Source: Apostichopus japonicus
Taxonomy: Eukaryota > Echinodermata > Holothuroidea > Aspidochirotida > Stichopodidae
Direction of reading: 5' to 3'
DNA length: 64,000 nucleotides
Assembly: GCF_037975245.1 (NCBI RefSeq)
Contig: NC_092567.1
Coordinates: 18,420,876 to 18,484,875 of the forward strand
The translations under genes and the position numbers were made by a program. The notes beneath the pieces were generated by a model, which saw nothing but the letters and a program-made list of their open reading frames with translations, did not search any database and was not told the origin of the DNA. Below, piece by piece: positions 1 to 64,000 of the stretch (position 1 is its first letter; each line of letters opens with the position of its first letter).

Positions 1-688
1 GTCTAGACTATCTGTTCAGAGCCACGGTCACTGTTTGGGCAGCAAAGGATTTTCAATAGGTTGCGAAAGTGTTCAGAAATAGTGGAAAAACTTGTTAAAA
101 CATACCTGAAGTTGGTGATATTAGTCACATTGGCCCAGGCTGTATACCAGTCTAATGGATGGAGTGTAGCAAGGAAGCAGAGGCATATTCTAGCAGCATT
201 GTAAATTACTTTTCTTGGGTGGGGGGGGGGGGGGTTGGTTGAAGGGTCATGGCCGAAATTTAGGCTGGGTGTTGGCCTAAAAATGTTGGGAACCACTGAT
301 TTAGATCAGTGGAGAACATAGTGCTAACAAGTGGTAAAATTTACGTAATACTATAAATGAGGTAGTGTGTACCAAAGGTGAAACTTCATACTGTGGCTGA
401 GGTGATATTCAAACCAGGCGAACTTGATGATACAAATCAGGCGCTTATTCAGTGTTCGATCCAATTTTTGTTTGTATATAAGGGGGATAGAATGCAAAGT
501 AGTTCTATCATTTTGACACTTCTTTGTCATTTGTGTAGTAGGGTTCTTCTATTTAGTACAATCTCTCCATTAATTGGGGGGGGGGGAAGGACAGATTAAG
601 GGACCACATTTCCCCCTTCTCCCCAAATGGTTATGGCCCTGGATAATAAAATTGATAATTTCATCATCATCATCTGTGTTTTATCTAG
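1..688. other. Non-coding stretch upstream of the first recognisable exon
   Basis: I see no convincing exon here. It contains a G homopolymer near 221-233, a second G run near 578-586 and a TCATCA-type microsatellite just before the splice acceptor at 688. It is probably intron of the plus-strand gene whose last two exons follow, because the reading frame of the first of these is open at its acceptor. Confidence 0.5.
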
Positions 689-1692
689 GGCATGGCCATC
701 AATGCTCATACCAGAGACGAGATTCACAGTCCCTGTGTTATCCCGAGGACGGTGCATCGACTTCTCTTCCCCGGAGATCATCCCCTGGAGCCTCGTCTGT
801 TGGTCGTGTCATCACTTGAAGCCAAAGCAAACACTCTCGACGATAACCTCTCCAGCGCGTCTCTGTCAGTATTGAGCAGGATGTCATTGACTGCTCGCAA
901 GAGGTATGTTTTGTGGTACGTCCATGACCGGAAGTACGTGTGCATGGAAGAGTTATCTTGGACTATTTGCAGAATTAAACCCATTCATCATTTTTCTTAA
1001 CCCTTGTTAGCATGGTTTAACTCATTTCAGACGTTATAATATATTGTTATCCTCTCATGATGAGTTAACGCCAACATGAAAATATATTTAATATCTTTTA
1101 CAATTGTTGTATCTTTCTTTATGGTAGAGAAGGCTTTCAACACATGCTAAAATGGTTTAGTCCTAGCCATGTAGATATTATTTGACTGATTTTTAAATAG
1201 CATGTTCTGAGCCATGTACGAAAGTCTATTTTTGTGACATAGTTTTCATGCCTTTGTTTGACCAATGTATTCTTAACTGGGGTATTATATCTTTACAGTG
1301 GGTTTTACTATTCTCAAATGGGGTAAATAATCTTTCGTAAGTGATACCGTTGAGTTGGGTAAAATATCTTTTAGGTGGGTGCTACCATTCTCACAATATC
1401 TTTAGTGTGTTTTATCCCCATCATTTGGTATGGTTTAACCCACTTTTCTTATTTGTCTAATTTAAGCCATTTCTCTAGCATGAGTATAGAGATCAAAAAG
1501 CCATCTCACAACTTGCTGGATAATCTGAAGGGCGTGAAGAACCGTATTGCTCCCATGGACGACCTTGGTCATCGACAGATCCGTAGCCCCGCTCCCATGC
1601 ACACCCTACCACCAAGGAACTTGGAACCGCTGGTCCGTCCAAATAAAGGGACTACAAATGAAAAGCGAAGTGATAGTGAAGAAGAAACTTGA
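689..1692 (+). CDS. 3' end of an unrecognised gene (last two coding exons)
   Basis: Two plus-strand exons join in frame: 689-903 (acceptor TTTTATCTAG before 689; donor GTATGT after 903, leaving two bases of a codon) and 1479-1692 (acceptor TTTCTCTAG, stop TGA at 1690-1692). Together they give about 142 residues and the reading frame is open at the 5' end, so upstream exons probably lie outside the window; an ATG at 692 could in principle be a start. The peptide is serine- and leucine-rich in the first exon, basic and proline-rich in the second, and ends in an acidic tail (SDSEEET). I see no signal peptide, membrane segment or catalytic motif and do not recognise the family. The gene is convergent with ASPM. 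The clean phase match of the two exons is the main evidence that it is real. Confidence 0.6.
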
Positions 1693-2251
1693 ATTTGAAT
1701 CTTGAATTTTGTGAAATGTTTGAAATTGTCAATGAAAAACTTTTGAAATTTGAAATCAAGAATGTAAATTAGAATTTATACAATATGAATTGGTGCAATT
1801 TAAAACAAATCTGGAATATTTAGTGCAATTATGAATTGAGAATTAAATGGTTAAACTTTATCTTTATTTTTGTAGTTTTATATTTTATTTTATTATTTAT
1901 CTGACAGTACTAATTATTAAGACAGAGAACTCTTCCACATTTATGTCCAATTTATCTCTAATTACATTTGGAAAAGACCAAAGAATTGTTATACTAAGTC
2001 ACATTTAGAAGAATTTTAATTTGCAAATATGAGTTATAAAAGGAATTTCAATATAGTCTTGTTTCAAAGTTCCATTTCGTACAAATGATGTCACATATTA
2101 TTAGAAACATGTTTACAGACAATCTTGTTCTGCTACGAAGATTTAAAAAAACCTTCTATTTTTGGACTCTAGAAACTGTAAAGAAACATTGAAACTTTAT
2201 TAATAATGTTATTGAAAAATAAGGTGGTCAGCACGTGCTGGAAGTGAAGAC

Positions 2252-2257
2252 AATAAA
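2252..2257 (+). terminator. Candidate poly(A) signal of the plus-strand gene
   Basis: An AATAAA hexamer lies about 560 bp after the stop codon at 1692, in AT-rich sequence and followed by a T-rich stretch. This is compatible with a 3' UTR end but unproven. Confidence 0.4.
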
Positions 2258-2453
2258 AAGGAAAAGATGACCTCTTTTTGATATTCGTTGTATTTTTGTC
2301 GTTAGTAATTACTTATAACCAACAAATAACAGATCTTACGCCCAAAATTAACAGTTTACTAAAGAAACTATTACTCGGCATAAACCACAAAAATGTTTGA
2401 TAGTTACTGTAAGCTTCATGTAGCTTCTGTAGCTTCATGTCCAAAGTAAAAGA

Positions 2454-2459
2454 TTTATT
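2454..2459 (-). terminator. Candidate poly(A) signal of ASPM
   Basis: TTTATT on the plus strand reads AATAAA on the minus strand, about 600 bp after the ASPM stop codon. If used, the 3' ends of the two convergent genes would be about 200 bp apart. Other AT-rich candidates exist nearby, so this choice is tentative. Confidence 0.35.
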
Positions 2460-3061
2460 CAAAATAGTCTTTTCAAAACTTCTCACCTAAATTAGTCGGT
2501 TTGACAAGACATGGTACAACTTTAATCTGGACTGCTATTAGAGAACACCGTAACATATATATACATGACTGTTACAACATTACCTCTCAAGTTGAAATAT
2601 GAATCAAACTATTTACAGAGTAACTTTCAAATAATTGTTGCAGAGAAATTTCAACCAGTTGTATGTTACTTAATTTACTGAAAACAGAGGGGGTAGTCCT
2701 TCTATCCTTACCTCTAGAAACCACCCAAGGAAAGAATTAAAAATGCGAACATGATTTGCACCCAGTTTCAGATCACTGAGCAACTACAAACTGGTTATCC
2801 AAGATGCACATACAAGGCATGCCTTTACAATGGAAAGAAATGAATTAATCACTGAAGTAGTACTGTTTTCAGCAGTGATCGACAGACTGATTAAGCAACA
2901 ATACCTAAGAAAGAATACATAAGAAATAGGGTTTATACCCATGTCATTATGAATTACCTGATAAAAACATGAAATGCATTAAAAATTCATTAAAAAAATG
3001 TTGCTTTCAAATGGTACAAAATTATTCAGAAAGTTTATAACATATCGCTGATTGTTAGGTC

Positions 3062-3337
3062 TCATTTTACATTGAGTGAATTCATAAGACATTTCAAGGC
3101 TTCCAACGGGTCCTCAATGTCCGGTCTCTTGTGTCGACCGAGGATCCAATCCGGTTGGAAGGTCTTTGGTGGGCGGGGCCTCTTAGAGGGTGTGGCTAAT
3201 GCTGATTGGTTCATGGATACTAGACCCTTGCTCTTAGATTTGGCAATCATCTGCCGGGTCTTCAGCTTCTGTTTCCTCTCTTGGAGGTGAAGTAGCGAAC
3301 GAAGTTTCTCGTCGACCTTCGGTGTGGTCACGATGAC
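3062..3337 (-). CDS. ASPM: ASPM coding exon 24: C-terminal tail and stop
   Basis: 91 codons plus TGA. It ends [20 protein letters not shown] then [12 protein letters not shown], clearly the LKPDWVLRRDNMEEI.NPLQAIQMVMDTLGI tail of ASPM. Acceptor ATACTTTAG, phase 0. Confidence 0.95.
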   Translation of the reverse strand, partial: VIVTTPKVDEKLRSLLHLQERKQKLKTRQMIAKSKSKGLVSMNQSALATPSKRPRPPKTFQPDWILGRHKRPDIEDPLEALKCLMNSLNVK

Positions 3338-6300
3338 CTAAAGTATAGAGGAAACGGTGAATGTAATACTAAAAGTGGTGTTTGCAATGTGACTTCCCAT
3401 GACAGGCGATTAAACTTGGACATAGATGTTGCTGCATTTTAAACTATATTCTATAGGAGACAGACTTGTAGTAGAAAGCAAGCCAGCATGAGTACAGGTG
3501 AATCACCCTTCGCATAAGAGCAAGTACTGTGCTCTAAGCTTGGAGTACAAATTGTTAACATTTGTCATGGAAAACAGTAAGCTTCCATTAAAGGCATTGA
3601 AGACTCGCCCCAAACCGCGTGCAGCCATCTGAAAAAGTTAACTTTCTGTTACTTACAAGTGACGTTTTGTTCGTGTCGCTACAAAATGCAGACAGTAATG
3701 AAACGTGATACCTTGTTATCTTTAGCTGGACCTGAATTGTCCATCGCTTTATCGTTTGTACACTGTGCTGTGGGTATTGACCGCAGCTGTATGTACTGAC
3801 TGTACACTAGTGTCTAATTACCGACGGTAGCAAGCTGTTTGTGTATTTTCTGGGATCGATGGTGGTGTCTAACACTTCTGTTACACCTCATTCGAAACTA
3901 GGTCAGATTACCGGCATTAGACGTTTCTTTTTGCGCGAGTCTTCAATGCCTTTAACTTAGGTAGAGTAGTAAACGGTTGAATATAACGTCAAAAGTGAGA
4001 GCGTATGCAGCTCCGTTGGTTTCTGGAGTACCTACCAGTTTTAGGTTGTTATCCTGAGCCAGTACTGTCAGTAACATGGTGGCTTTAGTCGCTATCAGTG
4101 TGTTAGTCTCTCTGTATATCATCATCAGGTCTAGGATACCAGTCACAGAGTCAGCACAATCCAGAACAGCCGGGGCGGTCACGTGATACTAAAGATATAA
4201 ATGAAAATAAACACTCATCATTTATAATATTCAATTATATATCAGTCTTCCGTATACCCTACCATAAATATTCATCAAATTTCCAATATGGCAGACTCCT
4301 GATGTTCACTTTCCATTATGTCAGACTACTTTCGATTTCCAATCTGGCAGACTACTTTCGATTTTCAACAAGGCTGATTATTTTTTTATTTCCAATATGG
4401 CAGACGCCAGTATTTGATTTCCAATTTCCAAGTCTGCAGCCATCTCTTAAATCTTTTACCTGAGATCTACGATAAATAACCAACATCAATCTCTTTCACT
4501 TTTACTCCAGAGAATATAAGGAAACATCTCTCCATAATGAACATAATTTCTTTGAGTTTCAAGCAGCCCTATGAACGTTCTAAATATAGAAGCAGACATT
4601 TGCCACTGGCTTTTAATACCTCTCCCTTAAGTTTGCAATTCGGCAAAACTTTTCTGTGAATTGACCACAACGTAGCTAATTGAACAAGGGAAGGTAAACA
4701 ATCATAATTATAAAGCAATGTCTACGGAACGTCATAAAATTTTCAACTAGCTGCTTAAAATTGATTCCTTTGCAGAGAGGAAGGGGTGGGGGCAGGTGGG
4801 GAGGTGAGTTGGGCATGTGATCAATGGAGGGTGGGAAATAAGGCATAAGGAACCTAAATGCACAGTCATGTTCACCATTCCACTTACCTTTGCTAGATTG
4901 GTCAGTGTAGCCACTACATGTTTGATCACCTCCATGCAGGGCAGACTTCTGTTACAGTTCCGTATCAGACAGAAGAGGACAGGAACCGCCTGGCCGGCTA
5001 CCAGCCTCTCGCAGCACCGCGATGACAACCGTGTGGCAACCTCTGGAAGGAGAGAAAAAAAAATATACCATGTATGTTACTTAGTGTATTTTACAGGAAA
5101 AATAGTTTCCTGCAGAAACCTCTTTCCTCTAATCCCCTCTTTGTCCCTCCACTGTTTATCTCCTACCTCTCCTCTTCCCCTGTTGGTTTCTTTCTTTCTT
5201 TTCTCCATCCCTTGTCTACTAATCCCCTTACATCTATCTCTTTGTGTTCACCATGCTCATTAACCTGTCTGTATTCTGTGCATGTTTTTGTCCCTTCTGT
5301 TACTGTTACTTGTCATTTAGCCTTTGAAGAAGATCCTGCTAGGATCGAAACGTCAGGCAAACTTATTTTTACACATTCTCCTACACAGGCTCTCTAGTGG
5401 ATAAGCAGTTTGCTATTAAACAGTTTTATTTTAGTTTTATAGGAAAAATAGTTGTCAGAGAAAATGGGTGAAAGGAGAACAAAAACCATCGGCAGAATGG
5501 ACCGGCGGGCTAGCCAAAGACGAGGGCAGACAGACTGAAAAAGGAACAGACAGACAAATGGACAAACACCTACAAATGGAACAAAGGGTGATAAACACAA
5601 TTTTTGTAATGCTAGCCATACTGAACGCTCCTCTGCATAAATTCATGATTAAACACACAGTGTACTATTTCAGTTGTCAATCCAAATTTGTCTTCACACA
5701 GGAAAGTATTGCCCACCATTAGAGCACTTGTGTTTACAATGATATGGTGGCTGGTCAATTAATTAAGGTGTGCTCAGGAGTGAATCTGAATGGCAGTACT
5801 TGGGGTAGTTTATGCTTTCAAGTAACAAATTATTAATGCTAGAGTGAATTTGAGGAGGACTGTTTTACTTTCGACAGGCTTGACTGTCATGTGGATACCC
5901 ATCACTCACAATAATAGATCTAAAAGAATTAACAAATTAACAAATATCTTAACTGAACTAGTGTCCTACTCTTTATTAGTAAGTTAGTCACTGTTTAAAT
6001 GCAAATACAGAAAATTTTTGTTTCCCAAAAATTTTTGTGTGATGTCTCTTACTGCTTCCCATAAAGTCTTCCCCCAATTTCAATTGTTCTTGGTTCAATT
6101 TTGATTTACCTAACAGATCATGTCTCAGCTTGAAAGCAACAGCATAAATGTGTTCTGTACTTTTACCTTTCTACCATCGCTGAAATACATGAACAACATA
6201 AGCATGATATTAGCTCATTTGTAATTGCTTATTAAATAATTAAATGGGGAGGAGGGTGGGGAACACAAGAACCCTAGTAGGAACAATGTAATTATATCGG

Positions 6301-9300
6301 ATCGAATATCAATACAGCAATGACACCATGATGCTTTACGCCACGGGGACAAGAATGGTGTACTAGTCTTCGTTTTACGAAACCCATATTACCGATCGTT
6401 AATAAACTCACCGAGACTGGAGACCGCTTCCACAATCTGGTGAAGATGTTTGTAGGTGAGGAGGAAGTGGAGGGCAGAGGTGGTTCTGTTGCAGAGTTTC
6501 TTATCCTCTGTGGCCGCCCTCGTCGCCTTCAGACAACGAACTCTGGCCTTGGTGACCTTCTTGTTCTTGTTGGCTTTGCGGACTTTCCTCCCTCGCCAAA
6601 TGGACTGAAAGAATTAAGAAGCATCTTGAATTAATGAATCATCACTCTGTTTGTATGGCACTAATCAAGCGTGAAACACTCGATGATCACATCCTACAGT
6701 CTCTACAGTCACAGTGTGACTGTCACACTGTGACTGTCCTACAGTCTCTACCAGTGTGACTTTTCACTGTAAAGGACACAGGATACAACGTATGAGAAGT
6801 GCAAAAAGAATGAAACGTCAAACAAATATCGGGGGTAAGAAAAAAGGTTATGAACTTAAATATCTGATGATTGGTTAATACCTTTCAACAACGTTTGGTT
6901 AGAAGGGGGTGCTTTTCTAATCTGCTTGCGACCAGTTTTCGTTGAGATAATACCACACACACTTATGCTAAATGGTCAGGCTTTCTCTATAATTTTCTAC
7001 GATGGTCAGAGAGAAATATTGATTGAACAAGACAGATTCCAAATCGTCTTATAACTAGATTAGACAACCTTGGACATAGGTTGGTAAGGTGATCATGTCT
7101 AGGGGCCCAAAGGGTGTGGACACCTGATTCATGCATGATCCAGGGATGAGCCTGGGGTAAAAAAAAAAATCACGGAACTTTGCAAAAATTCCAGTATAGG
7201 CTCCAGTTTTCGTGTGCTGCAGTGTGTTAGGATAATAGTTTTTGTCCGAGGTAGAAAAGAAATCACGGATATTCCGCGAATTTGTGGAAAAAGCTCATGC
7301 CTGATGATCATGGACAGTTTTGTTTGTCAGGTCAGTTTTAGCCCACAAGCAGCCAGTTGGTTCTCCCTGGGCTATTGTATTTGACAACCCAGGAACTGCC
7401 TTGTTGAAAATTTTGCTCACCTGTAGTGTGAGTGCTGCCCTCTGTCGGTCCCTGATCATCTTCTTAGCGAGCCACATTCGGGCGTAGCTCTGTAAGATGA
7501 CACTGGCCTCTGTCCTGCGTTGATACCTCTTCTTGTATAACCTCTGAGCCATCAAGGTAGCCCGACAAAGACGAAGATACCGCAACCTCTGAAGCCTGCT
7601 TTGAGTCCAGCGCTAAATGAGAAAACCAAACCAAATCCATTAAAAAGGTTGGAAAAAGTCACTCCGGTGGATTTCAAGGTAGTGTACGGCTATGCAAAAT
7701 TGGAAACTCCTACAAAACTGCAAATGTGTATAGCAGTTATTGTACACAGAACCATGCAAAAATTTTACACTCAAGTTTGAGACTAAAAAATGCATAAAGC
7801 TAGAAACAGTTATTCAAAATAATGAAACCTAAAATTACTCCCCAAAGTATGTCTAATCAGAAGCCTACTATCACACCAAAACATCCAAAGTATTCCTAGT
7901 TAAGCATATCCTATATATATTCTCCCAAAAATTAAAAAACCTCAGACTGAAAATATTTCCATATCCTCTCACCTGAATCTTTACAAGTGCATCCATCTTT
8001 TCCTTGGCCACGGCAATCTCCCATCGGAGTAATTCCGCTCGTTTCCTCGCGAGGTGACCTCTCCAGAAGCTCTGTACTATCACGGCAGCCGTGCTCATCT
8101 GTTCGTATTCTCGTTTGATCCTCCTGGCGAGCAAGACGCTACGATACCGCCTCTGGATGACCACCGCTGCGGATCTGGTCGTCCTGAAGTGACACAAAGT
8201 CTTCTGCCCTCTATACCAAGCCTGGATCACCGTAGCTGAAGTTTTCTTTCGTAGAAAGAGTTGCCTGCATCTATGAGCCCTGTAGGCAGATTGTATGGAC
8301 ACGGCGGCTTTTCTCATCGACACAAACTCTGACCTGCGAGTTACCGCTAGCTTTCTAGCAGTCCAGTGCATCTGAATGGTCGCGGCCGCCTCTTTCACCT
8401 TGACGTATCTCTGACGACACCGGTGACCTCTGAACCAGGCTTGAACCAAGACGACGGCAGACTGTTTTCTTAGGTAATCTTTCCTGCATTGTCGGGCTCT
8501 GTACAGGCTCTGGACCAGCACGACCTGTGATTTCATCTTGAGATAGGATTCTCTGCAATCGTCAGTCAACCTCTTGGCTCTCCAGTAGCGCTGTATGGTT
8601 ACAGTCGCTGATCTCAGGACTCTGTAACGTCGACGAGACCTGTAGCCCCTGACCCAGGATTCGATCATGGTTGCAGCTTTCCGTTGCTGCAAGAAATGTC
8701 GCCTGCACTGACGTGCTTTGTAATTGCTCTGTATGATGACAACCTGTTCTTTCAGCGCCAGGTATGCAGACCGTTCCTGGCGTCCCTCTATTCTGGCCCT
8801 CCAACGTTGTTGTAGACACGTTGCGGCATTACATCGATTTCGGTAATCTCGTCTGACCTTGTGACCTCTCCACGACTTCTGCAAGACGAGGGCAGATTTC
8901 TGCAATCTCAGGTAACGACCACGGAGCAGGTAGCATCTGACCTGAGCTTGAACGGTAATTATTGCACCCCTGGTCATGTGATACTTCTTGATTTCCGCTC
9001 GCATAGCCCGATTTGACCTCCAGGACCTCTGCAGGACAACGGTCGCTGACTTAAGTCTGTGGTAGAGTCCGCTCTCTCTTTGGCATCTGTACCAAGTCTG
9101 AATCTTCATCGAGGCTTCTCTCTTTGAGAGATATTCTCGTCTGCACGCGCACCCTCTGTAATATGACTGGATGGCGACCGCTGCCTTCTGCCTTCTGGCG
9201 AGATCTTCCCTCACCCAGCAGCCAACCAGGAGAGCCCTGAGATGTTTCTGTAGGATCCCGACAGCTCGCAGGATTCTCAGGTGACGGTCGCGACATCTGT

Positions 9301-12300
9301 GTCCTCTGAAGGCGGCTTGGATCGTAACTGCCGATCTCTTCAAGGTCTGGTACTTGCGCTGAGCTTCGTGCATCCTGTACGTGGCTTGAATCAGTCGAGC
9401 TGCCCTCTCTCTCTGGGCGACCCTCTTAGCCTTTAAGACCCTGAAGTAAGACTGCAAGACTATAGCAGACCTTCGCTGTTCCTGGTATTGATCTCGCTCC
9501 CTCCTCATGCTCTGTGCGGCCCTGTAATAAGTCTGAATGATCGTCACAGAATTACGTATCCTGAGATAGGCCTTTCTCTGTTGGTAACCATTCCATTGGG
9601 CGATGATCCTTGTGGCACACGCATGCCAAAGTTGAATCCTTCTACGCACAGCCGTGCCTCTAGCAACGGCCTGAAGGGTAACGATGGCTTTCCTCGTCGC
9701 TAAATAACGACTTCTTTCCACTCGGGAGAGATTCTTTGCTCTCCACCGCCTCTGCATTGCTATCAGTACAGCTCTGTCGTGCCGATACTTCTTCAGTTGG
9801 ATGGACATCCTTATCTGGGCCTGTATGGTTATGGCAGCCCTCCTCTTATCTTGATAAACTGATCGGTTTAGGAGCATTCTCCACCACGACTGGATACGTA
9901 CAGCAGACTGCTTCTCCTTTAGGAATTGCTCTCTTACGACCTGTCCCTCCAAGTAGGCTCTGATAAACCTCTGTAGTGTAACCGCAGCCAGTTTATGGGT
10001 TTTATAAGTTTCCATAGCTCTGTGCCTGCGATATAGAGTTTGAATGGCAACCACCGCTGCCTTCTTCTCATCATAACATCGTCTCTCACTCACCATTCTC
10101 CACCAGGACTGGATGGAGATTGCAGACGCTCTGTTCTTCTCATACTCAGCTCTAACCAATTTTCCTTCTAGATAAGCTCGGGTGAACCTCTGTAGTGTGA
10201 CAACAGCCTGCATATGGATCTTATAGGCCTCCATAGCTAAGTGTCTTCGATATGCAGCTTGCATTTTGATGGCAGCTGATATTTTCCTTTTATACATACG
10301 TCTCTCACTCACCATTCTCCACCAGGACTGGATGGAGATTGCGGACTTTCTTGTTCTCTCATATAAAGCTCTTACTGCTTTGCCCTCTAGATAAGCTCTG
10401 GAGAACCTCTGTAGTGTGACAACAGCTTGTCTATGGACCTTATAAACTTCCATAGCTCTGTATCTCCTAAAGGCAGTTTGTATAGTCAGGACAGCTGATA
10501 TTTTCTTTTCATAAAACTGCCTCTCACTCACCATTCTCCACCAGGACTGGATGGAGATTGCAGAATTCCTTGTTCTCTCATACTCGGCTTTAACAGCTTT
10601 GCCTTCAAGATAAGCTCTTGCGAACCTCTGTAGTGTGACAACAGCTTGTCTATGGACCTTATAAGCTTCCATAGCTCTATATCTCCTAAAGGCAGTTTGT
10701 ATGGTCAGAACAGCTGATCTTTTCCTTTCATAAAAGTGTCTCTCACTCACCATTCTCCACCAGGACTGGATGAAGATTACAGAATTCCTTGTTCTCTCAA
10801 ACTCAGCTCTAACAGCTTTGCCTTCAAGATAAGCTCTGGCAAACCTCTGTAGCGTGACAACAGCTTGTCTTTGTACTTTATAAGCCTCCATAGCTCTGTG
10901 TCTTCGATATGCAGTCTGAATGGCAATGGCAGCTGAGCTCTTCCTTATATACATACGTCTCTCTCTCACCATTCTCCACCAGAACTGGATGAAGATGGCA
11001 GACTTTCTTGTTCGCTCATACTCTGCTCTAACAGCTTTGCCTTCAAGATAAGCTCTTGCGAACCTCTGTAGTGTGACAACAGCATTTTTATGGCTCTTAT
11101 AAGCCTCCATAGCTCTGTGTCTTCGATATGCAGTCTGAATGGCAATGGCAGCTGTCCTCTTCCGTAGATATTTTAGTCTCTGGTTCTTCATTCTCCAGCA
11201 AGACTGAACCACGATTGCAGACTGCCGCATCTCCAAGAAACATCTCCTAGTTTCCGTACCTTGGTTCTTCGCGCGTAGATACCTCTGCAGGACAATGACC
11301 GCTGCCCTCTGTCTTTGGTAACACAACATTGCCCTTTGTCGGCGGTAAGCCGATTGAATCACAATGGCTGATTTCTTCGCTTTCAGGAATTCCTGTCTTG
11401 CTCGCCAGCTGCGGACCACAGATTGGATGACGATGACGGCGCCGCGTTGTATGTGGTATTGCAGGTGTTCCTCTCGACCAATCAACACGGCCCTCCATCG
11501 CTGCTGGATGACGGTGGCCGCTCTCCTCTGTTCCACGTAACTCTTCCGAGCAGCGTGACCCCTTAGACAAGCCTGGATTACCACAGCTGCATTCATCTGC
11601 TCCTTGAGTCTCCGTTGAGCCAGGTAACGCCTGACGAGACTCTGGCAGAGAACTACCTTCTTCAGATACGCGGCGTACCTGCGAGACCGAAGACCACGAT
11701 ACGCAGACTGGAGAACGGTGGCGGCATCCCTCATCTGGACAAACAGAAAGGGAAGAAATCGGTTAGAAGTTCTGCGATATGAGAAGTCATAAATCTTTGG
11801 TCTCTAGATATGCTAGAAAGTACGTCAATGGTCACTCATGTTCTAAAGTCAACAATTATTCCACTGCTAACCCCATGGGGTATTTCCCTTGGTTAAAACA
11901 TTTAAATGTCCAATGGAACAATCTTCAATATCTGAAAATATGATTCGAGATGTCAAACATTTCACAAAAATTCCTTAAATACTTAATTAAAACTTAATAT
12001 TTTTCAGCTAATTTTAGCACACTGATATATTTGGAGATAACATTGGTGACCTTTGACCCTTTAAAATATATCGGTTGCACAATGCTCACTGCAAGTCTTT
12101 GGCTATCTTTGTCTGCATAGAACGAGAAACGAAGTACGGACCAAACTGGAGTTGGTTCATGCATGCGATTCCCCTCCCCCTGTGCCCCCTCCCCCCGCCC
12201 CTCCCCCGGTTGGATGAGGTCAGTACTTTCTGTCTCTCAGGAACAAGAATAGCCATGCACACAGATGAGATTGTTTGATATCTTCCATCAACACCAACAG

Positions 12301-15300
12301 ACATGAGAAACAAAATCCTTCATAGCTTTTACGATGAGGCATAACTGAAGAAATCAATAACTAAAACAAGTCAATAGGACACTGTGCTACAGAGTTGATT
12401 AGCATGTTTATCACTGACACACAACAGGGCCACCAGCTGTTAACATAAATAACCACATAAAAGGCAGCTCGATTTTCATTTTATCGTACGACAGACAACT
12501 TAGCAAAAACCCAAAGTGCAATGTTTATGTATGGTCATCATGACATTCGCCTGCTTGGATAACCAAAAATTTGATCAGCAACCATTCCAACGCAAAGTAC
12601 AACCTGGGCTACCGTACAGCTGATCTGGTTGGCCGACTGTTCATCAATGACTTAACATCATAAATGGGCCCCACTTTTGTGATCATCTCTGAATAAAAAC
12701 ATTTGTTTATGCATACAGTAATTGACTATTTAATCTCTCACCTTAAGATAATCCTGTCTTTGGCTTCTGGCTTGAAGGAGGGCCTTCCATCTCTCCTGGA
12801 TTGCCAAAGACGCATCCCTTACGGCCTGGTAGCTGCGCTGGGCCTTCACCATCCGCCACTGCGACTGTATCACTATGACAGATCCCCTGTAGACGTGGTA
12901 CTCTCTCCTACAGACGTGTCCCCTGTAGATTGACTGTATCACCACACAAGCACCTCTCATCCTCTCGTAGGCCGCCTTTTGCTCCTCCATCAGCCGGTGG
13001 GCCCGGTAATGTTCCTGAATCACGAGGGCGGCATTCTTCTTTCTCTCAAATCTCTTTCTCTCCAGGAACCTCCTGACAGAATTCTGACAGAGGGTGATTT
13101 TCCTGACGGTGGAGGCGTAGGTCTGTCTAGCTCTGTGTCCTCTGTATGCCGCCTGGATGGTGACGGCCGAGCGCTTCATCTCGGCGAACCTTCCTCTCGC
13201 CATCGTCATCTGTCGCCAGTCTCTGAAGCGTCTCTGAATGACGGACGCTGAATTTGAGAGTCTCACATATTTCCTTCTCTGAGCGAAACATCTGATCACA
13301 GATTGGCAGGTGATGACTTTAGCTACCTCTGACTTATAGCTACATCTGGCTTTGTACATCTTGTAAGTTGCTTGTATCTTGATGGCTGATCGGATCTTTC
13401 TAACCCTCATTCTGGCCTGCTGCCCTCTGTGTACCTTCTGGAGGACCAGGGCTGCCTCTTGCAGACGGAGGTACTTTCTTCTCGCTTGATGAGCTCTTAC
13501 AAAACTTTGGAGCAAGATGCAAGCCTTCCTCATTTCGTTGTATCGTTCCCGTTGTCTTCTTCCTCTGATCCAAGCTTGCAGGACGCAGACAGCCCTTTCC
13601 CTCTCCTTCAAATCTCTCCGAACTAACCAACCTCTGACTAATCCCTGTAGCTTCACCACGGCCGATCTCTTGAGCTCGTACTTCTTTGTCTCCTGTCTCG
13701 CCAGTACTGTCGCATGATACCATCTTTGGATTGAGACGGCGGCCCATCTCAGCCGGAGGAATCTCTTTCTCTCGAGATGCCCTCTGACCAGAGCCTGCAG
13801 ACGAATGCAAAGCTGCCTCTCCTTGGCGTATGTCTTACGAGCACTGTAACCTCGGAACGATGACTGTATCTTCAAAACGGATCGACGCTTTGTCAGGAAG
13901 GCTGACCTTTCTTGACGACCGAGTAGAACCTCTCTGTACCTGAGCTGAATCAGCCTGACAGCCAATAGCAATCTTTGATAGTGGCTTTTCTGGTTGTACA
14001 TCCTCCATGCTGATTGGATAATCACTGCGGCTCTCCTGTCTGTAGCATATCTCTTTCTTGCGACCCATCCTCTCCATACGGCCTGGATTCTACGAGCAGC
14101 CTTCATCTCTTGGTAAAGCTTCCTTGCCTAATAAAGAAAAGAAAAAAATTCAACATTGTCAGCAGATTCTCTTTATAAACTGGCATTTTGTGAGAATCTC
14201 TGGTGAATATGCAACAGTTTGATGAGAATTAATGTAACACAGGTGTTTAAGTATAGCTTCACATACTAATGTACATTTTTAAGAGTGAAGGAATTATACA
14301 CATATTTATTTTTATTTTATGGGGGGAAAATCTGGTTGTATTTAACAGCTTCCAAGGTTTCATTCCAGATATCCACAGAACTAAAAGCAATTTCAGCAGT
14401 ATATTTGTTTTTGAGGATCGAATATAACAATGACCACTCACATTCTACTCTTGTGAAAACTTTTGAAAAGTGGTCAAGTATTTCTCAATTTCCTCTGTAA
14501 TAAGCTTCTTTAACCTCTGACCTAGATTTTCTATGATTTTTCACAGTTTGCAATAAATCCTTATCACCATTGGCAGAAATAATTTACATTTTCTTTGAAA
14601 CAGTTCCTGATATAATATTGACATTATGGGATTCTCAAAGAGAAAAGCTGCAGCAGTTTTCACAATTCTCCCGGAGCAATGCTGAATCCATATCTGGCAA
14701 CATCTTGAGATAATCTCTGAAGACCAGCAGTGCCTATTATGTGAAACTGTGTAGCACAAAAGGTCCCGTGCAGCCTAGCTGCAGTGACGCTGCAGCCCCC
14801 TCAGCCTCCTACGTTCAACCATTTTAACCACTTTATTAAGTTTACTCAACAGTGGACAAGAAAAGTCAACTCAAACAGAATCATTTCCTTCAGCAAGAGT
14901 AATTGTACCTGTGCTCCTCTTGCGAGTGCCTGGATAGCTACGACAGACCGTCTGATCTGTCGATATTTGGCCAGGGCCCTCTGCCTCTGCTGGTGAGCCC
15001 CGTAGTGCTCCTCGATGACTCGCACCGCTCTCCTGGTCCTCTCGACGTCCCTCCTTACCTTGATACCTCTGGCGAATGCTTGAAGTCTCACCAGAGCCTT
15101 CAGCTGAGCGGTACGTCGCTTCTGTGCTTGGTGTCTTCTGACGTGTGCCTTATATGTAAGGAAGAGAAATTGATCAAAATTGTTGATGAGAGAGATCAAA
15201 TTCTTTCTGCTCTAAATCCTAGACTGAGGCATCCTAGACTAAAGGGCACAGAGAAATAACTCTAAAAACTGATAAAAGTGTTATTCATAAGTTAAGTAAA

Positions 15301-18300
15301 ACTGACCAGAATGATTTTATTCAGTATGTTAATATGGTGTACGTAGTCGTGTTTTTCTTCGATTGTGATCTTAACTCTCCAGCAATATGCAGTAGGTTTC
15401 CCCAAAACTACCTGAGAAAACAGTCACACAAGTCACATGCAAGCTGCTCTTAAGCTGTAAGTTTGGATTGAAGTTGCTTCAATCTGACGGAACCACATTT
15501 CAAATTGAGTACGTGAGGTTTACCTGTAGAATGATGGCAGCGGCCGTTTCTTTCTCCTCTAGTCTTTTCCTCCTCAACGCTTCCATCTTCCTCCTGGCTA
15601 ACCATCCTCTCGCAGCTGCCTGTAAACAGACGACGGCCGATATCTTCTGTCTCATCCTCTGCATCGTCAAGAATTCTCTGACTCTTCTCTGAATCACTGT
15701 CGCTGCTTTACGTCTTGCCTGCAAAATGAAGAAACAAAATCTTTAAGATTGATAGACAGACGATTACTAAAGCAGCCACCTGTGCATGAGAAGGTCTAGT
15801 GACTAGTACAGGGAGTAAAAAAAAAATCACAGAACTTTGCAAAAGTTGCGGTATAGGCTCCAGTTTGCATATGCTACAGTGTGTTAGGATATAGTTTTTG
15901 TCCCCAAGGTAGAAAAGAAATCATGGATATTCCGCGAATTCCCGGAAAAAGCTCATACCTGCTAGTAGCACACACAGGTAATCAATCCTGTCGCGATCAA
16001 AGTCTTTCGGGTCATTTTCAAAATAGATTTCTGCCGAATTGGAATGGCATTTCAGGACAATGAAAAAGTGGACTACTCCAGGTGAAAATGGGGATATAAT
16101 CCACACATACTTTATTTCATTACCAGCAATTGAACTGACCTCTCAAAATGTTCCCTTGTTTTCACTGCTTTTAAATGCCTCAAACACCTCTTCCCTAATC
16201 CAAACATCCTCTTCTTCCACTAAACACCCTTCTCACACTAAACGCCCCCTCCCACTAACAAACACCCCTCTTCCTGATCCAAACATCCACTTCTTCCACT
16301 AAACATCACTTTCCCACCAACAAACACCACTTTCCCGACCAAACACCCCCTGCTCCCACTAAGCATCCCCCTCCCACCAACAAACACCCCCCTTTCCCAA
16401 CCGAACACCCCTGCCCCCACTAAACGTCCCTCTCCCACCCACAAACACCCCTCTTTCCCAACCAAACACCCCATTCCCCACACAAACCAAGTAGACTGGA
16501 TACTTAACAGAGCAGTATAAATCTGCACAAACCTCTCTTTCTCTCATTTTCTTCCTCAGCTGATGGCTTCTCCAAGCTGTCTGGATAGTCCGTACAGCTC
16601 TGGTCTCGTGGCAGAGGTCCAGCAGTCTTGCACAGAGGTACGACACATATGTGATCACAACCTGAGATGAAATGAAAAAAAGGAAAAATGTCAGCATAAC
16701 TTCTTTATGAAGAGTATCGTTACTTTTCACACAACAGCTGTCGACTTTGAAAGTGATACTTTGTGACCACATCAAAAATCATTCATTCCTAAAGCTAGGG
16801 GATATTGACAATGAGCCAACGTCCCGTGTGTTATGCAATATGTTACAACATCTAAATGATATCGATGCACTGGTTGTGGTGAGGTGAATGTTCTTTATGG
16901 AAGTTTTGATTTTGTATGCTCCATCAAGAGGAGTCGATTAATCCTTCATGTCATCGACACATCGCTCATCGTGTATTTTTCAAACGACGTAACTTTGAAA
17001 GAGATTTCGGACTAGAGGAAACGTCCTCTTTGACGTCAGGTTGATGCGCAGTAAATTAGTAATGAGTTAAAATCATTCACGATCTTTGGGTCTGACTAAA
17101 AATTCATCATCTGACATGCATCCATTTCCACTCTTGGCTGTTCTACCAACCTTTTCATCGGGTATCGTCCCAGACATGTCCGAAGATTTGATCATGAATG
17201 GCACCCCTCCGAGACTCTTCATTCCCTGGTAGAGGGTCTTGAAGTTCTCCCCTTCGTTCTTCTTCAGTTCGTCGAAAGGGGTGTCCTTTCCACAGGCTGA
17301 AAAAGATCTCAATTCATTTGAATTCAATTCTTATCTTTTTCAAGTTCTCTACGAAAATGCCACGTGAAAATTGACTTGATCAGCCTCAAGGCCTATTGAT
17401 AAATTATTCACACGAGAGGTTATGTGTACAAATTGTGTTGAAAATTTGGGTTGGAATGTCAGAATCTGACAGCAAAAAAACAAAAACATATGAGTGCTGG
17501 TATTAGGTAATGTTTCTATATACATATGTTCCAGCCTTACTCCTGTCATGCTTTGTCAGTGACCATTCAAGTCCATTTTAAACTATTTCTAAGCACAACC
17601 ATCAAGATTTATCAGTCCTTGTATAAACTTTAATAATGTTGTCTAAAAATGTTCTTCCAACTTCACAGAGATCACAGACCCGCAGGAATGAAATGAAACA
17701 CTAATTCTACTTGCAAAGTACTGAATTTTTGTAAACATGGCACTTTGAAACTACCAAACACCTTATATGTTTGTATTGATATTTGTGTCACTTCTGAAGT
17801 TGGTGTGCTAGAGTAGTTGGTCCAGCCACTTTAATTAATGTGCCTTTGATGCTTTAAAGGGTAATTTCTAAAACCTAATAGAAATAAAAAATACTTGCCA
17901 TGATAGAATCCAATGGAATAATTAAATATTTACTGCTCATCATCATTTAGAAAAACTCTACAAAATTTGTCTGATTTTAAGTCTTCGCACCATTTAACCT
18001 CATTCAACCTCATGGGCTCAACATTCAGAAAGGACATGACTAACTTTATTTTGTTCCCCCTCCATCCCCCTTCCCCCCCCCCATCACTCCTCTTCTCACA
18101 GCTCTCTTCCACCCTTTTTCTCCACACCTTTCTGTCTTTGATTTTCTCCAGTTTATTCCCTACCCTCTTTCCTCTAATCATCTTTTTGTCCTTTCACTGT
18201 TTATCTCCTACCTCTCCTTTTCCCCTGTTGGTTTCCTTCTTTCTTCTCTCCATCCCTTGTCTACTAATCCCCTTACATCTATCTCTTTGTGTTCACCATG

Positions 18301-21300
18301 ATCCTTAACCTGTCTGTATTTTTGTACCTTCTGTTACTGTTACTTGTCATTTAGCCTCTGAAGAAGATCCTGCTAAGATCGAAACTTGGGCCAATTTACT
18401 TTTACACATTCTCTTACACAGGCTCTCTAGTGGATAAGCAGTTTGCTAACAGTTTTATTTTATTTTGATTTTAAGTCTAGCGAAGTTGTAAACCTTAAAA
18501 TGATGCTCCATATATTTGGTCAGGAATTGAGCGAATGGAATAACAGCTCATAGTAAACTGCACAGCCTTTGGATCTGGGAATATATAACGCATGTAATAC
18601 TCACTAGGGCTGAAACTCCTGGACCAGTTGCCATCATCAAAGCTGTCCTCTGCATCGCTGCTCGTCTCGTCTCTCAGGGCCTCTGTGTGGGTGGTCTGGT
18701 CCCTGATGGAGGAGGCGGAGATCAGCTCTGGGTGGTAGTGATGTACCAGATAGCAGAAGGCCCTCCCATCACAGAAAGACACTGTGAAATTATCCACCTG
18801 GGAATGAGACACAGAACACTTTACATTTCATGGCACAAATAATACAAATAATTCATACATAATTCATACATACATAATTCATACAAATAATTCATAATTC
18901 ATACATAACACACATACATAATTCATACAAATAATTCATACTTCATGGACAAATAATAAACAAATATGTAAAATTTGTGAATAACAATATTATAATAGCA
19001 AAGAAATGATGACATCAGAGACCAACTGACAGATTGCTTGTGGTTTTGAGATGGTCTGGGTTAAGCCTATGCACAGTTATATCAACAGGCACCTTTCCTA
19101 AAGTCTTTTTTCATCCCTTAAGGATATGATGAAAATGAGACATCCCATAATTTCCTGGGTCCCCCAATTGACCCTGGACTGTAGCTCCATCAACCCCCAA
19201 CCACCCCCTGGCAATGATCGCACCTTCAAAATAATGAAAACCCACACAAATATCAGCCACTTCAAGCGACCATATATATTCATGGTAACGAACAAGATAT
19301 TGAGAATGAAATTCATGAAACTCTTTATCTGTATGTGTCACAAAATTGCAAGTTTTGGAAGACCCCTTCAACACTGACTTCATCTGGCTGGTGTCTGCAC
19401 TTCTGATCAATTGTAATAGAGAAATGGAATTTATATACGAAAAGCTGGTACGTTCAAAATTCATTCTGCTTACCTGTACACCGTAATACGCACAGACCGC
19501 CTGACACCATTTCAGTAAGAGGCTTAACTTGTGACTCTTAAAATAGACGTCGGTCACATCCGGTCTCTTGGTTTTCTTCTGCGCAGGCATCTTGACGGCA
19601 TCCAGTTTCTGCCTCAGTTTGAGATTGTTCCAGAGGAAAACCGTCTCCTCTTTCAGTTGAGCTTCGTTGAGCATGGTCTCCACCTGAAGAGAAACGAGTA
19701 TTTCTGATGGAACATGAAGACTTTGAGGGGGGGGGGGGGAATAGAACAGACTTTCTCCCAGGATTTTGAACATTTGCTATAAATGGATTGGTCAGAATAA
19801 TGTAAAAGCCCAATCAATATAACAAAACAAATTTAAAAAATGAGACATAACCTCAAAAATCATCTTTATCTGATATGCAGAGTGATGAATGACTAATTAC
19901 TTCCCAATTCAAATCCATGGTTGTTATGACAACTGACAGAGCTTATCATTTATTGGAACACAGTGATGTATTATTGCATGACGAACGAGGTTTCACTCTG
20001 TTTTGTCAGGGTCACGGTACACGTAGACCCCACTGTTACATCAGTAACACCAGGAGCTGGTGTAAGAAGTTTTTAAATCTCAGTGACAAAATTGATTTGA
20101 CTCCTATAAATGAAAAGATTATGATGTAAGGGCTACAGCAACGCATTAATTTTAACGACTGAAGCACCAGTGGCCCCTGTGATGTCCACTTAGATTTTTC
20201 AACAGTTTTGATAATGTCAAGGAACATCAAAACATACCCTGATATCTCCCGACGTATAAAAACATTTTCTTAGATGTCCGATGGTTATGAGGTAAAGTAC
20301 TATCACTCTCATACGATACCACACCTGTACATCACTTCACATCCAACTCAAGTCACACACATTTGTGTTTTTAACGGTAATTCCACCGAGGAGGTGTAAG
20401 ATATCCAATCAAATTATTCAATATAACCTTTAACCTTTTACCTTGAAGGCAAAAATTATACTCCAGAGCAGTTGAAGTGTTTTCTCTCTGTGACCGTCGA
20501 CGATCGCCTTTGCCTCTACTCCACCAACTAGAAGACAAAAGAAAATGAAGACTTTATTTGCTTTGAACTGACTTCAAAATGGAAATTATGGTAAGTTTCT
20601 TTTTCGCTAAAAAACAAAGGAAATACAAATAAAGCAAACTTTACTTGAGTCAAAACATATAAACAGTTCCAGACAACTATATCACTACTTTGATGTACAT
20701 ACACCTTCACTGTAACATGAGAGCAGTTGTATGATTGCGACAGAGGTATAATGAGACGACACATATTTATCAGTAAAATCATCTCACTTTCATGAATAAG
20801 AAAACTATTTTTGTCAATGTACTATACATCCCCCTGAGGATATTTCACCTAGAAGAGTTGAAACATGATAAGTGAAAGTTTAAAGGTGGAGGGTGCTTCC
20901 TGTTTTTCCAACTACAAAAAAAACAGTTGCCAATTAAACAGGTCGTCATTGCCAGCACTATCCCATGATGTCTAAGAGAGTTATAGTCAGTCACATGTTG
21001 GCCATTGCAATGGATCTTGCTGTCAATGCAAGATTTTTTTGTTGGTTTCGCTTTCAACCTTACAAAGATATCAAGGAGGGCTATGACTGAATGACACATT
21101 GGACATAATGCCATTATTGCACGAATAGTGGATTATTTTGCACTCCAACCCTGGTATCTCCCACCACCACCCAACGGTCCCTTGGCCCACCCCAACGGTC
21201 CATTGGCCCATCCAAATGGTTACGCATACACAGCGGGTCTCACCTGACGACTCTGCACTGGATGTCAAAGCATCCAGGGCTACCTGTACATTGTGTACTT

Positions 21301-24300
21301 TCTGCAGTCGGCTGATGGCCGGGCAGCGGAGTTCGTGGGACAACAACCAGTTCTTTGTCAAAAGCTCTGTTACACGACTGTCGGGGGAAGAATAATAGTT
21401 ATGTACCATAAACGACCGGTTCTTTGTTGAAAGCTCGGTGACACATATATAATCAGTGACATGTATAAAGTAGATAATATTCACCACAAATTGGGTACTC
21501 AACTGCACATGTTTTGGCTGATCTTGATAAATTTCCAATTGATCGTACAAAAAATCCAGCAATAAGGTAGGTGATTAGTTAGAAGATAACCATACGAAAA
21601 GTTTTGTGATATCCAGAACACATTAAATGCACAAATCGATTATCAACAAATCTTCAAAACAACGGTCTTTGGAATCCCACCAAATAAATTTGCTCTATTA
21701 CATACAGTTGAAACGAAGATGATTTCAGGGAGTAAAACATAAAAAACTGTATTTTTTTTTCATTCTCTTTCTTCAACTCTTCCAAACGTCTCCAAAAGTT
21801 AATATTTTACCTGTCAATATTTTCATCTACAAGTGTGAGTTACTTACACTAATCTAATCCCATCCCTGAGGTCTTTGTTAACATTTTCAACTACAAGTGT
21901 GAGTTACTAACACTAATCTAATCCCATCCCTGAGGTCTTTGTTAACATTTTCAACTACATGTGTGAGTTACTTACACTAATCTGATCCCATCCCTGAGGT
22001 CCTTGGCCAGGTTCAGGACGGCATAGTCAAATTCATCGATGGCCTTCTGTACGTGAGTGACGCTGAAGCCTATGTAGTTGAGATGGCGGGTGATGTCGCC
22101 CTCTCCCTTCAGGTAGTGCCGGGAGAATTCTAAGAGCAGATCTCTGCTGGACTGGAAGTTCGAACGTGAAAACAAAAGTAATGAAACCATGAAGGAGGTT
22201 CTTCCCTTATATGAATGTCACAAATAAAATGTCACCAAAAATAAACGTCACAGGTTTGGTTATGAAATGTCACAATATGATAGTGTCACAAGAAACAGTG
22301 TCACAATGCTATAGATACTGCAGATATTGATGCCTTTCCTTATAAGTCCTAAAACACTTTTACAGCAGAAAAAAACCAAGGGACAACTCTACTTTGGTAT
22401 GAAATGGGGTGGAGTAGTTTTTTGTTATTGCACTTAACTGTAAGACACATTGCCAGCTTGTTGCACCTTTATGGTTGAGAGCCTAAGAATACTTAACAGA
22501 AATATTTATGAACCATGTAAATGGCCTACTAAGTGAATCAGATGGGAAAGTGATTATATATTTATATAGTTTTTAGTAATATATTTTGGGCAAAAACTGG
22601 GAGTCAGTTTATTTCAAATGCTATCGTTTGGTCTCAATTAAGGTAGTAAAATCCCTTAATATCATCTTAATGCCTGTTTTTATGTGTTTTTTAATTTTTA
22701 ATTTTTTTCTTACCTTATATTGTGCATCTTTGCAGAAGAGACAAGGGTTATGGTCAATCAGTCGGGTCAATTTAGCTTTGTCCAAGAAGAAGACTAGCAG
22801 GAGAAACTTCTTGAGCGTGAACTTGGCCAAAGTGAGCTCATACCCTACAATACAAGGACACAAACATACATGTTACCTTATAATCTCCAAACATTTACAA
22901 CAACACCAGATTTGTAACTGGAGAATTATATAAAGTTAAACTGATAAAATCTGGCGAGGGATATCATATTTATCTTTATGACAAACGATACCCACAATGC
23001 ATAGTAAAGAGATTCGCACCAATCTCCAGCAAAAGGTATCCAACCGATATCCATTTTGCTGTCTTAACTACCAAATATTTTAACCATTTTCTACAAAAGG
23101 ATCATAAATGTTGGTTAGTTGTGATACAGATAATATTGCATCTGTAATTACCACATATTTTAAACCTTTTGCTCCACATGATAAAGTTAACTACACAAAG
23201 CACTATCAGCATTAGTACCTCGAATTAGTTCCTTGAAAGAGTATTAACTTAAGCAAGAAATATTTGTAAAGAGAAAATGGCCATTTTGCAGAAACACTCA
23301 AACTAGGGAACATTTCTATCCCAAACCTGCTTGCAATTTGGCCTGGTGGAAAATTCACCAGGTTTGTACATGCCACGAAAGTGTCCATTAGCTATGGGTT
23401 GCATCCAAAAACCTGCAGTTTGTACTGAACGGCAGGTTTTTTCCAGTTGGTTTACTGAGTGATCAGTCCCATCTTTTCGCACCTTAGTTGAGCTGCCTTT
23501 TCGTCTATTATGCAACTCATCACACAGCTAGTAGCCAAATCACTATCAGATCAAGGCAGACATGGCAAAGTGTGAACAAATCAACTCTTCCAAACTCACC
23601 AGTCTGTTTGCAGAAGAGATAAAGTTTCAGTAAGTTGAGGTCAAGAGAACTGAAAAATGCAACCTATGATTAATGGACTAATTCTCGTCATGTACTAATT
23701 AATTATGAAGTTGCAAGTAGCTGTTTACTCATTTTCTATATCATTTCCTCAAGAAAGATTTTATGAGTGTTACCTGGCCCAAAGAGCCCGGGAACTGTCG
23801 GATGCGAGTACTGTTCTGCAATGTCAGGGTTGCCAAGCAACCTGGTGACGATGAATCTTGATAGACCGATCACATCACTGTTGTCTTCGATTGGGAGCAG
23901 TTCTCCATAGATGGTCTAGACGTATGAACAAAGGAAAACGGTTGAGTGAAGGTAGACTTATGCGGCACAGTATGGATTATCTGAATATTAGATAGCCAAA
24001 TGCACAATGCTGTACAACAATAAACAAAATTGCTACACTGATGGTGCATACATACACTGTAGCAGCTTTTGTAAAGTAAATAATTTTGTCCAGTTATTTA
24101 TAATGAACAAATTTCAAACACTACTTAACAATCTGTAAGGGTTGCAACATGTTTAAGCCCAATTATGCATTCGCGTTCACTCTAGATGGTCTAAACAATG
24201 TTTCTTTTTTCATTACTTTCGTGCAATCTCACAATCTCGACGATGTACTCGTTTTCCCAAAATTTGGCCCTGCTCGCAGAGGTTGAGAAAATGGAACATT

Positions 24301-27300
24301 CGAACAGAATCGAGAAAATACAAAAGCAAAAATTTGTAAAAGCGTTATTTTCTCATACCTCCAAACCAATTCGAAGCCAGAGAGGGTTATAGGACAGAAT
24401 CATCATCAGAATGTTCTGTTTCATACCTAAAAGAAGAAAGAAAGATCAAAAGTATGAAAGAAAGTTCTAGCATCAGTTTTTAATTTAAAATTAACCTAAA
24501 TTAAAGCTTCTTCAAATTTATGTTAATACAAACAATATTTAAAAAAAAAAAATTATTTGAGTGTTGTTTTCATCTAAAAGTTGCATAAAATTGTACCTTC
24601 TCATTTTGAAATTTCTATTCTTAGATCCATCTTATGGCAATGTCTTGCTTGTCTACCTGTATTTAAACATACATTCAAAAGGGTTATTCCAGTGGCTAAA
24701 GTCTTTTTACAAAGTTGCTGGAAATTAACAGCAGATTTAGGCAAAAAAGCAACTTCCTAATAGCATATTGTATCGCAGAGATTGCAATTTTTTTTTGTGT
24801 AAATTTGGAGATCTATATTTTATGAATGCAAATAGGCAGTTTTTGATGTCATCATGGAAAATTAACTGAAAAACGTTTGTTCTTCTAAAAAAGAATACTT
24901 CTCCCACTTTGTGACATCTATAAGTATTCATTGCTTCAAACAAAAGATGAAATCCATTTTACATAACAATTATTATCATTATAAGCAGTGGTTCTTTTTC
25001 CTTGCTTTTTTCTATGTTCTTTGTTTTTATCTCTTTTCTTCTTCCTCTTACTTTTCCTTTGTATTCTTTTGTTTATTGTTTTGTAAAGGGGGACTGCTCA
25101 TTAAAGCTCTGCTTCTTCAGTCCTCCTCCACCTTGTATATTAACTATTCACCATTGTTTTTATATTATGTGGAAATAAATCAAACACAAATTCAATATCT
25201 GTGCTCCTTCTTTGGATATTTCCATTACATAGTTTACATTAAACAATGGGGCAGGTATTATTTACATAATTTACATTAAACAATGGGGCCGGTATTCTTT
25301 ACATAAATTACATTAAACAATGGGGCCGGTATTCTTTACATAGTTTACATTAAAAAATGGGGCCAGTATTCTTTACCCAAGTCTGCATGTATCTTTCTGT
25401 CTGTCCGTACGGTCATCCGTCCAATCTCCACCTGAGCTTCCAATTTTTGGATGACTCTGACCACCGGTTCGCTTTGGAAGAGCATGCAGGCTCCTCTCCT
25501 CAGCTGGTTGAGCCGTCTCCGGGCAGTGTAAGCTCTCATCGAGAGGACCTCCTTTGTGGGTGCCGGTTTGATCGTCGTCGAAGATGAAGAGACCGCCAGG
25601 GCACTGGCTTCAACTACACAAGTATTTATAGAGGAGAATGGCATTATGGGGGAGCACAAATTTGAAATAATAGATCTATTAGATTGTGTTATGTTGCATT
25701 ATTTATAGTTGATGTTGCACCACAAGTGGTACTTTCAAAACCTGCACAAGTATTTAGAGAGGAGAATGGCATTTTGAGGGATCACAAATTTTGTTATAAT
25801 ATCTATTAGATTGTGTTATGTTGCATTATTTATAGTTGATGTTGCACCACAAGTGGTACTTTCAAAACGATTGTAGGTTTTTTTACTGCTCCTGTTTACA
25901 ATATCAAGCCAATGTAGCAGTCCTTTTATTTCTGTTGTATTATAACTGTCAATATTCATTTTAATTTAAGCTTCACTTAAAGAACTTGTCAACAAGAAAC
26001 TGCTGGAGTGCTGGCCTTTACTGCACATGTGTATTATGAGAGGGAGGGGGTGGGGATAGTGCTTGGGGGGATAGTGCTTGGGGGATAGTGCTTGGGGGGA
26101 TAGTACAGCTTAGCAATGTGTTACAGTATGAATATAATTCTACATAATGACTGTCATACAGTAACACAAGCTGTACGTCGGCCATTTTTTACTTATTTAA
26201 AGTTCTTCAAACTAAGGTACTGTATAGTATATGCATATATATTTAAGTATTGTCTTGTTACAACTTTTAAGCATCAATTCAGAATTTCATGATACTTTCC
26301 CTGGGATATTTAAACCCCCAGACAAGTAATCCTAGTAAATGTTACATGGGTGGTGATCTAACAGTTGTCGGAGCAGTTAAGGCAACCACTGGGTTTGGAG
26401 ATTAACCAGCCTTCCCATCCACTCCATTAACCGCTGCGACAATCCCAGTATGAATCATAATATTTAAGCACATGCCCACCTCCCTGCTGGGTAAATCAAT
26501 CATATTAGCTTACTTTTCTTCCCTTTGATGGTAGGATTTTGTGCTCCTTCCTCCTCTGGTGTCAGGATGTAGTTCAACCACTGGACGAAGCCTCGTTCTT
26601 GCTTGTCGATCCATCGCTCGTCGTAAAACATGTTCTTGGCTGCGAATGGCATTGGATGACGTGGGAGAGCTGTAGGGAGAAGAAATGGCGAAGGAAGTCA
26701 AAGTACTGTAGCTGGACGGGAATTGTAAAATATACTGCATGTGACAGACCATACAGATTAGCATAGCACTCCATAACTGCGAGACATGAAAAGTTCCTAA
26801 CTGACGACAAAATATATATGGTTTCAATTGCATCGGCACTTGATGTCGAAACAGCTTCTCTGGAGATGACATAAAATTAACAAAGAAGAGCAGATGTCCC
26901 AAAGTTAAATCATAAAGAACGATTTTGTATTCCAAACTGCACACATACACAAGAAGATGTTTTAATAAGTATGCAAGAGGGACAGCTGTGTCACTCTAAG
27001 GGTGAGAGACAGTGAACACTTTTAATGCTTTTCAAAGAGGAGAAAAAACACTTTTGGTTACAATTTAACTATTTAAGAGAAAGAGCACACAGAGGTCTAA
27101 GCCACAGCCTAGGCAACAAGTTGGGAAGGGGAACAGGGAGGGTGAGGGAGAATGAGGGTGCGAGTGAGCAATCAAGTCACCATGTTGGAGACTTACCAGT
27201 TTTTCCTGGTTTCAAGAGGTTGAGTTTAGCCATCGGAACACCCTTCATTGCTTTCTTCGCTTTTGGCTTTGTTCTGCTGCCTCCAGTCACAGAGCTATTC

Positions 27301-30300
27301 ATCGCCGCAGCTCTACGCAGAGCTACCGTTCGGTTCAAACTCAGGGAGCTGCTCTTCCTCCCTTTCGTGGGTTTGTTTGCAGTCGTACCAGAAGAGTTTG
27401 AAGTTTTAGGCTTCTTCACGGCCGTGACGCCAGTATCATCAGGATCGCTAGTCCTCTTCTTAGATCGATTGCCGATATCATCATCTAGAGAGATGAACAT
27501 TAATCCCTGCTTCTCGTCCTCTCTGGCGGGTACTCTGTCGAGAATCATCGTCTCGTGATGCTGCCCTCTAACATCATCATCAACGGTGATTTTGTTTACA
27601 TCCACATCAAGAGTAGCATCCTCCAAAGGTGATGCTGATTCAACCTCGCCATCAGTCGGAGAATACGAAGATGCCCTTAGAGTATCTCCTGCCTCTTCTC
27701 TGGAGTCATTCTCTCCCCCTCTCTGTGCACTCTCAATATCCTCCAGCTTTCCACCGGAAAGTTCATCGACAATTCCTTTCATTCCTTCAACTCCATGATC
27801 GACATCACAACTAATCTGCATTTCTGTACTTTCAATGACTTCTGACTCCGTTGAGAGGGTCTCGATCCCTACGACTGTGTCTTCCTCGATTTCAGCTTCC
27901 ACGCCATCTGATTCTTCTTCATCTCCCTCTTCAACTTTCACTGGTCTTACATTCTCATCCTCCTCTTCTTCCACTTTACTTTCAGTACCTCTAGATTCTT
28001 TCAAGATATCATCCTCCATTTGATCTTGTCCAAAGCCTCCTTCTCCTCCTCCTCCTCCTCCTCCTCCTCCTCCTCCTCCTCCTCCAAAGTCTACTTCTTC
28101 ATCCATTCCCGACTCTTTCTTCTCTCCAGTTGCCCCATCTTCCAAGGCTTCACCTCTTTCACCCGAATCTCCCCTACCGTCTGCATCGACTACCCTATCT
28201 TCATTTTCTTCCGGAACATCTGTACACCGAACACTGTCGGCTTCACCAGAAGCGTTCTTCTCTTCCGATTTAGCTTCCAGGCTGTCCTCGAAGGAGTCGT
28301 CATCCTCCTTACTATCTTCGTCGTGGATGACATTCGCATGATCCGCATCTACTTTCTTCTCTCTCGAGTAATCTTCATTCGCTTCCTTGTCACCTGCATC
28401 GCTTGTAATTACACTATCTTGATCCAGCTGTCTATCGCTAATTCCTTTACCAGCCTCCACATCTGTGAACAGAGCCCGTTTTGAGACACCGACCACGAGT
28501 GGAGAACTGTGGTTGTCTGACGAACTGTGGTGAACTTTGACCTCTGTCCCTTTCAATTCTCTAACAAAATCTTCAGAAGACCTGCCCCTCTCGGGGCTTC
28601 CCTTATAGTTACCCTTCTTAGTGCGTGCCTTTGATTTCTTCGACTGAAGCAGAGGTGACATTCCCTCGCAGACGACCAGCGTTTCTCTGGCAATGTTCTG
28701 GAGTGGCACGTTTTGGATCGGCTCCACTGCGTTTCGCAGTTCTTTCAAAGCATTACAAGTCGTGCGGTTGTTGAAGGCTGTCTCGTTTAGGTCGCGACCA
28801 TTACCGGAATTCTCTTTACACTCTGCCTTGAGTTTAGTGGGAACCGTGGCATTTGCAGCTTTGAAAACCATGGTCTCCCTCTGCGTGCCGGGCAACATGT
28901 CCACCTTCGGCAAATTAACGTCTGTCGAACTGAAATTTTCCTTGCCTACTGGTTTTGGCGTTGTCTGAAGGGAGTGCTTCTTCTTCTTCTTTTGGCCAAG
29001 TCCATTCTGTGTCCTGAGTGGCTTTGCTAACGATTTTCTTTTGACCAAGAAAGTGGATCGCCTTCCAGATACCTACGATAAATGAAATGAAATTTCCAGG
29101 ATAAACAGCAGTTTTCATGGATCGCAATAAGTTTTTTTGTATACTATTAGAGACTAAAATCCAATATAAAGCAGTTTAATATCTTAAACAAGCAATTGCT
29201 AGGATTAAGATATATATTTTTAATATTTTCAAAATTCAAATTTCCAGTTTCGATTTTGGATAGGATAAATATTACTTTGTAAATGTACCTGAGGATTCTG
29301 GGCGATAAAGTTTTACTAGAACACTAAATAATAGATCCATTAGTATGATGGTTTATGGTGTAAATATTCACAATATTACGTACGTCCTTCAGCTACGTGA
29401 TTTCATCTATGGTTTGACCAGATTCCGCTAGAAAATGGACAGAATTTATTTCCCTAACTTCAATCACTTACTTTAACTGTATAACCCTACTAAAAGGAAT
29501 AATTCATGAAGATGACATACAAAATTGATGTTTCCTTTGTTTCACTGTGGCAATTTAGGCCATTCTTGTTTAGGTATTGTACATTAAAAGTTCTGTTGGA
29601 AAGATTGGTTACAATTTGAATTACTAACACAGTAACTACAGTGTCTATCAATGCTTGCTACATATATATGTACTTTAACACCAATTATGAGCGACATATG
29701 TGTAGTACCTTCCTCGTTGCATCTTCTGCTGTTCCGAGTAATATGACCTGCAACCGAAAAGCGCCCTCGCATAGAAATGTGATCAGGTCCCGAAAGCTTC
29801 CTTCCTCCGGAGGAGTCCAGAAGATTGGAATCAACAGCTCCTGGTTTGGTGGAATCTCCCAAATCTTGTCATTCAGAAAGAAGCCCTGGACAAATTAAAA
29901 CAGACACCAGATCTTATTCGTTGTTTTATTCACATGTACTGTAACTGTGCTCATTTTTATATATATTTTTATTTTTATGTTCTTTATTGTGGTTTATATC
30001 CCTGTCTTATATCATTTTTTTTACTTTTATTGCTGTTGTTATTACTTTTAGGTTTCTTAAGTTTGGTATTTATATTCCAGGTATTGGTTCATTTTTACAG
30101 TGCTCTTGAGCATGTTTTATTTCATGATAACAGCACTTTAATGTATGGTATTTATATATTTTTTATATCATGTATTTGTGTTTGTCAGCCAATGTAATGT
30201 GTACCATTTATGTATATGTGAGCACACAATGTTAGTATACATTGTGTCACAAAGTGCCAGAACCCTACGGTAGTATAGTATATATTTTGAGTCATTACGT

Positions 30301-30777
30301 GCATGGCCAAAAAAGTTCATAAAATCCTCCTGAATCGCTTCACAAGTTGTGATTTACCAAATTACTCCCCATGAAGAGTCTGTTTCTCTTGTCCATCTAG
30401 ACTTTTAAGCAAAAAATAGTAGGTTTCTATCTTAATTGGGTACTTCAAGATACATCCAAAAGCATCTAGAAGCACATAGCCCTACTGCTAAATACCTTCT
30501 TTGGGGAGATCCTCTCAAGTTGGACCGTCTGTGGATAATCGCGGGGGTTGATCAGCTTCAGATGTCGTTTCCTACTTTTGCCAAATTTTACGACGTCGAA
30601 GCAGACAATCTGTTTCTTCGTGAAGTGAGTGATCTGTAGGGAAGGCACATGGTCTGCCGGACTCGATACTTTGTGAGGCGTCGCTGCGTGCCACGTACGT
30701 CTCTGCTTTCGCATATCAGGCGTTGAGGGAGTGGCAGGATGAGTGACCATCCAGGGATCATTGACCGGGCTGGACAT
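3062..30777 (-). CDS. ASPM: ASPM, abnormal spindle microtubule-assembly protein, complete gene model (24 coding exons)
   Basis: ASPM is a spindle-pole and centrosome protein that binds microtubule minus ends and calmodulin and organises the mitotic spindle; this role is family knowledge. Coding exons, minus strand, in transcription order: 30777-30496, 29885-29709, 29072-27197, 26669-26514, 25613-25377, 24426-24359, 23915-23774, 22844-22714, 22151-21976, 21377-21244, 20527-20442, 19683-19474, 18797-18605, 17296-17151, 16661-16533, 15718-15524, 15148-14909, 14127-12742, 11734-7973, 7612-7421, 6604-6412, 5042-4888, 4188-4036, 3337-3062. All joins keep phase and sum to 3,565 codons with a TGA stop, close to the 3,477 residues of human ASPM. 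Domain order: ASH (1-153), acidic linker (154-778), conserved pre-CH region (780-1020), CH1 and CH2 (about 1024-1360), IQ array (about 1360-3330), C-terminal helical repeats and a conserved tail. Cell-cycle control is expected from the family but not demonstrated here. Confidence 0.95.
3592..3951. mobile_element. MITE with TTAA target duplication (family A) in ASPM intron 23
   Basis: The ends are inverted: AGGCATTGAAGACTCG on the left and CGAGTCTTCAATGCCT on the right, a perfect 16-bp TIR, flanked by TTAA at 3588-3591 and 3952-3955. There is no coding capacity. TTAA duplications are typical of piggyBac and Kolobok superfamilies; I cannot tell which. Confidence 0.85.
4036..4188 (-). CDS. ASPM: ASPM coding exon 23: C-terminal helical repeats
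   Basis: 51 codons: [20 protein letters not shown] and a following helix with LLTVLAQDN, equivalent to the CIDILLELLQIYREKPG…LAILLK region. Phase 0, donor CTG|GTAGGT. Confidence 0.9.
4888..5042 (-). CDS. ASPM: ASPM coding exon 22: C-terminal helical repeats
   Basis: Encodes [20 protein letters not shown] then [17 protein letters not shown], which closely matches LIRSCNRSIPCMEVIRYAV of ASPM (armadillo/HEAT-like helices). Phase 1 to 0, donor AAG|GTAAGT. Confidence 0.95.
5119..5442 (+). repeat. Dispersed repeat copy 1 with hammerhead-like motif
   Basis: About 320 bp, pyrimidine-rich at the left, then a motif (5320-5358) with a 5-bp hairpin GATCC…GGATC followed by GAAAC-GTC, and ending with a GGATAAGCAGTTTGCT tail. 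A second copy in the same orientation is at 18163-18469, and partial copies lie at 30878-31071. It may be a Penelope-like or other non-autonomous element. Confidence 0.75.
6412..6604 (-). CDS. ASPM: ASPM coding exon 21: last IQ and start of C-terminal domain
   Basis: Encodes [16 protein letters not shown] (end of the last IQ) and then [20 protein letters not shown], matching [20 protein letters not shown] of vertebrate ASPM. Phase 0 to 1, donor G|GTGAGT. Confidence 0.94.
7153..7306. repeat. Dispersed ~150-bp repeat, copy 1
   Basis: Starts after an A run and contains GTATAGGCTCCAGTTT, GTGTGTTAGGAT and GATATTCCGCGAATT. It matches 15811-15960 with scattered differences and small indels. Both copies are in ASPM introns in the same orientation. 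The family is unknown to me. Confidence 0.75.
7421..7612 (-). CDS. ASPM: ASPM coding exon 20: IQ motifs
   Basis: 64 codons. It completes the IQ motif of exon 19 ([15 protein letters not shown]) and adds [16 protein letters not shown] and the start of AALTLQ. Phase 0; acceptor TTTAG, donor CAG|GTGAGC. Confidence 0.92.
7973..11734 (-). CDS. ASPM: ASPM coding exon 19: giant IQ array exon
   Basis: 3,762 bp, 1,254 codons, all IQ repeats (e.g. [16 protein letters not shown] near the start, [16 protein letters not shown] near the end). Part of the exon is a recent higher-order tandem expansion of a 219-bp (73-residue, three-IQ) unit at about 9,870-11,195. The reading frame is open throughout. Acceptor TTTGTCCAG, donor CAG|GTGAGA. 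Confidence 0.96.
9870..11195 (-). repeat. 219-bp higher-order tandem repeat inside the ASPM IQ exon
   Basis: The block CACCATTCTCCACCAGGACT (plus strand) recurs at 10091, 10310, 10529, 10748 and 10967, exactly 219 bp apart, with diverged copies at 9872 and 11186. Each unit encodes 73 residues holding three IQ motifs ([43 protein letters not shown]). The central copies are very similar at DNA level, so the expansion is recent. The period is a multiple of three and keeps the frame. Confidence 0.93.
12742..14127 (-). CDS. ASPM: ASPM coding exon 18: IQ array, first large exon
   Basis: 462 codons made almost wholly of IQ repeats spaced alternately about 22-23 and 27-28 residues apart (e.g. [33 protein letters not shown]). 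Each is a helix that can bind calmodulin or a light chain. Human ASPM has one giant IQ exon; here the array is split into two large exons. Acceptor TTCTTTATTAG, donor AAG|GTGAGA. Confidence 0.95.
14909..15148 (-). CDS. ASPM: ASPM coding exon 17: IQ motifs
   Basis: 80 codons. The exon completes the IQ motif begun in exon 16 (…[15 protein letters not shown]) and adds [16 protein letters not shown] and [14 protein letters not shown]. Phase 0 at both ends; donor CAG|GTACAA. Confidence 0.92.
15524..15718 (-). CDS. ASPM: ASPM coding exon 16: IQ motifs
   Basis: 65 codons with IQ motifs [16 protein letters not shown] and [17 protein letters not shown]; the next motif begins at its 3' end (AAAIILQ). 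Phase 0, donor CAG|GTAAAC. Confidence 0.92.
15811..15960. repeat. Dispersed ~150-bp repeat, copy 2
   Basis: Homologue of 7153-7306 (shared GTATAGGCTCCAGTTT and GATATTCCGCGAATTC blocks). Non-coding and intronic; no clear TIR or poly(A) tail is visible. Confidence 0.75.
16190..16490. repeat. C-rich minisatellite in ASPM intron 15
   Basis: Irregular tandem units built from CCCACCAACAAACACC and CCACTAAACATCC blocks, longer period about 60 bp. It lies about 40 bp downstream (in the gene's sense) of the exon 15 donor. On the minus strand it is G-rich and could form G-quadruplex or slipped structures (inference). Confidence 0.8.
16533..16661 (-). CDS. ASPM: ASPM coding exon 15: end of CH2 and first IQ motif
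   Basis: Encodes [16 protein letters not shown] (last CH2 helix) and [18 protein letters not shown], the first IQ motif. Phase 0 at both ends; donor GAG|GTTTGT. A C-rich minisatellite begins about 45 bp beyond the donor. Confidence 0.93.
17151..17296 (-). CDS. ASPM: ASPM coding exon 14: CH2 domain
   Basis: Encodes a lysine-rich helix and then [20 protein letters not shown], matching [21 protein letters not shown]. Phase 1 to 0. The donor AAG|GTTGGT is weaker than its neighbours, but the junction with exon 15 is exact against the family. Confidence 0.92.
18163..18469 (+). repeat. Dispersed repeat copy 2 with hammerhead-like motif
   Basis: Homologous to 5119-5442 over nearly its whole length. 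The motif at 18354-18392 reads CTGAAGA, hairpin, GAAAC, closer to the hammerhead core than copy 1, but its GTC triplet is lost. It lies in ASPM intron 13. Confidence 0.75.
18605..18797 (-). CDS. ASPM: ASPM coding exon 13: CH2 domain
   Basis: Encodes [20 protein letters not shown] (YHPELI follows), the core of CH2, then a short acidic serine-rich loop. Phase 0 to 1, donor A|GTGAGT. Confidence 0.95.
19474..19683 (-). CDS. ASPM: ASPM coding exon 12: linker and start of CH2
   Basis: 70 codons, phase 0 at both ends. Residues [20 protein letters not shown] form the helix after CH1; [17 protein letters not shown] opens the second CH domain and matches LLMDWVNAVCAFYNKKV. Confidence 0.93.
20442..20527 (-). 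CDS. ASPM: ASPM coding exon 11: end of CH1
   Basis: Encodes the conserved [20 protein letters not shown] segment that closes CH1. Phase 1 to 0; acceptor TTCTAG, donor AAG|GTAAAA. Confidence 0.94.
21244..21377 (-). CDS. ASPM: ASPM coding exon 10: CH1 domain
   Basis: Encodes [20 protein letters not shown] then [17 protein letters not shown], the typical CH-domain helix pattern and close to the ASPM consensus. Phase 2 to 1. A degenerate copy of the first ~35 nt of this exon lies in the intron just upstream (near 21405-21440). Confidence 0.95.
21814..22003. repeat. 64-bp tandem repeat carrying copies of the ASPM exon 9 donor
   Basis: GTGTGAGTTAC recurs at 21833, 21897 and 21961. The third unit holds the true exon 9 end and donor; the first retains an intact GTAAGT, and the second reads GTTAGT. 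The two intronic copies therefore duplicate about 30 nt of coding sequence plus the splice site. Confidence 0.9.
21976..22151 (-). CDS. ASPM: ASPM coding exon 9: CH1 domain
   Basis: Encodes [20 protein letters not shown] and onward to [21 protein letters not shown], the DL-DG-RL motif of a calponin-homology domain. Phase 0 to 2, donor AGT|GTAAGT. The last ~30 nt of the exon and its donor recur twice at 64-bp spacing in the downstream intron. Confidence 0.95.
22714..22844 (-). CDS. ASPM: ASPM coding exon 8: entry to CH1 domain
   Basis: Encodes [20 protein letters not shown] followed by [18 protein letters not shown], a near-invariant ASPM block. Phase 1 to 0; acceptor TGTATTGTAG, donor AAG|GTAAGA. 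Confidence 0.95.
23774..23915 (-). CDS. ASPM: ASPM coding exon 7
   Basis: Encodes [20 protein letters not shown] and then a helix ending [19 protein letters not shown], matching TTYGELI..EDNSDV.GLA…NPDIAAEYRHPTVPHL of vertebrate ASPM. Phase 0 to 1. It joins directly to the next exon with no residue missing. Confidence 0.93.
24359..24426 (-). CDS. ASPM: ASPM coding exon 6
   Basis: A 68-bp exon (phase 1 to 0) encoding [20 protein letters not shown], matching the [14 protein letters not shown] block of ASPM. Acceptor CTTTTAG, donor GAG|GTATGA. Confidence 0.92.
25214..25376. repeat. ~40-bp tandem repeat at the ASPM exon 5 donor
   Basis: Four units of TTTACATTAAACAATGGGGC plus TATTCTTTACATAA. 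On the minus strand each unit begins with GTAAAGAATAC, GTAAATAATAC or similar, copying the intronic side of the exon 5 donor. The unit nearest the exon contains the real splice site. Confidence 0.85.
25377..25613 (-). CDS. ASPM: ASPM coding exon 5: conserved pre-CH region
   Basis: Encodes [20 protein letters not shown] and a following basic helix ([21 protein letters not shown]), matching the APTKEEMSLRAYTA..RLNRLRRAAC block of vertebrate ASPM. Phase 1 at both ends. A tandem repeat that includes copies of the donor site starts at the exon's 3' edge (plus-strand 25214-25376), and a 124-bp tandem duplication abuts the acceptor. Confidence 0.93.
25618..25868. repeat. ~124-bp tandem duplication next to ASPM exon 5 acceptor
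   Basis: Two adjacent copies, from ACAAGTATTTATAGAGGAG to GGTACTTTCAAAAC, differing at a few positions. The first copy touches the exon 5 acceptor. It is an ordinary tandem duplication with no coding content. Confidence 0.85.
26514..26669 (-). CDS. ASPM: ASPM coding exon 4: conserved pre-CH region
   Basis: Acceptor TCTCCCTACAG, donor GTAAGC, phase 1 to phase 1. It encodes [18 protein letters not shown] followed by [15 protein letters not shown], one of the most conserved blocks in ASPM outside the CH and IQ domains. Confidence 0.93.
27197..29072 (-). CDS. ASPM: ASPM coding exon 3: long acidic, low-complexity linker
   Basis: About 625 codons (residues 154-778). It starts basic (KRKS, KKKKK), carries two KEN tripeptides (GKENF and CKENS) of the kind recognised by APC/C-Cdh1, then becomes strongly acidic with E/D-rich runs and a poly-Gly tract of about 14 residues encoded by a CTC/GAG trinucleotide repeat (plus-strand 28041-28086). 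It turns basic again near the end (PKAKKAMKG). Sequence conservation with vertebrate ASPM is weak here, as expected of a disordered linker. Donor ACTG|GTAAGT, phase 1. The KEN interpretation is inference. Confidence 0.85.
29709..29885 (-). CDS. ASPM: ASPM coding exon 2: second half of ASH domain
   Basis: 59 codons, phase 0 at both ends (acceptor TTGTCCAG, donor AAG|GTACTA). The peptide carries the conserved ASH signature: a [15 protein letters not shown] block followed by a strand ending in [11 protein letters not shown]. This aligns well with the WTPL-EGR-RE-TF…ILLGNAEE segment of vertebrate ASPM. Confidence 0.9.
30104..30157. repeat. Short dispersed repeat, copy 1
   Basis: About 50 bp (CTCTTGAGCATGTTTTATTT and on to GGTATTTAT) nearly identical to 46405-46458 inside the CACTA-like element. 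It is probably a remnant of a common repeat; the rest of the element is not recognisable here. Confidence 0.65.
30496..30777 (-). CDS. ASPM: ASPM coding exon 1: start and first half of ASH domain
   Basis: Residues 1-94 from ATG 30777-30775. The second half (…[20 protein letters not shown]…) has the strand pattern of the ASPM-SPD2-Hydin (ASH) immunoglobulin-like fold found at the N terminus of ASPM. Donor AAG|GTATTT, phase 0. A pyrimidine-rich acceptor lies just upstream (…TTTTTGTAG or …GTAGAG), so the transcript is probably spliced to a 5' exon. If the GTAGAG acceptor is used together with the donor at 32815, an in-frame ATG at 32828 adds eight residues. Confidence 0.85.
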
Positions 30778-30877
30778 GATTTGCTCAGCTCTACAAAAAG
30801 CCACAAAAAAAATATACAAGAAATATAAAAGGGTTTCCACTTTCCAGTATACCATTAAAAATGTTAAAAACAAAATA

Positions 30878-31071
30878 AAATGAAACTGTTAGCAAACTGC
30901 TTGTCCACTAGAGAGCCTGTGTAGGAGAATGTGTAAAAGTAAGTCGGCCTGACGTTTAGATCCTAGCAGGATCTTCTTCAAAGGCTAAAGGATCTTTTTC
31001 AAGGCTTTTTAGCCTTTGAAGAAGATCCTGCTAGGATCGAAACGTCAGGCCAACTTACTTTTACACATTAA
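30878..31071. repeat. Head-to-head inverted pair of the hammerhead-like repeat
   Basis: Minus-orientation copy (motif 30947-30985) followed by a plus-orientation copy (motif 31012-31050), forming a near-perfect palindrome with arms of about 60 bp and a short T-rich spacer. It lies upstream of ASPM coding exon 1, within the presumed first intron. Confidence 0.8.
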
Positions 31072-31083
31072 AAATGTTATTAA

Positions 31084-31331
31084 AGGTAGTCAGTATAGGC
31101 CTCAAATTATAGCAGGCTTTAATTGCTAGAAGTTTTCAAAAAGTACTTTCCTGGAGGTCATTACTTTCCAAATTGTTCTCAGACATTTTTAAGGAACACA
31201 CAAGATGACTGAATATCCCAGTGAGGAACATTTCCTTGTAGGTAGTGTAATAAGAACAGTTTAAGAATTTTGATCAAAGGTGACCCATGTATTTGAATAT
31301 CTAGCATGTTTGGGGCCAATACAGCATACCT
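31084..31331. mobile_element. MITE with TTAA target duplication (family B), copy 1
   Basis: The ends pair as AGGTAGTCAGTATAGGCC and (reverse complement of the right end) AGGTATGCTGTATTGGCC, with TTAA at 31080-31083 and 31332-31335. 248 bp, non-coding. A second copy is at 38974-39196. Superfamily is piggyBac- or Kolobok-type by TSD only. Confidence 0.8.
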
Positions 31332-32122
31332 TTAAATGTTGTTAGGCCTAGAATTTTGTGTAACTCTTCGAATGAACGATCCGTAACATATGACTTGGAG
31401 ACATGCCTTAAACTTTGTGTGTTGGGTTGTAACTATTTGATGTACATTTTGACCTAATCATGTAAAAATCACCAAAGTTTAGGTTTAGTACCGCTCGCTC
31501 TTTTAGGTTCACATGCTTTCAATCCTTGGGCAGCTTTTCTTTAGAGAGTTACAACCTGTTCTCGTTTTACCCCTTTTAGGGGAGTTGAGTAGTATCACTC
31601 CATATCCAGAACCTGCTTAATCAGACCTGATTCAATAGTCTGAACCAACTGGAGTATCGCAAGGCATTTAAGACAACTTTCTCTTCAGCCTTCCTTTTAT
31701 GTATGTACATTACTGTGTGGTAACTACCTATGTTCTGTAACTTCTCATACTGTTAACTTATAGTACATACAGCATATATAGCTGCAATGATGGACACAAT
31801 AGCTGCTGTTGACAAAGTCAAATTGCAACCCCTTTTTGGAATGCGATTTAAACCTTGATAAAAAACTGTTAAAATTATGTTCAGGGAAACAAGAAAACAT
31901 CAAGTTTGCTGCATGTTTAAGACACTCTTATGGACTATTTCACCCATTTAGGCCCAGGCCTACAGCAATTATACTTTAAACATAAACACAAATTTCCTGC
32001 AAAGTTAGGTAAATTTTTCATTGCTTCGACCAGTTTAAATCAAGGACTTTACTAGTAAGCCTACATATATAGGCTAGGCTTAACTAGACTAACAGTAACA
32101 CATTCTGATGGATTTTGATTAA

Positions 32123-32401
32123 CAAAGTGGCTATTCCTACGACTATTTGTAAGAATAATTTCCGATTACGCATGCGCAGTTGCTATTTTTATGACAGGAG
32201 TACTATTTTTACGACCAGGAGTAAAAATAATTTCCGGTTAGGGTTAGTGTTAGGATTGGGGTTTAGGGTTAAAGTTAGGGTTAGGGTTACCCCTACTACT
32301 TGCGCAGTTGCTTTATTTACTTTACTGCGCTTGAATTCGCCTTTGTCGTAAGAATAGTTTATAAATAATTGTTACGACTAGTCGTAAGAATAGCCACGGC
32401 C
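32123..32401. mobile_element. MITE-like element enclosing telomere-like repeats
   Basis: Inverted ends GTGGCTATTCCTACGACT (32127-32144) and AGTCGTAAGAATAGCCAC (32380-32397), one mismatch in 18 bp. The flanks share TTTGATTAA (32114-32122 and 32402-32410), a 9-bp direct repeat as expected of Mutator-like or, if read as 8 bp, hAT elements. The interior holds degenerate TTAGGG units (about 32229-32290) between two copies of GCGCAGTTGCT. Confidence 0.75.
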
Positions 32402-32815
32402 TTTGATTAAACAATCAATGACATAACAATAAGCATACAACATAGAACTTTTAGAAGAAGAATAGATTAGAACTAGTTTACATTACAGAGCAAATTCAGA
32501 CTTATGATTACGGCTGCACATCCCGAGGTAACTACTAACTGTATATCTTCCTCGTACACACCATATTCTCATATGTAGCCTAAGCGTTAGGTCGTTAGAA
32601 GTAACTAGGCAGTACGTTTACGGTTATTACTGTACCTAGGCTGCAACAGTACTATGCCTAGTAAATAGTATTAGTAGCCTGCTACGTGCCTAACGTAGCC
32701 TAATTTATAAATTTGAGCAAAGTTGTTATCATGCTTTCGTCTCTTCCCTTTCAGTTTCAGTATAACTTAGCATTGCTTTCTTTACACTCTTTATGTCTAG
32801 CCCTAGCCTACTTAC

Positions 32816-32890
32816 CTCCGGTTTTCATTCGAAGTAACTATCGACTATGTGCTGATATGTAGCTGAAACATGAGAAAAATGGATAAAATG
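32816..32890 (-). other. ASPM: Probable 5' exon of ASPM (non-coding or short coding)
   Basis: On the minus strand the sequence AAAACCGGAG is followed by a strong donor GTAAGT (32815-32810). Upstream of it lies ATG at 32828-32826. Spliced to the GTAGAG acceptor before 30790 this ATG is in frame with ASPM (adding MKTGAEQI); spliced two bases earlier it is out of frame and would be an overlapping upstream ORF. The 5' limit of the exon is not visible; 32890 is nominal. Confidence 0.5.
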
Positions 32891-33060
32891 AGGTTTAAAA
32901 ACCATAAAATTCACTCCAGTATTTCAAACGAGAGCCGTGGTGTTTCGTTTCTCACACATCGTTTAAAAGTGCTGCAGAATTTGTGCATATTAAAAAGTTC
33001 GCGACTTTGAAATCAACCAATCACAATCATTCAATTTCTCACAGCCACCAACTGAACTAC
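32891..33060 (-). promoter_or_regulatory. Candidate ASPM promoter region
   Basis: Just upstream of the probable 5' exon. It contains a CCAAT box (plus strand 33017-33021) next to TTTGAA (33006-33011) and a nearby CACAATCATT. CCAAT boxes with CHR-like TTTGAA elements are typical of G2/M genes, which would fit ASPM, but the assignment rests only on these short matches. Confidence 0.3.
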
Positions 33061-33210
33061 ATATTGAGTGACCATAATAGCCGATAATCAATCGGCTAAA
33101 ATAAATATTTGTCGTGGAGCAGGTGTTGCAGTAGGTATCACCAGGGAGTTGTTCACACCACAATTAGAGTAGTGTATACCATTGTTTAGGCATATATATT
33201 ATCATTTACC

Positions 33211-33387
33211 ATCGCTTCTAGGCCTTTTGGCTAAGATCATGTGTAGTTTCTGTTCCCTTTCGAGGGGAATGGTGATGCACACCCGAGGATGATCACACAG
33301 TCTCAGTCCCGATGCAAGGGGACTGGGTTTGAGAGCGGATCAGTCGTTCGGTAGATTGGTTTTCGTGCCCAGGTTCTTTCCTGGGCG
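33211..33387 (+). ncRNA. U2-snRNA-like RNA locus with a divergent 3' body
   Basis: The first 45 nt match the U2 snRNA 5' domain with three differences: ATCGCTTCTAGGCCTTTTGG, then CTAAGATCATGTGTAGTTTC, then TGTTC. Stem-loop I is preserved. The branch-site recognition segment GTAGTA reads GTAGTT. After that the sequence leaves U2 but stays structured: a TTCCC…GGGAA hairpin, a CAGTCCC…GGGACTG hairpin (33304-33325), an Sm-like GGTTTTCG (about 33358-33365), and a terminal GCCCAGG…CCTGGGC hairpin (33367-33386) followed by T-rich sequence. This is the layout of an Sm-class snRNA. Alternatives are a U2 retropseudogene chimera or an snRNA-headed SINE; I see no poly(A) tail. Confidence 0.6.
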
Positions 33388-34604
33388 ACTTTTTCTGAAA
33401 AGTATTATATTTTTATTCTGACTCTATGTGTACTGGAGCATAATTTAAAGTACAGATGGTGTGAAAATAGGAAGGGTGGAAGATGATATAGACCATTTCA
33501 GAAAAAGAATTGTTGATATTACTTCGAGCGAGCATATGGAAGGGTTGGAGTTCAGTATGCTAAACTTGCTCCTCTTCTCGCTCAAAATCTAAACGGAATA
33601 TAATATCGAAATTTGCAAGTGCCACTAGGTCAAGATCGCTATCATGTGGTAGACAGAATATGCCAGTTGAAAACTTCTTTCTATGCTTTGGCAGGTCTTG
33701 AAAGTGACGAATTTAATGTGTAAGTCAATGGAACATAAGTGATACAGCAGATACTCAATGACAAGCACGTAGTAAAGTACATGTGTGTAATCAGGGAGTC
33801 CATAACAACTCCCTGGTGTAATCATAGGACCATGCATATGTGTGTAAAGTCCATTTACACATCGATTTTTGGCAAAGATTTTTCTGTATTAATTCCAAGT
33901 TCTGTAGTTTATGAAGCTTGTGTTGCCGTATAAACTATAAAGCATAATTACACCGACATAATACATATAACACAACTTTGACCACACTGACTCCCGATGT
34001 TTTGAAAGTATAACTGGTACCTGGGGGCGTCATTCCGTCTCAGGACTTGGAGGGGCAAACTTCACCGAGCCCTCACTTGATTCTAGAAGAACTGACACAA
34101 ATCCGCGCTAATTATAGATCAGTGCATACGAAGGTATCAAAAAGTGTAGAAGGGGTTAGAAAATAGGGGCCAGTTTGGGGATCCCCTGAAGATCGAATAA
34201 TTTTCAAAGCACTGTGGTCCTGGTGGAAATTTCAACAAGCGAACCGCCTTCCTGGATCCTCCCCTTGGGGTTCATTGTAATTATTTGAACCGTAATTCCA
34301 GAGGCTTATGACCCATCATACGTGCATCATGGGGCAATACCGTTGTTTGTTTGTGTGTTATTGGTTTGGTTTTTATAGCAACACATACAACCCTCTCCAT
34401 ATATACCCCTCCGACACGGCCTCCCATTCAGCGTATGGTGCGAACGTTATGAAGTATTTATACCTATACTTGCTGGTAATTGGGTTTTCAATCTAATGTC
34501 AAGAACATCCGCCCGATTTTCATGTATAAATTAGCCTGTAGGCTATATGGCTTGTAATTAAGAGTATTTAGAAAATGGTATAGACTATAATAAGAATAAT
34601 TATC
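33388..34604. other. Intergenic, no gene seen
   Basis: AT-rich spacer between the U2-like locus and the SINE. Short ORFs only, none with a recognisable domain or splice context. Confidence 0.5.
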
Positions 34605-34915
34605 ACGCAGTTATTGTTACGAACGATTGTTACGTTATTGTTACGACCACGAATGGGAGAGAAGCCCGTAAGGGCTCATGGATTACAACTTTCATGTCGG
34701 GTGGCTTCCAATTCAACAAGTTTAACTCAAAGTTTGAACCTTTTCAATTTAGAAAGTCATTTCATATGGAAAATCCGTACATTGCTCTTGGATGAAAAAC
34801 CCACCTTACTATGACCCGGCCGGGGGAACGAACCCCGAACCTCCCGATTGCTAATTGGTCTCGGCATAGCTTCAATGATGCCACCGCCTTTACCCACTAG
34901 GCCGTATAACCGGTA
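34605..34915 (-). mobile_element. tRNA-derived SINE
   Basis: On the minus strand the head contains an A-box-like GGCCTAGTGGGTAAAGGCGG and a B-box GGTTCGTTCC within GGGGTTCGTTCCCCCGGCC, spaced as in a tRNA promoter with extra loop sequence. A non-tRNA body of about 200 bp follows, and the element ends in GTAACAATA-type short repeats (34605-34645). The cloverleaf is degenerate, so this is not a functional tRNA gene. Confidence 0.7.
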
Positions 34916-35399
34916 AAAGTACTAGTGCTTGTCGATTGTTTCAGGCGCCGGGATCTTGTGGTGTGGGGTGTATGTGCCACTCCTCCCCCCATAGGCGTAG
35001 GAGGCGGGGGCTGAGGGCTCCGCCCCCCCCCCCAACCAAAAAATGTTGTGAAAATTCGGGCAATACGATGAGAAGCTTGCGGGCACCTATACTGAAAGAA
35101 AAATAATTTGCAATATGTGTTTTCAATGGTTAAACTGATATTATTATGATCATGATTATTGTAACGACTTCCCCAGTAATTCTAACCAATATGGAAGGGT
35201 AATAACAAGGCAAATGATTGTATGTTATTGGCATGCGATGTAATAACCGATGCATGCCTATATGATATTCACATTAACATGTTGAACGCGCGCGGAGGGC
35301 GCGAAAATTTTGGTTTTATTATTCGGGCAAGTCGCTCGTTACAGCCCCCATCGACTTTTCCTATTCGATGACTTAAGATGGAAGACGTTGATAGATACA

Positions 35400-35920
35400 T
35401 AAAGCATACAACAAAGAATGACAATGGCATACACAATTATAAATGATCTTACCCCATCTTACTTAAATGAATTATTTACCCCGATAACGGAATTTGCAAT
35501 TGCTAAGATCCTCATCGTTTAAGAATTTCTACATTACAAGGGGACATATACTGAAAACCATAGAAATAGATTTCAATGCTATAGCAGCAAAATAATAGAT
35601 TGAGCTAAATCCTAAGATTAAGCAGGCCAACACTCTTGCGAGTTTTAAAAAAAAAATGATTGCTAATGTTTTGTAATGGTGTATTAGCCAGACCTTGATT
35701 TGTTTTATCTATACTCAGTTGTACTTCTATTTCAGTGTTCTTTGTGATTTTATTTTGTGTTTTATTCAGTTATTTTACTCTGTTATTTAAATGTTTATAT
35801 GTTCAAATTTCTGATGTCTTAAATTGTAAATTATATTTGAGGGCCTCATATGTAAGATTAACGTTTTGTATCGCTAAATGAGTTTTACCCTAGAAAGTTG
35901 AAATAAATAAACTACCACCC
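35400..35920 (+). mobile_element. Decayed 3' end of a non-LTR retrotransposon (CR1/L2-like)
   Basis: A broken frame reads NDLTPSYLNELFTP and, after stops, a stretch typical of the C-terminal end of CR1/L2-type reverse transcriptases. It is followed by a T/A-rich 3' UTR ending TTGAAATAAATAAAC. Multiple stops and shifts show it is dead. Family assignment is by general pattern only. Confidence 0.45.
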
Positions 35921-36583
35921 TGCAGTTCCAATGTGCATGCCTTCTTCCGGCCCTAATCTATATACATGTTATGACTTTCCCTGGGCGACCTAAATGTTTG
36001 AGAGCTGGCTATAGCTGACACGATTGCAGTAACAATAACCAAAGGTTGAGATAGGAACTTGATCAATAGTAAACAATATATTTATATCTTAGTTACAGTG
36101 TAAGCAAACAGTGTACACCTTAATACAAATCGATATTCCGATAGCTTGTAATGTACTCTTGTATAGGCTTTCAACCTTGTAGTGACGTCTCCCCTTGACC
36201 AGACACTGCCAGTAAACATACATAATGCTGTTCGGACACGCAGTAAGGTGATTAGACCAAATACACCACCCGAATTCCCCCCCCCCCCAACCATCACCCC
36301 TTTTCCAACCGTACCGTCGCCCAGGGCCGCCGAGTTTGACTAGTGTGGAGACCCGGTGCTAGACTTAAAGTATTGGACCATAAGATGGCTCAAACAGACA
36401 TTGTGCTTACGTTGTTATTCAGTTCTGCAGTGTCTGTATATGTTTGTATATACATAATATATGGGTCCATCATTTAAGGTTCATTCTTAGGTTTTGATTG
36501 ATGTATGATGACTATGCTGTACCCAGTGTTATGAGGGAAATAACAAACAAAAGAGGCAAAGAAATATCGTTTCCTTGAGTATA

Positions 36584-37178
36584 TTCGGCGACATTGTTAT
36601 ATGATACTACCCCTCCCCCTCCCCCCATCCCTTTTGTTTGTCTTACTTTGAAGGTCATTGGATCGGGGGCCTTGGGACTAGACCGCACCTGGTTCGGTGA
36701 TACATTCGACCCATCTTCGGCGACATTGTAATATGATACTACTTCCCCCATCCATTTTGTTTGTCTTACTTCATTGCATCGGGGGCCTTGGGACTGGACC
36801 CCACCTGGTTCGGTGATACATTCGACCCATCTTCGGCGACATTGTAATATGATACTACTTCCCCCATCCATTTTGTTTGTCTTACTTCATTGCATCGGGG
36901 GCCTTGGGACTGGACCCCACCTGGTTCGGTGATACATTCGACCCATCTTCGGCGACATTGTAATATGATACTACTTCCCCCATCCATTTTGTTTGTCTTA
37001 CTTCATTGCATCGGGGGCCTTGGGACTAGACCGCACCTGGTTCGGTGATACATTCGACCCATCTTCGGCGGAATTGTAATATGATACTACTTCCCCCATC
37101 CATTTTGTTTGTCTTACTTCATTGCATCGGGGGCCTTGGGACTGGACCCCACCTGGTTCGGTGATACATTCGACCCTG
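36584..37178. repeat. 116-bp tandem array, about five units
   Basis: TTCGGCGACATTGTAATATG recurs at 36716, 36832, 36948 and 37064 (116-bp spacing, the last with one change); the first unit (36584) is longer by about 16 bp and more diverged. Several minus-strand ORFs cross it, all with the same repeated peptide; 116 is not a multiple of three, so these are not a conserved protein. Confidence 0.92.
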
Positions 37179-37630
37179 ACTCGAGCGCGTGCACTCCACA
37201 CTGAGAAACCAAAATAAAGTTTATATATATACCGCTTTGTGATAATCGAAGTCACCCTTCACATATTTCCTCGTTTTGATGATCGGACCACAAGACAAAT
37301 TTCATGAGATATAATAATAAGTCAACATTGGCCTCTCATAAATCCATATACTTTCAAACCGTAATACCGGTAGCAAACGGTTTGGAGAGTTTATTTATAC
37401 AGTTTCTCTGTCGAGGAAACCAGTCGACGTGTCATTATAGGATATTTATTAGAGAAGTAAATGCAAATAAAGAACCCCCTCCCCTAATCCCTGTCACCTT
37501 CTTATGGAAAGCAAGATTACTTCATCTATCCTTGAAGAAATTATAGAATGCATGCACAAATATTAACAGCTAAGAAAAATTACCTTCAGTACCGGTAACT
37601 ATATTTATACAGTTGTTTAAGCTTATTCAG

Positions 37631-37731
<101 letters not shown>

Positions 37732-37983
37732 TTATGCATGCACGGCTCTAGAAAAAACAAAGTGCTTTAAATATTCACACCACCAGTGGCACTAGACCCG
37801 GTTGGGGGGGGGGTGTATTTCACGTCCCCCTTCGAAGAGAACATCTTTGATTGTGTATGAGTATACATGAAGGTATATAGCATGCATCCTCACTATAAAG
37901 TTGAATGCTCGATATATTTTCAAAATACAAAACTTCTTTTTAATCGCGACATTTCCGACGTATTCAGGTTGTGCCATCATCTA

Positions 37984-38004
37984 CACTGTAAAAACTAAAA
38001 GGGT
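37984..38004 (+). repeat. Left terminal inverted repeat of the CACTA-like element
   Basis: Pairs with 60041-60061 (18/21 identical, mismatches at positions 5, 12 and 17 from the tip). Preceded by TA. Confidence 0.6.
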
Positions 38005-38061
38005 TTATTTACCCCAAAATAGGGTAAATGTAAATCCCGCATGTGGACACAAAGTATGGGT

Positions 38062-38840
38062 ATTTATAACCACATTTAGATGTGCATTTACCCTTTATTG
38101 TGTTGCTATGCAGGATTTACATTTACCCACTATTTGGTTTCTTTTACACAATTTAGGTGTGAATTTACCCATTATTGTGTTGCTATGCAGGATTTACATT
38201 TACCCACTTGTTGGTTAATTTTACACAATTTATTTGTAAGTTTACCCTTTATTGTGTTGCTATGCAGGATTTACATTTACCCACTATTTGGTTACATTAA
38301 CACAATTTAGGTGTGAATTTACCCATATTTGTGTTGCTATGCAGGATTTACATTTACCCACTATTTGGTTACTTTAACACAATTTAGGTGTGAATATACC
38401 CATATTTGTGTTGCTATGCAGGATTTACATTTACCCACTATTTGGTTACTTTAACACAATTTAGGTGTGAATATACCCATATTTGTGTTGCTATGCAGGA
38501 TTTACATTTACCCACTATTTGGTTACTTTAACACAATTTAGGTGTGAATATACCCATATTTGTGTTGCTTAGCAGGATTTACATTTACCCACTTTTTGGT
38601 TACTTTTACACAATTTATTTGTAAGTTTACCCTTTATTGTGTTGCTATGCAGGATTTACATTTACCCACTATTTGGTTACATTAACACAATTTAGGTGTG
38701 AATTTACCCATATTTGTGTTGCTATGCAGGATTTACATTTACCCACTATTTGGTTACTTTAACACAATTTAGGTGTCAATTTACCATTATTTGAGTTGCT
38801 AAGCAAGACTCACATTTACCCACTGTTTGGTTACTTTTAA
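38062..38840. repeat. Subterminal tandem repeat of the CACTA-like element (77-78-bp unit, ~10 copies)
   Basis: Units contain TGTTGCTATGCAGGATTTAC, ATTTACCCACTATTTGGTTA and ACACAATTTAGGTGTGAAT. Copies begin near 38104, 38182 and 38259 and continue at the same spacing to about 38,800, where they decay. The TTTACCC/GGGTAAA core also occurs in the terminal repeat and in the right subterminal region (59,740-59,870). In plant CACTA elements such subterminal motifs bind the TnpA-type protein; that role here is inference. Confidence 0.85.
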
Positions 38841-38973
38841 ACAATTTAGGTGTAAATTTATGACTTAGTTGTGTTGATGTGTGGGATTATTCCATTAGAT
38901 CTTTTGGTACTATTATGCTTAAGATGTACAACTACCTCTTTGATGCTGCTGCACATAATTATAATTATATTAA

Positions 38974-39196
38974 AGGTTTTCTGTATTGGCCCAAAATTAT
39001 AGCATGCTATATTCGCTAGATGTTTTCAAAGAATACTTTCCTGGAGGTCACTACCCTCCAATGGTTCACAGACATTCTACATTGAGCACACAAGATGACT
39101 GAATGTCTCAGTGAGAAAAATTTCCTCAAGAGTGGTAATAAAAACAGTTCAGAATTTTAAGCAAAGGTGACCATATTTGGCCAACACAGCATACCT
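38974..39196. mobile_element. MITE family B, copy 2 (inside the CACTA-like element)
   Basis: Same family as 31084-31331: TTAA at 38970-38973, left end AGGTTTTCTGTATTGGCC, right end GGCCAACACAGCATACCT. The right TTAA has changed to TCAT. Internal blocks (ACTTTCCTGGAGGTCA, CACACAAGATGACTGAAT) are shared. Confidence 0.75.
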
Positions 39197-41029
39197 TCAT
39201 TGAGCTACATAACACAATGCAATTTAATTGTGAAGATTCTTGAATTAATACAATGGGTAAGAATGTAAAATTAGGAGAAAACTAGAAACTTCAAACATGA
39301 ATACTACACTGCATAAACGTGATATGAATAATCAATGCAATAGCATGTTTATATCAATCTAGCAATATTCATGCATAATGTACAATATGGTGAAGCAACA
39401 CTTAAAGTTGGTAACATATGTGTATACTAGTAAAACCTTGACTAAAAAATGTTACATTTACTAATGTATGATCACATTTTCTCAACAATTAGAAACCGCC
39501 ACAACCCATTACAAGGCATGTCAGGTATTAAACCATGTAACAATTTTCATTTACATCGATGAATACATTTGTAAAATTAAGGTGTGCCAATCTTTTAACA
39601 TTAACATACATCTCTATTGACCACAAATATTACTTTCAGGTTGTCTGTTATGAATATGCTGTATCACTGTCACCTTAAAAATCTGGTATCACTCAAAAAG
39701 TGCATTACTTTGGCATAACATTGGTAAAAAAGACCATAACTCCCACTTTTATAAAATGGCTCAGCAAAAAAATGAGAAACTTGGAGAATATTAAGATAAA
39801 CAATAATAACTTACTAATAAAAACAATTTGTATGTAAACAACTAACTTTGCAAATCAATGCAGGTACATCAACATGCTTTTGTTTATGATCAAACCCATC
39901 AGTTCTCACTGACCATGAATGTTGCATCAACACAATAATGGTTTACATGATAAGACCTGTATGTTACTAAGTTGTAAATTAATAACTCTAAAACATACCT
40001 TAACTCTAATGTATGATTAATTATACAGTTCTTAGTGCTTTAACATTTCATGTTGATTTATCTTGAATACAACACTCAAAAAGTTGCATTAGAGTGGTGC
40101 ATGTTTATGTGCACCACCCCCACCCCACCAACCAAATTTTGTTGTGACAGAACAAGCCACAATATATGGAACTTTCTTGTCACTGATCTAATTGTTCCAG
40201 CAATTGTCTCCATGATTTTATTTATATGTGCATCAAGCATTACAAAGATTATCGATAACAACTTCCTGGTCTTGGTATAAAATGACAAAAACAAAATCAA
40301 ACGAGCAAAGATACGGTGATGCTTAAGTTTTGGCCTATGATTGTGAATGATCACCATTAACCATCTGTGTTGAGTGTAACCGAGGCTAACTGAGGAAGAC
40401 TAGCATACAATTAGTCTACACTAAGCTTGCTTCAACTAGACTGAACATTAAACCTTAATCACTATACCCCTCTATGTTTATTGTAGACCCCACAATTTAT
40501 CACAAAATATTACTGTACACAATTTGCAACATTCTTAATGCTCATCAATCTTGGTTTGAATGTATAAAAAATTTACTGGCTTAGATAATTTGCTTAATAT
40601 CAACTAATTGCTGTTTGGCCTTCTTATTACACCCAGTTCTAATTGTATTAACAGCTTATTATTGACTTTACTATATGACACCTTTTATAAAGTTGCATTA
40701 GTGTTCCAACTAAATTTTCGCCCCCAACATTGCTCTTCGTCATAACAAGGCATGTTACAGCACTTCAAACTTGTAGTTGCCCCTGATCTCACTGTTTCAC
40801 CAATATTGTAATGTTTAGTATTATATATCATTTAAGTGTATTAAGAATTACCCAAATTATCATTTTACACAATATTTGTCTTGTAAAATTATGCTAACAC
40901 ACTAAATCCCTGAAAACAACACTATGCAAATCCAGCAAACAATCTGAAAAAAATAACTAACAATACTTCTGGGTCAACAAATAACAGAAAAACAATAGAA
41001 CTTGAAGAAAAGTCACAAAATGAAATAAA
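39197..41029. other. Non-coding part of the CACTA-like element, 3' of its genes
   Basis: AT-rich, with no exon that fits the phase of the accessory gene and no recognisable domain in the short ORFs. It lies downstream of the accessory gene's stop codon and presumably carries its 3' UTR and subterminal DNA. Confidence 0.5.
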
Positions 41030-41314
41030 TCATGCTTGAAGTTTTGCAATTAATGAAATGATCTTTTGAGGCAATTTCCCCTTGTCTTTGCATTGCAGCA
41101 GAACATTTTGCAGAAATGTCAGTGTTCCTTTTACTTTGCCGTTATACTGTATGTTGAAAACATAATATGTAGCCAGCAGGATTAGAACTGCCTCAGGGAA
41201 AGATGCTGCAGTACTGCATTTTTCGTTTTCTGCAATGATTGTTATGTTTGATGGGTCCAGCGGATCCCCAGTGTATGTTATGACCGGTGTGTTGATTTCA
41301 ACATCCGAGCTAAC
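41030..41314 (-). CDS. Accessory gene exon 9: C-terminal helical domain and stop
   Basis: 94 codons plus TGA, acceptor TTGTTTGATAG. Encodes a VL-ATYYVFNIQY…TLTFLQNVLL helical domain typical of the C terminus of this multicopy animal family. Confidence 0.78.
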   Translation of the reverse strand, partial: VSSDVEINTPVITYTGDPLDPSNITIIAENEKCSTAASFPEAVLILLATYYVFNIQYNGKVKGTLTFLQNVLLQCKDKGKLPQKIISLIAKLQA

Positions 41315-44300
41315 CTATCAAACAATGAAATAAATAGGATGATTAATTCCTGATAACACATATTCAAAGGTAATCCAGCTTCTTCAGAATCACATACACT
41401 AAACTTGCATTTGATAATATTACTTGGGAGCTGATTTGAATAAGCATCATTTCTAGCTATAAATGAATATTGCGAATGTTTCTATAACTCAGGGTATATA
41501 TAAACCAGAATGTCAAATAACTTAGTGATTCCTTGCCATTATGAAGCAACATTAGATGGCAGATTTTCCAACTTCCACCGTGCTGACCTGATATCACCAG
41601 AAGTGCCATTGGCCTTAGAGTATCGAATAATAGGTGCCTATATAAGAAGATTGAATTTGAAACCAACTATCATTTCTTCAGCGATCAACTTTATTAAGAC
41701 TTGGCTCTAATTGAAGACAAGTGAACTGTGACCTCCATACAAAACCCTTCGGGATTTGCTACTTACCAAATGCTACCTAAATTCAATTCATGATATGTGG
41801 TGGTAACTAAAGGGTTCAGGTTTTCATGTTTGTTGATCTCAAATGACCTCTGACCACAATGAAAAACAGGAAGAACTACCTACTCACCAAGGGTTACCTT
41901 GTGTTATCTTTTAATTCAAAGAAAAAATAGGGATCATCTGCTCACCAGGGCTATCTACATATTACTCTTGAAGTGCAAACCATCTTTCACTTCTTGAGGT
42001 ATAGTGTTTACAAACCGAGGCCTCACACACACCCCGATCAGCATTGCATAGATTTTTTTGGCCTTAGAAGGGTTATCGACATATTACTCTTTACATCTTT
42101 TGCAAGTTTACAAATAATACACCAACTAATGAAAGGGTTATTAAAATGGGAAGCTTACATCATCATCACTGTTTATAAACAGAAAGTTGCGATCTTCTTT
42201 CAGGAAGCCAGGTAGTATCCAGAGAGCTGCGGTCCATGTAGCATCTGTAGCAGAAATAAACACTGAAGTTATTGTCTTCATTCAGTGTAAATGAATGTAA
42301 AATGTAACACAACAGTAAAAATTTTCATGCTGATTTCCTGAAAATAACATAATGATTTAGTAAGTTGATGTAGTGTATCAATGCAGTTTTATCTCTGCAC
42401 TCTTAAAAATAACTACATTGAAGTGTTCCTTAATTAATGTTTTATTGCAGGATTTAGTAAACCATCTAATTCATCCAATGACGACACTGTTGCTACTTTG
42501 CCTCATATGGTCACAACTTGTCTCCTTGCTCAGATTATCATGTATATATGAAACAGGATTGGCCACATTTTTCTTCATTATCTTGAAAGACCTTGGATTT
42601 TTTTTAAGTTTTCAAACATCTGCCATCAGTTTAACTAATTTATATTTTAAGAAGCTGACAAAATGCTTGTCTCAACTGAAACTGTTAAGACATATCTCCT
42701 AGTCTACATAATAGTAAACTTTTTTATTATTTTTGGTAATTAACTCAGCACTTTGAGATGTTAACTTACCCCTTTTGTCTTTCTCTGTCAATTGCTGAAT
42801 AAAGTTGTTGTATTCAACAAGGAATCGAAGAGTGCTCTTTGAGTGATTTGTGTTGTAGGTGATGATCTTTGCTGCAATGTCATCAAGATTTTTGTAGAAC
42901 ATCTCCGACACTGCATCCCAACTGATGATGGCTGAAAAATCTTCTATGATCTATGAATTAAGGTAATAAAAAGGATGATAATGACATTGTATTAATAAAC
43001 AACTTTCAAACAGGAACTTTCAGCCAAGTATTCGTGTTAGATCATTAAGTCAGTAAAAGAATCTTGTTTTGGCAGTTATTCATGATTTTCTTCAGTCAAA
43101 CCTCTATTTTAGTAGAAATTCTAAACATTCAAATACTCTAACATATCATCCATGGTATTTAGATTCACCTACTTTTTGAAAATCCCTGTCAAAGCTAACA
43201 ATGTGTTTCTTCCATGGTAAATAAAACAGCTATGATTAGCTCACTTGGCAGGTTAATTTGTGGCAAAATACACTCATGACCCTTTTCCTTGAACTTTGTC
43301 TACCTCAAATGATTCTTGAACTAAAAAAGGTAGGAATCATCTACTAACCAAATGCAATCAACATTCTAAGGGATTTTTAAGAAGCCAGTAACTGACAATT
43401 TTTCCACTTATTGCACTGTGTTTCGTGAATATCAGCTATGATTCGAGGAAGCTTCCCTTCCTGAGAAATCCTGAGAGCAAGCTATGCAGCATGAACACAT
43501 GTTCATTCACCCTTACATACACAAGCCTTAACATTGGCTTATGATTTCGTCAAACCAACAATTTCCAGTGTAGAACATTATAATCATAAGTCTTAATAAT
43601 TAGGAATCATTTGTTTGAAATTACCTGTTCTGCACAAAATGGAGTAGGAAATTTGCCTCTGATTTCTGCTATTGGTGGTTTCTCCTCAAGTACAAGTCTC
43701 CTTCTCTCTCCAAATGTCAGTGCCATTAATGACTTAATTTTGTTCTTGTCTTGTTTTTTCTTTGTTGATTCCTTTTGTAGTTCCTTAATGTGCAGTTTGA
43801 TAGTCTCCTCTGTTTCACCCTCAGGTAGAGTCCAATCAGCTCCCTCTTTTCGTTCTCCCTCATCAGTTGTTGCATGTGTAGATGTCTTCCTCTTCTTCAC
43901 AACTACATCCCTCGTCATGTGTCCCCTCTCATTTCTGAACTTATCTTTGAGTGCATTTTTCAATGCATCCTACAAAACCAAGATGCAAAAATGAATGGAA
44001 GCTGCAGTATGATGAGATAATCTGATATCAATGTTACATATTCTTGTAAAATACCTTTCTTCAGTCTGGACTTGTAATTTAAAGAGCTATGAAATTGTGA
44101 TGAACACTTGAACACAAAGTATATTGTAATTTTGTTACAAGGTCTTAAAAACAGCTGAACAATTCAAATTAAACTTCAACACTATTGTTAGGTATAAAAC
44201 TCTGCAACCTCACAATGTAATGTATGCACATGTTTCATCATGTCACCTCACCCATTTTAAAGAGTAGACACCTTGATCTTACAAGCATGCATATCTGGAC

Positions 44301-47300
44301 ATTCATGTCAGATGCATGCACAATGTGTACTGGTTCATGCATCTTCTCGGGTAGGCCAGTAAGTTATATGAATATGTATGTATACATAAATGTCACAGGA
44401 GGGGGCTAATGTGCAAACATCTGCATGTATACAAGACCCCAGACTACAATATCCCCCCTCCCCCACCCGCCCTGTGCTGCAGCAGTTCAACCCTTGCATC
44501 CACCCAGTTAAGTTCCCTCAAACTGAAAAGTACTTTTACAAACCAACAGCAAAATTAATCTATAGTGGATGTAAGATTTTGCCCTTGAAATGGCAGGAGA
44601 AACAATCTAGTTTTGAGTGCCCCATCATTTGATGTCTTTATTAAAAAGATCCAGCTGTACATAGTTCTTCACTAGCACCAGCTACTGGATATAAAAATGG
44701 CTTTTGACAATTAAGCAAATACAGTGAAAATAGTCTCCTGTCTACCTGAAAAGCACCAATTTGACTGATACCATTAGTAGTGGTAGTTTTGTACAAAGTA
44801 GTCGAAATTACACAATCTAGTCAGGTGCTTTTTATATGTACATATACGCCCACCTTCTAGATAATAAATGAAGAGCTTAATCATATACTTACATAAGGCT
44901 CACAGAATGGTAATTTGATTGCCAAGTTTGGAAAGGACTTTATGACTGCTTTAGCTGCTGTATTGTATTGATCTGTAGTAGGATACCTACAAAAAAGAAT
45001 ATCACTTTATAGTTGATTCACATACAGGGTTAGTGCCAGCTGTAAAATTTAGGAGGGGGGGGGGCAATTACCCACTTCACCAACTCTTTTTGGGGGGGAT
45101 TTAGTATATTGGGGGAGCCTTTTTAAAATGTGGAGTGAAAGGAAAAGATGGTACTGTCTGGGGCTCCTAAAGCTCCAATTTTTAACCTTCATATCAGCAG
45201 GACAGGGCTTGGTTGGGTGAGACTCATACAGGCCCAATGATCTCCCATAATAGAAATTTCTTATGTTACGGGATACTGCGGACTATCTCTATAGTGGTCT
45301 CTTGTATCATTCTTGAAGATATATTGTCTAAATTGTTTTGTTTTTACTATGTAATTCTTAATTCCTTGTTTTAGTCTGATGTTGATCTGGGAGTGAAATA
45401 AACCTTACACACACAAACACCAAAAAGATGGAAATTACATTTTTAAAATAATATCAACAACTTATTTTGCAACTTAATAATAACAGTGAAAAGTTCACCC
45501 ATTTACCCACTAACCATCAAGTCCTGCTTGTACTAAGTACCTTACCTAGCACCCCCATTCCCCCCAGACAGGCTGAGTCAGCTAAAAGGCTATGATTTTA
45601 TATTTGAGGTCGCTGCCTGAGCTTGTTTGTTTTGGTAATGTGGATATCCCCATCTGAAGTTAAAATATGAACAGAACTTTAACAAAGTTGTAACCACATC
45701 ATTCCAAGGTTCCACAATATTAAAATCTGTAGGTTATTGACACATGACGTCTTTATATGCAGAAAATCAAATGCGAAAATACGGGCTTCCAAAGGTGTTA
45801 TTGTTCCAGGTTAAATAACACCACAATTTCAAAGATGGCATACTTACACATTGACATATTTCAAAGCTAGTAATTCTGAGATGTTGAAAAGTCAAGATTC
45901 CAAAGACTTGTGCATTATGCATGCGTATGACATTTGAAGGCAAAAATTTACACTGGTTTAGCATTAGTGATTGAAAAGACAAACTATTAATATTCAAATA
46001 GGGAAAGGTACTTACACAGTAAACAAGCACATTTTATCAAATGTAGCTTGGATTACAGCAGATTTAATTCTGTTGCTGACAGGTCCCCCTTTTAATAGTT
46101 CAACCAAGATGTCTCTCCTAACATCATCTTGATGCAGCTCAAACTTGTTTGGCCATGGCAAGAACTTTTCTTCTTCATGAAAGCTATCAAGCATGCAAAA
46201 AGGGTAAACAAAACTTCATTAGCAAAATGTATAGAATTAGCACTTTCAATAAAGTGACCCTAAACAAATTTTACATGAACAATACAGATTATACTTTGAC
46301 ACAGGTTGAACAGCTTGATTTTCACTACTTCAGCTGTAAGTTGTTGAACATGCATGTCAGTACTTAGCAAAATGTGACTTCATATTAAATGGCCTCTTCA
46401 GCATGGCCTCTTGAGCATGTTTTATTTCATGATAACAGCACTTTAATATATGGTATTTATTATTATTTATTATTCAAATAAGGGGCTTTGTACTGAACTT
46501 CTTTAGGGAATGTGTGGGACTTACTGTTAACCAACCAAGTTCCACCAACTCCCCACCCCCCATACCCTAATATATTGTAGTGATAGCTTAAAGAGAAAAT
46601 GCAGTCACCCTGATTTGAATTAGTATACTGTAGTATAATATTTCTATTATGGCTCTTCCTACTCATGTGACAATGTTTTTGTTACTGAATTGTTGAATTT
46701 ATGCACCATAACTCTTAGATTTGTCTTTTATATGCAATATTTATGTTCTAAAATGCCATAAAATATAATTGTAAGGTCAGCACCAGAAATTTGCAAGGTT
46801 TAGCTGATATTGCAAATTAGTTTGGGGCAACTGCTTATTCCCTTAAATAAGCTCTTTTTTGCTTCTGTCAAGGTAGGATAATAATTCAAACATGAAATGT
46901 TACATGTCTTACCTGTCTGAAACATCACTGGTACAAGGTACATCTCTTTCATTTCCAACCAATATAATGGTGTCATCTGAACTTGAAGAGCTTGTAAATG
47001 AAGTGGCACTGAGGCATGCAACTGACAAAGGAAAGGAGTGTCCAAAATATGTATTATAAATTATTTTTCTAATTTGCAAAACCCCAGGATGTAAGGATTA
47101 AATATGTGTTGCTCATAAGTACAAGAAACAAAATAACTGGATTTGAATTGCAATTTACTATTTACTATTAAATCTTCAACTGCTAACCAATTTGATATTG
47201 ATTAGCACTTTCATTAGACAGTAATGCTTTTTGATTGATATTGCAAACTGTAAACTGTTACAATGAAAATTTGAAGTAGTATTCAACTTTGGCATACCAA

Positions 47301-50300
47301 TTTGTCCCTTGCAGAATACCTTCAGACTGTGGTAATTTCTTATCTTAAAGCTTCCCTGAAATTTCAAATATGAATACTATAGTGACTTCCTCCTGTCAAA
47401 TATCCCAAAACTTTCCACTACTGTAGGGGAAAGCCATGAGGAGAGGTTATGACAATGTACATACATTCATACAAGAATGTTTTATGTGCACATATTGTCC
47501 TTCGAACTACCCAAGTACCAATAAGTTCCAAATGGGGTTCACACATCACATTATGCCAATAAGGCTCCTTCATGAAATGGTAATAAACATGCTGCTGATA
47601 GGCAAATTTTTCTGGACAACAATCTTTTTGCAATCGTGTACAAGAAGCATTTATACTTACCTTCATCTCTTTCACCAATCACATTCAGTTTAAGTGCTTT
47701 ATCTTCCATCTGCTCTTCTTCTATATCACCGTCAATGTCCACCCAGTCGTCAAAGTCTTTATCAAAGACCTGAAGCCGAAATTTCTTTATCCCAAATTGA
47801 GATTTGATTTCTGGTTCTACATCACTTGCACTACATAAGAAAACCCTTTCTCTGGATCCATAAGTTACATGGTACCGTTTAAGTGCTTCACTGAAGACAC
47901 AAATATATAGAAACTAAAAAGTTGTTTCTTCTAACCTTTGAAGTTCAAAGTAACAATGATAAGGAATGAGATGCTCTATTTTAAGTATTAATGTTTCTCT
48001 AAACAAAGTACTTAAGTGTTACCATTCTCTGATTTTGATTTGTGTAAATTGATAAGGGTAAATGACAAGCAAAATCTTCATAAGCAAATATGACCCATTT
48101 TTTTTGAAAACACAATACATAGCTATGGAAATGTTGACTGTAACCAATAGTGCGCAAAACCATCAAAACAAAATACACTTTACCACCTTTGATAAAGATT
48201 GCATCTATTTTGCCAAATTCATGCAACCTATTTTCTCTTGCCTCTAGAACCATGCAACAACCTTTTGCATACAATGAACTGGGTAATTCAACAAAAGCTA
48301 ATGTATGCACTTCTTCAATGCTTGGAAATTGACTTTTCAAAGCTCTCTGAATCCCATCACAAAACTGATGTAACTTTTGAACGTCCCCTCCTGAGTTGGA
48401 TGTCATTTTGTCATCCAAAAAATTCTGACCAGCTCCATAATAGCACATAAGTAATTGATGACGCCTTGCCAATGTCTTACACAAATTCCGCCTGTTTTTC
48501 TGCCTATTGGCAATTTCTTTGAAATATGCATGTTTAGCTTCAAACCTCATTGTCCAGCAGTGAACAAGAGGTCCATATTTCAATATTGAACGAGGGTAAT
48601 GCAATAAGTAATGACTTTTTGGTTTAATTCTATCTTCAGGAAAGAGCTCTTTCAGAGCAACCAGAAATCCATGCACCAAATATTCCAAGTATGCAACCAT
48701 TTCACACGGTATAGAGGGAGCAAATGTAATTTCACAAATATCCATAAGTGACAAAAATAGTTCCCAGTTTTCATTTCCCTCTGGAATTGAGCTTCCTATG
48801 ATTAAAGGCAATAATCTCATCAGGCACCATGTTTGAGATGCTGTTTGTTTGATTTTGAAACTTCCCAGGTTAGCAGTGGTATTGCAAGTTGGTTTGCTTT
48901 TCTGATCACTTTTTCCAAAGGGAAAAAGTTTCAAAGCACTGTTAAAAGATTCCAAAGTGAACAAGCCATCCTGAATAAATGTTGTCACAACCTTCGTCAT
49001 TAATTCTGGAACAAGTCCTTCGAGCAAATCATGAGCTGGATCAGGTGGTAGACAACTGATTACATCAAAGTATTGCAAATCTGACAAAACAGATTTAGAA
49101 GCTACTCCATAAACATGCCTAAGACCTTGATTTTCCATAACTAACTGCACCTGATGTTTGTGACCAACACTTGTTCTTTCGATTAAACTGGATGAATCAA
49201 AATGATCTTGAATGTCATTACTACTTGCCATGCAAAATCTACATATTCTACCAGCATGAAAATGTTGCTGAAAGCCTCCTAACTGATGTGCTGCCAAGTT
49301 TTCCATGGAAACCAAACTAATGCAACCCTTGAATGTAAACTCCTCCTGGTTTAAAGTTGTTATTGTCACCCCCTTACTTTCTAAGACTTTAACATCCTCA
49401 AGAAGCGGTTTGAGCACTTTCCCAAAGCCATACTGTTTTATTAATCTTGTACAGCAGAGGCAAACAAGCTGAATTGATGACAATTTTGACCGAAACTTTG
49501 GGGATAAATTTCCAAGAACAAAATAAAATGCAGCAACTTTGTAGCTGTTAGCTTTACTTCTAAGTGGGTTCACCACACCAAAATCATTATAATAAAAATG
49601 AACTTGGAGTGCATGTGGCTCCAAAGAGAATAGGGGATGATTTTGAAATGCTTCACCATCACAGTAATCCTCATATCGTTTGTTCCCATGTCTAGAACGG
49701 GACTTCAGAACTTTTGCTAAAATATCATCATGACTTAAAAGACTTTTTAGAGTATCAAGCAATGGTACATAAATGAATGTATCATCTTTCCCACAGGTGG
49801 AACCTAGCACATGTTCAACTGGCTCGACTAAACCAAAATGCTCCTTATAAAAAGCTGTCTGTTTAATGTCTGAGGCCAACTTTTCAAAGATGTTATTTTT
49901 CTTTTCAAACTTTTCATCGATAAAATTAAAGATATCAGGATTTTTAGCCACTGTGAAACCAGAAGCTGAAAGTTTTTCTTTGATCTCTGTGCTATCATCC
50001 CTTGAACTTTTATAGATGAGTTCAGATAGCTCTAATATTATGCTATTTGTAACAGTAAGTGGTAGTTTATGCTTCTCTTTCATGCCTAAGATGAAAAGAG
50101 CAAAGTCTCTTTCCGTGGATCTTTCACCGATTTCTCTGATGTGTGATCCATCACCCAGAGCAGCAGCATCGATAGCACTTATTCCAGTTGATTCTGCAAG
50201 ACTATTTTTATGCGAATTATGAGTCACATCATCAACTTCTAAACCAATGTTTTCCGTCACTAGACTTGTGCCTACTTCAGTATCCTCATGCCCACCAGAG

Positions 50301-50888
50301 TTACTGTCATGCCTTATGTTAACATCGAACACTCTTTTATGAAATTTCCGCAGATGGGAATAAAACGTGCTGAACACCCGATATTTTCTTTCACAACCAT
50401 CTATTCCACATCTTATGGAGAAGTTGGGTTCAATACTATGTGAGAATCTTATGTGATGTAACAACTTTTTGAAAGTAATGGTCCTGAAAGTGTTACATAT
50501 TGAACAACTTTGCAACTGCAAGGATGCCATAAGGCCTAATCTAACAAAACCTTGGCTAGGCTTTATTAGGATGGCTTGGCATAAGTACTGGACAAACCTC
50601 ACAGCATTAATGCACACTCAGTTTTAATAGTTCAGTCTTGGCCTGCGCTAGCTAGGCTGTAAACTTTGATACAATGGTAGGCCACAGTGTAGGCCCTGCA
50701 TTGTACTAGTGGCTGTTACTTGTAAGACATAGCCTAGGCTTAGTTATAAAGTCTTCTAATCTTATATAGGCGAATAAGTAGCAGAACAGTTAGGCTAGTA
50801 AAGCCTATGCATAACAGTTATTTAATCTGTACTTTTATAAACCAAACAACTCTTTCAAGGGCTTAACGTCAACTTACACTTGTGACAT
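41030..50888 (-). CDS. CACTA-element accessory gene (PB1-like N-terminal domain), nine exons, 503 aa
   Basis: Minus-strand join in frame: 50888-50878, 47893-47661, 47021-46913, 46183-46016, 44986-44893, 43969-43625, 42950-42770, 42244-42159, 41314-41030 (1,512 nt, stop TGA). The first exon is only ATGTCACAAGT before a GTAAGT donor. Exon 2 encodes a ubiquitin/PB1-like module (KKFRLQVFDKDFDDWVDIDG); later exons give FHEEEKFLPWPNKFELHQDD, YPTTDQYNTAAKAVIKSFP, DALKNALKDKFRNERGHM, a lysine-rich stretch and a C-terminal helical domain ending …LPQKIISLIAKLQA. This combination resembles multicopy, poorly characterised animal proteins often labelled 'sterile alpha motif domain-containing protein 3-like'. 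By position it corresponds to the tnpA product of En/Spm. Its first intron contains the transposase ORF. Confidence 0.75.
42159..42244 (-). CDS. Accessory gene exon 8
   Basis: Phase 1 to 0, acceptor TTTCTGCTACAG, donor GAT|GTAAGC. Encodes DATWTAALWILPGFLKEDRN plus an acidic end. Confidence 0.72.
42770..42950 (-). CDS. Accessory gene exon 7
   Basis: Phase 0 to 1, donor AGGG|GTAAGT. Encodes IIEDFSAIISWDAVSEMFYK and a long helical stretch ending LTEKDKRG. Confidence 0.75.
43625..43969 (-). CDS. Accessory gene exon 6: basic, charged region
   Basis: 115 codons, phase 0 (acceptor TGGTTTTGTAG, donor CAG|GTAATT). Starts DALKNALKDKFRNERGHM, then a KKRK-containing linker that could serve as a nuclear signal, then a helical segment with a TFGERRRLVLEEKPPI block. 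Confidence 0.78.
44893..44986 (-). CDS. Accessory gene exon 5
   Basis: Acceptor CTTTTTTGTAG, donor TAT|GTAAGT, phase 2 to 0. Encodes YPTTDQYNTAAKAVIKSFPN and LAIKLPFCEPY. Confidence 0.75.
46016..46183 (-). CDS. Accessory gene exon 4
   Basis: Acceptor CATGCTTGATAG, donor GT|GTAAGT, phase 2 at both ends. Encodes PWPNKFELHQDDVRRDILVE followed by LLKGGPVSNRIKSAVIQATF, a helical block common to this protein family. Confidence 0.75.
46405..46458. repeat. Short dispersed repeat, copy 2
   Basis: Near-identical to 30104-30157 over about 50 bp; lies in an intron of the accessory gene. Confidence 0.65.
46913..47021 (-). CDS. Accessory gene exon 3: serine-rich linker
   Basis: Acceptor CCTTTGTCAG, donor CAG|GTAAGA, phase 1 to 2. 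Encodes a Ser/Asp-rich stretch (TSSSSSDDTIILVGNERD). Confidence 0.65.
47661..47893 (-). CDS. Accessory gene exon 2: PB1/ubiquitin-like module
   Basis: Acceptor TTTGTGTCTTCAG, donor GAAG|GTAAGT, phase 2 to 1. Encodes EALKRYHVTYGSRERVFLCS and the acidic PB1-like loop FDKDFDDWVDIDGDIEEEQ. Confidence 0.75.
47999..50540 (-). CDS. tnp2-like (CACTA) transposase with N-terminal zinc fingers
   Basis: One long exon. With the shared first exon (50888-50878) and acceptor GGTTTTGTTAG it gives 850 residues; if translated alone, the likely start is the ATG at 50530 (843 aa). N terminus: CSICN…H…H and CGIDGCERKYRVFSTFYSHL, two C2H2-type fingers. Central and C-terminal parts carry YYNDFGVVNP, CLPPDPAHDLLEG and MRFEAKHAYFK, which resemble the D…D.xH…E pattern of tnp2-type transposases (Asp316, Asp497 and Glu664 from ATG 50530; catalytic roles are inference). 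It ends in a stop at 47999, just before exon 2 of the accessory gene, and so lies wholly in that gene's first intron. No internal stop or frameshift. Confidence 0.8.
50878..50888 (-). CDS. Shared first coding exon of the CACTA element (ATG + 8 nt)
   Basis: ATG TCA CAA GT followed by GTAAGT. Ends in phase 2. Both candidate acceptors (before 50540 and before 47893) supply one base that completes the Val codon and continue in the right frame, giving MSQVLGLMASL… or MSQVEALKRYHV…. Confidence 0.65.
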
Positions 50889-51949
50889 GTTGCTTTAGAT
50901 TCATATAAAAATACAAGCGGCCGTTGAAGGTGAAGTCCAGTCGTGTCAAGTCTCGTCAAATGTGACGGCGAAGCGCTTCTGCGGGAACAAACTATGAAAT
51001 ACTAGGATTGGTCGCCAAGCAGTGCAGTGATGACAGTATACTGTATACTGTACTGTACGTACGTAGGTCTAAGGCATTGTGTTAGCGCCAAGCGCCAAGC
51101 GCGAACGAACCACCCTTTGTGAAAGAAAACTTGTCATTGGCTTAAAGTTTGAACCTTTCATTTGATATTATGTGGGGTTCTTTCTAATTTTTCAGATATG
51201 CACCCATTTTCTGGAATACCAACTTTGAATCTTTTACATTTTTACCAATATTTATTACCACATCCACATTATTGAAAGGCTGTATTCAGTGAATTAATGT
51301 AAAGTAGTGTTTTAGGAAATTTGTTTTTAACCAATGAGAAGTAAGAACACTTCTGAGACGTATAGTCTGTCATTATTCTCTCGGCGCGGCCTGGCTGCAA
51401 ACGTAACTTTTATTTCTAGTACGAATGAGTACATCATTGTAGAAAATTCTATAGAAGTCACAATGAAAAAAAATGTTTCAGCTATGGTCGACGTTTAAGG
51501 GTCAGGCATTGTTATCATCCGTTGTGGGGATAAATGTATGCTGGCCGTGCGAAAAAGCACAAAACACTTAAACGTACACAATCATGACAAAAATATTGTT
51601 CCAGCTAGCTCAAGCTGTACTTCTAAGAATATTTTGTAAACAAGTGTCTCGAGAAATACTCACGTTTAGGCTCTATCAGTTTGAATTGTGAGTCAAACCG
51701 TCTTCATGGGCCAATCCAGAAGGGGAGGGATTCAGTGTTTCGAGAAAATGATCGCAGTAGCTTATATACTTTCCGTTGTTTTGTTATGTACATAAGCGTA
51801 CGGGACTACCTTCGTTGAGGGGGGGGGGGGTCTGACGCAACACAAGCTAGCATGCTCGAAAAAGAGCGGCTGGTCTGAAGAAAAGGGTACCTTCTGATCG
51901 ATGGGTTGCAAACCTTCACCCTGTCTCATACGCGCCCATGGTTAGACCT
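50889..51949. other. Upstream region of the CACTA genes up to the Gypsy insertion
   Basis: Holds the presumed promoter and 5' UTR of the shared first exon. No ORF with a recognisable domain. It contains TA/GTACG-rich palindromic runs near 51,035-51,065 and a G run near 51,818-51,828. Confidence 0.45.
51945..51949. repeat. Left target-site duplication of the Gypsy element (GACCT)
   Basis: GACCT immediately before the LTR; the same 5 bp follow the other LTR at 58918-58922. Confidence 0.85.
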
Positions 51950-52792
51950 TTAGATGTTTCTGTTGAGAAACTAATCTAAAGTATAAAAAGATCGACATAC
52001 CTTTAAATACTATGTCTTTCCACGTCCATATCCCGGATTGTTGCCAACGCCAGAATCCTCAGGCTAAGTCAGCTGGTGTTTAAGTTACCAGACTCTGTAT
52101 ATGGTTGAAAGCTAGATACTACGAGCTAGATGCTACAGGCTAGACGCTAATGATGGCGCTATGACGCTAAATAATATACGGCTTCGCGATCCAGTGGCTT
52201 CCAGTAAATAAGTGGTATATGCTGTATCGCGTGAAGGCTTTCGCGACCGAATAGTCTCTAGGTACTAAAAAGATATATGTATGAACACGTAAACACTCCA
52301 CGAATCGGTGGCGAATATTTTCGCCAGCCCCTTTTAGAAGTGTTGATGCTCACGCTACATCTAGGTTATAATAAAATATAAGTCCTCGCTCGGCGCGATG
52401 GCTGTAGATATAAGTAAAAGTAGGTAAGGCGGACCTACGTATAAGTGCTTTAGGCAGAATCAACGGTAGGCTATATATAATTGGTAACGCTAAAATGTTC
52501 CTCGAAGTTAAGTCGACTTTAAGGTTGGATAAAGTGTCCTCGAGTAAAATCCACAGATAAAAATAAACGTTCTGTTAAAAGATCCTTAAATATACTAAAA
52601 TACGAGAATCAATCGCTGTAGAAGTCGTTCGCTACAAAATATATACGGTTGGCCAGGTTAATCGCTCGCGTCGCTCGTCGGTTGTGCCCACGCTTCCTAG
52701 AAACTTTCTAACCCCTGAAAATCAGGGGCTTCCGGAAACCCGTCACGGAATGTTCAATTCCAAAGGAGGGTGGACGAAACTAAATCACTACA
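51950..52792 (-). repeat. 3' LTR of the Gypsy element
   Basis: 843 bp. In element orientation it begins TGTAGTGATTTAG and ends CATCTAA. Same length and, by eye, same sequence as 58075-58917. Confidence 0.93.
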
Positions 52793-52806
52793 ACTAGCTC
52801 CTCCCC
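52793..52806 (-). promoter_or_regulatory. Polypurine tract
   Basis: GGGGAGGAGCTAGT on the minus strand directly abuts the 3' LTR, the expected place for plus-strand priming. Confidence 0.7.
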
Positions 52807-52871
52807 AGATTGCTGAGTAAGTGAGAGCAATCGAGTAAAACGATAAGTGTCGTACAACAGGAGCTAATGAT

Positions 52872-55800
52872 TCAATCGATGACGATGACTTCAACATAGC
52901 GGCTCGGCCAATGGACGTGTCTACCCGACCGAGTAACTCTGGTTGGTGGCGGCTTGGCGTTTTCTACAGGACGTGTAGGTGTCGAGGTAGCCGGGAGATC
53001 GGGTGTGGTAGGCGTAGTCGGTTTGGCTTTGTCAATGCGTCGAGACGGAGCTGAAGGTTTAGCGACTGTTGTGAATTCGTCGTCGAGGTACGCTGGTTTG
53101 AGTCGATCCAGACTGATGGTTGATCGCTTGCCACGTACCAAAAGAATAAAGAATTTATCATGTCGCTCAATGACTTGGTAAGGGCCATTGTAGTGAGGTT
53201 GTAATGGTGCACGAACAGCGTCGATACGTATCCAAACATGAGTGCAGGTATGCAGGTCTGGATGTATTTGGTTGCGGTAAGGAGGCGTTCTGGTCAAGGC
53301 AGGACGAAGGTTAGTCATGTACTGACGAAGACGATCCACGTAGTCAGATGGGTCCATCAGACTATCATCATCAGACGGTGAAACAATGTCACTGGGAAGA
53401 GCCAGTGTTGTGCCAAAAACCATTTCTGCAGCGGAACAGTTCATGTCCACCTTAAGAGAAGTGCGAATGCCTAAAAGGGCCAAAGGAAGTACTTCTGACC
53501 AGTGTGTGGAATCGGCAGCTGAAAGTGCTGACTTTAATTGCCGGTGAAAACGTTCCACAAGACCATTGGCTGCCGGATGGTAGGCGGTCGTTCGGATGCG
53601 ATGTGTTCCTAGTAGTTGGTTAAGGTGGCGAAAGAGGGAAGACTCGAATTGCGAACCTCTATCTGTTGTTATCACCGAAGGAACTCCAAAGGTAGAGACC
53701 CATCGTTTAACAAAGGATTTGGCTACGGTTTCGGCTGTGATGTTCGAAATCGGAATGGCTTCCGGCCATCTTGTAAAGCGGTCAACGATGGTGAGTAGAT
53801 AGGAATATCCCTCCGAGGGTGGCAGTGGTCCAACAATGTCCATGTGAATGTGCTGGAAGCGGGTCTGCGTCATCGGGAAACTACCAATTGGCGTTTTGGT
53901 GTGACGGTGAACCTTAACTTGTTGACACTTAATGCATGATTTGCACCAATTCGAGACATCTTTGTGTACGTTTGACCAAATGTAACGCTGCGTGATTAGT
54001 CGTTTGGTAGCATTGATGCCAGGGTGCGAAAGTGAGTGAAGAGAATCGAAGACTGCTCGTCGAAATTGTTGCGGAATGTAAGGTCTGGCTGTGCCAGTAG
54101 AGACATCACAGGTAATGGTGCCCTCCGCTGCGGGAAGGGGTACATCTGTAAGCTTTAACGAAGATGATTTCCGTAGCTGAATAAGCTCATCGTCGTGTTG
54201 TTGCGCAGATGCGATTGCTGTGAAATCGAGTGGTGATGAGGAGATAGTAACGCCGTATACGTTACGAGATAGCGCGTCTGCTACTACGTTGTCGCGACCT
54301 GGAATGTGACGTAGGTCGGTGGAGTATTGCGAAATATAATCTAGGTGACGAATTTCGCGAGGTGAATAGCGATCTGGCTTGGAAGCAAAGGCGTAAGTAA
54401 GTGGCTTGTGATCCGTGTAGACCGTAAAGCTTCGTCCATCGAGCAAGTGACGGAAGTGTCGAATGCTAAGGTAGACCGCCAGGAGTTCTCGACCAAAGGC
54501 ACTGTAGCGAGTTTCTGCTTTCTGGAGACGCTTAGAGAAAAATGATAATGGACGCCATGTACCATTGATAAACTGTTGCAGGACACCGCCCACAGCAAAA
54601 TCGGAGGCATCCACCATTAGTGAAAGGGTCGCTTGAGGCAACGGGTGATGAAGTAATGTCACCTGAGCTAAGGCAGTCTTGATGTCTTTGAAGGACTGGT
54701 GTTGTGCATCGGTCAGTTGAATAGATTTGTTCTTGACTTTAGACGAGAGTAAGTCAGTAAGAGGTTGCATAAGAGTAGCACAATGTGGAACAAAACGTCG
54801 ATAGAAATTGGCTAAACCAAGAAATGCACGCAACTGAGTGAGGTTTTCAGGTGCCGGGAAGTCTTGAACTGCTTGAACCTTCTCAGGCAGGGGACGGATT
54901 CCCTGACTGTCAACGTGATGGCCCAAGAATTCAAGTGAAGACACTCCAAGCTCACATTTACTAGGGTTGATATTAATGCCATAGCTGTCAAGTCGTTGAA
55001 ATAACTGGTTGAGGTGTTGATAATGCTCCTCGGCAGAGGAACTAGCCACTAAGAGATCATCCAGATAGGCGTATACAAAAGGCAAGCCTCGAAGTACCTC
55101 GTCGATGAAGCGTTGAAAGGTTTGAGCTGCGTTTTTTAGACCGAAAGGCATCCTAACGAACTCGAAGAGACCGAAAGGTGTCGTGATCGCGGTCTTTGGA
55201 ACGTCGGCCGGTTCAACTGGAATTTGGTGGTATGCACGTACAAGGTCAATTTTAGAGAAGATTATCTTGCCATGAAGGGTACCAGTAAAATCATGTATAT
55301 GCGGTATCGGGTAGCGGTCTGGAATAGTGACGCTGTTGAGGGAGCGATAGTCTCCACACGGTCTCCAATCGCCTGACTTCTTGGGTACCATATGTAGAGG
55401 TGAAGACCAAGAACTTTCAGAGGGTCTGATAATACCTAATTCCAGCATATGCTCAAATTCGTTTTTGGCAAGACGTAATCGATCAGGTGCGAGACGACGA
55501 GGACGGGCGAAAGTAGGTGGTCCTTTTGTGAGGATATGGTGGGTGATGTTATGTTTGACAGTGGCAGCTGTTCGACTGGGATTGACGAGGTGCGGAAACT
55601 GACGTAGTAACGAGCGATACTGTGAGTCGTGGTCATCAATGTGAAAAGTAAGATTGGAAGACTCTACTGTTGAACGAATACCAGTGATACTAAGGGAAGT
55701 ATGAAGATCAAGCAGTCGACGATGCTTGATATCGACTAGTAATGAGAAGTGTTCAAGGAAATCTGCACCTATGATAGGAGTTGAGACGTCAGCCTTAACA

Positions 55801-56108
55801 AAAATCCATCGGTAAATACGGCGTAAACCTATGTTGAGGGTTAGCGAAGATTCACCATATGTACCTATGTTGGTGAGATTTGCAGCTCTTAAGAAAGATC
55901 TCGCTGGTGTAGTCTTCTCTTTGCTCGTGGCAGGAATAACACTAACCTCTGCACCGGTGTCGATGAGGAAGCGGGTTCCTGTTTCCCTGTCCATTACGTA
56001 GAAAAGACGACTCTTAGGAGTGGGGCCAGACAGCTGTGTCGTCCCTAGTTGCTGGCCTGCTTGTTTAACAGATCCTGGGACTTCGGGTGTTTGCAAGGGG
56101 GGCGACAC
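52872..56108 (-). CDS. pol: Pol polyprotein (protease, RT, RNase H, integrase)
   Basis: 1,078 residues, unbroken. Retropepsin with DTG at 50-52; reverse transcriptase with YLDD at 348-351; RNase H with Asp500, Glu541 and Asp566; integrase with a zinc-binding H-H-C-C head (about 691-728, ending CKSCIKCQ) and catalytic Asp757, Asp816 and Glu852; then a GPY/F-like module ([21 protein letters not shown]) and a proline/threonine-rich tail. The frame is -1 relative to gag and overlaps it by 64 nt, so it is probably expressed by -1 frameshifting; the listed start is simply the first Met of the open frame. Confidence 0.96.
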
Positions 56109-56914
56109 TTTCTTGCATTATCCCCAAAGCTGTTGTGAAAGTAACAAAAGCTTGGGTTGCCAGCTGGTGAACGGCCACGAGGACGACTACGGGAGCGGGA
56201 GCGTTGTTTTAGCTGCTGGACGGTCCTGGTGAGCTCTTCTACTTGTAGGGATAGCTTATCCACTAGAGCGACGAGGTGAGTTGTGTCGGGTGAAATTGAT
56301 GTTTGTGCAACTTGTGGAGTGGCTGCGATGGCTGGTACGGAGTCAACGACTGCGGCGACGACTGGTGAGGGAGTAACCTCTAGAATTTTGTCGGCCAACG
56401 AGGCCAAACCGTGGATGTCAACTTGCTCGGAGGTAGAAGCGAGAATGAGCTGAACATTCGTGGGCAACCGTTGTAAGAAGAGTTGCTTCAGGATAGAGCT
56501 CTCGAGTTGCTGGTCTCCGAGGAGTTGGTACATGCGACGCAGTAGTTGACTCGGTTTTCTGTCGCCGAGGTCTTCAGTGGTCAGCAGCTGGCGTAGGCGC
56601 TTTTGTTCCGACTGAGATGTACGCTTTATGAGCTCGGACTTTAGAAAGTCGTACCGGTTCTTGGATGGTGGGGTGAGGAGTATGTCCCTAATTTCCTGCG
56701 CCACTTCCGGTTGGAGAGAAGAAATGACAAAGGCGAATTTGGTATCTTGGCTGGTAATACGGCGTGTAACGAAAAGGCTTTCTACCTGACCAAACCACAG
56801 GGCGGGGTCGTTTGGATAAAATGGGGGTAGTCTAAGATTAACTGCCGTAATGCTCGACTCTTGTGGCGGCTCGGGTTTAGACATGGTCGTAGCGGTTTCA
56901 TCTGGTGTTGCCAT
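56045..56914 (-). CDS. gag: Gag protein
   Basis: 289 residues from ATG 56914. A helical capsid-like region ([18 protein letters not shown]… ALADKILEV) is followed by an Arg/Ser-rich basic stretch and a C-terminal cysteine motif [19 protein letters not shown], common in invertebrate Gypsy Gags in place of a standard CCHC knuckle. A G-TTA-AAC heptamer lies in the gag frame near its end, inside the overlap with pol. Confidence 0.9.
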
Positions 56915-57014
56915 CGTAACGTGAATGCCCTAGGCTACTAATGGAAATATACAATACAAAGCTAACACTTGAAGTGTAATAACAACTATGTGGGATAAAA
57001 TCCAAATATATACG

Positions 57015-57755
57015 CTACAGATGGGACAGCAAATTACATACGTCTGCTGAAAATGCCCTACAAATCTCTAGATGCCACCGTTGTTTTAGCGAAGACACTG
57101 CATGTAGACCGTCGTAGAGCTTGGTAAAGGTATTGCGTACAATCGCTCTCGTAATCCGACCAGTACGATTGCGACGTGTAGTGGGACGTCGAATGAAAGA
57201 ATGCCAATTTACTGTACGCGTAGTGATCCCTGACTGATGCTGTTGGTTGATATCGTGGATCGAGGCGTTAATAACGTCTAGCTTGCTGTCTAAGTCTCGT
57301 TGAAGTTGGTGTAGTTGCTCAGTGGAAAGAGTTGGCGTGGCTAAATTCTTGTGACTTTGAAATTTCTCGAACGAGGCCGTAGGGATGGTGACAAAAGAAA
57401 CTATACAATTAGGGTGAGTCTGTCTAAGTGTGTCACGAAAATGAATGAGCCTAGCAATAAGTTGATCAGCTGAGACAGATGAACAAGTAATAACTCGACT
57501 TTGCCTGGAAGTGCCTGTGAATGCTAACAAGTCGTTGATACCAGCTGCAAGACGTACTATCAACCAGTCGCTAGGGTTAAATCGTTGAATACGCTGTTGT
57601 GTGAGGGCGAGTAATTCTCCTACAGTGGCTCCACGCTTAATAACAAATTCAATACGATGCTGGAAGCTAGGTGGCGTAGTATAACGATCAAATGAATAGG
57701 CTCTAGAGTCAGCTACAAACAATAAATTTACAACAGGGCGGCTAATGTTAGACAT
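57015..57755 (-). CDS. SGNH/GDSL-hydrolase-like protein encoded upstream of gag
   Basis: 246 residues from ATG 57755 (the open frame runs back to 57941). Motifs fall where SGNH hydrolases have them: VADSRA near the N terminus (block I, Ser17 in place of the GDS serine), GATVGELL (possible block II glycine), AAGINDLL (block III G-x-N-D, Asn74), and YDGLH near the C terminus (block V D-x-x-H, Asp215 and His218). There is no signal peptide. Esterase domains are known in ORF1 of CR1-type non-LTR elements and in some tyrosine-recombinase elements; I do not know of them as a separate ORF ahead of gag in Ty3/Gypsy. Function (lipid or ester hydrolysis) is inference. The 100-nt gap to gag suggests reinitiation, an internal start or splicing. 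Confidence 0.65.
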   Translation of the reverse strand: MSNISRPVVNLLFVADSRAYSFDRYTTPPSFQHRIEFVIKRGATVGELLALTQQRIQRFNPSDWLIVRLAAGINDLLAFTGTSRQSRVITCSSVSADQLIARLIHFRDTLRQTHPNCIVSFVTIPTASFEKFQSHKNLATPTLSTEQLHQLQRDLDSKLDVINASIHDINQQHQSGITTRTVNWHSFIRRPTTRRNRTGRITRAIVRNTFTKLYDGLHAVSSLKQRWHLEICRAFSADVCNLLSHL

Positions 57756-58054
57756 TGGCAAAACATGTCTTAGGTCCTTCGTGAACAACCAGAAAATAGC
57801 GATAGGATGTAATAAACGTGAAAGGCCTAAATAATGAAGTGAGATAATCCTCCGTCTGGTAAATAATGAGGCAAACCGGTAATGTCTCTTGCCAAGAGTG
57901 AGTATCGAAAATAGACCAACACTGAAGTAACAAGACTCCAACGTTACACAACCATTGTAACACTAGTACAAAGTAAGCCCAACGATAGGCTACAGACTAC
58001 AGAGTAAACAAGCAGAAGCTAAATCTAAAACAAGGCCAGAATATGGGTGAAAAA

Positions 58055-58072
58055 ATCACGTCGGGGTCACCA
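58055..58072 (-). promoter_or_regulatory. Primer binding site, tRNA-Trp
   Basis: Plus-strand ATCACGTCGGGGTCACCA equals the 3' end of animal tRNA-Trp plus CCA over 18 nt, two bases from the 5' LTR. The element's RNA would pair with that tRNA to prime reverse transcription. Confidence 0.88.
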
Positions 58073-58074
58073 AT

Positions 58075-58917
58075 TTAGATGTTTCTGTTGAGAAACTAAT
58101 CTAAAGTATAAAAAGATCGACATACCTTTAAATACTATGTCTTTCCACGTCCATATCCCGGATTGTTGCCAACGCCAGAATCCTCAGGCTAAGTCAGCTG
58201 GTGTTTAAGTTACCAGACTCTGTATATGGTTGAAAGCTAGATACTACGAGCTAGATGCTACAGGCTAGACGCTAATGATGGCGCTATGACGCTAAATAAT
58301 ATACGGCTTCGCGATCCAGTGGCTTCCAGTAAATAAGTGGTATATGCTGTATCGCGTGAAGGCTTTCGCGACCGAATAGTCTCTAGGTACTAAAAAGATA
58401 TATGTATGAACACGTAAACACTCCACGAATCGGTGGCGAATATTTTCGCCAGCCCCTTTTAGAAGTGTTGATGCTCACGCTACATCTAGGTTATAATAAA
58501 ATATAAGTCCTCGCTCGGCGCGATGGCTGTAGATATAAGTAAAAGTAGGTAAGGCGGACCTACGTATAAGTGCTTTAGGCAGAATCAACGGTAGGCTATA
58601 TATAATTGGTAACGCTAAAATGTTCCTCGAAGTTAAGTCGACTTTAAGGTTGGATAAAGTGTCCTCGAGTAAAATCCACAGATAAAAATAAACGTTCTGT
58701 TAAAAGATCCTTAAATATACTAAAATACGAGAATCAATCGCTGTAGAAGTCGTTCGCTACAAAATATATACGGTTGGCCAGGTTAATCGCTCGCGTCGCT
58801 CGTCGGTTGTGCCCACGCTTCCTAGAAACTTTCTAACCCCTGAAAATCAGGGGCTTCCGGAAACCCGTCACGGAATGTTCAATTCCAAAGGAGGGTGGAC
58901 GAAACTAAATCACTACA
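58075..58917 (-). repeat. 5' LTR of the Gypsy element
   Basis: 843 bp, matching 51950-52792. It carries the element's promoter; TATA-like AT stretches are present but I did not assign a start site. Confidence 0.93.
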
Positions 58918-60040
58918 GACCTATGTAGATCTTATAGATAATTGTCTGCACCCCTTAATCAGGTGTTGGTATTTATAGGTTGGGCGCAGCTCCTTATCTG
59001 TTCATTACCTCAGGATCATTTGCTATTTTGACTGTATTAGTTAGTCTTGCCTTATTAAACTTTCACGAAACTTCATATAGGCCTATCCTATACGACTCCA
59101 TTCATATCCTCTCACCCCCACATAAGAAACAGTTATTATTTTACTAATCACCATGCAGACATTTCCACGGGGAAATTCGGGGATACTCCATATATCTGTA
59201 CAGTTTGCCGTATATTTATAATACGATAGGCTATTAATAAATAAATGTCAAGCTAAACAGCTGGCCTATTGTCACCCCAATTTGAGATCTCTTATGGTAT
59301 CGTCCTTTTGACAGTAATTTGCATTGGTTGTTGGGACTTTAGAAATTGGGCCTATAGTCGCCGGGGCAGCTCTGTGTTCCAAAATGTACATGTAGGGTAC
59401 TATAGGGTGCATACAAATAATGACGGGCTAAGACCCAAAAATACTGGTAGAGATATATATTAACCCATGAACGAGTAAATTTATACTTCAGTACATAAAT
59501 ACTGGGTGATTATTCCCCCAGGGTGGCATTTTAAACTAATCACAAGTGTATAGAACAAATACAACCACATGAAGTGTATAAATAGCTCTTATCTTGTGTG
59601 ATTCTACCCTCTTACGATACTTCAAAATAAGTGTTGTTGGTGTTATACCCTTTTTGATTTAAAACAACATACTAAGAAGGGTTATTTTACACCTTGTTAC
59701 TAAGGTATACATAATTCGTGCAAAGTACATGTTATGTGGGTAAAATTACCCTATTGGTTAAAAAGGGTACTTTTTTGAAAAGTGAGTGTAAAATAAGCAC
59801 TGTAAATGTGTAAATGTACATAAATCATTGTGTCTTATTACACGCACAGTATGTAAATTTACCCACAAAGATCAGAAATACACAAACCGGCTTTACCTCG
59901 GGGTATATCGGGTAATGGCCAAGGCAATGGTTATATTTACACTTTGTGATGGTATAACTACATTGTGGATGTTTATAATACACTTTTCCAGTGTTTAATA
60001 ACAATCCATGTGTTAAAATACCTGACAACAGTGTAGAACT
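58918..60040. other. Right part of the CACTA-like element beyond the Gypsy insertion
   Basis: Starts with the GACCT duplication (58918-58922). No gene found. From about 59,500 on, short motifs related to the left subterminal repeats appear (GGGTAAA, TTTACCCACA, GTGTAAAATA), consistent with the right subterminal region. Confidence 0.5.
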
Positions 60041-60061
60041 ACCCGTTTATTTTTTAGAGTG
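60041..60061 (-). repeat. Right terminal inverted repeat of the CACTA-like element
   Basis: Reads CACTCTAAAAAATAAACGGG inward on the minus strand; TA follows on the plus strand. Pairs with 37984-38004. Confidence 0.6.
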
Positions 60062-61010
60062 TACATTTAATAATGTTTGTGATGGGCTTTGCCCTCCCCC
60101 TCTTCCCCAGCCTATACTACCCCCTATCCGCGACTAAAATGCCATCTGCCACCATAATTCCCTCACGCATGCACGTATTCCATTTTGTAACGGGCTTTGT
60201 GGAATCGTTTTTCGTATAGAACCGCTTCCATTCAGGCGAGGGAAACAGGGGGAGTGTAAGGTGTACATCTCCCCACCCCCTCCCCCACCCCCTTTCCCTG
60301 TCAGCCCACACAGATAAGTGTTATATTGCTGAATAACCCTTTTGAAGCCTTCGCGTTTAATCATAAATTTATTATCATACTCGACATTAAAATTCCAATT
60401 AAGTAATTCTTATTAAGATGGATTAACTATAAAGAAGACACAATCCTATATTTTTTTTCTCATAAGGAACTTCCGTTAGCGAGTAATTCAATACAACATT
60501 TTCGATTCACAAACATCGTCTCAACGGCGTCCCTTTTAGTACATGAATTATAACGGGATATCACGCGCACACAAACTGTAAATCACAAATTTTCGACAGT
60601 TTCATTATTAGGCTATTAAAACTGAATGTTTGTAAATACATTGCATTTATATTGGGTCATTGTTATGGCATGGTTATCTAAAATGTACCACGTTAAATAA
60701 ACGTATTTTCTTTTACAGTACTTTCTCTTGCACTTGCAAAGAATATACTACATATATATATTGCAAATCACTTCAATCTCCCAAATCATTCGATTGAGAA
60801 GTTGCGTGTTATTGCCATTGACCAAAACGATTCTTGGACAGATAAATCTAGAAAAGAAAAAAGACCACGGCACCATTCGGTTTAAACATCAGAAACGATT
60901 TGCCGTCCCAGATAAACCAAAACAATTCCTTTGCAATTACGACGGAATCGGATTAAAATAATCCGACACGGATTAAAATAATCCGATTTTCCAAAATTCT
61001 GCCTAATCCA

Positions 61011-61043
61011 CTGAGGAAGAGCTAGTTTTGCTCGAAAGCTCTG
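61011..61043 (+). repeat. Hammerhead-like motif, diverged relative
   Basis: CTGAGGA, then GAGC…GCTC hairpin, then GAAA: same plan as the motifs at 5320, 18354 and 31012 but in different sequence context. Confidence 0.5.
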
Positions 61044-61156
61044 CAAAAACCAAACATTGGCTGTTTTACTTCCAATCACTTACCTAATTATTGTATCTCA
61101 CCCGAGATTCAGCCTTTCTCTAAATGCAGCATAGTTGTTTAACAGTATTCCGTTAT

Positions 61157-61314
<158 letters not shown>

Positions 61315-64000
61315 TTGTTTGTATGTAATAGTTAACAAAGGAATAAGACATGACTCATAATTGACAAATAAGGGTACTGTATTAGTTCTAAATAAAATAA
61401 AGGAAATGAACGGAAAGGAAATTTCTCTCTGTAAATTTAACCGTTTCATAAGTTGTCCAAAAACAAATCATCAAAAAGAACCCTGGCTTTATCATTGATA
61501 AAGTAGGCCTATCATGAAGTGACGTTTTAACAATTTTCAGGGAAGTGATTTGTTTAACTTTTCTCCCAAAATCTTGTATTCAGGGAACCAAGCGACTTTG
61601 TTTTTACTCTTAACAAAATGTCCTTAATTCTACACTACAGAAGATAGTGGTATTAAGTCAACGTGGATAACAGTCACATCATTATATACACACATGTAGG
61701 CCTAGGCATTCGCGGTTCTTGTCCTTGTGTATACGATGATATAGGCTATACGGTCACGTATAGTGCATACATCCACGTGGGACGATTATGCACATTAGCC
61801 TATACACCATACATGAAATCAATCACAGCCTATCAGGGAGAACAAAGACAATTTGCATTCATCGCTAAAGGAATATTGGAAACTATGTATTGTTTACTAT
61901 TGCTTGTAACATGTCTGTGGAGATGGTATTGATCCACACCGCCATATAATTCTTAGCAGCTTAACCACATCAATACCCATAAGCTTAGCATGGCACTGCT
62001 TGGTGTTGCCGTTGCCATGGTATCACCATGGCAAGTAAGCTATACAGTGGTTACCCTCATTGAAAAACATATATGGACCCTAGTGACACAGACAGATGGG
62101 CCAGACCACGCTTTAGACACTCAAAGAGTACCACGCATATTTGTAATCATCTCATCTTAGCCAACTGTCCACGTTATCATTTACATTTTGAGCAAGAAAC
62201 GGATTCGAAATCTCTTGGATATATTTACATTTGCCGCAGATATAGAAATTAAACATGTAAGTTAAACTTTTACTTTATTTCTGTTTGTTTTTTTACCTTG
62301 TTTTAAAGTTCATTTCAAGACTTATATTTACTCTCTATTACCTACATGTTTATCTTACTTTATTTACTTTCATGAATTTAAGTCCAAAGTTACCAATTCC
62401 GGTTATTAAGAATAATGCGAAAAGGGATGCTTTCTGCTTAAAAACACTGGTCACATAAACTCAGCGATATCTTAGTTTTCCTAAAGCAATATTTTGGGTT
62501 CCTTACTAAGAAATATAGGATTTCTGCTTCCTGTTTAAACAGTATAAGATGGCAGTGACGTTTGTAAACGAAACCAAACAAACATGTTGCTCTGGTTTTA
62601 AGATATTTACATAGATTCATAAACCATCAACAATATAGATTTATCAACGAACCCAGTTTAGTATATAATTTCTTTTATCATTCCTAAACTATTTGCAGCA
62701 TCTTGTCATAAATTCATGCACGTGTCAAGCTTATCTAGTATGGCTTATTTGTTGTTCGCATTACCGTGGTAACCAAGGTACGCGTCCAAACAACTCAATG
62801 CGGAAAGTCACTTGGCGTTCATCTTATGATAAATATATTGGGAAAAAACATATATAGGTTGCTTTTCCTAATAATTTAATTTAGATTCTAAAGTTGCTTG
62901 ACATAATTTACTCTCTTTCGACAAAGTTGGATATTCATTTGAAGACATTTCTCGTCATGAAGTGGAATTACTTTGAAACGAAATTCGGTTTTATTTAACA
63001 AGGTTGACTTTATTTTAGACGCCTTTGGTTAGCCAACCGTTTTTATTTAGTTTAATTCCAAATTTATAAGTTATATAAATTCATTTAGCATTACAATTAT
63101 GCTGCATTAATTTGTGAATCGGGTAATACTGAATTTGGCGTAAGTTCTCTTTACATGTTTGAAACCTCCGCAAGTTATGGACTTTATTTGAAAGGTTAAA
63201 TTATGCTGTATAATTAAACAAAATGTGGTCACCATTTTTATGCCCTTGATTTAAGTGCTTGCACATGAAGCAGTTAGTTTTTGCGCGAAGTCCTGAATGT
63301 ATTTGTATCAATTTTGGTATTGTTTGTTCTGTTTGGAGAAAATTCCATAATGAATTGATTGATCAATTTTAATTATAAAAAAAAAAGAACACTTGAAATG
63401 TTTTTTTAGATTCGGGAATGTTAGTTTGTTTGTTACATGTGAGCGATACAGATATCGAAAACTGAGTGGACGACATCTTTTTAATATTATTATGATTATT
63501 ATTATTTTTTTTGGGGGGGAGGGGCAAAATCTAATACGGTAGATAGTAATGTAGGCTAATTTAAATCTTCCATTTTCAATCAATTAAAAATATTTTAATA
63601 TGTCTTAATTCGATGCATTTGAGACTACTTTTCAATAATATTCATAGTTTCCAACATTCCAAGCAAAGTCAATAAAATAAATAATACTACTTTGAATGCT
63701 CGACAAATTGGTTAATTTTACATCCTGCGACTTGGGACAGCTTTTCAGATCGATTTTAAGAGTTACCAATTTTTTTTGCCGCGAGAAAAGATTCAGACGA
63801 CACCGCCCATAGAATTCCTGCAGAACAATGGTATTGTGTAAAATATCGACCTAAGTCGTATACAGGAGGGGCCAGTGTTTTTATCGATCTGAACCTAGTG
63901 GTCCCAGGCAACGCCGGCGGTGGCTTAAACTGTTTTTTCTTTTTCTATTCTTGTTCATCACTCGACCTTATAGTGTAGCTAAGATATACCACGAGACGTA

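Follow-up and report, generated by a model that had tools for sequence, protein, structure and literature searches.

A CACTA/CMC-type transposon of Apostichopus japonicus with its transposase gene inside the first intron of an accessory gene

The locus described here is a multi-copy transposon, in which a tnp2-like transposase gene is nested in the first intron of a nine-exon accessory gene. With moderate confidence we read it as an animal cut-and-paste transposon of CACTA/CMC type that has multiplied recently and makes two products from a single transcription unit, the accessory protein being a hypothetical analogue of TnpA. The ends, target duplications, copy number and nested gene order, and the start of the accessory gene models at an 11-nt exon, were established directly. 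The window, meaning the whole stretch of DNA that was analysed, comprises 64,000 nt of Apostichopus japonicus (assembly GCF_037975245.1, NC_092567.1, positions 18,420,876-18,484,875), and coordinates count from the window start.

Ends and copies of the element

The entire insertion lies at 37984..60061 on the minus strand; the element itself accounts for 15,105 bp and a nested Gypsy retroelement for the rest. At the 5' point homology stopped in 19/19 fetched copies, and at the 3' point it stopped at most 6 bp from 37984 in 5/5 copies. The 5' terminal inverted repeat (CACTCTAAAAAATAAACGGGT, 60041..60061, minus strand) has identical opening letters in 19/19 other copies, and the 3' repeat (CACTGTAAAAACTAAAAGGGT, 37984..38004, plus strand) agrees with it at 18 of 21 positions, giving the CACT-starting inverted termini of CACTA/CMC elements. 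The exact 27-bp 5' end occurs 23 times in the genome vs 0 times in a reversed control. The insertion is flanked by a TA duplication (60062..60063 on the 5' side, 37982..37983 on the 3' side), and in all six copies with both ends read the target duplication is 2 bp (TA in five, TG in one), within the 2-3 bp typical of CACTA/CMC elements. Close copies of the transposase number 22 in the A. japonicus genome, and the 5' ends of 20 were read.

Subterminal repeats, a further CACTA/CMC character, were found at the 3' end only. They form a tandem array of 10.2 copies of 77 bp at 38074..38860, strand not assigned, and the motif GGGTAAA occurs 17 times in the final 1,017 bp of the element; no array matching the 77-bp repeats was present at the 5' end.

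The Gypsy LTR retrotransposon (51949..58917, minus strand) is foreign to the element, with 844-bp LTRs that are 100% identical and GACC flanking both sides. Element homology resumes on both of its flanks, and the true ends of the element are 22 kb apart with this insertion between them; the preliminary description mentioned neither these ends nor the insertion, nor the altered catalytic residues described below. A search for terminal repeats beside the genes (50889-51948 against 38841-41029) gave a best score of 12.5, with shuffles at 11.6 +/- 0.9 and 3/20 reaching 12.5; it failed because neither true end falls in those intervals, the 5' end being beyond the Gypsy insertion and the 3' end at 37984. 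The CACT pair at 51737/40900 was also discarded as the element ends, having no target duplication.

Structure of the accessory gene

The first exon of the accessory gene (ATGTCACAAGT, 50878..50888, minus strand) is 11 nt long and ends in phase 2 at a GTAAGT donor, as the preliminary description had proposed, and both exon and donor are identical in all 20 copies read. The same start is found in the gene models P0001 and P0002. Intron 1 (47891..50877, 2,987 nt, minus strand) contains the whole transposase ORF, which bears out another of the earlier claims and matches the En/Spm type, where the second gene holds the transposase in its first intron. An in-frame acceptor for exon 2 had been placed before 47893; the acceptor and its frame stand, but the exon actually starts at 47890.

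The other exons, all on the minus strand, follow from the ORF and from both models: exon 2, encoding the PB1-like head (47661..47890), exon 3 (46913..47021), exon 5 (44893..44986), exon 6, with a basic KKRK stretch (43625..43969), exon 7 (42770..42950), exon 8 (42159..42244) and exon 9 with the stop codon (41030..41314). Exon 4 (46016..46183, minus strand) is present in P0001 and skipped in P0002. Together the nine exons encode 502 aa, finishing at 41030 with no internal stops. P0002 (NCBI/UniRef, A. japonicus, 'isoform X2') equals the window product minus exon 4, with 446/446 residues identical, MSQV included. P0001 ('isoform X1', 502 aa) has the identical start and differs from the window product at 10 positions, and therefore represents another copy. 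The junction of exon 1 to exon 2 is thus beyond chance on the basis of P0001 and P0002, which are gene models rather than transcript reads.

Possible splicing of exon 1 to the transposase

The transposase ORF (47999..50530, minus strand, 843 aa) runs from an ATG at 50530 to a stop at 48001-47999. The claim that an acceptor before 50540 continues the frame of exon 1 was confirmed into this ORF, making 50530..50540 (minus strand) a candidate alternative acceptor stretch with the transposase ATG; it is unchanged in 19/20 copies. With a score of 2.4 it is the best of the 32 AG sites ahead of the ATG, the authentic acceptors of the gene scoring -1.5 to 12.2 (leave-one-out, with a matrix from only 8 sites). 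The frame fit holds for the proposed splice, but the evidence is weaker than for the junction with exon 2, and the splice is a putative one.

One alternative is that the two genes are nested but independent, the transposase having a promoter inside accessory intron 1, exon 1 serving the accessory gene only and the fit at 50540 being due to chance. Three of the 32 AG sites are in frame and open anyway, and the internal Met of the transposase is the first residue of the Holothuria leucospilota model P0007 and also of the records P0008, P0009, P0012 and P0013. The diverged family L033, which has a short phase-2 exon, also lacks a strong in-frame transposase acceptor, its in-frame open sites ranking only 33rd and 69th of 110. 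However, the 50540 site ranks best of the 32, and an unspliced leader would make a poor message, since five further ATGs follow exon 1 ahead of the transposase start. The En/Spm precedent, in which TNPA and TNPD come from one unit (PMC2613891), also argues against independence, which we regard as unlikely. Neither AATAAA nor ATTAAA occurs in the 108 nt that separate the transposase stop from exon 2, which would suit transposase transcripts that continue downstream.

The short exon of L033 is 14 nt long, ends in phase 2 with GTAAGT and gives MSSVRYLF vs MSQVEALK in the window. In L033, L041 and L042 an acceptor-like site immediately precedes the accessory head, and in L034 and L036 one lies about 55-70 nt ahead of the accessory ATG; the site of L033, the only one scored among the diverged families, scores 8.6. 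Such exons also arise by chance: the regions upstream of four diverged transposases contain 17 donor-like sites, and at 4 of these an open stretch led by an ATG ends in phase 2, one such stretch being 8 nt long in L034, which has no need of it.

Association of the two genes

Accessory exon 2 was found 113-507 bp downstream on the same strand in 22/22 close transposase copies among those listed, a count that leaves out one degraded locus (C1:11998770-12000767, 73-95%) with no accessory match beside it. A protein search found an accessory match downstream on the same strand at 16 of 28 diverged transposase loci, some of which are copies of one another, and three of the 12 without a match (L034, L035 and L042) were recovered by profile. 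By comparison, an accessory match lay downstream on the opposite strand at 0/28 and upstream at 0/28, with 0.01 expected. When diverged loci were read directly, the accessory gene was present in 6/7; at L043 there was none within 3.5 kb. Among the best candidates scored, 27 of 43 diverged accessory matches were not near a listed transposase. These counts derive from 65 transposase matches (24 from the 22 close copies, 28 diverged loci, 10 separate N-terminal pieces belonging to diverged loci, and 3 from the one degraded locus) and 64 accessory matches, of which 21 from close copies were excluded and 43 used for the diverged comparison.

The preliminary description had named a lack of association in other copies as evidence against its proposal, and association was found instead. 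Gene models from two other species, P0007 of H. leucospilota and P0018 of hake, show the same gene order, as cavefish P0019 probably does. The accessory profile included the tail of P0007, whose match is therefore built in; it was made without P0003 and P0018.

For the reading that we favour we count the ends and duplications, the accessory models with MSQV, the association in close and diverged loci, including those read directly, the short exon of L033, the acceptor-like sites of the diverged families, the gene order in other species, the missing polyadenylation signals and the En/Spm precedent. Against it stand the missing strong exon-1-to-transposase site in L033, the one-ended array, the chance phase-2 exons, the unassociated loci and the failure of the accessory protein to match a Pfam family or, significantly, a PDB structure.

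The accessory protein

In NCBI, P0001 is labelled 'sterile alpha motif domain-containing protein 3-like', and the label of P0007 is 'Sterile alpha motif domain-containing protein 3'. No SAM domain, which a SAMD3 orthologue should have, was found in either, and P0001 matched no Pfam family. The protein appears to have a PB1-like head, for which the evidence is weak, and a helical body. Cavefish P0020 reached 19.9 bits (E 0.0007) against Pfam PB1, below the cut-off of 23.6 bits, and no PB1 match is listed for its near-twin P0019 or for A. japonicus P0001 and P0002. A fold search of the PDB with the accessory model (pLDDT 65, head below 50) returned nothing at E <= 0.001, and the accessory profile gave a single weak match among solved structures, an endolysin at E 0.18.

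Constraint seems stronger on the accessory copies than on the transposase, with pN/pS of 0.31 vs 0.86, a comparison based on few sites, nearly all from the window against the rest. This difference, the PB1-like head with its helical body and the intact accessory exons in a copy with altered catalytic residues could all fit a factor for anti-silencing or chromatin, or else a repressor, rather than an end-binding partner in transposition. However, a gene order kept through deep divergence suits an obligate partner equally well, and we judge the chromatin or repressor role doubtful.

The animal gene family called 'SAMD3-like' is tied to transposons, so that a family which databases name only by likeness to SAMD3 acquires an origin and a role open to testing. 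We tentatively suggest, as a possibility short of an even chance, a deep animal CACTA clade from echinoderms to fishes with a PB1-headed TnpA analogue, one alternatively spliced unit and a RAG1-like transposase in the first intron. The widespread animal 'SAMD3-like' genes would then largely be copies of the transposon's protein, and vertebrate SAMD3 would have arisen by domestication of such a protein and its joining to a SAM domain. No account linking SAMD3 to transposons was found among the leading matches in the open-licence literature.

The transposase

The transposase has a zinc-finger-like N-terminus, read from Cys/His spacing and without a Pfam match, a RAG1/Transib-like core and a BAH-like C-terminus, and its fold resembles RAG1. 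Against the Transposase_21 (tnp2) profile, with a cut-off of 28.6 bits, the window copy scored 15.6 and a Holothuria homologue 25.3, and PF02992 is precomputed on P0006, P0007 and P0011. No relatives were found when viral contigs were scanned with the transposase and accessory alignments.

Aligned homologues have a D, D, E triad with its accompanying motifs (D315, D410, C430/C433, H640/H644 and E664), H640 being kept in 11/13 aligned rows, with one Tyr and one gap in the others. D497 had been considered as the second catalytic Asp and was dropped because the published rule puts that residue ahead of the C2C motif, a position held by D410. The family thus has the C2C and H3-4H motif between the second D and E, whereas the window copy has lost its catalytic Asp residues: codon 315 (49586..49588, minus strand) is Asn and codon 410 (49301..49303, minus strand) is Glu, both being Asp in 13/13 aligned homologues and 16/16 other full-length copies. 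The window transposase is therefore probably inert, judging from these residues. The chance probability of at least two of three catalytic sites being hit among 14 changes is 0.0008, in a test chosen after seeing the pattern. The frame is uninterrupted, with a start codon, in 15/17 full-length copies, which makes experimental tests practical. The pN/pS of the transposase is near neutral and was taken as evidence neither way because the copies are young.

Another possibility is that the main product is a fusion, in which exon 2 follows directly on a transposase cut two codons before its catalytic Glu. The A. japonicus model P0003 has the junction HCWTM/SE in common with P0007 of H. leucospilota, and the donor AG/GTTTGA after 48546 ranks third of 31 phase-2 GT sites and is present in 20/20 copies. 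However, both are gene models and may not be independent, one perhaps having guided the other; moreover, 3/4 diverged families lack the GT, and the hake model P0018 is joined at another point, making a fusion very improbable. That the locus is a host or domesticated gene, as the named gene models and the two altered Asp residues could suggest, can be dismissed almost entirely, being refuted for the family by its 22 close copies, 20 of them with 5' ends read and six with both ends and duplications; it could apply to the window copy alone.

Proposed mechanism

In the single-unit transposon that we favour, a promoter upstream of exon 1 would yield a single pre-mRNA. Joining exon 1 past the transposase to exon 2 would give the accessory protein, while retention of the intron 1 region, or splicing into it, would give a transposase mRNA translated mainly from the ATG at 50530. 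By analogy with En/Spm TnpA, the accessory protein may be nuclear and self-associate through its PB1-like head. It could act at the element ends, with the 3' 77-bp repeats as a candidate site, and could help or regulate the transposase. The window copy itself probably makes the accessory protein and an inert transposase.

Comparison with known systems

Because the transposase core is RAG1-like, the accessory protein invites comparison with RAG2. No RAG2-like match for the accessory protein was found by Pfam, profile and fold searches, the accessory model being weak, and unlike RAG1/RAG2 and TransibSU the gene order here is nested in an intron. Transib duplicates 5 bp of target, whereas the window element duplicates 2 bp. 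P0001 and P0007 share the name of vertebrate SAMD3 through NCBI labels but showed no SAM domain; presumably the accessory protein is similar to the C-terminal part of SAMD3. En/Spm has two transposase ORFs, whereas the window element has one. Unlike the plant elements, it has subterminal repeats at one end, and its accessory family would differ in its PB1-like head.

Alternative splicing in an animal CACTA-like element is already known from SmTRC1 of Schistosoma, so its occurrence in an animal, to which the preliminary description pointed, is not in itself new. SmTRC1 is CACTA-related and Transposase_21-type with a 2-bp duplication and reported alternative splicing, and its products beyond the transposase domain are described as lacking detectable conservation (PMC1636069). 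The window element shares with SmTRC1 and animal TRC elements its CACTA relationship, a probable Transposase_21 type and the 2-bp duplication, but its ends are CACT rather than the CCC of the TRC group, and it is 15.1 kb long compared with about 4.5 kb for SmTRC1 (PMC1636069). Among the leading matches in the open-licence literature, no description of an animal CACTA element with such a second gene was found.

En/Spm of maize, Tam1 and Tgmt have CACT-type ends, subterminal repeats, a tnp2-type transposase in the first-intron region and a many-exon second gene (PMC2613891). The window element has CACT ends, subterminal repeats, a tnp2-like transposase in intron 1 and a multi-exon second gene, which supports the En/Spm-like layout first proposed, and differs from Tgmt in duplicating 2 bp rather than 3 bp. 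The two-gene CACTA organisation of plants is thus found again in an animal, where the second protein looks different, and this recurrence suggests that transposases of this type generally need such a partner.

Structure of the accessory gene

As the preliminary description had proposed, the DNA contains an 11-nt first exon (50888-50878, minus strand) that can be joined in frame either to the tnp2-like transposase or to the accessory gene (41030..50888), and the transposase ORF (47999..50530) is located inside intron 1 of the latter. The accessory acceptor was likewise in frame; the start of exon 2 had to be moved from 47893 to 47890. The accessory product has 502 aa encoded by nine exons, with GT-AG boundaries in all eight introns.

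A search of public proteins gave four matches. P0002, an A. japonicus model annotated as 'isoform X2' (446 aa), is the window protein minus exon 4, identical at every residue. P0001 ('isoform X1', 502 aa), which also starts with MSQV, differs from the window protein at 10 residues and must therefore derive from another copy. Because of the identity of P0002 and the MSQV start of P0001, it follows from these gene models that the 11-nt exon is used in public annotation.

Going by NCBI names, the accessory family is presumably linked to vertebrate SAMD3; a SAM domain was sought in P0001 and P0007 (from Holothuria leucospilota) and was not found. In the predicted structure, the helical part was of moderate quality (mostly pLDDT 70-90) and the head was poor (below 50), and a Pfam PB1 match in a fish relative was under the cut-off. 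A basic KKRK stretch suggests that the protein may enter the nucleus. Pooled pN/pS, from small counts, was 0.31 for the accessory gene (five intact copies, L032 having been dropped from six due to a 1-nt deletion) compared to 0.86 for the transposase (17 copies).

Association with the transposase

The association of both genes was expected in other copies, and this was borne out. Accessory exon 2 lies 113-507 bp downstream, on the same strand, in 22 of the 22 listed close transposase copies, excluding a degraded C1 locus (73-95%) that has no accessory match, and 22 of 23 exon-2 matches adjoin a close transposase. With the sea urchin accessory protein P0004 as query, 16 of 28 diverged transposase loci (32-40% identity; some are copies of one another) had a same-strand match lying no more than 12 kb downstream. 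The controls for these 28 loci gave 0 matches downstream on the opposite strand and 0 upstream, with 0.01 expected. When seven diverged loci were read directly, the accessory gene was present in six (L033, L034, L035, L036, L041 and L042), adding L034, L035 and L042 to the 16. L041 showed the accessory head exon alone (i-E 5e-7, with a chance level of ~0.3 in control DNA), and L043 had no accessory sequence in the 3.5 kb read. The protein search gave no accessory match at 12/28 diverged transposases, and 27/43 diverged accessory matches lacked a listed transposase alongside, both being rough counts as the search scores its best candidates only.

At G000:C19:26657282-26657509 there is an exon-2 match (88%) that has none of the listed close transposases inside 5 kb; it may represent an older copy or an accessory gene that has become independent.

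First exons in other families

Exon 1 and its donor were identical in 20/20 close copies, which says little because the copies are young. At the diverged locus L033, where the transposase is 36% identical, a 14-nt exon, ATGTCGTCAGTTCG, precedes the transposase ORF by ~1.8 kb and has the donor GTAAGT. Together with a phase-2 acceptor at the accessory head, it would encode MSSVRYLFMYG, the window counterpart being MSQVEALKRYHVTYG. In the same scan, ATG-led open phase-2 stretches occurred at 4/17 donor-like sites (four families); as such stretches can arise by chance, the argument for L033 is its consensus donor together with the MS-V resemblance.

L041 has a phase-2 acceptor before the accessory head with no ATG preceding it. 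In L034, L035, L036 and L042 the head has its own ATG, preceded in L034, L036 and L042 by an acceptor-like site (by eye), making a noncoding first exon likely in these loci. The order of first exon, transposase in intron 1 and accessory head looks general, with the coding 11-nt exon being one form of it.

The evidence is weaker on the transposase side: the in-frame acceptor at 50540 was the top of 32 candidates before the transposase, yet the in-frame open acceptor sites of the L033 transposase ranked 33rd and 69th of 110. The transposase is probably translated from its own ATG.

Gene models and the transposase C-terminus

Accessory sequence was present in 3 of 15 public transposase matches, P0003 (A. 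japonicus), P0007 and P0018 (hake), all of them gene models; six of the 15 are NCBI gene models able to span introns. In the cavefish protein P0019, a weak match to the transposase C-terminus (i-E 0.025) is immediately ahead of the accessory start.

In P0003 and P0007, models from different sea cucumbers, the transposase is joined to accessory exon 2 two codons before the catalytic Glu. The fusion donor AG/GTTTGA is at window 48546, and its GT is absent in 3/4 diverged families. Transposase residues 709-833 (window ~48032-48406) resemble BAH domains, such as DNMT1 BAH1, and this C-terminus is a possible chromatin reader.

Ends and copies of the element

The genome carries 17 full-length close copies at 98-100%, and further ones in pieces. 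The upstream DNA of 19 other copies aligns with the window to 51949 and resumes at 58918, small insertions aside, and none of the 19 has an insertion at this point. The Gypsy LTR retrotransposon at 51949-58917, with identical (100%) 844-bp LTRs and GACC at both flanks, ~1.06 kb upstream of exon 1, is therefore nested in the window copy.

The matches of 19/19 copies stop at one 5' point, 60061, where the minus strand is CACTCTAAAAAATAAACGGGT. The 3' end at 37984, CACTGTAAAAACTAAAAGGGT, agrees with it at 18/21 positions, and five other copies read through to this end stop within 6 bp of 37984. Without the Gypsy, the element is 15,105 bp. A 2-bp target duplication was found in 6/6 copies, including the window (five TA, one TG), and TA precedes the 5' end in 18/20 copies, among which L020 and L021 have one common flank. 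An exact match to the 27-bp 5' end is present at 23 sites in the genome. A 77-bp tandem repeat (10.2 copies) is present at the 3' end; an array of this type was absent from the 5' end.

L020 and L021, both on one chromosome, have private residues in common and an identical 5' flank, which points to duplication, either segmental or in the assembly, and not to two insertions. An extra ~370-bp stretch at window 51685-51692, absent from the window and present in 12/19 other copies (L009-L017, L019, L022, L023), resembles a small nested element, with an 8-bp overlap of its flanks. The exact 5' end at G000:C21:6181286-6181312, with no listed transposase copy nearby, possibly belongs to a truncated or non-autonomous element. 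A ~205-bp stretch in the 3' part of the element (38968-39172) is repeated outside it at 31078-31285 (81%), and self-matches indicate a tandem array of a ~219-bp unit at 9875-11223.

Proposed mechanism and known systems

The ends, target duplications, gene order and accessory gene models were observed. A putative common promoter would give one pre-mRNA with two products, as in En/Spm, with splice choice on it leading to either transposase or accessory product, and the accessory protein could act as a partner of the transposase. No earlier description of the accessory gene family or the nested layout was found in the literature searched.

In En/Spm, the intron-1 region of tnpA yields the large tnpD ORF, TNPA binds the subterminal repeats and both proteins are required (PMC2613891). 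The plant proteins TNPA and TNP1 are described there as having little sequence in common (PMC2613891), so a different-looking partner here is unsurprising. Among animal elements, SmTRC1 of Schistosoma is related to CACTA and has transcripts that are alternatively spliced (PMC1636069); it shares 2-bp duplications with the A. japonicus element, while its own ends are CCC (PMC1636069).
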